This document shows positions 1 through 64,000 of a DNA stretch of 64,000 nucleotides, in pieces (position 1 is the first letter of the stretch; every line of letters starts with the position of its first letter). Origin of the DNA: an uncultured Bacteroidales bacterium. Its GTDB lineage: Bacteria; Bacteroidota; Bacteroidia; Bacteroidales; Paludibacteraceae. The position numbers and the translations under genes were made by a program. The DNA is taken from positions 1 through 64,000 of the forward strand of contig CAMJJT010000004.1 in NCBI GenBank assembly GCA_946406195.1, given 5' to 3'. The notes under the pieces are model-generated. The model was given only the letters and a program-made list of their open reading frames with translations, was not told the origin of the DNA and did no database searches.

Positions 1-569
1 TGAACCCGATGGGTGTGCCTTCCCGTATGAACATCGGTCAGATCTTCGAGGCTGTGCTCGGTTGGGCAGGTCAGGAGTTAGGCGTTAAGTTCTCTACTCC
101 TATCTTCGACGGTTGTACGATGGAGCAGCTCGACGAGTGGACCGACAAAGCCGGTCTGCCGCGTGGAGGTAAGACCCAGTTGTACGATGGCGAGACGGGT
201 GAACCGTTCGACCAGATGGCTACTGTGGGTGTGACCTACTTCATGAAACTGGGTCACATGGTAGATGACAAGATGCACGCCCGTTCCATCGGTCCGTACA
301 GTTTGATTACCCAACAACCGCTTGGTGGTAAGGCGCAGTTCGGTGGTCAGCGTTTCGGTGAGATGGAGGTTTGGGCACTGGAGGCTCACGGAGCCGCTCA
401 TGTGCTGCAAGAGATCCTGACCATCAAGTCCGATGATGTCACCGGTCGTGCCCGTACCTACGAGGCAATCGTCAAAGGTGAGAACTTCCCGACTCCGGGT
501 CTGCCCGAGTCGCTCAACGTGCTCCTGCACGAGCTGCAAGGTCTCGCACTCAGTATTAATATGGAATAA
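1..569 (+). CDS. rpoB: DNA-directed RNA polymerase subunit beta, C-terminal part (truncated at window start)
   Basis: Reading frame is open from the window edge (..[27 protein letters not shown]..., ..[35 protein letters not shown]); directly precedes rpoC. Confidence 0.96.
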
Positions 570-584
570 GATTGGAGGACAATT

Positions 585-3500
585 ATGGCTTTTAAACAAG
601 AAAATAAGAAAACCGGTTTTACCAAGATCACTATTGGTCTGGCTTCTCCCGATGAGATCATGCAGATCTCGTCCGGCGAGGTGCTCAAACCGGAAACGAT
701 TAACTATCGTACTTACAAGCCCGAACGTGACGGTTTGTTCTGCGAGCGTATCTTCGGTCCTACCAAGGATTATGAGTGCCATTGCGGTAAATACAAACGT
801 ATCCGTTACAAAGGTATCGTCTGCGAGCGTTGTGGCGTGGAGGTAACCGAGAAGAAAGTACGTCGTGAGCGTATGGGTCACATCAAGCTGGTGGTACCCG
901 TTGCACACATCTGGTATCTGCGTTCGCTGCCGTCTAAGATGGCTGCGCTGCTCGGTATCCCGACCAAGAAACTGGAGTCCGTCATCTATTACGAGAAATA
1001 CCTCGTTGTACGTGCCGGCGCTTTGGAGGGTCAGGAGATCGGCGAGAAGCACGAGACCGATAAGAACCGTCTGCCGATTGAGAACAAGATGCTGCTTGAT
1101 GAGGATCAGTACCAGCAGGTATTGGCAATCATCCCGGAGGGCAATGAATTGCTGGAGGATACCGATCCGAACAAGGTCATTGTCAAGATGGGTGCCGAGG
1201 CAGTGTATGAGCTGCTCTGCGGTCTCAATCTGGACGAACTGAGCTATGAACTGCGCGCTACGGCGGACAAATCGACTTCCGTACAGCGTCGTCAGGAGGC
1301 ATTGAAGCGTCTGCAAGTGGTAGAGGCATTCCGTGCTTCGAACGGTAAGAACCGTCCGGAGTGGATGATCCTCCAAGCGCTGCCTGTCACTCCTCCGGAG
1401 CTCCGTCCGCTCGTGCCGCTGGATGGTGGACGTTTCGCTACCTCCGACCTCAACGACCTCTATCGTCGTGTGATCATCCGTAATAACCGTCTCAAACGTC
1501 TCGTTGAGATCAAGGCGCCGGATGTGATCCTCCGTAACGAGAAACGTATGTTGCAGGAGGCAGTGGATGCGCTCTTCGACAACAGCCGTAAGACCACGGC
1601 AATGAAATCCGATGCCAACCGTCCGCTGAAATCGCTCTCTGATTCGCTCAAGGGTAAACAAGGACGTTTCCGTCAGAACTTGCTCGGTAAACGTGTGGAC
1701 TACTCCGCGCGTTCGGTTATCGTCGTAGGTCCGGAGCTCAAGATGCACGAGTGCGGTCTGCCCAAAGAGATGGCTGCCGAACTCTATAAGCCGTTTATCA
1801 TCCGTAAGCTCATCGAGCGTGGTACGGTGAAGACCGTCAAATCCGCGAAGAAGATCATCGATCGTCGCGAACCGGTGATCTATGAGATCCTTGAGCACGT
1901 GATGGAGGGTCACCCTGTACTGCTGAACCGTGCTCCGACACTGCACCGTCACGGTATCTTGGCGTTCCAGCCGAAGATGATCGAGGGTAAGGCTATCCAG
2001 CTCCATCCGCTCGCTTGTGCCGGATTCAACGCCGACTTTGACGGTGACCAGATGGCGGTGCACTTGCCGCTGAGCAATGAGGCTATCCTCGAGGCACAAT
2101 TGTTGATGTTGGGATCGCATAATATCCTTGACCCGGCGAACGGAAACCCGATCACCGTACCGTCGCAGGATATGATCCTCGGTCTCTATTATATTACTAA
2201 GGAACGCGAGGGTGTGAAAGGCGAAGGACTCGTCTTCTACTCCGAGGAGGAGGCACTCATAGCGCTCAACGAAGGAAGAGTAGATATCCACGCAAAGGTC
2301 AAAGTGCGTATCAACGGCGAACTGATCGAGACGACTCCGGGTCGTGTCATCGTTAACCAATACGTACCGGCTGAGTTGGGGTATCAGAACGTCCTGATGA
2401 AGAAAGGTGCTGTCAAGTCCATCATCTCCAAGGTCATCAAGACCTGCGGTGTGGCACGTGCGGCACAGTTCCTCGATGATATCAAGGACCTCGGTTATTA
2501 CCGTGCTTTCCGCGGAGGTTTGTCCTTCAACTTGAACGATATCCTTATTCCGGAGGAGAAGAAAGCCCTCATCGACAAGGGTAACGATATCGTGGATCAG
2601 ATCACCGAGCTCTATAACGAAGGTGAGGTATCCGACGATCAGCGTTACCGTCAGGTGGTAGATACATGGAAGCAGATCGACGGCGAGATGACGACGATCC
2701 TCATGGACCACATGAAGTCTGCCGACCAAGGATTCAACTCCGTTTATATGATGATGGATTCGGGTGCCCGTGGTAACCAACAGCAGATCAAACAGCTGGC
2801 AGGTATCCGTGGTATTATGGCGAAGCCGATGAAGGCGGGTGCTGTAGATACGCGTCCGGATATCGAGAACCCTGTCCTCGCTAACTTTAAAGAGGGTATG
2901 TCCGTGTTGGAGTACTTCATCTCTACCCACGGTGCCCGTAAGGGTCTTGCTGATACCGCTTTGAAGACTGCCGATGCCGGTTATCTGACCCGTCGTCTGG
3001 TCGATGTATCGCACGACGTGATCATCAATGAGGAGGACTGTGGTACCCTCCGTGGTCTGACCGCACGCGCTATCAAGGATGCTAACGGTCATACCATCGC
3101 TTCGCTTACACTCCGTATCCTCGGTCGTGTCTCGGTACACGATATCCTCGATAACGAAGGTAACCTCATCGTGGCTGCAGGAGAGGAGATCCGCGAGGCA
3201 CAATGCGAGGCGATCGAGGCTGCAGGTATCGAAGAGGTAGAGATCCGTTCCGTGCTCACCTGCGAATCCAAACATGGTGTCTGCGCGAAGTGTTACGGAC
3301 GTAACCTTGCTTCCCGTAAGATGGTGCAGAAGGGTGAGGCTGTCGGCGTCATCGCTGCACAGGCGATCGGTGAGCCGGGTACGCAGTTGACCCTCCGTAC
3401 CTTCCACTCGGGAGGTCTTGCCGGAGGTGCGGCTGCACAAGGTACGTACGCTCTTACCCGTGAAGGAATCGTTGAGATCGAAGATCTCCGTACGATCACT

Positions 3501-4877
3501 ACCGCTGCCGGTGACGTTATCATCGTCAGCCGTCAGAACGCGATGACCCTCAAGGATGAGAAGACAGGTGTTATTCTCTCTAACTTCGATATCCCGTACG
3601 CAGCCAAACTGCTGGTTACTCCGGGTGAGAAATACGAGAAGGGTACGGTTATCTGCGAATGGGATCCGTATAAGACCCCGTTGATTATCGAGCAAGACGG
3701 TTTCATCAAATACGAAGACGTCATCGAGGGTGTTACCTCCAAGACCGAAGTCGATGAGCAAACCGGTAAGCGCGAGGTATCGATCACCGATACGAAAGAC
3801 AAGACCAAGATGCCGCAAGCACATATCGTGGACAAGGATGGCAATATTATGCGTACCTACAACCTGCCGGTGAAGGCTTCTCTGATCTTCACGGACGGCG
3901 CGGAGGTACATATCGGTGACACCTTGTTCTCCATGGCACGCGCTACCAACAGCGGCGGTGATATCACCTCCGGTCTGCCGCGTATCACGGAGCTCTTCGA
4001 GGCGCGTAACCCGTCCAACCCCGCTGTAGTGGCTGAGATCGACGGTGAGATCTCCTTCGGTAAGATCAAACGTGGTAACCGTGAGCTCTTCATCACCTCC
4101 AAGCTCGGTGAGCAGAAGGCTTATCTCATTCCTCTGTCAAAGCAGATCCTCGTACAGGAAGGCGACTATGTGCGCGCCGGTGTAGCGCTCTCCGATGGTT
4201 CGATCACGCCCGAAGATATTCTGGCTATCCAAGGACCGACTGCCGTTCAGGACTATATCGTTAACGAGGCACAGGCGGTTTACCGTATGCAGGGTGTGGA
4301 AATCAACGATAAGCACTTCGAGATCATCGTACGTCAGATGATGCGTAAGGTAGAGATCGTCGATCCGGGTGACACACGTTACCTTGAGGGCGATGTCGTT
4401 GACAAACTCGACTTTCTCGAGGAGAACGACCGTATATGGGGTCGTAAGGTGGTTACCGACGCCGGTGCATCGGAGAACCTCCACGAGGGTCAGATTGTGA
4501 CGGCGCGTCGTCTCCATGACGAGAACTCCAGTCTCCGTCGCCGCGATAAGAAACTCGTTAAGGCACGTGACGCAGAGTGCGCGACCGCGAAACAGATACT
4601 TCAGGGTATCACCCGTGCAGCGCTCGGCACGAAGTCCTTCATGTCCGCTGCCTCCTTCCAAGAGACAACGAAGGTGCTCAACGAAGCCGCTATCCGCGGA
4701 CGTGTCGATTACCTCGAAGGAATGAAGGAGAACGTGATCTGCGGTAACCTCATTCCTGCCGGAACGGGTCTGCGCGAGTTCGCAAAGATTACGGTCCATA
4801 ACCAAGAGGAGTATGCCGCTATCCAAGCTGCCCGTGAGGCAGCCGAGGCAGCCCTCAACGGTGAGGATAAGTTCTAA
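585..4877 (+). CDS. rpoC: DNA-directed RNA polymerase subunit beta'
   Basis: 1430 aa with [12 protein letters not shown] catalytic motif and zinc-finger cysteines ([22 protein letters not shown]). Confidence 0.98.
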
Positions 4878-4898
4878 GGTGCAACCGCAACCTAACAC

Positions 4899-4928
4899 AA
4901 AAAAATCGCTCTTCGGGGCGATTTTTTT
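4899..4928 (+). terminator. Intrinsic terminator after rpoC
   Basis: AAAAAAATCGC-TCTTCGGG-GCGATTTTTTT hairpin with T-tract. Confidence 0.8.
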
Positions 4929-4956
4929 GTTAATTATCAAGATCCGAAACAATTTT

Positions 4957-5107
4957 ATCTATGTTTATCGCTTTTGCAGGCTTTGACTCGCAGAGTGCGG
5001 AGTTGGGGGTAAAAACTATCCGGGAGTTTACTCACGAGGAGTTTTTAGCAACAAAAGACGCATAGCGCAAAGCGCAAAAGCCTGCAAAAGTATAAATCTA
5101 TGTTTAT
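4957..5107. repeat. Structured intergenic element: 12-bp direct repeats outside a 14-bp perfect inverted repeat, with nested inner hairpins
   Basis: ATCTATGTTTAT at 4957-4968 and 5096-5107; CTTTTGCAGGCTTT (4971-4984) pairs with AAAGCCTGCAAAAG (5077-5090); inner TAAAAACT (5010-5017)/AGTTTTTA (5040-5047). Confidence 0.6.
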
Positions 5108-5130
5108 GTTCGTAACCATCCATCAAAAAG

Positions 5131-5160
5131 GAAAAAGCGTCCAAATGGGCGCTTTTTCTT
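5131..5160. terminator. Terminator-like hairpin
   Basis: GAAAAAGCG-TCCAAATGGG-CGCTTTTTC, perfect 9-bp stem. Confidence 0.65.
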
Positions 5161-5274
5161 TTGGTCGTTGGTCGAAGGAAAAGGGATATTTAAGGAACAG
5201 TTTGTAAAAAGATTGACTCTTCGTAAGTTTTTGACCCTTAAAAATGTACTAAACGTAAATAAATGCCCGTACGT

Positions 5275-5306
5275 ATTGCCTACGTGTGGGTATTTTTGTA
5301 CCTTTG
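5275..5306 (+). promoter_or_regulatory. Bacteroidetes-type promoter for the 3345-aa surface protein
   Basis: ATTG-N20-TACCTTTG upstream of ATG 5329. Confidence 0.75.
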
Positions 5307-5328
5307 CACAATTTTTTGAGATTAAGGT

Positions 5329-8300
5329 ATGAAAAAAGTTTGTTTGTTGAGATGTAATAAGGTACGCCTATTTAGTTCTCTTTTGGCGCTATTTATCTCT
5401 GTTTCTATGTACGGAGTCGGTTTCACGCCGACGGATGGTGGTTTGGTGGTGAATCTCCAGCCCGGTCAGCGTATTTTGCTGTCCACAATGATTGACCACG
5501 ATAACAATCCCGCTACTCCGGACGAGGAGTTCTTCGTCTGTCATTACCCCGGTCATACAAAAGATCGTTTTAACTATTTTAAATATCAAAGTGGAAATAC
5601 GCTGAAGTTGGTTCCGCAGGATGAAGGTGCTACGGAACCGGCTATTACATCCATTTGGACGATTGATACTGCTACGGTTCGTGCTCCGGTGAAACGGTTA
5701 GGCGGTATCGCTTATACCATGTGGAGTACGCTTCCTAATGGAGAAAGTTGGTCGATCAAGATAACTAATACGTTTAAAACGCAAGGATCGATGACAAAGC
5801 GTAGAGAAAACAGCTTGGCCAATGATGGTGAACTTGCCGATGTGGTTTTTGTTTTTCCGACCAATGATGCGTCGGTTACGTCTTTTGACCCGAATAATAC
5901 GTTAAAAAAAGGAGGAAAGTTCAACGGCGCAAAAGGGCATGGATTCTTGGGCTTGCCTTATCATGAGGTGTATTGGCTCGATATTCCCAAAGGCAACTCG
6001 CCTAATTCCTATACGAATGCATCGTTAGTAGGTTTTAATACGACGAAGAAGTCCGTAGTTTATGCTGTGGATGGTACGAAGCAGGAATCCGCTAAATCCG
6101 GTCAGGCATTATATGCTTTTGCAGATAATAAGCACAAACCGACGCAGCGTACGCTCTTCCGTCTCTATATGCTCGATGATCCGTACGAGTCCTCCTGTCC
6201 GGATTCGTATTATTTTGCTTTTAACGAGCAGGATTACAAGAAATACCGTATAAATAGTGATGAAAAAAAATGGCCACAGACCTCCAGTGATAGTACGGCA
6301 ACAAAGAAGAAGATCTACACCATCGATCATCAGCTTTGTATGTCGCGGCAGGGCGACACGAAATACTATCAGACCGACTGGATGAATGTACCGAATCTCG
6401 ATAGCGTGTATTACTATGTGGGTTACAAAGATAATTATCGCAGCAAAACGGCTGGGGATAACTTCAATTCGATGTTTACGAAGTTGGAGGAACTGCCGCT
6501 TCAATACATGGACGGTCTTTCTGCTCCGCGTGGTGCGTTCGGTCGCATGATTATCGATACAACCCAGACGGACGAAAACAACCTCGGTGTCGTTTTCCGT
6601 CCGGCGGGTGTGTTCCTGCGAACCAATACGGGGCGAAATATTGAGATGCACCCGGAGCCGGGAGACACGTCGTGGATCTGTAATGAGATGTGGACCATCA
6701 CGGCGGAGTACGCTGCTCTTAAGATCAAAGCGACCCTCTATTCCGGTTCGGAATTTAGTCCGACTGACGAAGGCTTTGATATCAAAGGTTGGAGTGATAC
6801 GGTACCAGGTACGAGTGTGCCGGTTGTCGGTGGCGGTTCCGTCATCGGTTGCTCCGGATGGGCGCGCGTTTATACCAATAAGAGTACTACAAACGGCGGT
6901 TTGGAGTTTGTGCCGGCAGATGCAACCCGTTCGGTTAAGTATGACAATAATGGTCACTTCGGCGATACGATCGCTACGGGTTATCCCTTGTATGGAAAAA
7001 CGAAAGTGGAAGTACAAGCCCCCCGTCTCCTTCAGGGATATGAGTTTACGGGATGGAATACGGAAGCGAATGGCACCGGAACAACTTATCATCCGGGCGA
7101 CTCAATCGACCTCAGCACCGTACATAACCAGACCCTCTATGCCATCGCAGAGTACAAAGGCGGTATCGGTATCGCGATTTCCTTCATTCACCCGACGGAC
7201 AAGAAACGCTATTTCTTGACCCACCCGGGTACGGCAGCTCCGCGTTTTGCGCGAGCTCGCTATATCGAGGATTGGACGAATGCCTGGCAGGGTATGGCGA
7301 ACGCAGAGAATGTGGACCCCCACTATCTGACTACCTATCGGTTAATAGGAGAGAATGAAGGTTGTGACGAGTGTACGGAGAACGATAAGGTCTTTGATCC
7401 TCGTCGTGAGACGGTGAAAGGCGTGGAGGACTCCGTTATTTTCTACGAGCACTTCTCTCCGGAAAATGAGGAATATCCGGGTTTGTATTATCAAACTCCG
7501 AATACCATATTGGCAAATACAACTTGGGCGGGTTTGTTCAAATCCTCCAAAGGATGGCCTGAACCGATGCATCCCTGTATAGACAGTACCAAGCTCTTCT
7601 CGACCCACTATCTGAGAGGATTTGACGGTGACGTAGCTTCGATAGAAAAGGCAGAACGCTCAAATAGCGGCGAACCGTATATCCAGTATAACACTTCCGA
7701 TCGCTCGTTTAACGGTGTGGCTTCGGAAGCCGAAGGAACGGATTTTATGCTCTCCGGTGTGGGCGTGAAGGATGCCCATTATGTCATTCTTCCGGATACC
7801 GCGGATAAAGAAAATCCGTGGATTGATGAGATTGTTTTCGATTATCACAGCGGCGAGCAGAGTGAACAGGAGGTATGGTCTAAGCTGATAGGTAAACAAC
7901 TCTTGCTCCAGATGACGATAGGCGATAAGATCGTTTATTTCCACCCGAATGAGGCGAAGACGAAAACGACGGCGACGGATCTGTGGCTCTCCCACGATTA
8001 TCGTATCGCGCAAACCTTTAGTTATATCCGCGACTCGCGCGTGGAGGGTTTAGGAACGGTGGACGAGGCGGACAAGCCTCATATGAGCGAGGTGGGTGAC
8101 GAGTTTGGTCGTTTGATTACCTCGGGTGTCAACAGTCCGATAGACGTACTGTATGAGGGTAAATATATTGATATCATAGATACACTTCGTATCACGCTTC
8201 GCCCCATGGCGAATAGTCATATCAAGGAGTATTACGGCCGTTGGAAGGAAGGCGCACCCGGGCTGCATGTCAACCCCGATGGCTCGCGGTATCGCGATAT

Positions 8301-11300
8301 TCTCATCCGTACCAATACCTATCACCACGGTGCAATTAAGGAGAAATGGGTGCTCACCCCCGTTTATCCAACCTATACCTTCAGCCCGTTGGCTGACGCT
8401 AAGAAGACGCTGCACTTTACCCTCGATAAAGTGCGTTCACGCCAATTATTGGACGAGAATGGCAAAGTGATGGCAGAGAAGATATTAAGTTCCGATGAAT
8501 ACACCTCTTCGTTGCGGTTAACGGTGGGAGGTTGTTCGTTCACAAGCGGTAGTCCGTCCGCTTATTTCAGCGTGGTGGAGGCAGAGACGCGTGACGATTA
8601 TGTGACCCTCAAGACGACAGCGGATAATACATCCGGCTTAAATCACGATACCCTCGTCATCAATAGTACAGTTACGATTGATGACGTATCCTATCCGGTT
8701 GAGGGAAGAGTACCTTTGATGCAGATTGACATGGAGGAATCGGAGCTGGTATGGTCTGGTATTCTAAACGACAAGCGCTATTTCATTATGGCGTGTGATA
8801 CCGGAATCATCTTCCGCCAATTTGAGGAAAAAGGCGGTACGCTCTACAAGAAAGAGGATGGTGCGACACAACTGGTGAAAGGTTCGGCGGATGCAAAAAA
8901 CAGTGACACCAAGTATATCACGCCGTGGAAATATGCATACGTGAATCAAGCCCTTCAACAATTAACGCTGAAAACCGAATACGGTATCGACAAATACCTC
9001 GTTGTAGCAGCAGATGTGCCGCGCCTCGATGATAGTGATCCGACCGCATGGACGTATGATCATGTGAATGTCTATACGAACGAGAACTCGAACTTCGAGG
9101 AGCAGGTTAAACTCAAGTATGGTACTAATAATTGGCTGAAACTCACGGAGATAGACGGAAAACCGAGACTGACCGTGACTGAAAATAAAGACAATGCTAC
9201 GGTCTTCTCTTGGACCTATCTGCTCCACGAGTATAATCTTACGAACAATGGCCCTTATCCGAATAAGCCCTATCTGGAGTTTGGCTATAACAGTAATACG
9301 AGTGCTTCCGTTCAGACGAGATACAAGGCTTTCCGCATCTACTCGATGTTAATCAATAACAAGCTCACCTACTGCAGTCGTGAGGATGAGAATGATCTTG
9401 CGGACCTGCTTACCGGTGATTGGAAGACGGATACGACGATCAACATCATCCGTGACAGCCGTTTCAGTTCGGGAGCGAGCGGACTGAGCCGCACGACCAA
9501 TAGTGAACTCACTACCACGGTGACGTCGTCGGGAGATAGTCCGCTTGGCGCTTATGCCACCAATATCGTTGATACACTCGATGTGCAGATATCCCTCAAA
9601 GACGGCGCACCGGAATATCGCTTCAAGGGTGATTGGAGCAGTTTTAGTTCCGTGGAGGATGCACATCTCAAGATACCTCTTATAAGAAAGACTTATCATG
9701 AGGCGCCTTATGACTCGCTCGTCTGTCTTGTGGATGACGATGCGTATAGCTATACCTTCCCGCCGGAGATTATAGCCAACGAAAATGACACCTTCCAGTT
9801 TGTACTGCATACCTATCATCGTGAGGGTACGAATGTCTTGGATGTAGAAAACCACGTGGTTTCTTTTACCGGTACGGGAGATGATCATACCAAGGATATG
9901 GACTTCACCAATCCTGCTTTGTCGGAGATTCGACTGATAGATGAGTATGGAAATACGCCGGGGTGGTGTGAGATCATACGGAAAGGCAAGAACACAATCA
10001 CCGTGCGATGCAAAGAGAATGGTGTCCGTGCGCCGCGTGCTGCGAATATCTACATCGCCTATACGATGGAGGTGCATGAAACATGGCGGTATGTCAATTT
10101 CCGTCTCCGTGTGGCGCAAAGAAGCCGATACAGTTATGACGGCAACCAGACACTGACCCATACCGGTGGAGCGTCGGGTGACAACTTAAAAAATGGAGTG
10201 CAGCAAGTACATGAGAACAAGCGTATTCTCTATTATTATAACGCATCGGGCGGAGAACAATCCGAGGATCAGCGTGTCGAACTGCCGGTTCGTGAGCGTA
10301 ACTTCTATGGCTGGTGGCGTTGGTATAGAGAGGGCAGAGATGAGAAAGGAAATGATGTATCGGATATGGACCTTCCCGACTCGTTGTGGGCGACTGGATA
10401 TGGTCCTACCAATACCGGTAAATGGAACTACCCCTTCCGTACCATCGGAGGTAATGTGCTTAATCCCCGAAAAGGCGAGGACGGACAACCCGATTCTATT
10501 TATGTCACTCAAGGACGCTATACGGTCTTCCATTATAAATCGATAGACTACGGAGCGCGAAATGATCCGCCGTCTAAGAACCCGTCGGTCTATCCGCCTG
10601 TTGATAAAAAGGTGTTGACTTATGCTGTGGATATCAGTAACTATTACGACAACTTGCCGCTCTCGATGAGTTCGTATAACAACGTCGATGTGGCGAAGCT
10701 GGATACCATGTCTGAGATCTTAGAGCCGACTCTTTCTCTTCGCGAGATATTCGAGCTTCACCCGTGGACTGAGATGGCGGATACGATGCAGCATTATAAA
10801 TACCATAAGGATGCGGCGTATGCAGGTCAGAAATACATGGAGGATCATGTGGTACGTGCTCCGATAGGAAATCGTCTGTTGCTAAAGACTGAACAACGCT
10901 ATAACTACGATAACCTTCGCGAGCAGAAGCACTCGGAGTCTCTTTTGGGCTACTACATGAAGGATGACAACTGGTACACCGGTGGTTGGGATGCTGCGCG
11001 TAAGGACTCAATGATTTGGTGTGGAGGATGGGATGCCGATTGTATCTGGTACATCTATAATAAAAAGGAGGATACTTATACCAGAATTGACTCGAAACCG
11101 ACCAAGGACGATGACTTCCTCGTCGTGAACGCAAAGACGAATATCACTTCTCCTTCGGGAGTTGATACCGTGATTTACTGTCTCCGTGCAAAGAGTATCA
11201 GAACAGATCAAGCAGGAACGGTTGGTGAGCCCGATGATCCTGTCGTGGGCGACTCGGTATATAATATCTGCCGCTACACGATTATCTACCATCGTAAGGA

Positions 11301-14300
11301 GAAGTTCGGTCCGCAGATAGAGACGGATGGCAAAGCGATTATTACGAATGAAGAGATCGATGAGCACTTCGATGTGTTGGAGCGGTTGGACTTCGATTAT
11401 AACAAACCCGGAAAAGAGTATCAGCTTTATCCGCATCCTCTGCAGTGGTCAGACGCTTCGTATGGATTTACTTATCCTCTGAACCTGAACATTATACACA
11501 ACCGTCTCCACGCGCAGGAGGATTTCCCGAATATGGGTGAGTATGGCTTGGTAAATCGTATCCCGTATTCGGATTACTGGTATAAGATGGAGCAGCACGG
11601 CGGTGCCGAGAACGGCTATATGATTTACTGCGATGGTATGGCTTCTGCCGGTCAGGTAGCTGCCCTCTCCTTGGAGTCTCACCTATGCGAGGGTCAGAAA
11701 CTCTACTTCTCCGGCTATGTAGGAAACCCGGGTAACGAGAACGGAAAGACATGCCCGAACTTCCTCTTTTCTGTACAAGGATCGAAGGATGGTGCCGATT
11801 GGTATGATATCACATCCTATATGACGGGAGATGTCCCTCAATCCAACAAATGGTACCAGATCTATTTCCCAATAGAGATGGATAAAGACTATACCAATTA
11901 TCGCGTACGCGTATTTAATATGGCATCCAATAACGATGGTAACGACTTCATTATTGATGATATGCGTATCTTTGCTACCAAGCCGCCGTTGATGGTTTAT
12001 CAGGCCAACACAACCTGCAAAGCCGATAACGAAGCCGATTCGCTGACCCACATCGTGCTGCGTCTGGATTATCAAGGATTTACGGAGGATGCTTATATTG
12101 AAGGAAAAGTATCGAATGAGTTCTATACCATCATGGATGTGTCGAAAACCAATGATACGACCTTCTTGAAATTAGAGGATCAGTATTACAACGAGGATAC
12201 GCTCAAAGCCGTACCCCCGCATACCAAAGATACGCTTTATGGTCAGATTCCTTTGCCCGATAGATACTATCATCCGCTTCATGCCGATTCAATCTTCCCG
12301 AACTTGCAGGAGTTGGTGAATAAATTTGAGAGGACTTTTGATGCGCATGTACTGGATCCGAGTGTAGTTGTCTTCCGTGAGGGCTATATCTACGAGCACC
12401 TCGACGACTCGATCCGACCCGTATTGTATATCATCCACTCCGCAAAGATGTCGGGAGATCATACGTACACGGTTCACATGTCGAATTCTGAGCACACGCT
12501 GATGTCCAGTAAGTGTGCCATGACCCGCTCCCTCAAGGTGAGAAACCGTATTGTTTTGACCCTCAACGGTGAGGAGAAGCCTGACAAAGAAGTGACGGAA
12601 ATGTGTAATAACACGACCTATGATGTCTCGCTACATGTCAAAGGTACGCTGCTCCTCGATAGCGTAGCACCGATTGAGGTCACCGGTACCTGTTATAACG
12701 ATTGGCTCCTCTACGGTGATACCACGAAGGCTACCAGCGCAACGACGTACGGCTATAAATATGAAGATATCGTCAAAGTGATACGCGATATTCTCAGGGC
12801 AGATAACGAGCATGGTACCAATGCAAACCAGTTTGCACAGAGTTTTGCCGATGTCAGCAAATCGGAGATGAGAAAAGTGCAGCTGGATAGAAATATTACT
12901 ATAACAGGCGATGTGCACCCTTATACGATCCTCTCGCATCTGGTGAATAAAGGATATCTAACCCTCTATAAATCCTCGCTGTCGATTGTGACGCCGGTTG
13001 ATTCAACGGTCAAATATACCATCTTCCCGATACCGGGTACCGGTTCGGAGGTGATGAAGGATATGAATATAGAGGTTTGTCCGACGCCTATCCAGATTTC
13101 TCTTGAGTCGAGTATCGGTGGAGGTCTTCCGCTGATTATCGGAGGTCTGAAACGTCCGGAGTCGGAGTTAGGTACCCCGATTACCGTGCTGGCGGACGAG
13201 TTGCATGCAAATGAAGAGTTGGCGATACCGATTGACTCGTTGATGCTCGATTCGTACGGCAACAGGGCTGTAGCGATGAAGCAAATCGATTTCCTATCCA
13301 CCAACGATCCTGAATTCAGGGAAGGAATCCATACCTTGGGTCTTGTGCCGGATAGATTATGGAATCTGGAGCACGGAGGTAGCAATGACGGCTATTACAC
13401 CAACGGCAATGATACGCTGATGGTGGTTCCATCGCCTTCTACCAACTATCGTATGCGCCCAGGATATAGCTATACTTTTGGTATCGAGATGATGACCAGC
13501 TCCGGAGCATCCGGTTGGGCAGGCGAAGACGGTTGTCCGGTGGGAATAGTGCCGTTCACGGTTAGCGTTGTACCCGATTACCTGAGATGGGAGCCGCATG
13601 ACGTGAACGATAACCGATGGAACAATCCCGATAACTGGATTGGTATTAATCCCGATAACACCTTGATTCATGAGACAGCGAACTTTGCTCCGCTGGCATC
13701 TACCTATGTGCTCATCCCGCCGATGACAGATGGCATGCCTTATCCGGTATTGCCGGAGACGATTCCGTTTGAGGATTCGATCCAGCAGGTAGGATTCCAG
13801 TATAACAGGTGCAAATCGATTCGTTTCCTGCCGGGCGGTGCGCTGAGTCAACAACAGCGTCTGGAGTACGACAGTGTGATTGCGGACATGAGCATGCCGT
13901 ATAATAAATGGGCGCTGCGTGCCACGCCGATAGAGGGACTTCTGTCGGGAGATATTTTCATGGCGGATGCAGACATCACCGGTGAGACGCCTATTTGGGC
14001 GGTAGGTCCATTCGATGCCGCGGGACGTACCCATACAACAGGTAACGCATCGTTCTATCTATCGCTCTATAATACGCAGACAAAACGTATTGGTAATCCT
14101 TCTTTTGAAAGCGACACCGTGCGTACCGCGGATGATTCGTGGTCGAAAGTGACCAACGCGATGAGGTTACCGCTGAAACCGGCACAGGGATGGGCTGTTT
14201 ATGCCCGTACGAAGTCCAAGAATGCGGCAGAGGTGCGTTTGCCGAAGAACGATGATGTATATTATTACTTCACCACCTCCGGAAATGTTGTCTGGGACCG

Positions 14301-15366
14301 CTATGAGTCAGGATTGCAGGCAGAACGAGCTACGAGTGCCGGTAGTGCAGATAAGGTAGGCAAATTAGCGTTCTATCCGGGCAAAGCGGCTACGAGCAAG
14401 AACTACACGCTGACGAACGGAACGGAGTCCACGACTTTCGTCTTCGGTAATCCTACCATGGGATATATTGATATCTTAGGATTCATAGCGGATAATGCAA
14501 CTAAATTAGAGCCTGAGTACCGTTATGTGGATGCGGAAGGTAACTGGTGGCCTAAGACCCCGCCGGCTGCGACAGAGCGCGACACCATCACCTCTCAGTC
14601 ACTTTACCTGCCTCCGATGCACGCGATCGTGCTGAAGAAGAAAGTACCGGCGGCGAAAACTTTGGAGGTGACGCTCAATACGAATCGTATCGTTACCGCG
14701 GCAAATCAGGTTGAGCGTCCGTTACCTTCGCCTGCGCCATCACGGTACAGATTGACCAAAGAGGAAGAGCCGAAGAGGCAAGGAATCATGACCATTACGG
14801 CGGTGAATCCGGCATCCAACCGGTGTATCTCACGTCTCTTGCTCGGTCAAGGTTTCCACGAGGAGGTGATCCGCGGAGAAGACGCCGTGCTGACGACCGT
14901 AAATATCGATAACTACTCCAATACGTCCCATCCGACGACGCCGTTTAATATCTACGCCGTGGAGGGAACGAACGGATTATCGATAGACCTGCGCGATGAG
15001 ATTATCAATGTGCCGATTTCGTTCTATATGAGCAAACTGCCGTTTGAAGAGGAGTCGTATCTGTGGTTCACAGGCGTCAATAACATAGACGGGGGACTCG
15101 TGCTCTACGATGCGCTCACGGATACAGAGCGCCCGATTATAGACGGTATATGTCTCCCGATTGAGACGCCGGAGACGAGCCATATGTTGCGCTATTATAT
15201 CCGTCGTCCCGGGTATAAACCGGGCGAAACGGAGAGCCCGATAACTACCGGTTTCACTCCGCTTAACGGCGAAGAGAGTGCAGCGGTGAAGTTTATCCGC
15301 AACGGTCAGGTGTTCATCCTGCGCGATGGACATGTGTACTCTGTGTTTGGGCAACAAATAAGATGA
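5329..15366 (+). CDS. Giant secreted surface protein with InlB/Listeria-Bacteroides-type repeat (YDNNGHFGDT..GYEFTGWNTEANGTG..) and short C-terminal sorting-like tail
   Basis: 3345-aa uninterrupted ORF, hydrophobic N-terminal signal segment, C-terminal KFIRNGQVFILRDGHVYSVFGQQIR. Confidence 0.85.
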   Translation: MKKVCLLRCNKVRLFSSLLALFISVSMYGVGFTPTDGGLVVNLQPGQRILLSTMIDHDNNPATPDEEFFVCHYPGHTKDRFNYFKYQSGNTLKLVPQDEGATEPAITSIWTIDTATVRAPVKRLGGIAYTMWSTLPNGESWSIKITNTFKTQGSMTKRRENSLANDGELADVVFVFPTNDASVTSFDPNNTLKKGGKFNGAKGHGFLGLPYHEVYWLDIPKGNSPNSYTNASLVGFNTTKKSVVYAVDGTKQESAKSGQALYAFADNKHKPTQRTLFRLYMLDDPYESSCPDSYYFAFNEQDYKKYRINSDEKKWPQTSSDSTATKKKIYTIDHQLCMSRQGDTKYYQTDWMNVPNLDSVYYYVGYKDNYRSKTAGDNFNSMFTKLEELPLQYMDGLSAPRGAFGRMIIDTTQTDENNLGVVFRPAGVFLRTNTGRNIEMHPEPGDTSWICNEMWTITAEYAALKIKATLYSGSEFSPTDEGFDIKGWSDTVPGTSVPVVGGGSVIGCSGWARVYTNKSTTNGGLEFVPADATRSVKYDNNGHFGDTIATGYPLYGKTKVEVQAPRLLQGYEFTGWNTEANGTGTTYHPGDSIDLSTVHNQTLYAIAEYKGGIGIAISFIHPTDKKRYFLTHPGTAAPRFARARYIEDWTNAWQGMANAENVDPHYLTTYRLIGENEGCDECTENDKVFDPRRETVKGVEDSVIFYEHFSPENEEYPGLYYQTPNTILANTTWAGLFKSSKGWPEPMHPCIDSTKLFSTHYLRGFDGDVASIEKAERSNSGEPYIQYNTSDRSFNGVASEAEGTDFMLSGVGVKDAHYVILPDTADKENPWIDEIVFDYHSGEQSEQEVWSKLIGKQLLLQMTIGDKIVYFHPNEAKTKTTATDLWLSHDYRIAQTFSYIRDSRVEGLGTVDEADKPHMSEVGDEFGRLITSGVNSPIDVLYEGKYIDIIDTLRITLRPMANSHIKEYYGRWKEGAPGLHVNPDGSRYRDILIRTNTYHHGAIKEKWVLTPVYPTYTFSPLADAKKTLHFTLDKVRSRQLLDENGKVMAEKILSSDEYTSSLRLTVGGCSFTSGSPSAYFSVVEAETRDDYVTLKTTADNTSGLNHDTLVINSTVTIDDVSYPVEGRVPLMQIDMEESELVWSGILNDKRYFIMACDTGIIFRQFEEKGGTLYKKEDGATQLVKGSADAKNSDTKYITPWKYAYVNQALQQLTLKTEYGIDKYLVVAADVPRLDDSDPTAWTYDHVNVYTNENSNFEEQVKLKYGTNNWLKLTEIDGKPRLTVTENKDNATVFSWTYLLHEYNLTNNGPYPNKPYLEFGYNSNTSASVQTRYKAFRIYSMLINNKLTYCSREDENDLADLLTGDWKTDTTINIIRDSRFSSGASGLSRTTNSELTTTVTSSGDSPLGAYATNIVDTLDVQISLKDGAPEYRFKGDWSSFSSVEDAHLKIPLIRKTYHEAPYDSLVCLVDDDAYSYTFPPEIIANENDTFQFVLHTYHREGTNVLDVENHVVSFTGTGDDHTKDMDFTNPALSEIRLIDEYGNTPGWCEIIRKGKNTITVRCKENGVRAPRAANIYIAYTMEVHETWRYVNFRLRVAQRSRYSYDGNQTLTHTGGASGDNLKNGVQQVHENKRILYYYNASGGEQSEDQRVELPVRERNFYGWWRWYREGRDEKGNDVSDMDLPDSLWATGYGPTNTGKWNYPFRTIGGNVLNPRKGEDGQPDSIYVTQGRYTVFHYKSIDYGARNDPPSKNPSVYPPVDKKVLTYAVDISNYYDNLPLSMSSYNNVDVAKLDTMSEILEPTLSLREIFELHPWTEMADTMQHYKYHKDAAYAGQKYMEDHVVRAPIGNRLLLKTEQRYNYDNLREQKHSESLLGYYMKDDNWYTGGWDAARKDSMIWCGGWDADCIWYIYNKKEDTYTRIDSKPTKDDDFLVVNAKTNITSPSGVDTVIYCLRAKSIRTDQAGTVGEPDDPVVGDSVYNICRYTIIYHRKEKFGPQIETDGKAIITNEEIDEHFDVLERLDFDYNKPGKEYQLYPHPLQWSDASYGFTYPLNLNIIHNRLHAQEDFPNMGEYGLVNRIPYSDYWYKMEQHGGAENGYMIYCDGMASAGQVAALSLESHLCEGQKLYFSGYVGNPGNENGKTCPNFLFSVQGSKDGADWYDITSYMTGDVPQSNKWYQIYFPIEMDKDYTNYRVRVFNMASNNDGNDFIIDDMRIFATKPPLMVYQANTTCKADNEADSLTHIVLRLDYQGFTEDAYIEGKVSNEFYTIMDVSKTNDTTFLKLEDQYYNEDTLKAVPPHTKDTLYGQIPLPDRYYHPLHADSIFPNLQELVNKFERTFDAHVLDPSVVVFREGYIYEHLDDSIRPVLYIIHSAKMSGDHTYTVHMSNSEHTLMSSKCAMTRSLKVRNRIVLTLNGEEKPDKEVTEMCNNTTYDVSLHVKGTLLLDSVAPIEVTGTCYNDWLLYGDTTKATSATTYGYKYEDIVKVIRDILRADNEHGTNANQFAQSFADVSKSEMRKVQLDRNITITGDVHPYTILSHLVNKGYLTLYKSSLSIVTPVDSTVKYTIFPIPGTGSEVMKDMNIEVCPTPIQISLESSIGGGLPLIIGGLKRPESELGTPITVLADELHANEELAIPIDSLMLDSYGNRAVAMKQIDFLSTNDPEFREGIHTLGLVPDRLWNLEHGGSNDGYYTNGNDTLMVVPSPSTNYRMRPGYSYTFGIEMMTSSGASGWAGEDGCPVGIVPFTVSVVPDYLRWEPHDVNDNRWNNPDNWIGINPDNTLIHETANFAPLASTYVLIPPMTDGMPYPVLPETIPFEDSIQQVGFQYNRCKSIRFLPGGALSQQQRLEYDSVIADMSMPYNKWALRATPIEGLLSGDIFMADADITGETPIWAVGPFDAAGRTHTTGNASFYLSLYNTQTKRIGNPSFESDTVRTADDSWSKVTNAMRLPLKPAQGWAVYARTKSKNAAEVRLPKNDDVYYYFTTSGNVVWDRYESGLQAERATSAGSADKVGKLAFYPGKAATSKNYTLTNGTESTTFVFGNPTMGYIDILGFIADNATKLEPEYRYVDAEGNWWPKTPPAATERDTITSQSLYLPPMHAIVLKKKVPAAKTLEVTLNTNRIVTAANQVERPLPSPAPSRYRLTKEEEPKRQGIMTITAVNPASNRCISRLLLGQGFHEEVIRGEDAVLTTVNIDNYSNTSHPTTPFNIYAVEGTNGLSIDLRDEIINVPISFYMSKLPFEEESYLWFTGVNNIDGGLVLYDALTDTERPIIDGICLPIETPETSHMLRYYIRRPGYKPGETESPITTGFTPLNGEESAAVKFIRNGQVFILRDGHVYSVFGQQIR

Positions 15367-15388
15367 AGAAAGGGGCAAGAAGAAAAAG

Positions 15389-15838
15389 ATGAAAAATAAG
15401 TTTGTTTTAATAAGGTATGTTTTAATGCTATGGTTGTTGTGTGGCGGATGTCCCACAGCATCCATGGTTTACGCCTACGAGCGGACGTCAACGTCCGTTT
15501 CGTGGGGCTATCAGCCCGTTCATAGCGCCCAATACAGCACTATGAGCACTTCGGCGGTTTCCACGCCGGGCTGCCATTTTCAATCCACGTCGGTCTATAT
15601 CAACCATACACCTATTACTGACCATCGCTCGATGGTAGGCAGGCATTATATGCGAATGTCTGATGATGACGATGACGACGATTTCCCCGAGATACCCGGT
15701 ACAGGAGATGAGTATCCTATTGGTACGTTGCCTGAGCAAGAGTTGCCTGTAGGCGAACCGCTCATCCTCCTCGCCTTCGCCTTACTTTACTTGGCGATAG
15801 GCTTATTTAGAAGACGGAAACCATCAGCCGACCGCTGA
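15389..15838 (+). CDS. Small secreted/membrane protein with Asp-rich stretch and C-terminal TM-RRRK tail
   Basis: Signal-like N-terminus; ..SDDDDDDDFPEIPGTGDEYPIG..EPLILLAFALLYLAIGLFRRRKPSADR; 22 nt after the giant gene. Confidence 0.65.
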   Translation: MKNKFVLIRYVLMLWLLCGGCPTASMVYAYERTSTSVSWGYQPVHSAQYSTMSTSAVSTPGCHFQSTSVYINHTPITDHRSMVGRHYMRMSDDDDDDDFPEIPGTGDEYPIGTLPEQELPVGEPLILLAFALLYLAIGLFRRRKPSADR

Positions 15839-15864
15839 TGGCTGATGGCTGAATGACAAAAATT

Positions 15865-15900
15865 GAGAAAAAGCGTCTTCGGATGGCTTTTTCTCTTTTT
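15865..15900 (+). terminator. Intrinsic terminator
   Basis: GAGAAAAAGC-GTCTTCGGATG-GCTTTTTCTC, perfect 10-bp stem followed by T-tract. Confidence 0.8.
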
Positions 15901-15902
15901 TT

Positions 15903-15934
15903 CTTGCATATGTGAAATTTTTGTAGTAAATTTG
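15903..15934 (+). promoter_or_regulatory. Bacteroidetes-type promoter for the AraC-type regulator
   Basis: CTTGCATATGTG...TAAATTTG, 20-nt spacer. Confidence 0.7.
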
Positions 15935-15957
15935 CACCCGTTTTTCGCGAAAATATT

Positions 15958-17157
15958 ATGAAAAGCAGATTGCATGAGATTTGGGAAGAGTATAGCTCTG
16001 AGTTTTGGTTCGGATTGGGACTACTGTGTCTGACTGTGCTGAGTTATTGGTTGGGAAGTTATATTCCGGAGTCGGTTTTTGAAAACACCATCAATCCGAT
16101 GGAGTATATCGGGATGTTTACCGTGTGTTTTTGGGGCGCGTATATGTCGTTCGCTCATTTGAACAACAACAAGATACGTCAGTCTTGGGCGTGGGTGTTG
16201 GTGATATGGGGTGTAATAGAATTGACGCTGTTTGTGGTGCAATATGTGCTGCATATCAAGATGATTGGCACCGATTTGTCGAACCCTCTTTACCCGCTCT
16301 CCGTGACCATCGGAAATGTGATTGCATGGCTGCTGTTCATTTATCCGACTCAGGTGCTTTGTCCGGGATGGCTGAATTGGAGAAGGGTAGGATTGCTGGT
16401 TTTGTCGATGATGGCTGTTGGAGTGGTGGATTGTTTTGTGGCGGCGAATCTACTGCCGTTGATTATGCTTTTTCCGGTGGTAATCTTTATTCTGCTGTGC
16501 CGCCATGTACGGAAATACCGCCAGTGGTGTGAAGATAATTTCTCTTCGATGGAAGATATTGACGTGCAATGGATAGTGCGGTATCTGACGATGCTGCTGA
16601 TAGCCGGCGAAGCGTTCTATTTCATCGTTTTTTACTACCTGCCGAACCGGATGTTCACCCAACAATGGTTGTTGCTGATGATTCTTCTTTATACGACCGA
16701 GCGCGTGTTGTTCCGTCCGGATCCATGGGAGAAACTGAAGGAAAGGACGAAGGACGAGGGAAAAGGACAAAGGACGAGGGAAAAGGACAAAGGACAAAGG
16801 ATAAAGGAGAATGCACAAGGGAGTGAGTATAAGGAGGCGCTGGAAAGATGGATCAAGGCGGAGAAGCCTTATCTGAATCCGGATTTTCAGCTGAGCGATC
16901 TGCATAAGGCGCTGCCCATCAACAGAACGTATATAAGCCATCTCATCAATAATGAATACGGGTGTAGTTTCTATCATTGGGTTAACGGATTGCGCATCGA
17001 GGAGGCGAAGAGGATGATGGTGGAGAAGCCGGATATGTTGCTGCAAGAGGTGGCAGAACAATGCGGATTCTCGTCAAGGAATGTGTTCACGCGTGCTTTT
17101 ACCCGTGAATCAGGATGCTCTCCGAGTGAGTGGTTGGCGCTTCGCAAGAAAGAGTGA
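15958..17157 (+). CDS. Membrane-anchored AraC-family transcriptional regulator
   Basis: Multiple hydrophobic TM segments then C-terminal HTH (..LPINRTYISHLINNEYGCSFYHWVNGLRIEEAKRMM..LQEVAEQCGFSSRNVFTRAFTRESGCSPSEW). Confidence 0.88.
   Translation: MKSRLHEIWEEYSSEFWFGLGLLCLTVLSYWLGSYIPESVFENTINPMEYIGMFTVCFWGAYMSFAHLNNNKIRQSWAWVLVIWGVIELTLFVVQYVLHIKMIGTDLSNPLYPLSVTIGNVIAWLLFIYPTQVLCPGWLNWRRVGLLVLSMMAVGVVDCFVAANLLPLIMLFPVVIFILLCRHVRKYRQWCEDNFSSMEDIDVQWIVRYLTMLLIAGEAFYFIVFYYLPNRMFTQQWLLLMILLYTTERVLFRPDPWEKLKERTKDEGKGQRTREKDKGQRIKENAQGSEYKEALERWIKAEKPYLNPDFQLSDLHKALPINRTYISHLINNEYGCSFYHWVNGLRIEEAKRMMVEKPDMLLQEVAEQCGFSSRNVFTRAFTRESGCSPSEWLALRKKE
16741..16811 (+). repeat. GGAC(A/G)AAGG-type word repeat in the linker of the AraC-type regulator, including a perfect 20-bp tandem duplication
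   Basis: AGGACGAGGGAAAAGGACAA at 16751-16770 and again at 16771-16790. Confidence 0.9.
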
Positions 17158-17160
17158 GTT

Positions 17161-17202
17161 CTGCCAAAGTGGCAGATGAAGACTGCCAAACGGGGTTTGG
17201 CA
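17161..17202. promoter_or_regulatory. Two tandem palindromes upstream of grpE-dnaJ
   Basis: CTGCCA-AAG-TGGCAG (17161-17175) and TGCCAAAC-GGG-GTTTGGCA (17184-17202); the CTGCCA copies start 22 bp apart. Confidence 0.55.
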
Positions 17203-17204
17203 TG

Positions 17205-17255
17205 GAAATTGGAAATTGATAATTGATAATTGATAATTGAGAATTAAGAATTAAG
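17205..17255 (+). repeat. AATTGATA/AATTGAGA short-period repeat in the grpE 5' region
   Basis: GGAAATTGGAAATTGATAATTGATAATTGATAATTGAGAATTAAGAATTAAG. Confidence 0.85.
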
Positions 17256-17257
17256 AT

Positions 17258-17839
17258 ATGAGTAAGAAAGAAAAAATAATGGAAGGTACAAAGGACGAGG
17301 TACAAGTTACAAAGGACGAGGTACAAGGTACAAAGGAAGAGGTACAAGGTACAACGGACGAGGTACAAGGTACCACGGAGGAGAGTAAGGATGAGCGCAT
17401 TGCGGAGCTGGAAGAACGCATTGCAGAGCTGGAGGATAAGAACCTGCGGATGATGGCGGAGTTCGATAATTTCCGTCGTCGTACCAATAAGGAGAAACTG
17501 GATCTGATGGCTACCGCCGGTGAGCGGATCTTCACGGAGATGCTGCCTTTGGTAGATGATTTCGAAAGGGCCGTCGCGGTGATGGACATGACAAATGACA
17601 TTGACGCCGTACGGGAGGGGATAAAACTGATTCAGCAGAAGTTCCTTTCGTTCCTCGATAAGAATGACGTACACCCGATTGAGACCGAGGATGCGGATTT
17701 TAATACGGACGAGCACGAGGCTGTTACTACTTTTGCGGCAGGCGAGGAGAAAAAAGGCAAAGTGATCGACTGCACGCAGAAAGGTTACAAACTCGGCGAG
17801 AAAGTGATCCGTTTCGCGAAGGTAGTAGTAGGAGAATAA
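17258..17839 (+). CDS. grpE: Nucleotide exchange factor GrpE
   Basis: MAEFDNFRRRTNKEKLDL..A..ILPLVDDFERA-type motifs and C-terminal GEKVIRFAKVVVGE. Confidence 0.93.
   Translation: MSKKEKIMEGTKDEVQVTKDEVQGTKEEVQGTTDEVQGTTEESKDERIAELEERIAELEDKNLRMMAEFDNFRRRTNKEKLDLMATAGERIFTEMLPLVDDFERAVAVMDMTNDIDAVREGIKLIQQKFLSFLDKNDVHPIETEDADFNTDEHEAVTTFAAGEEKKGKVIDCTQKGYKLGEKVIRFAKVVVGE
17285..17383 (+). repeat. In-frame 21-bp (heptad) tandem repeat in the GrpE N-terminus
   Basis: GTKDEVQ-VTKDEVQ-GTKEEVQ-GTTDEVQ-GTTEE; each DNA unit is 21 bp. Confidence 0.9.
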
Positions 17840-17886
17840 ACTAGACCGACTAGATAAACTAGATTAACTGGAAAAACTAGAAAATT

Positions 17887-19050
17887 ATGGCAGATAAGCG
17901 AGATTATTATGAGGTGTTAGAGGTCTCAAAGACCGCTACCCCCGAAGAAATAAAAAAGGCGTACCGCAAGAAAGCCATCCAATACCACCCTGATAAGAAC
18001 CCGGGCGACAAAGAAGCTGAGGAGAAATTCAAGGAGGCAGCGGAGGCATATGAGGTACTGTCTGACCCGCAGAAACGTGCGCGCTATGACCAATACGGTT
18101 TTGCAGGCATGGGCGGCGCAGGCGGTTTCAGCGGCGGCGGTATGTCGATGGAAGATATATTCAGCCATTTCGGCGATATTTTCCAAGGCGCAGGCTTCGA
18201 CATTGGCGACATCGGGGAGATGTTCATGGGCGGTGGCAGAAGTCGCGGTCAGCGTGTCCGCCGTGGTAGCGATATGCGCGTCAAGGTACATCTCACTCTT
18301 GAGGAAATCGCTACGGGATGTGAGAAGAAGATCAAGGTGCATAAACTGGTACAATGTAAGGATTGTAACGGTTCAGGCAGTAAGGACGGCAACACGGAGA
18401 CCTGTCCGACCTGTAAGGGTTCGGGACGTGTGATTCGTCAGCAGCGCGGGATCTTCGGCATGATGCAGGTACAGGCGGAGTGCGACACCTGTGGCGGCGA
18501 AGGACGTATCATTAAGAACAAGTGTCCTAAATGCGGCGGACAGGGTGTGGTTCGCGATGAAGAGATCATTACGATCACTATTCCTGCCGGCGTCATGGGC
18601 GGTATGCAGTTGACCGTTCCGGGTAAAGGAAACGCGGCTCCGCGTGGAGGTGTCAACGGTGACCTGCTTGTCCTCATCGAGGAGGATGAACACAAAGACT
18701 TCATCCGTCAGGAGAGCGATCTGATCTATAACCTGCTGCTCGATATGCCGACAGCGGTGTTGGGCGGACAAGTGCAGATTCCGACCCTTACGGGCGATGT
18801 CAAGATCACAATCACGCCCGGTACGCAGCCCGGTAAGGTGCTGCGAATGCGCGGAAAAGGTTTGCCGCGGATCGACCAATACGGCAGAAACTACGGAGTA
18901 GGCGATCTGCTGATCAACGTGGGCGTTTATATCCCGGAGAAGCTGAATAAGGACGAGAGGGCGCTGATAGAGAAACTGCAGAATAGCCCGAACATCGCTC
19001 CCGGGGCTTCGGATAAGAAGAATTTCTTCCGGAACTTATTTGGGATATAG
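17887..19050 (+). CDS. dnaJ: Chaperone protein DnaJ
   Basis: J domain with HPD, G/F region, four CxxCxGxG zinc motifs. Confidence 0.97.
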
Positions 19051-19082
19051 ACTGCTCGCTAAAAGAGTAAAGACCGTTCACT

Positions 19083-19964
19083 ATGTTCACTACAAGAATA
19101 AAGACAAAAAGGATTCGACTGATGGTATTCGGTCTGTTGTCTTTATTCCTTAGTATCTCTTCAGTCAAGGCGGAAACGCCGATCGAGAAACCGAATTTGA
19201 GTGAGCCGACGGGTATCGCGCCGGCTTTCTTCGGTCCTAATGCGTTCCCTGTGCCGGACATGTTGGATGGTCTGACGCAGAGTGAGTTGCATTTGGAGTT
19301 AGCCGGAGAAGGGTATTTCGGCAAGGACGGCAGTCGTACGGCGGATCTCTATGCGCGCGTGCGCGTTCCTTTATTTACGCGTTGGGCGAACATCAGTTTA
19401 TGGATGCCTGTTTTCGGATGGTACGACCAGTACGACGGGAAGGGGCAAGGGGCAGGCGATGTGTATGTCTCTACGGATATCCAGATCCTGCATAATGAAT
19501 GGTTCAAGACGCCCAATGCGAAGTATATCCCGCAGATGACCGTCCGCGCGGCTTTGAAAACCGCCAGCGGAGAGCAGTACGACCGTAAGCGTCATTATGA
19601 CAGCCCCGGGTATTTCTTTGATCTCAGTATGGGGCAGTCGATCCCTTTGAAAAAAATCACTTTGCGCTTTGCCGGTTCGGCAGGTTTCTTATGCTGGCAG
19701 ACTGATAACGGACGTCAGAACGATGCTGTGATGTACGGACTGCAAGCGTCCCTGCGTCATGAATATGTGTCTTTGCAAGCTACATGGGGCGGTTATTTCG
19801 GATGGGAGCGGTACGGCGACCGACCGATGACCATCAAAGCGCGTGTGGCGGGACATGTGAAAGGTTTTGAGCCCTACGTGCAGTATCAATACGGGATCAA
19901 GGATTATCCTTTCCACCAGATCAGGGTGGGGTTGGTGTACCACGTTAAAGTGTTAAAACGTTAA
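19083..19964 (+). CDS. Predicted outer-membrane beta-barrel protein
   Basis: Signal peptide, alternating amphipathic strands, C-terminal IRVGLVYHV followed by a repeat-encoded KVLKR. Confidence 0.6.
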   Translation: MFTTRIKTKRIRLMVFGLLSLFLSISSVKAETPIEKPNLSEPTGIAPAFFGPNAFPVPDMLDGLTQSELHLELAGEGYFGKDGSRTADLYARVRVPLFTRWANISLWMPVFGWYDQYDGKGQGAGDVYVSTDIQILHNEWFKTPNAKYIPQMTVRAALKTASGEQYDRKRHYDSPGYFFDLSMGQSIPLKKITLRFAGSAGFLCWQTDNGRQNDAVMYGLQASLRHEYVSLQATWGGYFGWERYGDRPMTIKARVAGHVKGFEPYVQYQYGIKDYPFHQIRVGLVYHVKVLKR

Positions 19965-19981
19965 ATCGTTAAAGGGTTAAG

Positions 19982-22453
19982 ATGGTTTTACTTCGTAAAA
20001 CGTTAAAACGTTACATACTACTCTGTACTCTGTATTCTGTACTCTGTACTCCGCTGTTCGCGGCGGCGGATTTTGGGCGGGATACTGTCACGAGCGAATG
20101 GATACGGGAGTGGTACCAGTACGGCGATTTCCGGCATTATATGGATAATCATTGCGACGTGACGACTTATCTGACCGAGACTACGGGCGAATGGAGCACA
20201 CCGGAACCCTATTTCTTTTCTATCAACGGTAACTCTTACCGCTGGAACAAATACTACCTGAACGGTTTTCGTTTGGACAGCCGTGTGGACGCCGGCGGAG
20301 CGTACTACACGCCGGATATGTTCACCCATTCGATGACGATCGATTATAACCGCGGGGCGGTGTATTGGGAGGTGGACAGTGTGGAGGAACCGCATATCCG
20401 TTTGGCGGGGCAGGCAGGAAACGTGGGTGGCTATGGTCCTTTGGCTATCAAACTGTTGAACTTACAGCCCGGCGGTTCGGCAATCAGTCGTTTGGCGGAC
20501 AACCGCCCCAAGCAGTTTCGGCGGCACACGGTAGGAGCCGGAAGTGCGGACCTGCTATACGCTATCCCGATGGGAGAAAGGATGTACAGGCAGCATTTCT
20601 ATGCGGATTACGGCGTTCGAAGACAGCTTCGATTCGATCATACAGGGATAGAAGGTACTTATGATGCGCGATATTATCATGTGCAGTTGGACGGTCAGCT
20701 TCCCTTTGCGCCCAATGCCGCTTTTGACGGATTTTATTATATCCTTCGGGCGGGTCATCGGGCGGACGGATATAGCGAGTTTGGCTATAATGCCAATGAG
20801 ACGGCTTGGCGCACGGAGTGTTCGCTGTCTTTTTATGGAAAGAAATCTTTCGGTCGTGCCGGCGAGTTGACGACCGGATTGACTTATGCGTTGCAGCGTG
20901 ACCAGCATCGCGAGTTGGAGTTCAGCAGGAATATCCTCGATTTGGATGGTGAGGCGTTGAGTCCATGGTATCCGGACGGGCGTACGCACGAGTTGCATTG
21001 GGCGGTTGATTACCGATATGCTATTTTGCCGTGGTTAGGGCTGCATGTGGATGCGTATAACTCGTTCTTTGCTTTCCGTCCCTCGCAAGGCACATGGCGG
21101 AACACGGAGTATCTGCTGGGTGATCACATGGACGCGCCTTTGGCGCTGTATGATTATCAGTGGTCGTCGGGCGCTTTTTGTTCGGGGATGTTAGAGAACA
21201 CGGTGTCTCTGGAGGCTGGTTATCAGGTGTTGCCTTGGATGAGGTTGAGCGGTAGTGTCTCCGCTACGCTGGACGGATTATTGCTGGCAGGCAAATCGAA
21301 AGTGACGCCCTGCTGGGAAGCTAAGGCGGATATCCATATAGAGCCTGTGAGATGGTTTAAGATGGACCTCATCGCCGCTAATTACCGCATTCCTTATACG
21401 TACGACCAGATCCGGTTCATGAGCGATAGTTACTTGAACGGCGAGGTGTATTATGCCGGTTCGAGCACGCTGCTTACTACCACCGGAGGACGGTATCACC
21501 GATGGGGTAAAGGACTTTGGCAGCCCCAATATGTGGCGGTGGATATACCGATTATCTTCACTATCGGACGCCATGAGATCAGTATTCTGTCGTCCTTTAA
21601 GAAATATTACAACACGTGGTCGGTCGGCATGGCGGAGGGGAGTACGGATTCGTTCTATCCGGTGAGCGTGCAGCAGGCGGAGCAGGGGATAACTTATGAT
21701 ATTTACGCCATGAAACCGCAGGAACGCTGTTATGAGGTCACCCGCGCACCCAAGACCGGAGGCGGCGTCTTTGGTACGCCTGTTTTTGCCTCCAACGTCA
21801 TCAAATATACGTACAACGGAAAGAAGGTGTTCTTCTCGCTTAGTTGGCAGAGTTATATCGTCTCCGGTACGTCCGCGTTGGGGAACGGAGCTGCGGCGCA
21901 AGATATCAACGTGCTCAGCGAATCGCTGGCGAGTCCCAATATCGTGTTGGTCAACGCGAATATGCAGCAGTCGGATCCGGGTATCCGATCGCTCGGACGG
22001 CTTAATCAGGACCGCGCTTATATTGCACGCCTTCAGTTAGGCGTCAATATCACGGAAAACTGGCAGCTCAGTCTGAGCGGAAAATTCCGCGACGGAATCG
22101 CTTTTTCTGCCTTCCGCACGCGTGTGGTGAGCGATGATGCCGGCACACAGGCGATTGTATGGAACGCCAACACGCGCGGCATCAATGTGCGCGATAACAA
22201 TTTCGGTAAACGCACCGATTCGTTCTTCAATTTTGACCTGCGTCTCAAGTACCGCGGAACTATCCAAGGCGTGCCTTTTGAGGTACAGGCGATATACTAT
22301 AATGTCTGGGATTTTGCCACGGAGCTGAACGAGTACAATATGTTCTACGACGCTTCTACGGGCAAAGATATGCGCGAAGGTCGTACGCCTCTCAGTCTCT
22401 GTACTCCCCGCGGTCTGATGGTGAATCTGTCGGTGGGGTTGGAGCGAAGATAA
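19982..22453 (+). CDS. TonB-dependent-receptor-like large outer-membrane protein
   Basis: 823 aa, signal peptide, plug-like N-terminus, barrel-like C-terminus ending GLMVNLSVGLERR. Confidence 0.65.
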   Translation: MVLLRKTLKRYILLCTLYSVLCTPLFAAADFGRDTVTSEWIREWYQYGDFRHYMDNHCDVTTYLTETTGEWSTPEPYFFSINGNSYRWNKYYLNGFRLDSRVDAGGAYYTPDMFTHSMTIDYNRGAVYWEVDSVEEPHIRLAGQAGNVGGYGPLAIKLLNLQPGGSAISRLADNRPKQFRRHTVGAGSADLLYAIPMGERMYRQHFYADYGVRRQLRFDHTGIEGTYDARYYHVQLDGQLPFAPNAAFDGFYYILRAGHRADGYSEFGYNANETAWRTECSLSFYGKKSFGRAGELTTGLTYALQRDQHRELEFSRNILDLDGEALSPWYPDGRTHELHWAVDYRYAILPWLGLHVDAYNSFFAFRPSQGTWRNTEYLLGDHMDAPLALYDYQWSSGAFCSGMLENTVSLEAGYQVLPWMRLSGSVSATLDGLLLAGKSKVTPCWEAKADIHIEPVRWFKMDLIAANYRIPYTYDQIRFMSDSYLNGEVYYAGSSTLLTTTGGRYHRWGKGLWQPQYVAVDIPIIFTIGRHEISILSSFKKYYNTWSVGMAEGSTDSFYPVSVQQAEQGITYDIYAMKPQERCYEVTRAPKTGGGVFGTPVFASNVIKYTYNGKKVFFSLSWQSYIVSGTSALGNGAAAQDINVLSESLASPNIVLVNANMQQSDPGIRSLGRLNQDRAYIARLQLGVNITENWQLSLSGKFRDGIAFSAFRTRVVSDDAGTQAIVWNANTRGINVRDNNFGKRTDSFFNFDLRLKYRGTIQGVPFEVQAIYYNVWDFATELNEYNMFYDASTGKDMREGRTPLSLCTPRGLMVNLSVGLERR
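20020..20052 (+). repeat. 7-nt tandem repeat (ACTCTGT) in signal-peptide codons
   Basis: ACTCTGT ACTCTGT ATTCTGT ACTCTGT ACTCC. Confidence 0.95.
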
Positions 22454-23663
22454 ACAGCATCATCACCGCCCATAAAGCGATGCCGTCAAACATGGTAAAG
22501 ACTCCATCGGTGCACATGTTTAGCGCATAAAGAGTAGTAAACAGAAGGGCGGTCTGCCTTTCTTTTTTTTGTGCACATAGCGGAATAGTGAGCCAAGCAA
22601 GTAAGAAGAGCAGAAGACCCGGGATACCGGTTTCTATCAGTTCTTCCAGATATTGGTTGTGCACATGTTTATGGAGGCCTGCCATCGTGAAGCCCCATTC
22701 AAGGTATATATTGTCGATATAATGCGCACTCTGTCCACCTCCGACTCCGTGAGAGAGATAATCGCTTGGGTGTTGTAAAGCGCAGCCGTAGAGGTTTGTG
22801 CGCTCATCATGGTAATAGCTTAACTCGCGCATATGGGCAATCTCACTATAATCGAAAGACCTCATCCGAGGATGAAACGCTAAAAGCGCTACGCCGATCA
22901 GGATACTCGTTATGATGATACTTCCGCCGTATTTGAGCCTGTAGCCCTTCGGCATCTGGCAAAGAATATAAACCAAAGTCATAGCAATCGAGGAAAGGAG
23001 CGCTTGGCGCGAACCTGTCATCAAAGCCGGAAAAAACAAAACGGGGATTATAAGAGCCCAAAGCCACTTCTTCTCTCTATATATATGCACAAATGCCACG
23101 ATCGCCATAAAGAGCGTGGAGCAATAGAAGAGGCGGTGTTTGAAATGCGAAAAATTATCGCTGAAGAACATCCACCAATTGGAATGTTGTGTCCAAGGAC
23201 CTTTTATTGGTAATAGGGTAATCCAATCGGCGTGAAAATACAGCAATGCCATCCAAAAGAGATATATAGGGACGGAAATAAGGCTGCTGAAGACTAAGGT
23301 TTTTCCGGCTTGGCGCCAATTATAATAATCGTTCACTCCCCATAATCCTACCGGTACCAGTGCCCCAAAGGTGATATATCGCTCCATTTGTGCTCCCCAT
23401 GCCACGTGGTCTTCTGCCCAGAGACCCGATACCGCGTGCCATCCATACCATAAACCGAATACGGCAAACGGAATCCATATTTTACTATTGGTAACGCGAT
23501 GTCTGAGAGTGGATGTGTTCAGCCATCTCAGCTCTAAAAACCACGCAATGATCCATGCCACGCAGGCGTACCGCAGAAAGATCTGCGGGAAAGGTAAAAG
23601 AGCTACAACTGCCAAAAACAGCGCATAGTTAACGCGCCCCATGATGTCTTTATATCTGTTCAT
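22392..23663 (-). CDS. O-antigen ligase-like polytopic membrane protein
   Basis: About 10 TM segments with large periplasmic loop (..HPSDYLSHGVGGGQSAHYIDNIYLEWGFTMAGLHKHVHNQYLEELIETGIPGLLLFLLAW), typical of the O-antigen ligase/WaaL family. Confidence 0.75.
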   Translation of the reverse strand: MNRYKDIMGRVNYALFLAVVALLPFPQIFLRYACVAWIIAWFLELRWLNTSTLRHRVTNSKIWIPFAVFGLWYGWHAVSGLWAEDHVAWGAQMERYITFGALVPVGLWGVNDYYNWRQAGKTLVFSSLISVPIYLFWMALLYFHADWITLLPIKGPWTQHSNWWMFFSDNFSHFKHRLFYCSTLFMAIVAFVHIYREKKWLWALIIPVLFFPALMTGSRQALLSSIAMTLVYILCQMPKGYRLKYGGSIIITSILIGVALLAFHPRMRSFDYSEIAHMRELSYYHDERTNLYGCALQHPSDYLSHGVGGGQSAHYIDNIYLEWGFTMAGLHKHVHNQYLEELIETGIPGLLLFLLAWLTIPLCAQKKERQTALLFTTLYALNMCTDGVFTMFDGIALWAVMMLFIFAPTPPTDSPSDRGEYRD

Positions 23664-24963
23664 ATCCCTCTTTCAATAGTTTTAAGCCTTCGTCACCTAT
23701 CCGTTTCAAGCGCGCAAAAGGATCACCCGGTACATGCTTGCGCCAACGAATCCGATTGAGGTCAATCACTTCTATGTGACTGCCATCCTCATTAAACAAT
23801 ATATTCCCTTGCGAGTAATCGCGGTGCCAAACACCCATCGCGCGGAGTTGTGCCGTGAAGCGGCCGATTGCCCGTAGGATCTGTGTGCGGTGTGGAAAAT
23901 CCGGTTGCTTGATCAGGTCGATAAACGTATAGGGACAATCGGATAATCGGCAGGCATACCAGCTCTCGCGCAGGATACCGAGATACTTCACCTCGCGATA
24001 GGCGATAGGCGCAGGCGTCAAGGGACCTAACCGCAAAGCGTTCTCGTAACTGCGGCGTGCTTTGCTCGTGCCAAACCAGCCATACCAGATGCCCCGCAGG
24101 ATATTCGGCGTCTTGAATTGCTTCACCACTACTCCCTCTGTCAGACGCAGTATGTTCCTCCGGGCATCAATGATTTCTCCGTCGGTCCAACGGTCAAAAT
24201 CGCCGACTTGTTTCACAGAGCGGAAGATGTTTAAGAATTTGCTCCAAGAACGATGGTAGTGCAATGGACCGCCTAAGTAACGCTCCATATATGCCCCATG
24301 ACGTTGGTTCACCTCATCCACTACGCGTCGTTTCAACTCGCGGTCTTGAATCCGTTTTGATCCTTTTCTTACGCGGTAGTACAGACGTATCTCAGGCAGT
24401 CGAACGAACTCACCTCCCTGTTCAAACATGGAAAGCCATAATAACCAATCTTCGCGGGCAGGACAACTCTCTACGTACCCCTCTGTCTGATCCCAATCCG
24501 TCCTACGGTACATCGCGCAGGTGTCAATCATGTTCTTACGTGCAAGCAAGGCTTTGCTGAAAGGAGGGAAAGACCATTCGCCTGTTTTGTCTCCAAAGAA
24601 TTCAGCCCTGCAACTTACTACTTTAACTTCTCTTCGTGCCTCTAGAACGCGTATCGCCTCCTCGATATAGAGCGGATGTATACGGTTATCCGCATCCACA
24701 GGCAGGATGTATTCGCCGTGACTAGCCCGAATAGCATTATTCCTTGCCGCAGAAGCACCAGCGTTGGGTTGACTCAAGACGACCACCTCCGGATGATTGT
24801 CCGCAAAGTGCTGCGCAATCGATAAACTATCGTCCGTCGAACCATCATCCATTACGATGACTTCTATCGGGCGGTAGGTGGAAGCCACTACGCTCTCCAA
24901 CGCCTCGCATATATACTGCGCAGCATTATATAAAGGCACTATGACAGATACCAGCGGTTTCAT
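23650..24963 (-). CDS. Family 2 glycosyltransferase fused to a C-terminal LPS-kinase-like (KdkA/WaaP type) domain
   Basis: N-term VSVIVPLYNAAQYICEALESVVASTYRPIEVIVMDDGSTDDS; C-term GVWHRDYSQGNILFNEDGSHIEVIDLNRIRW kinase motifs. Confidence 0.8.
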   Translation of the reverse strand: MKPLVSVIVPLYNAAQYICEALESVVASTYRPIEVIVMDDGSTDDSLSIAQHFADNHPEVVVLSQPNAGASAARNNAIRASHGEYILPVDADNRIHPLYIEEAIRVLEARREVKVVSCRAEFFGDKTGEWSFPPFSKALLARKNMIDTCAMYRRTDWDQTEGYVESCPAREDWLLWLSMFEQGGEFVRLPEIRLYYRVRKGSKRIQDRELKRRVVDEVNQRHGAYMERYLGGPLHYHRSWSKFLNIFRSVKQVGDFDRWTDGEIIDARRNILRLTEGVVVKQFKTPNILRGIWYGWFGTSKARRSYENALRLGPLTPAPIAYREVKYLGILRESWYACRLSDCPYTFIDLIKQPDFPHRTQILRAIGRFTAQLRAMGVWHRDYSQGNILFNEDGSHIEVIDLNRIRWRKHVPGDPFARLKRIGDEGLKLLKEGYEQI

Positions 24964-25661
24964 ATCTTATCGCGGCGTTGGGTGAACTTACGCCAATAAT
25001 AGAGCAAAGGGTTCGTATATTTGAGTCGTTTCCACGGTCGGCTGGAGTGCGGACGATGCAGTACGGGGTTACTGAGTTGCAAGATGTTTTCAAAGCCTAA
25101 TTCGGCGGACTTATGGCTGATGGTTACGTCATACCAATTCTTGGTTTCGTCTAATTGGGAGAAATCATAAGCCTGCAGCAACTCATTCGTCAGTAAGGTA
25201 CAGCAGAAAGAAAGTCTTTTTCGGCAGACACCATCCTCGCGGTAGGTGCGGGCATATTCATAGGGAAAATTAATCTGTCCCTGCTCATCGGTCGTGACAG
25301 CGGCGATCATCCCTACACCCGGTTGTACGGCTCCTATCAAACGCTCGAAAGTGTCCGGTTGCACTACCACATCGCTCTCCACAATGATCAGATGTGCCCC
25401 TCGCTGAAGACATTTGCGTTGGGCATCGATGAGCACGAACCGGTAATTAGGCGAAGGATGCTCCGTATGTTTGCTTATATGTACTACCTCGATGCCTGTC
25501 TCGTCTCGTAGTTGATCTAAGCGCTCCGCATTTTCCGGCGCTGAGAAATCATCGTACACACGCAGCGAAGCGCCGCTCTTGACGATAGCGCGGATAGCCT
25601 CTTCTGTCGTCAGAGGCGAGTCCTTCACCGGCATGATGATATCTATGTGATCGTTTACCAT
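24960..25661 (-). CDS. Glycosyltransferase family 2-type protein
   Basis: IIMPVKDSPLTTEEAIRAIVKSGASLRVYDDFSAPEN..LIIVESDVVVQPDTFERL. Confidence 0.7.
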   Translation of the reverse strand: MVNDHIDIIMPVKDSPLTTEEAIRAIVKSGASLRVYDDFSAPENAERLDQLRDETGIEVVHISKHTEHPSPNYRFVLIDAQRKCLQRGAHLIIVESDVVVQPDTFERLIGAVQPGVGMIAAVTTDEQGQINFPYEYARTYREDGVCRKRLSFCCTLLTNELLQAYDFSQLDETKNWYDVTISHKSAELGFENILQLSNPVLHRPHSSRPWKRLKYTNPLLYYWRKFTQRRDKI

Positions 25662-27136
25662 TTACAGATGATTCCTCTTTTGCTGACGGTTATCTGGGCG
25701 CCAAACGTGTTTCCCCATTGACTACCGGCATCACCGGCTAACTTGATTCCAAAATCCAATCCCCACGCTTGTTCGACATGTTTATAAACCTCTATCAGCC
25801 ATGCGGTATTGGTACTGAGCAGCAGTCGGCTGGTGTTGTCGTTTCCGTAGTTACGTGCGTGGCTCACCATCAAACGGTACTGATACCCGAAGATATCTCC
25901 TCTTACGCCGGCATGGTGTACGCGCACACGACTATTAAGCGTGTGAAGCGTACCATCCGCATTGTAGAGCGGGGAGGTGATAAAAGGTGTACCCATGGAG
26001 CGATAATAAGTATTCCATCCGTTTGCAAACACACTATTCTGATAATATAAGTCATTACCCGCATAGCATAATCCGTCACGGTCGTGCCATGGACCACTCT
26101 GGTCGGTCGTATTCAGGAATTCGTAGGTGAAACCTTGAATGAACGACCAACGAGTCTGTTTCATACTGATTCCCCATAAGCCGTCCGCTCTGTTCTGTCC
26201 CAGTCCGATAAAAGCGAAGTTATCTTCAAAGAAATTCTGCCAATAGACATTCACTTCCCATCCTTTTCCTTTACCGGTGAGCATGAGTTGCTGACTACCT
26301 ACGTGGTTGCCTTGCGCGTTCGTCTGATCATTTCGCATCACCCCGCCGCCTTGTGCCATCAGTACGTGTAGGAAATCGCTCCACCCGCTTCCTATGTCAC
26401 CATAGATGAGGTTGAATCCGCCCCATTGAGCGGCATGGTGAAACTCATAACTGAAGTTAACAGGTAACCGTCCTCCGAACCGCACTGCCGCAAATTTATG
26501 ATGCATATAACTGCCTTTCATATACACATTATCTGCTGCCCAAGCGTGGGTCAGTCCGCCTTTTAACTCGAAATAACCGTAACATCCGGGGAAGGGTACA
26601 TAATGGTCGATGCCGATGGTGATACGCGGCAGAGGATGAGTATTGCCGGAGAATATGAGACTTCCCGAAGAGAGCAGTGTGTCCGAAGTCTCGTAGATCA
26701 TAGGCTTGATGCCGATTGTGAAATCGAAGAGAAAAAGACGTACATGTGCGTAGGCAAGATTCAGATACCCTGTTGCTACACGCCGCTGGAAATCAAATGG
26801 ACTGTTGGCTACCCGAGACTGGAGACGCATCGTAGCTTGTACCGCGAAATCATAATCCCACCATCGTTCTGGGTGTTGGGCGTCTTTGTATATTGCAGCG
26901 CTCAGGTTTCCACTATAAGGACTGCTGCTGATGTCGCCGTGCACGTTGTTTTGCAACCAGAACGGAGCAAAACGACCGCTGGACGCTACCATATGGACGT
27001 GACCTTCATAACGCAAAGTGTCATTGCCGGCAGCTATGCTGTCCCGGATACCGGTAGGCCACCAGCGCCAACTCAACTCACGGGCTTGCAGCACCGTGGT
27101 GAGGAGCAGTAGTATGCAGATGAGTTTAGTTTTCAA
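25655..27136 (-). CDS. Capsule assembly Wzi-family outer-membrane protein
   Basis: Barrel-like sequence with signal peptide; MHHKFAAVRFGGRLPVNFSYEFHHAAQWGG resembles Bacteroidetes Wzi-family proteins. Confidence 0.65.
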   Translation of the reverse strand: MKTKLICILLLLTTVLQARELSWRWWPTGIRDSIAAGNDTLRYEGHVHMVASSGRFAPFWLQNNVHGDISSSPYSGNLSAAIYKDAQHPERWWDYDFAVQATMRLQSRVANSPFDFQRRVATGYLNLAYAHVRLFLFDFTIGIKPMIYETSDTLLSSGSLIFSGNTHPLPRITIGIDHYVPFPGCYGYFELKGGLTHAWAADNVYMKGSYMHHKFAAVRFGGRLPVNFSYEFHHAAQWGGFNLIYGDIGSGWSDFLHVLMAQGGGVMRNDQTNAQGNHVGSQQLMLTGKGKGWEVNVYWQNFFEDNFAFIGLGQNRADGLWGISMKQTRWSFIQGFTYEFLNTTDQSGPWHDRDGLCYAGNDLYYQNSVFANGWNTYYRSMGTPFITSPLYNADGTLHTLNSRVRVHHAGVRGDIFGYQYRLMVSHARNYGNDNTSRLLLSTNTAWLIEVYKHVEQAWGLDFGIKLAGDAGSQWGNTFGAQITVSKRGIICKW

Positions 27137-28112
27137 TATAGTATAATCGGTCGTTTACTTGCCATTCTTCGTCTTCGCCCAAACCAAAATAGGTGCGTCC
27201 GCCGATAGCAAAACATATATGATTAAGAAGCCGTTTGGGCATGATAGCTATATAATGCCATTTGTCCTCCTGCGGATCGTAGCGCAGGAGGTCTTGCAGC
27301 ACTTCTCCGGTGGTGAGCACGCCTCCGTAATGAAATCCGCCGCAAAGGTATATTGCGTCCGAAGAAGCCGCGCTGGCGGCAGTTGTTCGCGTCGGACCCG
27401 GAACAGCCGCGCGCGCTTCCCAATGCGTACCATCCACTAACTCTGCCCACCAGTTAAGGCTAAACCGATGATAACCCGTTCCCATGAAATGACGTCCGGC
27501 ACACGTGCAGCCCGTTCCTCCAAAGGAACGGGTGGGGTAACCGCTGAAACCGACGCCTACATCAATACTGTCCCAACGGTTTTCTGAAATAGTATAGCGG
27601 AACATATCGCGGCGGTAGTTCCAACAAAAACCATAGCCCACATATAACTCGTCATGCCCTGTAAAAGAGGTGGCACAGGCGGTGTAAGCATTCGGGTAAT
27701 CCTGCAAAGGAAGCCATGTGCCGGTAGAAGGCTGATAGGACCACCAATCTTGCAGATAACTGGTGTCCTGACCATATGTGCCGCCGTTATACCCCAAACC
27801 GATATAGACAACATCTCCATCCACGCAAGCCGTCGCATTCACCCGAGGCTGGAGAGGAGTAGTACCTAAGTTCTCCCATGAGTCGGTAACAGGAGTATAG
27901 CGCCATAAGTCATTATGATAAGTCCCTTCTTTGTCGCGTCCGGCAAAGACATAAGCCTGATTGTTCACCACGAAACAAGTAGCACTGGCACGTCCGCCGC
28001 AAGGCATGGAGACTGCTTCATGTACGGGTAGTTCGATCTCAGGTGTATAACGCGAGCAAGCGATAACCAAAATGGCTATGACGGTTAATACTATGCACTT
28101 AAATCGTTTCAA
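27126..28112 (-). CDS. Kelch-repeat lipoprotein
   Basis: Lipobox VIACS; repeated NDLWRYTPVTDSWENL / DWWSYQPSTGTWLPL / RDMFRYTISENRWDSI / DLLRYDPQEDKWHYI. Confidence 0.85.
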   Translation of the reverse strand: MKRFKCIVLTVIAILVIACSRYTPEIELPVHEAVSMPCGGRASATCFVVNNQAYVFAGRDKEGTYHNDLWRYTPVTDSWENLGTTPLQPRVNATACVDGDVVYIGLGYNGGTYGQDTSYLQDWWSYQPSTGTWLPLQDYPNAYTACATSFTGHDELYVGYGFCWNYRRDMFRYTISENRWDSIDVGVGFSGYPTRSFGGTGCTCAGRHFMGTGYHRFSLNWWAELVDGTHWEARAAVPGPTRTTAASAASSDAIYLCGGFHYGGVLTTGEVLQDLLRYDPQEDKWHYIAIMPKRLLNHICFAIGGRTYFGLGEDEEWQVNDRLYYIEN

Positions 28113-28113
28113 A

Positions 28114-28854
28114 TCAGTCTCTGGTTCTTCTCTTCAGTTCAAAATTACGGCCTAAGTAATTCTGGCGTACCACAGGGTTGGCGGCTAATTCTTCGGGTGT
28201 GCCGTGGAAGAGGATTTTTCCTTCGAAAAGGAGGTACGCACGGTCGGTAATCATGAGCGTCTCGTCCACGTTATGGTCGGTAATCAGAATACCGATATTC
28301 TTATCTTTGAGCCGCCAAACGACGTCTTGAATCTCTTGTACGGCAATCGGATCGACACCTGCAAAAGGTTCGTCCAACATGACGAATTTCGGTTCGATAG
28401 CCAAACAACGGGCAATCTCCGTTCTACGGCGTTCCCCACCGCTGAGTCGGTCACCGAGGTTATATCGCACATGAGAGAGGTTGAACTCTTTGATGAGTTG
28501 TTCCAATTTCTCTGCTTGGTACTCTTTGCTGAAATTGGTTAACTCCAGTACTGAACGGATATTATCCTCTACCGTCATCTTGCGGAAGACGCTTGCCTCC
28601 TGCGGCAGATAACCGATACCCATTTTCGCCCGTTTGTACATCGGGAAATTGGTAATGTCGTTTTCATTGAGGAAGATGCGACCGTTATTGGCTGCGACGA
28701 GACCTGTTGTCATGTAGAAAGTTGTGGTCTTTCCGGCGCCATTAGGTCCTAATAAGCCCACGATCTCTCCTTGCTCCAACTCAATGGAGACATCGTTTAC
28801 CACGGTTCGCTTGCCGTATTTCTTTACCAGATGTTCTGTACGTAACTTGTCCAT
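28114..28854 (-). CDS. lptB: LPS export ABC transporter ATP-binding protein
   Basis: Walker [10 protein letters not shown], signature [14 protein letters not shown], LptB-like [21 protein letters not shown]. Confidence 0.93.
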
Positions 28855-28899
28855 TTTTTCGTCGTTATAACGTTATTACGTAATTGCGTGATTACGTCA

Positions 28900-29661
28900 T
28901 TACGATAGTTCGAGTTCCACGGGGCAGTGGTCAGAGTGTACTGCCTCGGTTAATATTTTCCCATTTTGGAGTCGGTCTCTCAGGCTCTCGCTGACCCAGA
29001 GATAATCGATGCGCCAGCCTACATTACGAGCGCGAGCGCCGGCTCTCCAGCTCCACCAGCTGTACCGCTCGGCATTTTGGTCAAACACACGGAACGAATC
29101 CACGAGTCCGGTCGCTTCCCAGCGGTCCATCCATTCGCGCTCTTCCGGCAAGAAACCCGACACGCCGATTTGACGTTCCGGATGGTTGATGTCTATGGGT
29201 TTATGGCAGATGTTGTAGTCGCCGCATATCACGAGGTTAGGCCGCTCTTTGCGCAAGTCGTTTACCCAAACGAGAAAATCCTCCAAGAACTCCATCTTGA
29301 AGTCCTGCCGCACATCGCCTGTCGTGCCGCTCGGTATATAAGCATCCACGATTGTCAGATCGCCGAAATCCACCCGCAGGACGCGTCCTTCGCGGTCGTA
29401 CTTGGGATTTCCCATGCCTACGACTACTTTGTCCGGCTCTTGTTTGGTGAAGATACACACGCCTGAGTAGCCTTTCTTCTCCGCTGAGTGGATATAACTA
29501 TGATAGCCGAGTTCCTGAAATGCCATCACATCGATTTGCTCCGGTTGCGCTTTGCTCTCCTGAATGCAAAATACATCGGGGTCTTCGCCCTTTACCCAGT
29601 CCAGCAGCCCTTTGCTGATAGCCGACCGGATTCCATTAAGATTATAGCTGATTATTTTCAT
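28900..29661 (-). CDS. xth: Exodeoxyribonuclease III
   Basis: MKIISYNLNGIRSAISKGL..DVFCIQESKA..GDYNICH..VHSDHCPVELELS. Confidence 0.94.
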   Translation of the reverse strand: MKIISYNLNGIRSAISKGLLDWVKGEDPDVFCIQESKAQPEQIDVMAFQELGYHSYIHSAEKKGYSGVCIFTKQEPDKVVVGMGNPKYDREGRVLRVDFGDLTIVDAYIPSGTTGDVRQDFKMEFLEDFLVWVNDLRKERPNLVICGDYNICHKPIDINHPERQIGVSGFLPEEREWMDRWEATGLVDSFRVFDQNAERYSWWSWRAGARARNVGWRIDYLWVSESLRDRLQNGKILTEAVHSDHCPVELELS

Positions 29662-31252
29662 AGCCCATTATGTCATATGTTTTGTTTCCGCGGCGGATGA
29701 TAATCCTGCCGTTACGTAATTCTTTTCTGGTCTTTTCGTCATTCGTGGGCACTTTCTCTACGTCCTCCGGAAGCGGTGCTCCCCTGTAACTGAAACGGAT
29801 TATGCCATCCGTTCCTGAACGGGTGATGTCGGTTATCTCGTGTCCTTGCAAGCCCGTCCACTCGTTGACCGTCCCTGCGGGAAAGGCGTCTGAGGCTCTG
29901 CCGATGTAGGTTGTATTCGCTTTCGCTTCCAAGATATCAACGCCCATCTTTTGCTCGGAGCAGTTCACCTGATTGGTTCTCCACCGAGAGCGGTTAAAAG
30001 AGATCTTAGTAATCAGCATCCCTTCTCCCGGAAGGTGCTGGTCCCAACCCTCCCGTTTGCGGTCTTCCAGCAGGTAGAACGTCGCGGGGCTTGGAGCCGA
30101 GCCGACGAGGTTATGCCAGTTAGTGGAACTGATCAGCAGCGACTCCCCCTCTCCTTCATTGATGGGACGCAGGGTGACGTACTCCGGATCGGTCAAAATA
30201 CGCGGCTTTAACCATCCCATATAGAAACGCTCGTACGCCGAATAAGCGGGCGGTGTATTACCATCGTTGTTATACGAACCCTGATCCATAATGTCCCAAT
30301 TACACAACGTGTGCAGACCAATCAACTCTTCGTTGTTCTCATACATATCCGGCAAACCGAGTACATGGCTGAACTCATGACAGATAGTACCGACACCTTC
30401 GTATAACTTACTATTGAAATCGAGTTCGTTGCTGCACGCGTAATGACCGATATATTTCCCGTCGTGACGGTAATAATAGTAACTCATGTCCGATTGATGA
30501 GGCCAAATAGTACCTTCCGGACCTCCATCCGCCTCACCGAATCCGGCATAAAGGACATACACAAGATCTACATATCCGTCATTGTTACTGTCGTACTGCC
30601 GGAAATCTATTCCCTCTGAGTCGGCTTTGTCGCACGCATCCTTGATCATCTCATATACGTTCGCATCTTTCCCGTAATCGGTGTTCTGACCATAATAAGA
30701 GGCGTTTTGGCTCAGTTCCAGAGGACCTACTACATCAAAAACGGGATTGTACTGACCGTAACTCTGGTCGTGGAAATACTGCTGTACGCTTCCGGAAGAA
30801 GTAATATGCGTGAAATAGGTCCAAGCTCCCGTATTGACTTTCACCATATAGTCACGCGTGTAATGAGTTCCGTTCAGCATGCTGTCGATTGTATCTTTGG
30901 GAGTGCTGAATTTGGTGTCTGCAAAATTCACCAGCAGTACTAACACTCGTGGCACCAAGTAGGGCGTATCGCCTATAGACTCTTCGTGTAGAGGTGCCCG
31001 ATGAGGCTTCATAGCTTGTGCCCCTTCTATTCGTGCGCGTTTCTCTGCTTCCGTCATGGGTTTCAGTCTCTTTTCCTCCAACCATTGACCGGTTTGGTCC
31101 GTCATGTAGTGGAAATACTCGTTGCCGTGCAGGTACACGATTTTCTCGGTCCCGTCGTCCGCGGTGCGTATAATCGGTCCGTGGTATGCAGGAACAGCCG
31201 TCGCTGTCATAGCGAAAGCAAGTAAAAAGAATATGGGAAACAGTTTCTTCAT
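29642..31252 (-). CDS. M6-family secreted metalloprotease with own propeptide-like domain
   Basis: HExxH motif (GTICHEFSHVLGLPDMYEN), signal peptide, N-terminal VPAYHGPIIRTADDGTEKIVYLHGNEYFHYMTDQTGQW, tail RNGRIIIRRGNKTYDIMG. Confidence 0.92.
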   Translation of the reverse strand: MKKLFPIFFLLAFAMTATAVPAYHGPIIRTADDGTEKIVYLHGNEYFHYMTDQTGQWLEEKRLKPMTEAEKRARIEGAQAMKPHRAPLHEESIGDTPYLVPRVLVLLVNFADTKFSTPKDTIDSMLNGTHYTRDYMVKVNTGAWTYFTHITSSGSVQQYFHDQSYGQYNPVFDVVGPLELSQNASYYGQNTDYGKDANVYEMIKDACDKADSEGIDFRQYDSNNDGYVDLVYVLYAGFGEADGGPEGTIWPHQSDMSYYYYRHDGKYIGHYACSNELDFNSKLYEGVGTICHEFSHVLGLPDMYENNEELIGLHTLCNWDIMDQGSYNNDGNTPPAYSAYERFYMGWLKPRILTDPEYVTLRPINEGEGESLLISSTNWHNLVGSAPSPATFYLLEDRKREGWDQHLPGEGMLITKISFNRSRWRTNQVNCSEQKMGVDILEAKANTTYIGRASDAFPAGTVNEWTGLQGHEITDITRSGTDGIIRFSYRGAPLPEDVEKVPTNDEKTRKELRNGRIIIRRGNKTYDIMGYENNQL

Positions 31253-31597
31253 TTAGATGGCTTTTTTGATGCCATGTTTATTCAACCACCGTTTGGCATA
31301 TTTAGAACGGTCTTCTTCGTTGCGCGCCTTGCGCCAATGACAAACGGTTTTCCCTTTGCAATTCGTCCGGGCGTACTTCAGCCAGCCTTTCTTGTCCTCT
31401 TTGATCTGCCATCCGTCTGTGGTCATGGTCCAATGCATATGTTCGTCACCGCGTTTGTAGATCCGCAAGACATATCCATCCGGTTGTTTCCACTCCATCA
31501 CACCGCGATAAGCCGGTACGCGTGCCGGACCTTCAGCCCAAAGCCCACTACTCAACAAACCCATTAGGGCTAGTACTATAATCTTCTTCATAATCAA
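31253..31597 (-). CDS. Stand-alone M6-propeptide-like secreted protein (candidate inhibitor or chaperone)
   Basis: Signal peptide then VPAYRGVMEWKQPDGYVLRIYKRGDEHMHWTMTTDGWQIKEDKKGW, colinear with the N-terminal domains of the three M6 proteases in the window; stop abuts the M6 start (TAAATG). Confidence 0.75.
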   Translation of the reverse strand: MIMKKIIVLALMGLLSSGLWAEGPARVPAYRGVMEWKQPDGYVLRIYKRGDEHMHWTMTTDGWQIKEDKKGWLKYARTNCKGKTVCHWRKARNEEDRSKYAKRWLNKHGIKKAI

Positions 31598-31613
31598 TTT
31601 ATGTTTTATATTC

Positions 31614-32378
31614 TTATCCTTTCAGCGCTGCGGCCTTTACCTTTTTGAACAAGTCGCTGGCAAAGACAAAATCGTTGAGCGCCTCATTGTTACTTGTGAT
31701 GATCTCATGCCGGCTACCTTGCCATTCTTTCTTGCCGTTCTTGAGGAAGAGGATGTTATCGCCGATTTCCATGATTGAGTTCATGTCATGGCTGTTGACG
31801 ATCGTACAGATGTTGTACTCGCGCGTTATATCTTGTATGAGAGCGTCGATCACTAAACTTGTTTTCGGGTCCAGACCCGAGTTGGGTTCGTCGCAGAAGA
31901 GGTATTTAGGCTCCAAAACGATTGCCCGAGCGATGGCTACACGTTTCTGCTGACCACCACTGATCTCGCTTGGCATGAGGTTCCACACTCTTTCCGGCAT
32001 CTCCACACGCCGCAAGCAGAACTCTGCGCGTTTCTGTATCTCTTCGCGGCTCTTTTGGCTGAACATCTCCATCGGAAAGAGCACGTTCTCCATTACCGTC
32101 ATCGAGTCAAACAGCGCGCTTCCTTGGAACAGCATACCCACCTCGCGATGGAGCATTCTTATATCATTGCTGCCCATCAATGCCAAGTCTCTGCCGTCAT
32201 AGAGGATCTGTCCGCTATCCACGGTGTGCAAGCCGATGAGGCTTTTCATCAGAACGGTCTTGCCGGAACCGGATTGACCGATGATCATGTTCACCTGTCC
32301 GTCATGCATCTCCGTGCTGACATGGTTCAGCACAACATTCCCGTCAAACGATTTTACTATATCTTTTACTTCAATCAT
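31614..32378 (-). CDS. mlaF: Mla-type ABC transporter ATP-binding protein
   Basis: Walker A GQSGSGKTV, ISGGQQKRVAIARAIV, adjacent MlaE-like permease. Confidence 0.88.
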   Translation of the reverse strand: MIEVKDIVKSFDGNVVLNHVSTEMHDGQVNMIIGQSGSGKTVLMKSLIGLHTVDSGQILYDGRDLALMGSNDIRMLHREVGMLFQGSALFDSMTVMENVLFPMEMFSQKSREEIQKRAEFCLRRVEMPERVWNLMPSEISGGQQKRVAIARAIVLEPKYLFCDEPNSGLDPKTSLVIDALIQDITREYNICTIVNSHDMNSIMEIGDNILFLKNGKKEWQGSRHEIITSNNEALNDFVFASDLFKKVKAAALKG

Positions 32379-33112
32379 AGTAGCAATTTACTTAAAATGA
32401 GGTCGAGGAAGAGGATCATGATGTTAGAGTTTACTACTGCATTTGTGCTGGCACGTCCAACATCGAGGGCACCTCCGCGGACGAAATAGCCGTAATAACT
32501 GCTCATGCTGGTGATCACGAACGCAAACACCAGACTCTTGATAATCCCATACCAAACGAAATAGGGGTTGAACGCATATTGTATGCCCACTAAATAATCA
32601 TGCACCGTGATAATATCCGTGAAGGCGCCAACCGCCCATCCACCTAACAGACCGACTGCCGTGGAGATGATTACCAACATCGGCATCATCGTTACGAAGG
32701 CTAATATCTTCGGGAGAATCAGATAATTGGCGCTATTCACACCCATGATCTCCATGGCGTCGATCTGCTCCGTGATACGCATTGTGCCTATTTCCGAAGC
32801 AATGTTACTGCCCACTTTGCCGGCGAGAATGAGACACAAGATCGTGCTGGAGAACTCCAGTAAGAGGGTCTCGCGTGTCAGCAGACCTGTTGTGTAAGTC
32901 GGCAGCAAGGGGTTTTCCGTGTTTGTCTTCGCTTGAATGGTCAGAATAGCACCGATAAAAACAGAGATGATCAGTACAATCGGCAAGCTCTGCAAGCCCT
33001 GTTTTTCCAGCTCCCTGCTGTACTGACGCCAAAACATCCGCTGTCTGTCCGGCATCCTCAGCACTTTGCCCATTAAGAGGGTATATTCTCCTATGTGTTG
33101 TAATATATGCAT
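32375..33112 (-). CDS. mlaE: Mla-type ABC transporter permease (start revised from 33187 because the promoter lies at 33136-33167)
   Basis: ..SLPIVLIISVFIGAILTIQAKTN..ETLLLEFSSTILCLILAGKVGSNIASEIGTMRITEQIDAMEIMGVNS.. Confidence 0.88.
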   Translation of the reverse strand: MHILQHIGEYTLLMGKVLRMPDRQRMFWRQYSRELEKQGLQSLPIVLIISVFIGAILTIQAKTNTENPLLPTYTTGLLTRETLLLEFSSTILCLILAGKVGSNIASEIGTMRITEQIDAMEIMGVNSANYLILPKILAFVTMMPMLVIISTAVGLLGGWAVGAFTDIITVHDYLVGIQYAFNPYFVWYGIIKSLVFAFVITSMSSYYGYFVRGGALDVGRASTNAVVNSNIMILFLDLILSKLLL

Positions 33113-33135
33113 ATGACCGCAAATTAAAATTCGCG

Positions 33136-33167
33136 CAAAGGTACTACAAATTTTGCATATATGCAAA
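33136..33167 (-). promoter_or_regulatory. Promoter of the mlaE-mlaF block
   Basis: Minus strand TTTGCATATATG...TACCTTTG, 20-nt spacer; TTTGCATATATGCAAA palindrome (33152-33167). Confidence 0.75.
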
Positions 33168-33213
33168 TATTCAAGTGTTTTTTTCAAAAAACTGATAGTT
33201 TATTCTTCAAAAA

Positions 33214-33245
33214 TTTGCATATATGAAATTTTTTTTGTACCTTTG
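33214..33245 (+). promoter_or_regulatory. Divergent promoter driving a candidate ncRNA or leader
   Basis: TTTGCATATATG...TACCTTTG, 20-nt spacer; no listed ORF downstream on this strand. Confidence 0.7.
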
Positions 33246-33249
33246 CAGG

Positions 33250-33393
33250 GTGAAAGAAGGAGCTAAAATTCCGAATAATTCTTGGGCTATTTTCTGCCCA
33301 AAATCAGCCTGACGTAAGCCTAACGACCCACTAATCACACACTAATCACCCACTAATCACCCACTCGAAGTGTGTTTTAACACTGTTTTTTTT
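33250..33393 (+). ncRNA. Candidate small RNA with internal hairpin, 11-nt x3 repeat and intrinsic terminator
   Basis: TTGGGC-TATTTTCT-GCCCAA hairpin; ACTAATCAC(A/C)C x3 at 33330-33362; AGTGT-GTTTTA-ACACT-G-TTTTTTTT. Confidence 0.5.
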
Positions 33394-33422
33394 CAGGGAA
33401 AGACCTGTTTGTGATATCGACA

Positions 33423-33456
33423 AAAAACAGCCCCGCAGGATTTGCGGAGCTGTTTT
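33423..33456. terminator. Bidirectional terminator
   Basis: AAAACAGC-CCCGCA..TGCGGA-GCTGTTTT with A- and T-tracts. Confidence 0.75.
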
Positions 33457-33483
33457 ATTATTGCGCATTAAGGCGCGGAGTAT

Positions 33484-33535
33484 ATTCGTACTCGTTATTC
33501 GTACTCGTTATTCGGGCTCGTTATGCGAGTACGTT
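33484..33535. repeat. 13-nt tandem repeat overlapping the stop codon of the minus-strand gene
   Basis: ATTCGTACTCGTT x2, ATTCGGGCTCGTT, ATGCGAGTACGTT. Confidence 0.9.
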
Positions 33536-35897
33536 ATTTCACTACTGCGCCCTGAGCGTCGAACAGTTTGTCGCCCTTCTTGATGAGCAGTTGGCCGTTC
33601 AGGATAACTTTCACAGCCTGTTTGCTTGCATCTATGTTCTCGAAGCCCTCTGTGGATGAGAAGGAAGCGGTGATCGTTACATCCTCTTCCGGCATTTCGA
33701 ACGAATAAACGCCCTCAACTGCATTCAGAGAAACATTGTTTACCTTGACATCGGCAATCTTGTATCCCTCTGCCGGAGTAACAGTCAGCGTAACGATCTC
33801 GCCCTTAGCAGCTTGAGCCTTGTCAGCCGTTACGGAACCGTTCTGCATCTCAGCGATGGTGATATTGTACTCGGTTACGATAACCGGTTCGTCCTCTACG
33901 AAAGTAGCGGTGATGGTTACTTCCTCTGCCAGCATGATGAATGAGTAAACGCCTTCATTTTCGTTGAGCGATATGTCGTTGACTTTAACATCATTGATCT
34001 TGTATCCCTCTGCCGGAGAAACGGTGAGGGTAACGAGTTCACCTTCAGCAGCTTTCTGTTTGTCAGCTGTTACGGATCCGTTCTGCATTTCAGCGATGGT
34101 GATGTTGTACTCAACAACCGGAAGGCGTTCGAAGGTAGCGGAAACGGTAACTTCCTTAGCCGGCATCTCGAACGAATATACATTCTCCACTGCGTTCAGC
34201 GAAACACCGTCCACCTGAACATCAGAAACCTTGTAACCTTCCGCCGGAGTTGCAGTCAGCGTCACGGTCTCATTCGGGAAAGCGATCGTCCAGCCTTCTA
34301 CCTTACCATTCTCAGTCTCAGCATAGTTAATCGGGTACATCCAAGTAACGAGCGGCTCGTCAATCATGATCTGTTTGATAACAACGGTCTTGTCGGAAGT
34401 GGTCTGGAGCTTAACGAGTGTCTCCACCATGATCGGGAACTGCAGTTCAGCTATCTTATTATTAGTCGGAGCCAAACGCAGCGTATCACCACCGGCGATT
34501 GCCAAAACGGTCTCTGCTACATAACCGAACTTGATACGGATGGTAGTACCCGGCAGTACGTTGCAAGCGAGGTAGCCGCCTTGTTTCTTGATCTTCAGAC
34601 CGAGATACGGTTCGTTACGAGCTGCGCCCTTTTCGTTGTTGAGCGAATCCAGAGCGTCGATATTTTTGTAATCGTAGAAGTTAGCAGCCAAAGCGGACTT
34701 AACATTATAACTCTTACCGTTATTTATAACCATTCCCTCGAAATCAATCGATTTAGCGAATGCCTTATCGAAATCAGCGTAGAAAGACGTATCCGAATTA
34801 ACTACCACCTGACTCAAATCTACCGTCTCAAGATAATCGGAGTCATACCAACCGTTGAAGGTAGCCAGCGGCATTACCTCGTATTGTGCATACTCAGCGG
34901 GGTGACCGCCAGCTGCAACTACCTCGGTACCTAACACACTTTCATCCTCAAACTTATAGGTAACGGTGTAAGCAGTAGCTCTCGGCATAGTAATCAAATA
35001 GGTATCATCGCCAAGGGTGATGTTTGCAGCCCACTTATCCAAACCAAGCGCCTCTGCAACAACCTCTACATCTACGTCAGACTCTTTGGTGCTTTCATCA
35101 TCATAAGTGATAACTACATGCTTGGTGAAAGTAACCGTCGGAGCGGTAGTATATGCGTTAAGCACTTCAACCGATTTTGTATCAATTAACTCACTGAGGA
35201 AATTTGGATCCAGAGCCACGCCGTTAATCTTTGCATTCGTCAAAGTCTCTACCGTCGAAACGATGGTCTTGGTGACTGTTTTGAAGCCAATTGCGCAATA
35301 TGTACTATTACCTTCACTTGTGCCTTTGGAGCCACCTTTGATTTGTTTTACAACAACCAAATACTCTTTGTCAGCATACAAATTGGAAATAGAGATAACA
35401 GTGTTCTCATTTTTCTCCATAGTCGCTGATTGTGCAGGAGTCTCGGCCGGCTCACCATCCGTTAATTCATAGGCAGCTAACGAAATGGTACGTTTTCCGT
35501 CAGAACCACTTTTCGCTAAAACAGCAACATCTGTAGTGTTGGTGATTCGATAGTAGTAAGCTCCTTTTTGATCGCTTGTGCCCTCTGCGTCACGCAAAGT
35601 AGCTGCCTTTCCGTCGTTTTGTGTCCACGCTGACTGCGCAGGGATAGGATCAATAGCATTCCAACTTGCACTTGTGCTTGCACCTTTGTCTGTTGCAGCC
35701 CATGTTTGTGCAGCAGACTGGTAAATCTCGTACGGAGAGAAGCAAACCCAATCTCCGTTGACAACTGATGCCGGAGCATACTTGCCTGCCCAACCTTCGG
35801 TCGGAACATCTGTCGGATCCAATGTAGTAGCAGGGACTACTGCCCACAAGCTGAAGCTTGCTAATACGGCAGCGGCTAATGTGAATAATTTTCTCAT
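33534..35897 (-). CDS. Secreted protein with three tandem 'NITIAEMQNGSVTADK..EGYKI.DVKVN..SLN..EGVYSF.M..E.VTITA.F' repeats and short sorting-like tail
   Basis: Signal peptide, about 73-aa internal repeats, C-terminal VKVILNGQLLIKKGDKLFDAQGAVVK. Confidence 0.85.
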   Translation of the reverse strand: MRKLFTLAAAVLASFSLWAVVPATTLDPTDVPTEGWAGKYAPASVVNGDWVCFSPYEIYQSAAQTWAATDKGASTSASWNAIDPIPAQSAWTQNDGKAATLRDAEGTSDQKGAYYYRITNTTDVAVLAKSGSDGKRTISLAAYELTDGEPAETPAQSATMEKNENTVISISNLYADKEYLVVVKQIKGGSKGTSEGNSTYCAIGFKTVTKTIVSTVETLTNAKINGVALDPNFLSELIDTKSVEVLNAYTTAPTVTFTKHVVITYDDESTKESDVDVEVVAEALGLDKWAANITLGDDTYLITMPRATAYTVTYKFEDESVLGTEVVAAGGHPAEYAQYEVMPLATFNGWYDSDYLETVDLSQVVVNSDTSFYADFDKAFAKSIDFEGMVINNGKSYNVKSALAANFYDYKNIDALDSLNNEKGAARNEPYLGLKIKKQGGYLACNVLPGTTIRIKFGYVAETVLAIAGGDTLRLAPTNNKIAELQFPIMVETLVKLQTTSDKTVVIKQIMIDEPLVTWMYPINYAETENGKVEGWTIAFPNETVTLTATPAEGYKVSDVQVDGVSLNAVENVYSFEMPAKEVTVSATFERLPVVEYNITIAEMQNGSVTADKQKAAEGELVTLTVSPAEGYKINDVKVNDISLNENEGVYSFIMLAEEVTITATFVEDEPVIVTEYNITIAEMQNGSVTADKAQAAKGEIVTLTVTPAEGYKIADVKVNNVSLNAVEGVYSFEMPEEDVTITASFSSTEGFENIDASKQAVKVILNGQLLIKKGDKLFDAQGAVVK

Positions 35898-35973
35898 GTG
35901 TTTTTGTGTTTTTAGTTAAACGAAAAAATTGGTTTTATTGTGTTTTGCTATATACATTTTGCAAAATCGGGTA

Positions 35974-36005
35974 CAAAAGTACAGATTTTCGCGCATATAT
36001 GCAAA
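35974..36005 (-). promoter_or_regulatory. Promoter of the repeat-containing secreted protein
   Basis: Minus strand TTTGCATATATG...TACTTTTG, 20-nt spacer. Confidence 0.7.
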
Positions 36006-36171
36006 TAAAAATAATGAGTAATGTCATTTTTCTGCTAAAAACGTCAATTTTTACACATTTTGCACCTGTAATCCCTTTCGTTCTTTTCTGTAGAATGGTT
36101 GTTCTATTTGTCGGATCCTTTTCTTAAAAAGCGTCCGTTTGTTATGAAAAATGCTTTTTTCTTTGAAAAAA

Positions 36172-36203
36172 TTTGTCTATCTCAAAAAAAAGAAGTATCT
36201 TTG
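36172..36203 (+). promoter_or_regulatory. Promoter of M6 protease gene
   Basis: TTTG-N20-TATCTTTG; lies inside the ORF-track call, so the true start is downstream. Confidence 0.75.
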
Positions 36204-36247
36204 CACACTTTTTGTGTATATGTTGTTGTACTTTTAAATGTAAAACT

Positions 36248-38065
36248 ATGCGTCGATTAGGATTAATAGTGATTTTGATGGTTTGTGTTGTGTGTCTCTT
36301 TGCCGCTCCGGCGCGCAGAGGATGGATGACGCGTACGCTGTCGGATGGTACTTCCGTTGAAGTGCAACAGGTAGGCGATGAGTATTATCACTGTATGGTG
36401 ACCCGTGAGGGGAAGATGGTGACGAAGAAGAATGGGGAATATGTGATAAGTGATGAAGCTGCTCCAACGGTAGAGGAGATTGCGCGGATTCGTGCCCGCC
36501 GTGCACCGCAAGAGGTAGGAAAAAAGAACCTTGCCCCGAGAGGATTGGTGGTGCTCGCTGCCTTTCAGGATAAGCCTTATCTGGAAGGGAACGACAGCGT
36601 AGGAATGTGGGAAATGATGAATAAGCCCGGCTATGATTATGAGGCGGCTACAGGCTCTGCCCGCGATTATTTTATCGCCCAGTCGGATAGTCAGTATATG
36701 CCCATATTTGATGTGGCAGGACCTGTGAAACTTCCCCAAAACCGCGCGTATTATGGAGGGAATACGTCCAGTAAAGAAGGCACAGACGCCAATCCCCAGC
36801 AGATGATCATCGATGCCTGCAAAATGGTAGATGACGTAGTGGATTTCTCGCTGTACGACACTGATAACAACGGCGAGGTGGATTTCGTCTATGTCATCTA
36901 CGCCGGAATAGGGGAGAATGATATTAACGGAGAGGAGAATGCTGTTTGGGCGCATAATTTTTCCGTTGCTTCGAAAGGTTGCTATTTGGATGGCAAGAAA
37001 TTAGGCAATTATGCCTGCTCGGGAGAGCTCGATGGCGTAACCCAAGGGCGAAACGGCATCGGGGTGATTTGTCATGAGTTCGGACATGTGATCGGACTGC
37101 CGGATTATTATGACACGAAGTACGGAACTAATTATGATAATTGGCTCACTCCCAATTATTGGTCAATCATGGATCAGGGATGTTATAATAACGGCGCCAA
37201 GACACCGCCCGCCTATTCTATTTTTGACAAGTATTTCTTCGGATGGGCTACTCCTAAACTCTTGGCAAAAGACGAGCAGCGGAATATAACCATCGGAACG
37301 GGTTATGACGATGCCTACCAGATCACGGGAGGAACGGCACTGAAACCCTATACCGTTACCGATACCACTTTTTATATCGAGAACAGGCAACAGACGGGAT
37401 GGGATGAGTACTTGCCAAGTCATGGAATGTTGGTATGGCGAGTGGTGTATAATGATTACGCATGGAATAATAATATTCCTAACAACGTAGCCTACAAGCC
37501 TCGTTATACGATTCTTTCTGCCGTTCCGGGAGACATCGGAAAGGAAGACGGTAGTGCGATGAATAATCCTTTCCCGGGAACGGGGAATGTGACGACGTTT
37601 ACTCCGTTTGAAGGCTGCGCACTGACCGCGATTACTGAGAAGGATGGAGTAATTACCTTCAAATTCAATGGGGGAAAACAGAGCTGTTCGTACGAGGTGA
37701 TCAGCGATTATTGTGTCGTTTCGTCGGAGGAGGGAACACTTCAGACAAGCGATTCGTTAGAGCTCTCCATTTTGCCCGAAGAAGGGTATGTTTTAGAGCC
37801 CGATTGCTGGGCAGTGGAGATGGGAAAAGATAATCCCTTGTTGGTCTATGGAGTGGATTATACGTATGATACCGAAACGGGTAGGTTCTTTATCGATTCG
37901 GTGACAGATGACGTAGTCATTTTGGTTGAAGGCAAAGAAGATACGAAAACCGGTTTGGAGGAAAAGCAGGCAGACCGGATGACCGGAAAGATCCTTCAAA
38001 ACGGTCAACTCGTGATCTTCCGTGGCGATAAGCGCTTCAACGCCCAAGGCATAGAAATACAGTAA
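36248..38065 (+). CDS. M6-family secreted metalloprotease (start revised from 36173 to 36248)
   Basis: MRRLGLIVILMVCVVCLFAAPARRGW signal peptide; GVICHEFGHVIGLPDYYDTKYG; tail KILQNGQLVIFRGDKRFNAQGIEIQ. Confidence 0.93.
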   Translation: MRRLGLIVILMVCVVCLFAAPARRGWMTRTLSDGTSVEVQQVGDEYYHCMVTREGKMVTKKNGEYVISDEAAPTVEEIARIRARRAPQEVGKKNLAPRGLVVLAAFQDKPYLEGNDSVGMWEMMNKPGYDYEAATGSARDYFIAQSDSQYMPIFDVAGPVKLPQNRAYYGGNTSSKEGTDANPQQMIIDACKMVDDVVDFSLYDTDNNGEVDFVYVIYAGIGENDINGEENAVWAHNFSVASKGCYLDGKKLGNYACSGELDGVTQGRNGIGVICHEFGHVIGLPDYYDTKYGTNYDNWLTPNYWSIMDQGCYNNGAKTPPAYSIFDKYFFGWATPKLLAKDEQRNITIGTGYDDAYQITGGTALKPYTVTDTTFYIENRQQTGWDEYLPSHGMLVWRVVYNDYAWNNNIPNNVAYKPRYTILSAVPGDIGKEDGSAMNNPFPGTGNVTTFTPFEGCALTAITEKDGVITFKFNGGKQSCSYEVISDYCVVSSEEGTLQTSDSLELSILPEEGYVLEPDCWAVEMGKDNPLLVYGVDYTYDTETGRFFIDSVTDDVVILVEGKEDTKTGLEEKQADRMTGKILQNGQLVIFRGDKRFNAQGIEIQ

Positions 38066-38098
38066 ATGTAAGTAAATATCAAAATCAAAATCACAATC

Positions 38099-40396
38099 AT
38101 GAGGAAATTAGTTGCGGCATTAATGCTGTGCGGCGCTGTGCTCGCCGCGAACGCTGTACCCGCGAGACGCGGATGGCAGACAAAGACACAAGCCGATGGT
38201 ACGACCATCGAGGTGCAGTTAATGGGAGATGAGTATTATCATTACCTTGTTAACCGTGACGGTCAACAGGTAAGAGAAGTGAACGGAATGTATGAGGTCG
38301 TGGGGGAAGCACCGACCGTAGCGAGAGTGCAGGCAAGACGGGCACAAGCACGGCGTGCCAAGAAAGACTTTGGCAGAACGCCGAACCTTGCTCCCAAAGG
38401 AGTGGTTGTCTTGATTAATTTCTCGAACAAGAGTATGGCTTCCGGGCATAAGTTGGCTACCTTTAATGAATTGTTCAACTCGGAGAATTGTACGGTTAAT
38501 AACGGCTATCCTTCTGCGCGCGAATATTTCAAATCGCAATCCAACGGTGCCTATGCACCCCAATTTGATGTATTTGGTCCCGTGACCCTGAGTAAATCCT
38601 ATTCCTATTATGGCAATAATGTGGGCTCCGGAGATGATGCCGAGGACGAGTTCGCTACCGATGCGGTGATTGAGGCATGTATCTTAGCCAACCAGAAATA
38701 CTCGAATCTGAACTTCGCGGACTACGATTCCGATGGTGATGGTTATGTGGATTTCGTTTATGTAGTGTATGCAGGTTACGGCGAAGCGGATGGTGGAGGA
38801 GCAAGTACTATTTGGCCTCATAACTACAGCATCCAAGAAATTTTACCGTATTATTCCGATGGTTATACCAAATATCAGGAAGCGGATACAAAACTCGACG
38901 GAGTCTATCTGGATAACTACGCAATGTCTAATGAGCTGGTTTATTACGATAATTCACTATGCGGTATCGGTACGCTTTGCCATGAGTTCGGCCATGTGAT
39001 GGGTTTGCCGGATTTCTATGATACGAAGTATGGCACCAACTATCAAAGTAGTCTTACGCCTAACGAATGGGATGTAATGGATGGCGGTGCCTATAATGGA
39101 GAGGGACACTGCCCGCCCAACTACTCTGTTTGGGAGAAGTATTTCTTCGGATGGCATACTCCTCTTAACTTGGGCAGCGAGGGACAGAACCTCACCCTCT
39201 ATCCCAGCGAAACGGAGAACTACCAAGCATACCAGATCAATGCCTCCGGCAAACTCCAAACTGCTACTACCGAGGGTCTGAACTATTATATTGAAAACCG
39301 TCAACTGGAAGGTTGGGATGCGAATCTGCCGGCTGCGGGTATGTTGATTTGGTATGTCAATTATAGCGGCTCTGCTTGGGAAAATAATACTCCCAATAAT
39401 ACGGCGAATACCCCGCGCTATACCCTGATCATTCCGTCCGGAACAGAGATTGGTGGTGATTATGGCACGATGAACGTTTGGCCGTACAGCACCAAGACTT
39501 CATGGACGGGTGTCTCCGGCAAACCGCTGAAAAATATAAAGGAGTCTAACGGTGTGATCACCCTCACCTATATCGAGGAGCCTGTTATTCCGGTGGATCC
39601 GTTTGATGTAGTCTTTATGGCGAACGGAGAAGGATTCGATACGATCTCTTCTACCGGCCAACTCGTCCTGCCTACTGTTCAACCCGAGGCTTGCACTGAT
39701 GGTAAAGTGTTTGTGGGATGGACCGCAACGGCGGATTATAAGAGTGAGACTACCGCTCCCGACTTCGCTGCAGCAGGAGATGCAGTGGAAGAAGGGGCTG
39801 TCTTCTATGCGGTCTTCGCTACCAAGGATGGAGAGGGCACAGCTGAACAGAAAGAGACTACTTATACCTTTACGGCTAAAAACTGGTCTGACGCAACCAA
39901 TAGTTGGAAAAGCAATGGAGACGGATACGGATATCGTGTAGATAAGCAAGGAATACAAATCACATCGGGAGAGGCAGGAGCTGAGACAAAAACCGAAGTG
40001 AATGCGGTTTCAAAAATTGTGGTTACTTATTGTACGAATGCGAGAGACGGAGCCGGTAGCGTTCAAATGTCTGTCGGTACTGAATCTGCGTCCAAAGAGG
40101 TTACCAAAGCTGGTGGCGCTACACTGCGCACCTTGGAGTATAGTTTCAACAAAGCTTCCGGTAAAGTCGGTATTAAAGTAAATTGTACCACTAACTCCAT
40201 TTACATCAACTCTGTTGCTATCACTTCCGCTAGTGGTGTCTCTTATAAAGATTATACCACAGTTTGTGGCGGTGACGAGACGGATGTGGAGAATACTGCT
40301 GCGCCGGTTACGGCCGTCAAGACCATCCGTAACGGACAACTCGTAATCATCCGCGGCAATGCCGTTTATTCCGCTTCCGGTGTACGTATCCAATGA
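38099..40396 (+). CDS. M6-family secreted metalloprotease
   Basis: GTLCHEFGHVMGLPDFYDTKYG; tail KTIRNGQLVIIRGNAVYSASGVRIQ. Confidence 0.93.
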   Translation: MRKLVAALMLCGAVLAANAVPARRGWQTKTQADGTTIEVQLMGDEYYHYLVNRDGQQVREVNGMYEVVGEAPTVARVQARRAQARRAKKDFGRTPNLAPKGVVVLINFSNKSMASGHKLATFNELFNSENCTVNNGYPSAREYFKSQSNGAYAPQFDVFGPVTLSKSYSYYGNNVGSGDDAEDEFATDAVIEACILANQKYSNLNFADYDSDGDGYVDFVYVVYAGYGEADGGGASTIWPHNYSIQEILPYYSDGYTKYQEADTKLDGVYLDNYAMSNELVYYDNSLCGIGTLCHEFGHVMGLPDFYDTKYGTNYQSSLTPNEWDVMDGGAYNGEGHCPPNYSVWEKYFFGWHTPLNLGSEGQNLTLYPSETENYQAYQINASGKLQTATTEGLNYYIENRQLEGWDANLPAAGMLIWYVNYSGSAWENNTPNNTANTPRYTLIIPSGTEIGGDYGTMNVWPYSTKTSWTGVSGKPLKNIKESNGVITLTYIEEPVIPVDPFDVVFMANGEGFDTISSTGQLVLPTVQPEACTDGKVFVGWTATADYKSETTAPDFAAAGDAVEEGAVFYAVFATKDGEGTAEQKETTYTFTAKNWSDATNSWKSNGDGYGYRVDKQGIQITSGEAGAETKTEVNAVSKIVVTYCTNARDGAGSVQMSVGTESASKEVTKAGGATLRTLEYSFNKASGKVGIKVNCTTNSIYINSVAITSASGVSYKDYTTVCGGDETDVENTAAPVTAVKTIRNGQLVIIRGNAVYSASGVRIQ

Positions 40397-40839
40397 GAGT
40401 AGAAAACGACATACTCATTCCTGAATTGGCTCGCTTGCTGAACGAGGAGAAAGAAGTGCGTTTCACGCCCTCCGGAGTCAGTATGCGGCCGTTCATCGAA
40501 GGAGACAAAGACAGTGTCGTTTTGGCTCCCATGAGGCGGTTACCCCGAAGAGGAGATATCCTCTTGGCGCGGGTGACTGCCTCCGCCGGAAGGCGTACGT
40601 ACGTTCTACACCGGCTGATTAGGATAGAAGGTGATACTTATATCCTGCAAGGAGACGGAAACCTAATGGGAGAAGAGCAATGTAAACGGGAGGAAATCAT
40701 CGGACAGGTTATTCGTATAGAGAGCCCCAAAGGTCGCCGCAAACCCATTACGCGCGGAATCATATGGCATGCACTCTTCCCCGTCCGCAAATGGCTTTTG
40801 AAAATATATCGACATAGCATCTTGAGATGGTGTTATTAA
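40393..40839 (+). CDS. S24/S26-like peptidase, Ser-His (SipW/ER-like) motif pattern
   Basis: FTPSGVSMRPFIEGDKDSVVL..RRGDILLARV..YVLHRLIRIEGDTYILQGDGN; ATGA overlap with the upstream M6 gene. Confidence 0.8.
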   Translation: MRVENDILIPELARLLNEEKEVRFTPSGVSMRPFIEGDKDSVVLAPMRRLPRRGDILLARVTASAGRRTYVLHRLIRIEGDTYILQGDGNLMGEEQCKREEIIGQVIRIESPKGRRKPITRGIIWHALFPVRKWLLKIYRHSILRWCY

Positions 40840-40893
40840 GGAAAACGTAATTCGTAATTCGTAATTTCGAAATTATTAAAACAAGATATCTAT

Positions 40894-41160
40894 ATGAAAA
40901 CAATTGAAGGTTTCCGCCTGCGTAAGTTAGGCAATGAATACATTCTCGTCGGAGAATCGATGGCGCTTATCAATTTTAACAAGATGATCACGCTCAATGA
41001 GACAGCTGCATTCCTATGGGAAGAAGCAGAAAAAGGTCCATTTGATGCTAATTCCCTCTGCAAAGCGCTTTGCGCAGAATATGAGGTGGCTCCCGAACAA
41101 GCGATGACGGATGTTACAGCTACTATTGATTCGTGGAAAGAGGCGGGAGTCATTGAGTAA
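40894..41160 (+). CDS. PqqD-family protein (RiPP recognition element fold candidate)
   Basis: RKLGNEYILVGESMALINFNKMITLNETAAFLWEEAEKGPFDANSLCKALCAEYEVAPEQAMTDVTATIDSWKEAGVIE. Confidence 0.85.
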   Translation: MKTIEGFRLRKLGNEYILVGESMALINFNKMITLNETAAFLWEEAEKGPFDANSLCKALCAEYEVAPEQAMTDVTATIDSWKEAGVIE

Positions 41161-41220
41161 GGGACAAAGGGACAAAGTACAATGTACTGATTTTTAAGAA
41201 TCGGCTATATATTATTATGT

Positions 41221-41249
41221 ATCGTGCGCGCGAGTGCACGATTTTTTTG
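41221..41249 (+). terminator. Intrinsic terminator; its T-tract is shared with the next promoter
   Basis: ATCGTGC-GCGCGAGT-GCACGAT-TTTTTTG. Confidence 0.75.
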
Positions 41250-41277
41250 TATATTCCAGAGAAATGTAGTAATTTTG
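41246..41277 (+). promoter_or_regulatory. Promoter of the 864-aa surface protein
   Basis: TTTG-N20-TAATTTTG. Confidence 0.75.
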
Positions 41278-41340
41278 CACCGTTTTTGGTGTGTTTTTTA
41301 AGACTCACGATAATAATTAATCATTTTAAGGTATAAAAAG

Positions 41341-43935
41341 ATGAAACAAATTTCTACTCTTTTATTCACTGTGCTCTTTTCGGTGTGCGCTTTTGCGGCT
41401 ACTGAGCAAGCATGGTACAACGATGTGACGTCCATTGCTAATAATGGACAGTATTACATCTATTCGGTAAATGGGAAGGGCTTTATGCAAGGAGGACAGG
41501 CGCAAGTGAAAAGTATCACTACATCGAACTACACAAGCGCTTCTACATTTAAGTTTACGATCGCTAATCCGTCAGAAGGAACGGTAAAGAGCGGTAACTA
41601 CTATCTGAAATGTTACAGAGAGGTAAGTGGTACCACAAGCGGCCCTATCAACACCAAGACGGAGAATGGTACTAACATCATTTTTACTTCGATGAATAAT
41701 GGTGAGTACTGGAATATTCACGGTCACTACAATGTGTTCGGAGAACGCTATCCGGCGCTCTACTACAAGAATGGCGAGTACAACGCTTACCTTAGCGGTA
41801 GTGGCTTGATTTGGAGTACCACCAAGGATTTGCAGACAGCAACTGAGTATCGATGGTACGTAGTTTCGCAGGCACAGTTGGATCGCCACTTTGCCATTTA
41901 TTTGTTTGATGTTTACAAAGAGACGCTGGATGTTTCGCAGTATAGCGGTAAAGTGCCGGCAGCGTATTACACCGCACTGAATTCGGCTTATAATCAGACT
42001 TTCTCGGTGCAAAACACAGCGCATACAGCGAACGTGGTGAATGCAGCGAAGGCAGAGTTGGAGAGCCTTTATAACGGCGCTGCTGCGCTAGTTGAGCCTT
42101 ATGCTACTGCCAAAGCGGCAATCAATACGTTGGACGCTGTAGAGGATAAGGGAGAGGATTTTGCAGAGGTAACGACCGATATTAATAATGCCAATACAGC
42201 GCTGGAGGCCGCTATGACCGTTGAGGCGATTAACGCTTCAGTGGCAGGCTTAAAAGCAATCGATCCGATTACTTTCTCTGTAACCGAGTTTACTGCCATT
42301 AGTTCTATTGAGGGAGCTGCGGCTTCTCAATCCGGTCGTGCCATTACATATGAAGCTGTTGATAAAAGCATTATTAACAACGGCAAGGCGCTCTATAAAG
42401 GTACTACCACGCTGACAGCTACTGCTGCGGCAACAAGTGATTACTATAAATTCGTTCGTTCGGCACAAGTGACTGTAACCGCTCCGACGACTTACGGTGA
42501 TTTCGTTGCTACTACGTGTGACGAGCCGGTGGAGTTCTTCGGTAAGAAATATACGGAGACCACGAAGGAGGATGTGAATGTAGGGCTGAACTTCATGGGC
42601 GGCGATAGTATCGTACATGTGAATATTGTTATCAATCATGCTACTACGGGCGAAGAGTCAATAACCATCGTTTATGGCGAGGACAAGACATGGAACGGCA
42701 TTGCGCTGAAGGATTCGACGGTAGGCGTTCACACAGTTGTTTATGTGACTAAGAATATCGCCGGTTGTGACTCGACGGTAACGCTGACTTTGACTGTGAA
42801 TAAGCAGGAGACGGTGGAAGTGCCGGTAGATCTTGCTATTTGCACAGGCGATACGGTGGAATATCGCGGCGTTGAATATACGAAAGAAGGAACGTTTAAT
42901 GTGCAGGCAGAAGGCGCTGTGCGTGACACACTTTATATTGTTAAAGTGAAGGAAAATCCTGTTTACAGCTTCTCGGAGACCGGAACAGCTAAAGTAGGTG
43001 AAGGTTATACATGGCACGAAACTACGTACGAGACGCCGGCAACGGGTACGTTTAACTATGAGCTGCCGTTCAGTTCGATCTATGGTTGTGACTCGATTTA
43101 TCATCTCACGCTGACTGTGACCAAAGCCGACAGGGAAGAGATCCCCGTTGAGTTGGAGTTCTGCGAAGGTGATTCGGCAGAGTACCGCGGTGTGGTTTAT
43201 ACTAAAGCAGGTCTGTATCCGGTGTATGCAGAAGGCGCGGTGCGTGATACTATTTATAACGTGCAAGTGACTGTTAATCAGCCGAGTGAGACGTTCGAGA
43301 AGATGACTATCGTTTATGGCGCAGAGGAAGAGTGGAATGGTGTTGCGCTGAAGGATTCGACGGTTGGTGTTCACACGGTTGTTTATACGACCACGAATAT
43401 CGCCGGTTGCGACTCCGTTGTTACTCTCGCGTTGACCGTACAGAAGATGGATGTCTTGACTTTGGAGCAGACTTTGGAGTTCTGCGAAGGTGACACCGTT
43501 GTATACCGCGATGTGGCTTATTATGAAGCAGGCGTAGATACTATCGAGATAAGCGGTGAGGTTCGCGACACTATGATCGTGGTGACTGTGACCGTTTGGG
43601 AGAAGACTTATGCGGAGATTTTGGTCACCGATACGGTAGGCAATACGATTGAGTTGCCGGAAGGTGAATGGTTGCTTGGCGAGGAGGTTGTCAGCGGTAC
43701 GTACGAGTTGCAAGAGGCTGATACTATGGGACTTGAGTTCGTTCAGTACGGCGAGACGGCACATGGCTGCGAGGCGGTAACGAAGTTGATTGTGACGGTA
43801 GAAGAGCGTCCGATGAGCGAAGGTATAGAGGATGTGTTCGCAGAGCAGGCTGCGAAGAAATTCTTCCGCAACGGAGCTATTTATATCCGTCGCCAAGACA
43901 TGCTCTTTGGTATTGATGGTAAGCGCGTGGAGTAG
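41341..43935 (+). CDS. Secreted surface protein with repeated 'IAGCDS.VTL.LTV' modules and short sorting-like tail
   Basis: Duplicate ITIVYGEDKTWNGIALKDSTVGVHTVVYVTKNIAGCDST and MTIVYGAEEEWNGVALKDSTVGVHTVVYTTTNIAGCDSV; tail KKFFRNGAIYIRRQDMLFGIDGKRVE. Confidence 0.85.
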   Translation: MKQISTLLFTVLFSVCAFAATEQAWYNDVTSIANNGQYYIYSVNGKGFMQGGQAQVKSITTSNYTSASTFKFTIANPSEGTVKSGNYYLKCYREVSGTTSGPINTKTENGTNIIFTSMNNGEYWNIHGHYNVFGERYPALYYKNGEYNAYLSGSGLIWSTTKDLQTATEYRWYVVSQAQLDRHFAIYLFDVYKETLDVSQYSGKVPAAYYTALNSAYNQTFSVQNTAHTANVVNAAKAELESLYNGAAALVEPYATAKAAINTLDAVEDKGEDFAEVTTDINNANTALEAAMTVEAINASVAGLKAIDPITFSVTEFTAISSIEGAAASQSGRAITYEAVDKSIINNGKALYKGTTTLTATAAATSDYYKFVRSAQVTVTAPTTYGDFVATTCDEPVEFFGKKYTETTKEDVNVGLNFMGGDSIVHVNIVINHATTGEESITIVYGEDKTWNGIALKDSTVGVHTVVYVTKNIAGCDSTVTLTLTVNKQETVEVPVDLAICTGDTVEYRGVEYTKEGTFNVQAEGAVRDTLYIVKVKENPVYSFSETGTAKVGEGYTWHETTYETPATGTFNYELPFSSIYGCDSIYHLTLTVTKADREEIPVELEFCEGDSAEYRGVVYTKAGLYPVYAEGAVRDTIYNVQVTVNQPSETFEKMTIVYGAEEEWNGVALKDSTVGVHTVVYTTTNIAGCDSVVTLALTVQKMDVLTLEQTLEFCEGDTVVYRDVAYYEAGVDTIEISGEVRDTMIVVTVTVWEKTYAEILVTDTVGNTIELPEGEWLLGEEVVSGTYELQEADTMGLEFVQYGETAHGCEAVTKLIVTVEERPMSEGIEDVFAEQAAKKFFRNGAIYIRRQDMLFGIDGKRVE

Positions 43936-43962
43936 TTCGCAAATAGAACAAATTGATTATGA

Positions 43963-43993
43963 GGGAGAAGGCTTTCGGCTTTCTCCCTTTTAT
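43963..43993 (+). terminator. Intrinsic terminator
   Basis: GGGAGAA..GCTTTCGGC..TTCTCCCTTTT. Confidence 0.75.
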
Positions 43994-44076
43994 ATGTTAT
44001 ACAACATAAAAAAAAGTACTATTGTTAAGAAACGACTACACCTTATTATTAATCGCGCGCGTAAAGGGTGTTAAAA

Positions 44077-44108
44077 TTTGCGTGTTTCAAAGAAAAATAT
44101 TAATTTTG
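44077..44108 (+). promoter_or_regulatory. Promoter of the 2437-aa surface protein
   Basis: TTTG-N20-TAATTTTG. Confidence 0.75.
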
Positions 44109-44219
44109 CACCCGATTTTGCGATGTTTTGTTTAGAATTGACACATAAAACCTTAAAAATCGTCAATTTGCCAAATAGACATAGCAAAAACGGTAACAAA
44201 CAATAGAAAATTTAAGGTT

Positions 44220-47200
44220 ATGAAAGATATGAAAGGTATAAAAATGATGGATAAGTTCGAACAATTGAGTAGCACTTGCCTCCGTTTTGCCTCCGTTTTG
44301 CCTCCGTTTTGCCTCCGTAAGCATAGTGTGCGACTGCTTCATTTCGTGGCAGTCATAGTTTTTCTGTTTATAGGCGGATGGAATAGTGAGGCTTGGGCTG
44401 ATGATTGTAAGTATTCGATTAGTAATAAGCATTCGAGCATTTCTACATACAAGTCTCATTCCAAAAGTGGTTGGTTCGATAGTGACAAGTATAAGTTTTA
44501 TACGAATAACGAAATAGGTTCTATCAATAACCAGTATGGAATTAGTAAGATTTATATTAAGGTGACCTTGGAGCGCATTGCTTTTGGTGCTGATTGTAAA
44601 GTAAAATTCCAATATAGAAATGCGTCTGGCTCGTGGAAAGATTTGACGACTGAAAAAGAGTTGGCTGGTTATTCTGCGGCAATCCCAACGAGTACTGCAG
44701 AGTGTAATTTATCAGGTGCAAGTATAACAAGTGAAATATCTGGCGCAACTGCATTCCGAGTTGTGGAGACTAAACAAGAAGAGTATTCGAGTAGTCGTAC
44801 AATTACCATTAATGATTTTTATGTGGTAATGGCAAAAACTTTGTCAGGCTCTACAGAAACGATGACTTTCTCGAATCAGACGTATAATACAACTAGTTCT
44901 GCGAAGACAAGAGAGTTTACTTTTAGTAATGAAGCGACAGGTAAGTCGATTACTATTTCTTCCAATACCAATAGTGCTGAGTTTCCCGCAACGATTACCA
45001 AATCTGGTGATTGTACAGGTTCTGTAACTGTAAGCGTTAAGTTTAAACCATCCGCGCAGGGTACGCGTAGCGGAAGTATTACGGTGTCCGGAGATTGCGG
45101 TTCTAAAACATTCTCAGTGTCTGGAACAGGTTTACGTGCGAACTCTTCGTTGGAAATGAATGATGGAGAAGTGAACGTAAGTATTGCAGGAATAAACTCG
45201 TCAAGTATAAATCTGAATGATCTTATTGGACCGAAAACCGGAAATGGTGGAGTTTCATACTCGGTTATAAGTGACAATAAATCTTTTGCAACGATTAGTG
45301 GAAGTACATTCTCTGCTACAAAATGTGGAAATTATACTATTCGAGCAACACAGGCTCAGACAGATCAGTATAATTCCAGTACAGATGAGTTTACTATAAC
45401 GGTTAATAAGTTGCAGCCGACGTTTAGTTGGACGAAGTTTGAGCATATTTATGCGAGTGATGTGTTAGAAAATGTGGCACAGGCAAAGTATAATGGGAAT
45501 AACGTTGACGGACTGAGTTATAGTTATAGTTCCGATAATAAAGTCGTTGTGGCAGATGGTACGAAGCTGCGCGTGCAGAATACATTTACAGGCGAGCATA
45601 ATGTGACCATCACTGTTACGACGGCAGAGACTGCCTATTATAAAGCAGGATCGGATACGCATGAGTATTTGATTGAGCCGAAAGCAACTCCGGAGTTCTG
45701 GTTGAATGAGGAAGTAAATCTGCCTGCAGATCCTGTGGTTTTAAATCTGTTTATCGGAGAGACGGCAGCGATGCGTTTTGTGAATACGAATGAGAGCAAT
45801 TTTCAGTATCCAACCTCTGCCTCTTATATCAGTTATTCGCATAATAGTGGAGACCATACGGGTGTGATTACCGGAAAAGTTGCAGGTAATGAGGTGATTC
45901 AGTTCCACCAAACGGGTACAACGACCATCTTTGATCACTCGCGTTCTATTCATGTGTATGTGAGCAAGCATCCTGTGAACCTGACGACCACCTTAGATGG
46001 CGGTACATGGAAAGTGGATAGCATTTATGACGGTGTTGTTTATTCAATTATTACGCCGACGGATGATCAGCCGGCATTGAGCGAGGTGAATGTGACTTCT
46101 TCGAACGAAGCCGTATTGAAGAAAGTAGATGGTCATTGGAAAGCGGTTGGCGAAGGCGTGGCTACGCTGACCATTTCTCACCCGAATACGAATGATTACT
46201 GGGTAGATCAGACGGTGACGGCTACTATTACAGTCGTAAAACATACGCCGGTAATCACTTGGAATTTGGATGCAAGTTATCCATGGGGCGCTATTATCGA
46301 GAGTCCTGTAAGTTCGTCCAATGAGGAGTTGCCGTTTACGGTTGTTTCTAATCATCCAGAGATTGCAAACTATGTAAATGGTCGTATTGAGGTATATAAT
46401 AAGGTCGGAAATGCAACTTTCACTCTTACACAGGCAGGCAACTATAAGTGGGCTGATGCTAATGCTAATCTTCAATTTTCCATTAATTCTTTCAAACCGC
46501 AGAACCATTTGCCGATGGATTTGAAAGCTGGCAATTATTCTCAATATAAGAGCTATGTAACAAGCAATGTGTCTTGGGCAAATAGTGGTGTGCAATGTGG
46601 AACAGCCGGTGGTGGATTTAACTGGGATGATAAATATATAGAGTTGCATTTTACAGGAGTTCCTAATCATTTGACTTTTGATTATAAAAACAACAATAAT
46701 GTCTTGGGAGATCATTCCGGGGTAGAGTGGTTTATTCAAACAAAGACTGAAAATGGAGAATGGAGTAGCAAGCAAACTTGGTCGGATGATAGTGGTTCCA
46801 AAGATTTTACTTTGAGTCCTGATGTAAGTTATGTACGTTTATGCTATAGTGGAAACTATGGAGGTTTATTTACCAATATCAAAATAACCGAGCGTCGCGA
46901 AGTATTGGCAACCCCGACATCATTGACTTTTGCGACGGCAGATGTAGATGCATCGGCTCAGACATTGCCGGTAAAGATTGAATGGTACAACGTGAAGACC
47001 TGTACTGCGACTATTGAGGGAGCTAATGCCGGATTCTTCCAATTGGCAGAGACCGAGCCTATTGCTGCGTCGCTGGATCATTTTGGGACAGAGGCTTTGC
47101 ATGTGACTTATGCTTATCCGCAAGCCGGTACGCATACTGCTACGCTGAAAGTAGAAAGTGAGGACGGGTATAAGGCAGAAGTACCTCTTTTGGCTACATC

Positions 47201-50200
47201 GCTGAAAGTAACTCCTGCTATTACATGGAAAGAGAACTTGAGTCCGATGTCTCGTGGCGAGAATGTAACTAATCCGGCTACTTCTCCTGTAACGTTGAGT
47301 TATAGTTCGTCCGATGAGACGGTAGTTGCAGTCGAAGGCAATGAGTTGAAACCGTTGAAGAAAGGCGAGGCTACAATAACCGCAAGTTTCGATGGCACTT
47401 CTGATTTGAAATGGAACTCCGCAAGCAGTACTATTGATGTAGTTGTAACGGATATGCATGTGCAGCATATCAATTGGCCGCAAACCTTTACCCGTCTCAA
47501 ATATACAACTGATCCTGCTTTAATGGAGAAGAATACAGAAGATTTCCCGTTAACGGCAACTGTTAGTTACTACGATTTGGATAATGAGGTTGAGGTCGCA
47601 TTAGACAGAACGATTACCTTTACCAGCGGCGATGAGAGCGTTGTGAAAGTGTTGGAGGGTAATATCCTTCACGTCGTTGGATTGGGTGAGACGACATTGA
47701 GCGCTCATGTTGAAGGCGTGGCAGACGAATATCTGGAAGCAACGGTAATTCGTAAAGTCAAAGTGCGTGAGCCGTCCACCGATTGCGATACCTATATCGT
47801 AGAAGATCAATCTGCTTCGATGGCAACCGGTGTTACATCGTTTACCGGAGAGCAGACGATAATAGATTTGCCGTATGAGCCGGGTTATGTGTCTTTCTCC
47901 GCATGGCGCGAAGCCATCCGTGTATTAGGTGTCAATTATACCAGCGGTGATTTGTACCTTGCACAGAATATCAACGGCCAATGGAGCAACGACTTGTGGC
48001 ATAACGGATTGGAAGTAGATAACTCGAAAGATTTCGGACCTATTGCCCTTGACCGTCACGCTACGCAAATCAAGATATATAAGAAAACCGGTTCTACTGG
48101 AATTCATGCCTTCTCGGATTGTAATGTAACTTTGGCTCGTTATTTGGAATTGGATAATACGGAAGGCAAGACTGAGATGGATATCTATTTCTCGACAGAA
48201 GATGCCAAACCGGGCGTAGCCAAGACGAAATCGTTTACGGTCAACTATTCGAATATCACCGACCAGTTGGTAGTTGATTTGAGCGGCTCGGATAAGTTCA
48301 GCGTTACTCCGACAACTATTGGCGAGGATTGTGGCGATAAAGGAAATGCAACGGTTCAAGTTACTTTCCTGTCGGATGATGTAGCTCATTATGAGGGCAC
48401 ATTGACGATTCATAATGAGAACCAATCGGTAACGGTACACCTTTCCGCCGATGTGGATAAGCACCATCAACAGATCACATGGAATCCGACAACAGCGTTG
48501 AAGACAACTGATGAGGTGACGTTTGATGCTACGACTTCGGCGGCAGCTGCCGGTCTGAGTGTGCGTTATGAGGTAGTAGAAGGCGATGCGGCTACGGTAA
48601 ATGCCGAGACAGGTGCGCTGACTATTATTAAGGATGGCGATGTGACGATCAAGGCAGCAGCGGCAGGTAATGCAAGTTATTATGATGCAGAGCCGGTAAG
48701 CAAAACCTTCAGTATCAGCAAAGTGACACCGGTGATTACGGTTGTACCGACGGCTGCTACTATGACATTGCCGAACACGAATTTGAGCGGTTGTGGATTG
48801 GCAGGCGGTGTGGCTTCCGTAGATGGTACTTTTGCATGGGAAGACAATACCATTAATGCTACTTTGAACAACGCAGGATATACGGTTATCTTCACGCCGG
48901 AGAACACGAATTGGTATAGCACGAATACGTGCATAGTAGTTGTGCCGGTGAACAAAACCGCACAAGCGATTGTATGGGACTTCGATCAGTTGGAGATGTT
49001 CTGTAATGCACAAGTTACCTTTGATGCGCACTCGAATTCCGGTTTGGCAGAGTTGCCGGTAAGTTATAGCTCGTCGGATGAGTCAATCGCTTATGTTGAC
49101 GGTAAAAATCACCTTAATATTATTCAAGGTGGCGAAGTGACCATTACTGCAACGCAAGCAGGGAATGATGTATATGCAGCGGCAGAGCCCGTGAGCAAGA
49201 CACTGACTATCAATCGTTTTGCACCGACTATCGTGACCCTGCCGAATGCTTCTACTATGAAGATCGGTCGTTCACTATCTGATGCTTCGTTGACAGGCGG
49301 TTTGGCAGAACTAGATGGTTTGGAAGTAGAAGGTTCGTTCGCTTGGTTAGATGGTAATACAACTGTGATGGATGTGGCAGGTACATTCTCCAAGCAGGTA
49401 GTATTCACACCGGCTAACACCAACTATTATGAGCCGGTATATGGAACAATGTCTGTTACCGTTGAGAAATATGCGCCGGAGATTGCGCAGAGTCTGCACG
49501 GATCGGATATTACTTATGGTCAGCCTTTGTCTGCTTCTAACCTGACAGGAACACTGACCGCAACGGATATTATTAAGATTCCGTCCGTGGAAGTGGAGGG
49601 TACGTTTGCATGGCTTCAACCGTCTGCCGTATTGAATGCAGGCAGCCAATCCGCTACGGTGCGTTTCACGCCGGCTAACATGGATTGGTATGAGGTGGTT
49701 GATTTCCCGGTTCAGCTGACCGTCAACAGAGCGACAGCAGATGGTTTGACCGTAACCGGTACCAGCGAGATATTCTATGGTCAGATCCTTGGTGAGGCTG
49801 TGCCTGTGAACACAACTGTTGATCCAATTCACGGCGGTGTGGTAGCCGGTACAATGGTTTGGAGTTCTTCTCTGAATCTGGATGAGTATATGGAGATTGG
49901 TTCTCATAACCTGTCGGTGACCTTTACCGTGAATGATCCGAATTATATCTCTGCTACTTTGGATGGAACAGCAGTCTTGACCGTACAAGCCGGTTATGTA
50001 TTTAACGGCAATGACGGACAGAGCAAGACTTGGGGTGAGGATACGAACTGGCAAGGAAAAGAGGCTCCGGACGGAAACGAGAAAGTGGTTATCTTGGCTG
50101 ATGTGGATATTGATTCGCCCGTTTCTGTGGATGCCATCACCATTAAGGAAGGTGTGACTGTGAGAGTCAAAGAAGGCGCTGTGTTAACCATCGGTAACAG

Positions 50201-51533
50201 CGATTCGTTTGTCCGCTCTTCCTATGGAAACTTGTATGTTGAGAATGGCGGTCAGGTGATCTTCGGCGAAGGTGAGATGAAGGTGAAAGATTTCGTTTTG
50301 GAGGCTCAGTTGGGCGATAATACAAATGCTAATCCTGCTTCTTCCGGACAGGTGAGCGGCGCTGAACAATTGAAGGTGACAGGCGATGCTTATTTCCGCA
50401 TCAGTTTTGATCCGCGTGGCGCTATAGATTATGGATGGTATGACTTCACCGTTCCGTTTGAGGTGGATGCATTGAACGGTGTGTATGACGCGAATGGTAA
50501 TAAATTGACCTATAATTCGGATTATGCCGTAATGGATTTCAGCGAAGAAAAACGTGCCGTAAACGGCAAATACTGGAACTGGTTCTCCGGGACTTTGCAG
50601 CCAAATAAACTCTATTCCATTACGTTTGATGATGAGAAGAACTGGAACACCTTCCTCTTTAAGCGCAAGTCGGTGACGGCAAACTTCGGAGGAGATGCTT
50701 ACAATGCTTCTTACACCAATAACGGCGAGACGAACGACCGCGGATGGAATGGTATGGGTAATGGTACAATGCGTCATTGCCAACTCAATAACCTTCCTGC
50801 ACAAACGAAGATTCAGGTTTATGATCATGCGAATGATCGTTATGTAGAGCGCGATGCAGATGAATATACATATGCAGTTGGTACCGCATTCTTTGTGCAA
50901 GTGGATGAGGAGAAAGAAATAGATTTGACGGCAGTGGAGGCAACACGTGGTTTCTTAGCTCCGGCACGTTATGAAGGACGTACATTCGATGAATTCCGTT
51001 TAGCACTCACTGCTGAGGAGGCAAATAATGTAGCAGATTATTTATGGGTTTCCGCAAGCGAAGAGGCAACGGGTGACTATGTGATTGGTCGCGACTTGAT
51101 TAAGATGGGTACTCCGACAAATGCGAAAGTGGCTCAGATGTGGACTACCAATAATGGTCTGACCCTCTGCGATATTGAGATGCCGCTTATTGCCAACAAG
51201 GCGAACACGAATGTATCTTTCTTCGCCCCGCAGAGTGGTCTCTACGAGATTGCAGTTGAGCGCGCTCCGGAAGATGCAACGCTGTACTTGACTAAGAACG
51301 GAAAAGTGGTCTGGAATCTCTCCATGAACCCCTGTGAGCTGAATCTGGAGAAGGGTACTACCGAAGGCTACGGTCTGCGTATTGTAGCTCGTGAACAGAC
51401 ACCTACCGATATTGAGAATGTAGATTCCTTCGGCTGCGAGAACGTACGCAAAGTGATGATTGATAATGTGATTTACATCGTTACTCCGGAGGGTAAGATG
51501 TACGATATCATAGGAAAAAGTGTAAAATATTAA
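44220..51533 (+). CDS. Giant secreted Ig-like/MBG-like repeat surface protein
   Basis: 2437 aa; repeated ITW...SSDESVA..I..GE.TITA..AGN..Y modules; signal segment LLHFVAVIVFLFIGGWNSEAWA; tail KVMIDNVIYIVTPEGKMYDIIGKSVKY. Confidence 0.85.
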   Translation: MKDMKGIKMMDKFEQLSSTCLRFASVLPPFCLRKHSVRLLHFVAVIVFLFIGGWNSEAWADDCKYSISNKHSSISTYKSHSKSGWFDSDKYKFYTNNEIGSINNQYGISKIYIKVTLERIAFGADCKVKFQYRNASGSWKDLTTEKELAGYSAAIPTSTAECNLSGASITSEISGATAFRVVETKQEEYSSSRTITINDFYVVMAKTLSGSTETMTFSNQTYNTTSSAKTREFTFSNEATGKSITISSNTNSAEFPATITKSGDCTGSVTVSVKFKPSAQGTRSGSITVSGDCGSKTFSVSGTGLRANSSLEMNDGEVNVSIAGINSSSINLNDLIGPKTGNGGVSYSVISDNKSFATISGSTFSATKCGNYTIRATQAQTDQYNSSTDEFTITVNKLQPTFSWTKFEHIYASDVLENVAQAKYNGNNVDGLSYSYSSDNKVVVADGTKLRVQNTFTGEHNVTITVTTAETAYYKAGSDTHEYLIEPKATPEFWLNEEVNLPADPVVLNLFIGETAAMRFVNTNESNFQYPTSASYISYSHNSGDHTGVITGKVAGNEVIQFHQTGTTTIFDHSRSIHVYVSKHPVNLTTTLDGGTWKVDSIYDGVVYSIITPTDDQPALSEVNVTSSNEAVLKKVDGHWKAVGEGVATLTISHPNTNDYWVDQTVTATITVVKHTPVITWNLDASYPWGAIIESPVSSSNEELPFTVVSNHPEIANYVNGRIEVYNKVGNATFTLTQAGNYKWADANANLQFSINSFKPQNHLPMDLKAGNYSQYKSYVTSNVSWANSGVQCGTAGGGFNWDDKYIELHFTGVPNHLTFDYKNNNNVLGDHSGVEWFIQTKTENGEWSSKQTWSDDSGSKDFTLSPDVSYVRLCYSGNYGGLFTNIKITERREVLATPTSLTFATADVDASAQTLPVKIEWYNVKTCTATIEGANAGFFQLAETEPIAASLDHFGTEALHVTYAYPQAGTHTATLKVESEDGYKAEVPLLATSLKVTPAITWKENLSPMSRGENVTNPATSPVTLSYSSSDETVVAVEGNELKPLKKGEATITASFDGTSDLKWNSASSTIDVVVTDMHVQHINWPQTFTRLKYTTDPALMEKNTEDFPLTATVSYYDLDNEVEVALDRTITFTSGDESVVKVLEGNILHVVGLGETTLSAHVEGVADEYLEATVIRKVKVREPSTDCDTYIVEDQSASMATGVTSFTGEQTIIDLPYEPGYVSFSAWREAIRVLGVNYTSGDLYLAQNINGQWSNDLWHNGLEVDNSKDFGPIALDRHATQIKIYKKTGSTGIHAFSDCNVTLARYLELDNTEGKTEMDIYFSTEDAKPGVAKTKSFTVNYSNITDQLVVDLSGSDKFSVTPTTIGEDCGDKGNATVQVTFLSDDVAHYEGTLTIHNENQSVTVHLSADVDKHHQQITWNPTTALKTTDEVTFDATTSAAAAGLSVRYEVVEGDAATVNAETGALTIIKDGDVTIKAAAAGNASYYDAEPVSKTFSISKVTPVITVVPTAATMTLPNTNLSGCGLAGGVASVDGTFAWEDNTINATLNNAGYTVIFTPENTNWYSTNTCIVVVPVNKTAQAIVWDFDQLEMFCNAQVTFDAHSNSGLAELPVSYSSSDESIAYVDGKNHLNIIQGGEVTITATQAGNDVYAAAEPVSKTLTINRFAPTIVTLPNASTMKIGRSLSDASLTGGLAELDGLEVEGSFAWLDGNTTVMDVAGTFSKQVVFTPANTNYYEPVYGTMSVTVEKYAPEIAQSLHGSDITYGQPLSASNLTGTLTATDIIKIPSVEVEGTFAWLQPSAVLNAGSQSATVRFTPANMDWYEVVDFPVQLTVNRATADGLTVTGTSEIFYGQILGEAVPVNTTVDPIHGGVVAGTMVWSSSLNLDEYMEIGSHNLSVTFTVNDPNYISATLDGTAVLTVQAGYVFNGNDGQSKTWGEDTNWQGKEAPDGNEKVVILADVDIDSPVSVDAITIKEGVTVRVKEGAVLTIGNSDSFVRSSYGNLYVENGGQVIFGEGEMKVKDFVLEAQLGDNTNANPASSGQVSGAEQLKVTGDAYFRISFDPRGAIDYGWYDFTVPFEVDALNGVYDANGNKLTYNSDYAVMDFSEEKRAVNGKYWNWFSGTLQPNKLYSITFDDEKNWNTFLFKRKSVTANFGGDAYNASYTNNGETNDRGWNGMGNGTMRHCQLNNLPAQTKIQVYDHANDRYVERDADEYTYAVGTAFFVQVDEEKEIDLTAVEATRGFLAPARYEGRTFDEFRLALTAEEANNVADYLWVSASEEATGDYVIGRDLIKMGTPTNAKVAQMWTTNNGLTLCDIEMPLIANKANTNVSFFAPQSGLYEIAVERAPEDATLYLTKNGKVVWNLSMNPCELNLEKGTTEGYGLRIVAREQTPTDIENVDSFGCENVRKVMIDNVIYIVTPEGKMYDIIGKSVKY
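44276..44317 (+). repeat. 11-nt tandem repeat TTTTGCCTCCG (about 3.8 copies) between start codon and signal segment
   Basis: TTGCCTCCG TTTTGCCTCCG TTTTGCCTCCG TTTTGCCTCCG. Confidence 0.95.
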
Positions 51534-51539
51534 GAATTA

Positions 51540-51571
51540 TTTGCACAATTCAAAAAAAAACAGTACCTTTG
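51540..51571 (+). promoter_or_regulatory. Promoter of a 44-codon ORF
   Basis: TTTG-N20-TACCTTTG, 8 nt before ATG 51580. Confidence 0.8.
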
Positions 51572-51579
51572 CACCCGAT

Positions 51580-51714
51580 ATGCTGAAAAGAATGTATTAC
51601 ATACCGACAGTTGAGATTATAGACTTTAAGGGAGAGTATCCTTTGATGGGTTTAGCCGGTAGTAAGATGACTCCGGTAGGTGGCGCTCCTGAGCGTAGAG
51701 AGAAAGCATTCTAA
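51580..51714 (+). CDS. Small peptide (44 aa), not in the supplied ORF track: MLKRMYYIPTVEIIDFKGEYPLMGLAGSKMTPVGGAPERREKAF
   Basis: Perfect promoter immediately upstream, terminator downstream, 'Y.IPTVEIIDF' N-terminus like small Bacteroidales peptides of the 'Y..PE.E.I' type. Confidence 0.65.
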   Translation: MLKRMYYIPTVEIIDFKGEYPLMGLAGSKMTPVGGAPERREKAF

Positions 51715-51796
51715 AGGGAGATAGAGGTCTTAAACGGTATAGTGACGTCCGTAATGGTAACGACATGCTAACGTAAATGACCGCTAAAATACAAGT

Positions 51797-51826
51797 AAAC
51801 GACAACTGATTGAGTTGTCGTTTATT
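51797..51826. terminator. Intrinsic (bidirectional) terminator
   Basis: AAACGACAAC-TGATTGA-GTTGTCGTTT, perfect 10-bp stem. Confidence 0.85.
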
Positions 51827-51843
51827 TTGTTTATTGGATTGTG

Positions 51844-53064
51844 TTATCTTAGGTTCTTTGCCCAGCGGCGTAGATACGCGAGCCACTCTTCAGCGGTACG
51901 AGCCACGGGATGGTTTTCTTTGGTGGCACCGACCACTGTCAGGAAGAAGTGACAGTGGTTGTTTGCGGCTTCGCCTGTTTGAGGGTTTGACGGACGATGT
52001 CCGTTAGTTTGAGGGTTGAATTTTAAGAGGCAGAGGTTGTTTTGCTTATCGTGAACGAGGGAACCGGCATATTCCTTTGGGATAAAGACGGCGAGACCGA
52101 CGGTCTCTTTGGCGTACTTGGCGGAGTCGTTCACAGGCCAATCGGTACCAAAGGACACTAAGAGTGTCCCATTTGGTAATTGGAGATTGAAGATTGAAGA
52201 TTGAGAATTATTTCCAAGTCCTATGGTACCATCGGGTAAAACTATGGTGTCTGTAGGCCAGCCGCCCTTCGCAGGAATGGTCTGTACGCCTGTGCAGAGG
52301 CCTTCTACCGCCTCGCTAAGGCTGACATCGCAACGCATATCACGATGTCCCGCTTGCATGGTGTATTGGACGGACATATTATGGCCTCTCCCGTCCTCCC
52401 CTAAAGGGGAGGAGATGGGTTTCCAACCTTTGACGGCGACTTCGATGGTGGCACTATTCTTCGTTTGTTTAACAATGCGCTGAGAACGAGAGGCAACTTT
52501 GTCAAAGTGGCAAAGTTTGCCTGTTTGGGCATTCTGCCCTGTTTGAAGGTTTGCGGCTTCGCCTGTTTGAAGCGTTTGCCAGTACTTGACAGAACCGACA
52601 CCGACGGTACCGGAGACTCGGAGAACGTCATCGCCGTAACCGGCAGCGAGCAGGCTGTCATTGGGGTACCAGTGGCTTTGGGCAAGCTCGAGCTGCGGTT
52701 TACGTTTGCAATAGGGATCGATAGTCTGTTTCTTATCGAAATAGATGCGGTACGCCATGAGTTCGGACTCCACCGCTACGCCATGGTGGTGGAGCTCATG
52801 ATAGGTATCATGAGATTTGAGATTTGAAATTTGAGAATTGAGATTTATGGTATCATGCCACTCGGTGATCGGATAGCAATGACGCATTTTTTTGCCCTCA
52901 TAGAGGACGGCGTAACCCTCTTTGGTCGAATCGGCAGGAGTTCCGATTCGCCAGAAAGAGGTGGCTACCCGCGGGGCGCAGCCCGCGAGTAACCAGACCG
53001 CTACGCTCAAAGTCAAAAGACCGCTTACGCTCAAAGAAGAAAGAGTATTAATTAATCGTGACAT
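51844..53064 (-). CDS. DUF4861-like lipoprotein with repeat-encoded insertions
   Basis: Lipobox LLAGC; YRIYFDKKQTIDPYCKR..GYGDDVLRVSGTVGVGSVKYW..; next to GH28. Confidence 0.65.
   Translation of the reverse strand: MSRLINTLSSLSVSGLLTLSVAVWLLAGCAPRVATSFWRIGTPADSTKEGYAVLYEGKKMRHCYPITEWHDTINLNSQISNLKSHDTYHELHHHGVAVESELMAYRIYFDKKQTIDPYCKRKPQLELAQSHWYPNDSLLAAGYGDDVLRVSGTVGVGSVKYWQTLQTGEAANLQTGQNAQTGKLCHFDKVASRSQRIVKQTKNSATIEVAVKGWKPISSPLGEDGRGHNMSVQYTMQAGHRDMRCDVSLSEAVEGLCTGVQTIPAKGGWPTDTIVLPDGTIGLGNNSQSSIFNLQLPNGTLLVSFGTDWPVNDSAKYAKETVGLAVFIPKEYAGSLVHDKQNNLCLLKFNPQTNGHRPSNPQTGEAANNHCHFFLTVVGATKENHPVARTAEEWLAYLRRWAKNLR
51957..52580. repeat. Word repeats inside the DUF4861-like gene, including a 22-bp exact copy pair
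   Basis: GTTTGCGGCTTCGCCTGTTTGA at 51961-51982 and 52549-52570; also GGAGATTGAAGATTGAAGATTGAGAATT near 52183-52210. Confidence 0.88.
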
Positions 53065-54586
53065 TTTCTACAGTCGGGGCGAGCGAGAAGGCTTCGCCCT
53101 TCTCGGCTTGGATATTCACATTATTGATGATGAGACCGTTGGTCTGGCGGAAGAGAGCTCCTTCGGTAGCAGACATAGTGACGTTGCGGAGTGTCACATT
53201 CTGGATTTTCATCTCCGGCAGACCGTTGAAATAGATAGCACGTTTGATATTTGCTCCCTTGACGTTCTCAATGACGATGTTCTTGAATGCCGGTGTCTCT
53301 TCGCTGGCTTCCGGAGCCTCGGCGTTCATACGAGCCGCGAGTTCTTCTTCGGTCTCTTCACCAGCGCCCTTACCGCCGTAGAAGAGGTCAAAGAGGAGAC
53401 CTTCGTTCGGGATATTGACCATGTTCACGCCGTTGATGTAGATATTCTCTACTACACCGCCACGACCGCGTGTGGATTTGAAACGCAGACCGACATCGGT
53501 ACCGATATAGAGGTTGTTGCGCACCTCGACATTCTTGATGCCGCCGGACATTTCCGAACCGCAGACGAAACCTCCGTGTCCGTGATACACAACGCAGTCA
53601 TCGACGACTACGTTCTCCGTCGGGATTCCGCGGTCACGACCGGGTTTGTCCTTGCCGGACTTCATGCAGATGGCATCATCACCGACGTCGAAGGAACAAC
53701 GGCTGATTACTACGTTCTTGCAGGACTCGACATCGACACCATCTCCGTTCTGGCTGTACCACGGGTTGCGGACATTGAGGTCACACAGAACGAGGTTCTC
53801 GCAGCACATCGGGTGGAGGTTCCAAGCCGGGCTGTTCTCAAACGTAACGCCCTCCAAGAGGATATTCTTACATCCTACAAAATGCAGGAGAACAGGGCGG
53901 AGGAAAGATTTAACGACCTGCCAGAGGCTGTCGTCTTCGATAACCGGCACGTTCTGATCAAGGCAGTAACTCTGCGCCAGCAGCGAAGCGCTATCCGGAT
54001 ACCAGATATCATTAGCTACGATACCGCCTTTCTCCTTGAGGTGTTTCTTCCATTGCCCCGGAGCCATCTTGGATTTCTTGAGCGGTCTCCACCAATCGCC
54101 GTTACCATTGAACGTACCATAACCGGTGATAGCGATATTCTCTGCGTCGCGTGCATTGAGCGGGCTGGTGCAACGCTTGGTCGGGATGCCCTCAAACCAC
54201 TCGTCGTAGATTTTATAGAGATCGAGGTCGTGCGAGAAGACGATGAAGGAGTTCTTCTCGGTGTACAGCCGTACGTTCGATTTCAGAGTGATCGGTCCGG
54301 TGGTGTAGATACCCTCTGGGATGATGACGGTACCGCCTCCGGCAGCCGTACAGTCATCAATGGCATTCTGGAAAGCCTCGGTGGACAACTCTACGCCGGT
54401 GTTATCCGCGCCGTAGCTCAGTACATCGTACGTGCGACCGGGGAAAGAGGGCAGCTTGACCTTCGGCATAGCGAACGAAGCGCCTTTGGTCAGACGGTCA
54501 ATCTCACGCTGCGATGTGGTTTGATACTCTGGCGAACAAGCGCCGAGGATGGCTGCGATAAGCAGCAAAAATGAAAAGTTTTTCAT
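53048..54586 (-). CDS. Glycoside hydrolase family 28 (polygalacturonase-like) lipoprotein
   Basis: YDVLSYGADNTGVELSTEAFQNAIDDCTAAGGGTVIIPEGIYTTGPI..WYSQNGDGVDVESCKNVVISRCSFDVGDDAICMKSG..VYHGHGGFVCGSEMSGG. Confidence 0.93.
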   Translation of the reverse strand: MKNFSFLLLIAAILGACSPEYQTTSQREIDRLTKGASFAMPKVKLPSFPGRTYDVLSYGADNTGVELSTEAFQNAIDDCTAAGGGTVIIPEGIYTTGPITLKSNVRLYTEKNSFIVFSHDLDLYKIYDEWFEGIPTKRCTSPLNARDAENIAITGYGTFNGNGDWWRPLKKSKMAPGQWKKHLKEKGGIVANDIWYPDSASLLAQSYCLDQNVPVIEDDSLWQVVKSFLRPVLLHFVGCKNILLEGVTFENSPAWNLHPMCCENLVLCDLNVRNPWYSQNGDGVDVESCKNVVISRCSFDVGDDAICMKSGKDKPGRDRGIPTENVVVDDCVVYHGHGGFVCGSEMSGGIKNVEVRNNLYIGTDVGLRFKSTRGRGGVVENIYINGVNMVNIPNEGLLFDLFYGGKGAGEETEEELAARMNAEAPEASEETPAFKNIVIENVKGANIKRAIYFNGLPEMKIQNVTLRNVTMSATEGALFRQTNGLIINNVNIQAEKGEAFSLAPTVENVTIN

Positions 54587-54603
54587 GAATATAAAATTAT
54601 AAA

Positions 54604-55350
54604 TTATGAAATAAAAATTGTTTCGGGGTATTTGATTTCTATTAATGATAATCCTTCTGCGGGAGCGGAATGTCCTGCTTGGCAGCGGTTACGGGCAGCA
54701 ATGATTTCTCCGAATTGAGTTTCAGTTATTTTATGTTTCCCGACCTCAAAGAGTGTGCCTACCACAGCGCGAACCATATTACGCAGGAATCGATCCGCGG
54801 TGATGACAAAATATGCCTCGGTATCGTTCTCTTGCACCCATCGTGCCTCTTTGACATCGCAGATGGTGGTCCTCACATCGGTGTGCGCGCGGCAGAAAGA
54901 AGCGAAATCCTGTTTGCCCAGCAGCAAGCGTGCCGCGTTGTTCATCGCCTCGAAATCCAGCCCGGATGTGACGCGCGCGTGCGTTATATAAAGGAAAGGA
55001 TCTTTGCGAGTGGTGATTCGGTAGCGGTAGGTGCGAGCGGTAGCATCAAAACGCGCGTGGGCATAGTCCGTTACGGGGCGAAGATTGCTGACGGCGATCG
55101 AGGGCGGCAACAGGTTGTTCAGTCGTCCGCATAGATTGGAGGGCAGTGTGCTCTGCCAGTCGAAATGCGCTACCATCTTCTCTGCATGCACACCAGCGTC
55201 GGTGCGACCGGCAAAAGTGAGAAAAACGGGTTCGCGCAGGATAGTAGCGAAAGCAGTCTCCATTTCTGCTTGCACCGTCTGTCCATTCGGCTGCGTCTGT
55301 GAGCCGTGGAAATCCGTTCCGTTATATGAGAATGTTATGAAGTAACGCAT
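54604..55350 (-). CDS. truA: tRNA pseudouridine(38-40) synthase TruA
   Basis: FSYNGTDFHGSQTQPNGQTVQ..FAGRTDAGVHA..RFLRNMVRAVVGTLFEVG. Confidence 0.95.
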   Translation of the reverse strand: MRYFITFSYNGTDFHGSQTQPNGQTVQAEMETAFATILREPVFLTFAGRTDAGVHAEKMVAHFDWQSTLPSNLCGRLNNLLPPSIAVSNLRPVTDYAHARFDATARTYRYRITTRKDPFLYITHARVTSGLDFEAMNNAARLLLGKQDFASFCRAHTDVRTTICDVKEARWVQENDTEAYFVITADRFLRNMVRAVVGTLFEVGKHKITETQFGEIIAARNRCQAGHSAPAEGLSLIEIKYPETIFIS

Positions 55351-55401
55351 TGTAATTGACGATTTGACGATTTACGATGTACGATTTATTTACGATTTTA
55401 A

Positions 55402-56916
55402 TTAATTGGCGATTTTTCGAGATTTCGAGATTACGAGATCACGAAGGGTTTTGTTGATTTCAGGCGAGAGCTCTGCTTTGTAGGCGATGAGTGCTCCGCC
55501 GCCGATGAGTACTAAACTGCGGAGCAGACTGTCTGCCCAGATATTCATCGTCGGTGCAAACCGGCTCCATAGCGCATTGACTCCAAAGAGCACTACCAAA
55601 AGCGCCAAGATAGTCCACCATCGCCGGTCAATCACGCTGATCCGGCAGAGCGGCACTACGGTGCAGATGGTCAGCACATAATACAGCCCGTACGACAGCA
55701 GATTGCTCATCGCGGCTCCGTTCATGCCGTAACGGGGCACCAGATAATTATTGAGCAACAACGCAGAGACGGTCAGCACAAGCGACATCAGAAGACTGAA
55801 CGCATAGAACCGACTGTAGTTCAGCGCGGTGTAACAGATAGTGAATGTCCCCAAAATCAATTGGCTGACACCCAAGATAAGCACTACATTTTTCGCCTGA
55901 GCGAAGGTAGCGCCATTTGGCAAAATATGGAAAATAAGGTCTATATTCACCCACATGGCTAATAAGATGAATCCGCCGATGAGGAGCATGTTCCGCGTGA
56001 CTTGGCTGATGAGATGGCTGCATTCCTCGCGGTTTTGTTCCTTGATAGCGCGCGCTAATTGGGGCGAAGCGATCGCCGAGACGGAGCGGTTAGGGATGCT
56101 GACCATCACTGCCATATAGGTTGCGATGGCGAAGATACCGGTGTTGTTCAGTCCCATCTTGGCGGTCACGAAGAACGAGGATAGAGTAGGAGCCAAAACC
56201 GATGTGAGGGCAGAGATGAAGAGGAAACCCGTGTAGATGAGATAGCGACGCACGAGGTCTGTGTTCGCGCGAAGGAAGGTCCAGTCGGGGCGCAAAGAGA
56301 TATGCCGGAGCGAGAAAAAATAGATGATGTTAATCATCGCAGCCGCGGCATAGTTGAGGCAAATACCGATGACCAAACCGTCTATGGAAAGCACCTTAAA
56401 GGCATATAGCAGATAGATTGCCAACAGCCCGACACGCACGATCAGTTCACGCACCGCACGCGGCACAACGATATGCATCAGCACATTGCAGGTACTCTCG
56501 CAAATCGTTTGATAGAGCATAAAGAAGGCAATCGGAAGAACGAAATAATAATACTCCACGAAGAGCGGTGATTTATCACCGAACCATTCTCCGAGAGGAA
56601 CCCGGCATGCCCAGTAGATAACCGCAAAAAGGATAAAACCGATGAAAGGCACGACGAGCGCCCAGAAGAAGAATCCATGGTCGTCGTCGCTTTCTTTTTC
56701 CTTAAAATACGGGTAGAAACGGATAATAGAGGCGTTGGTGCCAAGTTGTGCCAAGCCGATGAACAGAGTAGCCGCATCAATAAGCACCCGCGTCAACCCG
56801 ATTTCCTCGGTGGTGAGGAAACGGGTTAACACGAAGAACGTGGTGACAACACCTACGGCGATGCCCAGATAAGTCACTATCGTACCACGAATCGATTGCT
56901 TAGCGATGACGCCCAT
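55402..56916 (-). CDS. Polysaccharide flippase-like (MOP/Wzx) membrane protein
   Basis: 12+ TM segments, RGTIVTYLGIAVGVVTTFFVLTRFLTTEEIGLTRVLIDAA. Confidence 0.8.
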   Translation of the reverse strand: MGVIAKQSIRGTIVTYLGIAVGVVTTFFVLTRFLTTEEIGLTRVLIDAATLFIGLAQLGTNASIIRFYPYFKEKESDDDHGFFFWALVVPFIGFILFAVIYWACRVPLGEWFGDKSPLFVEYYYFVLPIAFFMLYQTICESTCNVLMHIVVPRAVRELIVRVGLLAIYLLYAFKVLSIDGLVIGICLNYAAAAMINIIYFFSLRHISLRPDWTFLRANTDLVRRYLIYTGFLFISALTSVLAPTLSSFFVTAKMGLNNTGIFAIATYMAVMVSIPNRSVSAIASPQLARAIKEQNREECSHLISQVTRNMLLIGGFILLAMWVNIDLIFHILPNGATFAQAKNVVLILGVSQLILGTFTICYTALNYSRFYAFSLLMSLVLTVSALLLNNYLVPRYGMNGAAMSNLLSYGLYYVLTICTVVPLCRISVIDRRWWTILALLVVLFGVNALWSRFAPTMNIWADSLLRSLVLIGGGALIAYKAELSPEINKTLRDLVISKSRKIAN

Positions 56917-56920
56917 CTTG

Positions 56921-57058
56921 AGATTTACGATTTTACGATTTACGATTTACGATTGATTTACGAGTTTTGTTTATTTACGATTTTACGCTGCGGACAATTG
57001 TCAATTATTCTCAATCGTCCATCAATCGTACCTCGTCAATCGTCCATTCGTCAATTAT
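56921..57058. repeat. Dispersed intergenic repeat, copy 1
   Basis: TTTACGATT words followed by GTCAATTATTCTCAATCGTCCATCAATCGTACCTCGTCAATCGTCCA; 47 bp identical to copy 2. Confidence 0.92.
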
Positions 57059-58299
57059 TTAATCTCCAGCAACTCCACCGTAAAGATCAGGGCTGCGTAT
57101 GGTGGGATAGACTGACCTGCGCCGCGCTCACCGTAACCGAGCTCATACGGGATGTAGAGCTTGTATTTGGACCCTACCGGCATGAGTTGTAGACCTTCGG
57201 TCCATCCTTTGATGACACCATTGAGCGGGAACTCAATCGGTTCGCCGCGTTGGTACGAACTATCAAAGACGGTTCCGTCAATGAGGGTACCCTCATAATG
57301 CACTTTGACGGTTTGTGCTGCGGTCGGTTTCGGACCTTTTCCAAGCGTTAGAACCTCATACTGCAGACCGGATTCGGTTACTTTGACCTCCTCGCGCAGC
57401 GCGTTCTCTTGCAGGAATTTCTCTCCTTCAGCTTTCGCTTCGCCGAATTTCATACGAGCTACAACAGTCTCTACATACTGACCGGCTGTCTGCATATCCA
57501 TCTGCTCGGTGTAGTTATACAAACCGTTGATGAAGCCTTGTTTGATCAGGTCGAAATTAGTCTCCAGACCGGAGATGCCCAGCAGACCTACGGGCTCCTG
57601 CTCGCGAATGGCTTTACCAACGTTCTTACCCATCGCTACGATCTGCGGGTTACGGACGTTCTGCTTGAGCCCCTTGTTGACGTTCTCCAAGAACTCTTCC
57701 ATAGCGCTTCCATCTTCATCTTCCGCCAAGAGATACATCTTGATCTGCGCGCCGTTGAGGACACCGAAAGCGTAGTTGAGCGAATCATTATAAGTGTTCA
57801 GTGCTACTGTCTGCGCCTCTTTCGGACATTTAGCTTTGATGGGGTCGCCGGCTTTTCCCTCTGCCTGCGCCTGATATGCCTGCATGAAGAACTCCTGAGC
57901 TGCCTCTTCGGTCATCATCGTGGTGTCGCCGTGCATCGCATTGACCATTCCTTGGAAATACAATTTCTCGTTTACAGTCCATGCCGAATTGTCAGCCAAA
58001 CCGTTTTTCTCAAATCCTTTGACCGATGCACCAAGTTGACGACCTGCCTGAGCGATCTCGCTCAGTTGCTCATCTTTGTCCATGTACGCATTCTCCAGCG
58101 CATCAACGAATTCTGCTACTGCCTCGTCGCTGCTGTCGTTAGCCATGTAATACATCTTAACCTGCAAACCGTTCAACAGACCTACAGCGTAGTTAATCGA
58201 ATCTGCCTCATTATTCAGCGTCACTTCTTGCGCTTTGTAACTATTGCCGCAGGAAACCATAGCTAATGCGGCAAGCATAAAAATACTAATCTTTTTCAT
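57055..58299 (-). CDS. FKBP-type peptidyl-prolyl isomerase lipoprotein (start revised from 58374 to 58299)
   Basis: [20 protein letters not shown] lipoprotein signal; C-terminal [84 protein letters not shown]. Confidence 0.92.
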
Positions 58300-58337
58300 A
58301 AATTTAAATTCATTTAAATTTCTGGAGCTTCGGCTGC

Positions 58338-58368
58338 GTCGAGTTGCGTAAGCGAGCTTACACTCGAC
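58338..58368. promoter_or_regulatory. Strong intergenic hairpin between the two FKBP genes
   Basis: GTCGAGT-tgc-GTAAGC-ga-GCTTAC-ACTCGAC. Confidence 0.6.
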
Positions 58369-58392
58369 TTGCACGAACCTTCATTTTTGTTA

Positions 58393-58977
58393 TTATTCGA
58401 TTCCCAATAGTTCTACCGTGAAGATGAGGGCTGCGTACGGGGGAATTGACTGACCTGCGCCGCGTTCGCCGTAAGCCAACTGGTACGGGATGAAGAATTT
58501 GTACTTCGATCCGATTGACATGAGTTGCAGACCTTCGGTCCATCCTTTGATAACGCCGTTCAGCGGGAAAGAGATCGACTCGCCGCGTTTGTATGAACTG
58601 TCGAAAACAGTACCGTCAATGAGCGTTCCTTCATAATGAACGCGTACGGTGTCAGTAGCTTTTGGTTTCTGACCGAGCGACGGCTCCAGAATTTCGTACT
58701 GCAGACCCGATTCGGTCACTTTGACACCTTCGCGCTTTGCGTTCTCGGCGAGGAACTTCTCTCCGTCAGCTTTAGCTGCTCCGGCGATTTTCTGCTCCAA
58801 CTCTTGGAAGAACGTGTTCAGCACTTGTTGTGCCTCTTGATAACTGATCTTGGGTTGTGCGTGAGTCAGCACGTCTTCAATACCTGCTGCAAGATCCTGA
58901 TAGTTCAGTTTCTCTACACCGCTACCCATTAAGTTTTGTCCCATTGAGAGACCTAATGCATAACTAATTTTGTCCAT
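58393..58977 (-). CDS. FKBP-type peptidyl-prolyl isomerase
   Basis: [84 protein letters not shown]. Confidence 0.93.
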   Translation of the reverse strand: MDKISYALGLSMGQNLMGSGVEKLNYQDLAAGIEDVLTHAQPKISYQEAQQVLNTFFQELEQKIAGAAKADGEKFLAENAKREGVKVTESGLQYEILEPSLGQKPKATDTVRVHYEGTLIDGTVFDSSYKRGESISFPLNGVIKGWTEGLQLMSIGSKYKFFIPYQLAYGERGAGQSIPPYAALIFTVELLGIE

Positions 58978-59005
58978 AAAGTCATTTATTTATTTGTTCA
59001 TTTTC

Positions 59006-59659
59006 TTATTTCTTCATTTGGCTCATTTGCGAGAGATACCGCGCCATGTATTTGCCAAGGATGTCGAACTCGATGTTCACCACCGTGCCGGCTTCGATGT
59101 ATTTGAAGTTGGTGTTCTCTTCGGTGTACGGGATGATGCACACGGAAACGTAGCCTTTGTTGCCTTGGATATCCGGTTCGCAGGCGGTCAGGCTGACACC
59201 ATTGATGGTCACAGAACCTTTGTCCACGCAGAAATAGCCACGCTCCACCATCTCTTTGGTTGAGTCATACTCAAAGCGGTAGTACCAACTGCCGTCGGTC
59301 TCATGCGCATCGACACAAACGGCTTTCTGGTCCACGTGACCTTGCACGATGTGTCCGTCCAACCGACCGCCCATCATCATCGAGCGCTCCACATTCACCC
59401 AATCGCCCTCTTTCAACAGGTCCAGATTGGTCAGACGCAGCGTCTCCTGCATCGCCGTAACAGTATATACATTTACCATTTCACCATTTACCATTTGGTC
59501 ATTTGTCTTCACCACCGTCAGACACACGCCGTTATGGGCAATCGACTGATCGATACTCAACGGTTCGCCGAAAGGGTTGCGAAGCGTGAAATGTTTATTC
59601 GTTTGCTCGGTCTCTATCTTCACGACCTGAGCCATAGTTTCTACAATTCCTGAAAACAT
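59006..59659 (-). CDS. ribE: Riboflavin synthase (alpha chain) with repeat-encoded insertion
   Basis: MFSGIVETMAQVV..QSIAHNGVCLTVVK..YTVTAMQETLRLTNL..GGRLDGHIVQGHVD..GSVTINGVSLT. Confidence 0.94.
   Translation of the reverse strand: MFSGIVETMAQVVKIETEQTNKHFTLRNPFGEPLSIDQSIAHNGVCLTVVKTNDQMVNGEMVNVYTVTAMQETLRLTNLDLLKEGDWVNVERSMMMGGRLDGHIVQGHVDQKAVCVDAHETDGSWYYRFEYDSTKEMVERGYFCVDKGSVTINGVSLTACEPDIQGNKGYVSVCIIPYTEENTNFKYIEAGTVVNIEFDILGKYMARYLSQMSQMKK
59470..59510. repeat. TTTACCATTT word repeat inside ribE
   Basis: ATTTACCATTTCACCATTTACCATTTGGTCATTTG encodes (minus strand) NDQMVNGEMVN. Confidence 0.85.
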
Positions 59660-59695
59660 AAATCTATTTTCTTATTTGTTCATTTTCTTATTTAC

Positions 59696-61165
59696 TCATT
59701 TCTTGAAGTAATTGCCCACCACAGGTAGTCCGCTAAGCGGGAAATCGCGACGGGTCATTTTTATGATATACACCCCGATAAAGAATGTTCCTATCGCCAT
59801 GAGTACCCACATATTCAAATCGAAATAATGGCGTATGTAGTAATATACCGCTAATAATCCGAAAGTCAGCAGGGTATATTGGCCGATGGATTTCATGTCA
59901 TAGGGAATCGGGGCTTTTTTCTGACCGATGAAATAGGACAGAAGCATGATCACGAAATAGCATACCAGACTACTGCCGCAGGATGCCCAATAACCAATCA
60001 ACGGCACTCCTACGATCTGGAGCACTAAAGTGATACCTAAGCCGATCAACGAGAAATAGGCTCCCCATTTGGTCTCGTCCGTCAGTTTGTACCAAAACGA
60101 GAGATTGAAATAGATACCCTGGAAAACATACGTCCATAGCACTACCGGCACGATCTTCAAGCCCTCCCAATAAGCGCTCGAGACGATGTACCGGAAGATA
60201 TCCAGATAGAAGATCACACCCAGCAGAATCAAATACGAGAAGATGATGTAGTACTTCATTGCGTCAGCGTACGCTTCGACGGACTGACGGTCTTTGTGTT
60301 TCGCGAACACAAAAGGTTCATAAGCGTATCGGAAAGCCTGCGTGAACATCATCATCACCATCGCCACCTTGAAGCACGCTCCGTAGATACCGAGTTGTGC
60401 CTGTGCATCTTCGCCTGTGTAGAGATAAGGGAAAAGGATGCGATCCAGCGTCTGGTTCATGATTCCGGCAACACCCAACACCAAGAGCGGCAAGGAGTAG
60501 CGGAGCATCTCTTTAAGCACTGTTCCATCAAAATGTCCGTCTCGCGGCATCGTGAACGGCAGCAGACAAAGGGTCTGGATGGTCGTTGCTAAGATGTTAC
60601 TGAGGAACACATAGAACACATCGTTCTTGCCTAAAACCACCAAAAAGAGGATGTTAAAGCCGATGTTCAGCAGTACAAATAACAACTTCAGCGCCGCAAA
60701 CACCATCGGTCGTTTTTGGTAACGCAGGTACGCAAAGGGGATAGAGGAAAACGCGTCCAAGGCTACCGTAACCGCCATCATCGCAATGAACTCCGAGTGG
60801 CCCGTATATCCCAAGACGTTCGCTATCGGCTGGCGGAAAAGCACCACCATTAGCGCAAAAAGAGCGCTGGTGCTAAAGAGCGTCAGAAAAGCAGTCTTAT
60901 AGACATCCTTAGCCACGTAGTCCTCGCGGTTGGCAAAACGGAAAAAACCCGTTTCCATGCCGTAGGTCAGAATCACTAACAGCAGTGCCGTCCAAGCGTA
61001 CAGGTTGGTCACAATTCCATAATCCTCCGTCCGCGCCAGTACGTATGTGTACAACGGCACTAACAGGTAGTTAAGAAACTTACCTATTATCGAACTCAGA
61101 CCATAGATGGCGGTGTCCTTCGCCAAGGATTTCATCGAGTTATTTACCATTTTGTCATTTACCAT
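59696..61165 (-). CDS. Polysaccharide biosynthesis flippase-like (MOP/Wzx) membrane protein
   Basis: LAKDTAIYGLSSIIGKFLNYLLVPLYTYVLARTEDYGIVTNLYAWTALLLVILTYGMETGFFRFA. Confidence 0.83.
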   Translation of the reverse strand: MVNDKMVNNSMKSLAKDTAIYGLSSIIGKFLNYLLVPLYTYVLARTEDYGIVTNLYAWTALLLVILTYGMETGFFRFANREDYVAKDVYKTAFLTLFSTSALFALMVVLFRQPIANVLGYTGHSEFIAMMAVTVALDAFSSIPFAYLRYQKRPMVFAALKLLFVLLNIGFNILFLVVLGKNDVFYVFLSNILATTIQTLCLLPFTMPRDGHFDGTVLKEMLRYSLPLLVLGVAGIMNQTLDRILFPYLYTGEDAQAQLGIYGACFKVAMVMMMFTQAFRYAYEPFVFAKHKDRQSVEAYADAMKYYIIFSYLILLGVIFYLDIFRYIVSSAYWEGLKIVPVVLWTYVFQGIYFNLSFWYKLTDETKWGAYFSLIGLGITLVLQIVGVPLIGYWASCGSSLVCYFVIMLLSYFIGQKKAPIPYDMKSIGQYTLLTFGLLAVYYYIRHYFDLNMWVLMAIGTFFIGVYIIKMTRRDFPLSGLPVVGNYFKK

Positions 61166-61172
61166 GTACGAT

Positions 61173-61841
61173 CTATTCCTTTCCTGCCACGCAGATCACT
61201 ATTTCACCTTTCGGTGGTGTTTGTTGAAAATGCTTTATCAGTTCCGCGAGGGTGCCCCGAACGGTCTCTTCGTGCACTTTGCTGATCTCGCGGGTCACAC
61301 TTGCCTTGCGTTCTTCGCCGCATACCTGCGCCAACTGTTCAAGCGTCTTCACCAACCGGAAGGGCGACTCATAGACGATGAACGTCTCGTCCAGCGCTGC
61401 CAGATACTGCAACCTTGTCTGCCGCCCTTTCTTCTGCGGCAGGAAGCCCTCGAAATAGAAATGGTTGTTCGGTAGACCGCTATCCACCAACGCTGGCACA
61501 AAAGCCGTTGCACCTGGCAAACACTGTATCTCAATCCCTGCTTCGGCTGCGGCTCTCGTCAAGAAGAACCCCGGATCACTAATCGCCGGCGTACCGGCGT
61601 CGGAGATCAACGCAATGTTGGCACCCGCTTTCAGCCGCTCTACGATGTCCGCAGAGGTCTCATGCTCATTGAACTTATGATGGCTCTTCAGCGGTGTATG
61701 GATGTCGAAATGCTGCAACAGAATACCGCTGGTACGCGTATCTTCCGCTAAAATCAGATCGACTGATTTCAGCGTTTCTATCGCGCGGAACGTCATGTCC
61801 TGCAGATTGCCCACCGGTGTCGGAACGATGTATAACATCAT
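61173..61841 (-). CDS. rsmI: 16S rRNA (cytidine(1402)-2'-O)-methyltransferase
   Basis: LYIVPTPVGNLQDMTFRAIETLKSVDLILAEDTRTSGILLQHFDIHTPLKSHHKFNE..ALISDAGTPAISDPGF. Confidence 0.95.
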   Translation of the reverse strand: MMLYIVPTPVGNLQDMTFRAIETLKSVDLILAEDTRTSGILLQHFDIHTPLKSHHKFNEHETSADIVERLKAGANIALISDAGTPAISDPGFFLTRAAAEAGIEIQCLPGATAFVPALVDSGLPNNHFYFEGFLPQKKGRQTRLQYLAALDETFIVYESPFRLVKTLEQLAQVCGEERKASVTREISKVHEETVRGTLAELIKHFQQTPPKGEIVICVAGKE

Positions 61842-61844
61842 TTA

Positions 61845-61979
61845 TATTTACGATTTTATCATTTACGATTTACGATTTATTGACGAGTTTTATTTATTTA
61901 CGATTTTGTGTGGTGGACAATCGTCAATTATTCTCAATCGTCCATCAATCGTACCTCGTCAATCGTCCAATCGTCAATC
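61845..61979. repeat. Dispersed intergenic repeat, copy 2
   Basis: Same order of words; 47-bp exact core at 61923-61969 equals 57000-57046. Confidence 0.92.
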
Positions 61980-61982
61980 TTT

Positions 61983-62546
61983 TTATCCGAATCTTCTGTG
62001 CAGCGTCACGATGAACTGCTGATACGAGTTACTCTCGGTGTCCCATTGGAAATGTTTGCCGATATACTCCATCGCCTCGTCGAACGAACTCAAAGCGTTC
62101 AGCTCGGTCAGGGTACGTTGCATCAGTTCGGCGTTCTGACCAAAGAGTTCACGTTGGTACAAGAACCGATCGCCCAGCGAGATGGCCTGGCGGATGTCAT
62201 CCACCGCCTTGCCATATACGGCGGCTTTGGGAGAGGCCGTTTCTTGGGGCTCCTCAACCGCAGGCTCTTCTTTCGCAGGCTCCTCCTCTACCGCGGGAAC
62301 TTCCGGAGTTTCGGGAATCACCGGTTCCGGCTCCTTCGTGATTTCGGTATCACGTGATTCCGGAATCTCGATGGGTTTCTCGACAACAGGAGCCGGTATT
62401 TCGACGATCTTTTCAACGACCTTCTCTACCACTTTCTCTACCACTTGCGGCTCAGGTAACGGACGGTTTTTCAACTCCGCTACCTCAGCCTCCAATGTGG
62501 CGATTCGAGCCTCTAATTGTTCAAAATATTTAATTACTTCTTCCAT
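61983..62546 (-). CDS. Hypothetical protein with coiled-coil start and Glu/Pro/Val repeat region
   Basis: MEEVIKYFEQLEARIATLEAEVAELKNRPLPEPQVVEKVVEKVVEKIVEIPAPVVEKPIEIPE.. Confidence 0.7.
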   Translation of the reverse strand: MEEVIKYFEQLEARIATLEAEVAELKNRPLPEPQVVEKVVEKVVEKIVEIPAPVVEKPIEIPESRDTEITKEPEPVIPETPEVPAVEEEPAKEEPAVEEPQETASPKAAVYGKAVDDIRQAISLGDRFLYQRELFGQNAELMQRTLTELNALSSFDEAMEYIGKHFQWDTESNSYQQFIVTLHRRFG

Positions 62547-62583
62547 AGTTTTCGACTAATGACTAACGACTAACGACCAACGA

Positions 62584-63999
62584 CTATTTCGTCGCGTCCT
62601 CGAGTTTGCCCATCATTGCGAACATGAAGATCGCTGCAATCAGACAAACGCCGATGAATACGCTCCAAACGAGCCACAACGGTAAATTACCCCAGAGGAA
62701 TCCACCTACCGAAACGAGGAAGTTACCCAGTGCGGTAGCTACGAACCAGCCACCCATCATCATTCCTTTATACTGAGGAGGTGCTACTTTGCTCACAAAC
62801 GAGATACCCATTGGGCTGAGCAGCAACTCACCAAAGGTCAGAACCAGATACGTCAGAATCAGCACGTTCGAGTTCACCATCATCGGGCTCTCACCAGCCT
62901 CCAGAGCTGCCTCTTGTGCGTTCGGCGTTAACAGACCTACCGAGCAGAAAGCCATCACAGCATATGCAGCTGCAGCCACGAGCATACCGTACGCAATCTT
63001 ACGCGGCGCACTCGGCTCTTTGCCTTTCGCTGCCAGCGAACCGAAGATAGCCATACTAACCGGCGTCAAAGCAACGACATAGAAGGGGTTGAACTGCTGG
63101 AAGATAGGAGCGGTAATCCCCATCTCGGCAGGGTGGTTCAGGTATTGGAAACCCAGCACACACAATACCACAACACCAACACAACTCCAGATCATTTTTG
63201 CCTTGCGTTCACCCTCGCCGAAGATTCCAAACAGCGCGTAAACACCGATGGCAACCAGAACTAAGTTCCAAATATTGAATAGCATCGTTTGTGCGCCGGT
63301 TACTACCGGATTAACAAACTTATCTGCGAAATAGGTCAGCGTCAAACCGTTCTGGTGGAATGCCATCCAGAAGAAAATCACTACCGCGAATACGAGACAA
63401 AGAGCTACGATACGTTTCTTGGTCTGCTCAGGACTTAATTCATCTACTTTCTGACCACTCGCAGCAGCCTGCTTGGCGGTGTTCTCCACGTGCTTGAACC
63501 AAGGGCGGCAAGCGTAATAAATAGCGATACTCAAAATCAGCGAAGCGCAAGCCACAGCGAACGCAAAGTGATAACTGTCATTCACGCTCACGCCTAAACT
63601 CTCCTGTGCCCACGCCATGATTTTTACAGCTGCCGTCGGAGCAAACATAGCGCCGATATTGATTGCCATGTAGAACAGAGAGAAAGCAGCGTCACGACGG
63701 TCTGAGTACTTCGGATCGTCGTATAAGTTACCTACCATCACTTGCAAGTTACCCTTGAAGAGACCCGTTCCGAACGAGATCAGCACCAACGCACCGATCA
63801 TGCCGGACATAGCAACAGCCGTACTGCCGTACTCAACACCTCCCATCGGGATAGCCAAAAGCACGTAGCCCAGGAACATAATAATGATACCGATCGTCAC
63901 GCATTTACCGTAACCGATTTTGTCAGCGATGATACCACCGATCAACGGCAGAAAATACACGAACGCCAAGAATGTGGAATAGATAGCACCTGCTGCACC
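62584..63999 (-). CDS. POT/PTR-family peptide MFS transporter, N-terminus outside the window
   Basis: Frame is open through the window edge (GAAGAIYSTFLAFVYFLPLIGGIIADKIGYGKCVTIG); ORF-track start at 63969 is an internal TTG. Confidence 0.9.
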   Translation of the reverse strand, partial: GAAGAIYSTFLAFVYFLPLIGGIIADKIGYGKCVTIGIIIMFLGYVLLAIPMGGVEYGSTAVAMSGMIGALVLISFGTGLFKGNLQVMVGNLYDDPKYSDRRDAAFSLFYMAINIGAMFAPTAAVKIMAWAQESLGVSVNDSYHFAFAVACASLILSIAIYYACRPWFKHVENTAKQAAASGQKVDELSPEQTKKRIVALCLVFAVVIFFWMAFHQNGLTLTYFADKFVNPVVTGAQTMLFNIWNLVLVAIGVYALFGIFGEGERKAKMIWSCVGVVVLCVLGFQYLNHPAEMGITAPIFQQFNPFYVVALTPVSMAIFGSLAAKGKEPSAPRKIAYGMLVAAAAYAVMAFCSVGLLTPNAQEAALEAGESPMMVNSNVLILTYLVLTFGELLLSPMGISFVSKVAPPQYKGMMMGGWFVATALGNFLVSVGGFLWGNLPLWLVWSVFIGVCLIAAIFMFAMMGKLEDATK

Positions 64000-64000
64000 T

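Follow-up and report, generated by a model that had tools for sequence, protein, structure and literature searches.

The locus and its tandem array

The window, by which we mean the whole stretch of 64,000 nucleotides that was analysed and in which positions are counted below, carries on its forward strand an open reading frame (ORF) for a protein of 2437 aa. Judging from its signal peptide, its size and the family to which it belongs, this product is probably a surface protein. Searches of Pfam and NCBIfam gave no family above cut-off for the 2437-aa protein, and a weak match to choice-of-anchor D reached 25 bits against a cut-off of 45. Its C-terminal residues, from about 2037 to 2437, recur in many giant proteins of the genus, where a genome has several paralogues. 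A second very large protein of the secreted type is encoded elsewhere in the window (3345-aa ORF, 5329-15366) and has a match to the Listeria-Bacteroides repeat domain (Flg_new). The features of the locus are as follows.

44077-44080 and 44101-44108, + strand: promoter-like pair TTTG and TAATTTTG, 20 nt apart, proposed from reading the sequence
44220..44249, + strand: cluster of in-frame start codons (ATG 44220, 44229, 44244 and 44247), read from the sequence
44229..44327, + strand: translated leader MKGIKMMDKFEQLSSTCLRFASVLPPFCLRKHS, an open frame that is conserved among homologous leaders
44262..44277, + strand: element head CAATTGAGTAGCACTT, also found in the leader copies of other species
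44276..44318, + strand: 11-nt tandem array, detected by TRF and as a lag-11 run
44328..44330, + strand: GTG, in frame, a possible alternative start
44328..44399, + strand: signal peptide VRLLHFVAVIVFLFIGGWNSEAWA, from the translation, with an end that matches those of relatives
44220..51533, + strand: ORF of the giant, probably secreted or surface protein of 2437 aa
50328..51530, + strand: C-terminal region of about 400 aa, common to many paralogues and to relatives in the genus

The consensus of Bacteroidetes promoters is a -33/-7 pattern, and the TTTG/TAATTTTG pair matches it. Together with the gene content, this pattern suggests a Bacteroidales-like gut lineage. The ATG at 44229 lies within a leader start that is common to relatives (AAATTTAAGGTTATGAAAGATATG in the window and AAATTTAAGGTTAAAAAAGATATG in L062, with similar starts in L065 and L122), and the end of the signal peptide resembles FLLFLGGWNSEAWG and FLLLLGGWNSQAWG of the relatives L063 and L076. 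Part of the element head, either GTAGCACTT or GCACTT, is also present in intergenic copies of the element.

An earlier note on this DNA had described an 11-nt repeat, open in all three frames, between the candidate start codons and the hydrophobic signal segment, and our analysis agreed with this anatomy. TRF reported (TTTTGCCTCCG)n with a period of 11, 3.9 copies and a 100% match at 44276-44318, and the longest lag-11 run of the window (32 nt) is located at this array. The GCCTCCG cores stand at 44278, 44289, 44300 and 44311 and are separated by TTTT spacers, and the array can be translated in all three frames (CLRFASVLPPFCLR). All of the candidate ATGs are 5' of the array, the hydrophobic segment is 3' of it, and there is no in-frame ATG between them. 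Structure in the RNA was considered as the cause of the repeat and was dropped (folding z-score of -0.56).

The two alternative frames meet stop codons soon after the array, at 44324 and 44356, so that a change of one unit would yield a truncated product. The same note had gone further and stated that such a change would abolish the 7.3-kb gene product. The early stops are in favour of this statement, but a complete loss is not certain, since the GTG at 44328-44330 is in frame and 3' of the array, and initiation at this codon alone would give a full signal peptide (MRLLHFVAVIVFLFIGGWNSEAWA) and may rescue the protein.

Leaders of related giant proteins

We gathered the starts of related genes through C-terminal matches and through a query made of the leader and the signal peptide, neither of which demands an in-frame start. 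Each species was represented by one consensus genome, many of which are incomplete, and the window's own genome is G000. In many of the related giants, a leader of 20-130 aa separates the conserved start from the signal peptide. Among the 61 related leaders that measure 30 nt or more, TRF detected tandem arrays in 35, and the best period was 11 in 30 of these 35, with many unrelated units (for example GACGGTCAACC, GAGCAYCCGAT, CGCTACCCTTG and AATCACCCGCA). Period 11 was found in 25 of 167 intergenic arrays of G000 (691 kb, taken as stretches), and comparison of the leader arrays with these intergenic arrays showed an enrichment of period 11 in the leaders (Fisher p ~8e-16). When 23 non-redundant leaders were compared with codon shuffles, an excess was observed at lag 11 (z=15) and at lag 22 (z=9), while no such signal was seen in the 150-nt stretches that precede the start and follow the signal peptide, or in ordinary genes.

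The reading frame at the start of homologous leader pieces was the same in 118 of 121 alignments, which are not mutually independent, and both ends of the pieces agreed in frame in 113 of the 121. In 2649 leader codons, frame +1 contains 200 stops and frame +2 contains 176. That the used frame has no stops is a matter of construction, which does not dictate leader length, and with so many stops in the other frames a low stop density does not explain the long open leaders. The pooled pN/pS of the leaders was 0.74, with similar substitutions at codon positions 1, 2 and 3, and no codon periodicity was seen (lag 3 not raised). A start finder based on base composition placed 45 of 64 starts in frame, which is above one third but noisy; because of this noise, the conserved leader starts and the homologous alignments were used.

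It is very improbable that the start of the 2437-aa protein is GTG 44328 and that the array lies in a 5' untranslated region. Such a start would suffice for a complete signal peptide, and the lack of codon periodicity would agree with it, but the frame kept in homologous alignments, the long open leaders and the conserved in-frame leader starts all argue for translation, as does the start finder within its noise. By these comparisons between species, the leader was shown to be a translated one in which the frame is conserved and the amino acids are nearly free.

An extra N-terminal stretch before the signal peptide is known as the ESPR (PF13018) in proteins of type V secretion (PMC8151025). 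The leaders of the genus resemble it in that they, too, extend the N-terminus of very large secreted proteins ahead of a signal peptide of the ordinary type. They differ from it in that the ESPR is a conserved segment of 25 residues, whereas the genus leaders are of varied length, reaching about 130 aa, and are near neutral in sequence. PF13018 had no match in the window protein at E values up to 0.5.

Several other members of the collection are of note. L147, an M6 peptidase-like protein whose start is not in frame, was excluded as unrelated. At L262 (G072:C31), a gene made of a leader and a signal peptide ends right after the signal peptide and is either truncated or decayed, and a second leader gene of the family is located close downstream. 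In L228-L257, proteins that differ in their downstream sequences have in common the signal peptide K[HY]VAMIFAVLVMSIANIGMAWG and such leader modules as SNPDGQPTVNRQSRLMS, which suggests an exchange of 5' ends between paralogues.

A dispersed element with a GCCTCCG core

The window array, minus one unit, recurs in intergenic DNA of G000 (C2:73485-73515), which makes it a dispersed repeat that is not peculiar to the gene of the 2437-aa protein. Further related arrays of this genome were found at C1:75540, C28:26179 and C3:78566. At the last of these (L105, 18566 on), a 333-aa ORF begins inside a degenerate GCCTCCG array and its hydrophobic N-terminal segment follows directly.

When up to two mismatches were allowed, the array family was found in 27 genomes in a genus search of 178 species, while the strict three-core pattern was present in 8 of the 178 genus genomes and, in a sample of 394 genomes of the order, in the window's own genome only. 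The exact pattern of the window array gave one unrelated match in GTDB contigs outside the genus and none in viral contigs. Horizontal spread of the array was dropped as a candidate, because the scans beyond the genus gave only this unrelated match. On the evidence of these searches, the 11-nt array family is genus-restricted, dispersed and mostly intergenic.

The intergenic DNA of G000 (691 kb sampled) is rich in short arrays with periods of 7, 8 and 11 nt and their multiples. Regions of this type in the window are located at 16742-17433, 33326-33524 and 52179-62586, and an 11-nt array, ACCCACTAATC, lies at 33326-33365. LSSR(5-11) (Mrazek 2007, as described in PMC4679880) are long simple repeats with units of 5-11 nt in scattered genomes; they include the intergenic heptamer arrays of cyanobacteria and Beggiatoaceae, and where they occur in coding sequence, their unit lengths are mostly divisible by three (PMC4679880). 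The arrays of the genus are like them in their units of 7, 8 and 11 nt, in being dispersed and mostly intergenic, and in their sporadic, lineage-specific distribution. The window array is also longer than chance in the sense of LSSR(5-11), since lag-11 runs of at least 31 nt have a chance expectation of ~1e-14 in the window. The arrays of the genus depart from LSSR(5-11) in that the 11-nt period dominates a translated leader, with the frame conserved.

Comparison of 47 near-matches from other genomes, retrieved in a search that was seeded with the window sequence itself, showed that 64 of 90 mismatches fall inside the 4-nt spacer. This concentration defines the unit as a 7-nt core, GCCTCCG, followed by a variable spacer of 4 nt. 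As judged by eye, there is a tendency for the copies of one genome to have a common spacer (TTTT in G000, AGTT or AGAT in G169, TATT or TATA in G162), and the leader copy and the intergenic copies carry the same spacers in G000 and in G169. Many GCCTCCG copies are found just upstream of genes, in both orientations. In L207, L213 and L223 (G165, G169 and G189), a GCCTCCG array occupies an equivalent place upstream of one and the same TrpB-like gene (MSKQKRFLLDESELPRQWYNIQADM) in the three species; two of these arrays have TGTT spacers and one has AGTT, in each case the spacer that the genome uses elsewhere.

Direct repeats of 7 bp separated by 4-bp spacers are the sites to which regulators of the OmpR/PhoB type bind, trimers and tetramers included (PMC4832192), and the tandem 7-bp core and 4-bp spacer of the GCCTCCG element have the same architecture. 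The direct repeats could be operators of such a tandem-binding regulator, with one copy having come to lie inside the leader, an explanation that we consider improbable. The 7+4 arrangement, the concentration of mismatches in the spacer, the within-genome agreement of spacers between leader and intergenic copies and the position of many copies directly upstream of genes would all suit operators. However, most leaders bear quite different 11-nt units, so that a single regulator cannot explain the period, and the orientation relative to genes is mixed. The mismatch count comes from a search seeded with the window sequence, and the element is also unlike known OmpR/PhoB operators in having copies inside coding leaders, genome-specific spacers and no known regulator. 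The likeness, which is an analogy of architecture, is best treated as a lead.

Stability of the window array between species and its proposed growth

The homologous leader (...EQLSSTCLRSAS...) is in frame in G142, G071, G146, G199, G032, G152 and G144, and the repeat head and the signal peptide are equally far apart in the eight species, that of the window and these seven others. The units of the window array are perfect while the homologous arrays of other species are degenerate, which points to a recent homogenisation and hence to some turnover. Differences of three units (33 nt) were observed between L063 and L076 and between L238 and L239; gap lengths in global alignments are noisy for three-unit steps, and only these two clear pairs are claimed. 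The number of units was unchanged between the related species of L241/L248 and of L080/L130. Among the leaders examined, none was out of frame with an 11-nt array alone. L261 (G140:C30), with an open frame of 40 aa, was rejected as an out-of-frame allele, being a stray intergenic copy without a giant gene.

Contingency (phase-variable) loci made of simple sequence repeats are known in Haemophilus and Neisseria, and the earlier note had proposed the window array as such a locus, in which slippage of the 11-nt units would turn the 7.3-kb gene on and off. The anatomy fits this proposal: like those loci, the array is a non-triplet repeat near the start of a surface gene, its perfect units stand between the start and the signal peptide, and the other frames stop early. 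The comparative evidence shows no switching and points to stability instead. Array length and frame are identical in eight species, copy number is unchanged in the two pairs of related species, and no out-of-frame case was seen for the 11-nt array among the leaders examined. With four units only, the array also differs from known contingency loci in its few units, its long unit and a length that is conserved between species, and a loss of frame could be rescued by GTG 44328. An ON/OFF switch at the window array is thus possible but unsupported, and we hold contingency to be a rather unlikely explanation; the repeat is better described as a stable feature that species have in common than as a demonstrated on/off switch.

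The explanation that we prefer, with slightly better than even confidence, is that the array is a part of the translated pre-signal leader, which grows by 11-nt steps and is selected for frame, and not a programmed switch. Leaders would lengthen through 11-nt duplications or through the capture of dispersed 11-nt arrays, and frame-breaking changes would be removed by selection, with the result that the number of units would shift in threes (33 nt). The leader itself would be a tolerated extension of, or a spacer on, the signal peptide. A slip of one unit would turn the 2437-aa protein off, unless GTG 44328 rescues it, and such slips would be rare or selected against. The stop codons in AT-rich 7-nt units may explain in part why the leaders have periods of 11 and not the 7 or 8 that are common in intergenic DNA.

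As a rule, genes avoid repeats with non-triplet units in their interior, since these disrupt the frame. Throughout this genus, such repeats stand in a translated stretch immediately ahead of the export signal in the largest surface proteins, with the frame kept and the amino acids nearly free. The leaders offer a testable case for the origin of 11-nt duplications, for the choice of 11 over 7 or 8 and for any effect of a long, variable extension on export. No description of 11-nt leaders was found in the literature searched, a scope that had most subscription journals outside it.

Poly-C and poly-G runs in the leaders of sister genes

The start was out of frame with the signal peptide in L127 (G014:C4, with a run of C9), in L308 (G077:C8, also with C9) and in L270 (with G8). 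Runs of C or G of at least 8 were found with the start in frame in L128, L303, L304, L306, L316, L326, L327, L329, L330 and others, and many of the sister leaders have C8 in frame, as opposed to the C9 of L127 and L308. L270 (G000:C23, ~23254, minus strand) encodes a 2545-aa paralogue in which the start is separated from the signal peptide by the G8 run as well as by an 11-nt GACGGTCAACC array, and it is a candidate OFF allele. The poly-G matches of L277, L290 and L300 come from membrane proteins of another kind and were excluded from the count.

In this comparison, which is made across species and on consensus assemblies, the poly-C and poly-G runs of the sister leaders look like contingency loci. 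Their presence in and out of frame, at the same place as the window array, is a further likeness to known contingency loci and makes switching in the family plausible. It supports the leader position as a site of contingency without proving the 11-nt array as such. The members with these runs are candidates for phase variation among the surface proteins of a group that is apparently uncultured.

A broader reading than the growth of a frame-selected leader by 11-nt steps is that the genus builds translated pre-signal leaders from 11-nt arrays irrespective of their sequence, that the unit is recognised or copied by some process or protein acting in trans, and that the leaders are a platform where 11-nt arrays and poly-C or poly-G runs tune or switch the giant proteins. 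On this reading, the arrays of coding leaders and those of intergenic DNA would change in concert inside each genome, which would call for recognition or copying in trans. We put it forward tentatively, as a possibility on the doubtful side.

A leader module GCGAAT...(A)C8 recurs in L128, L124, L303, L304, L327 and L329. In L128, GTAGGGGCTTCGC follows the C8, which places the C run inside a GCGAA/TTCGC inverted repeat. The module looks like another dispersed element that leaders have captured.
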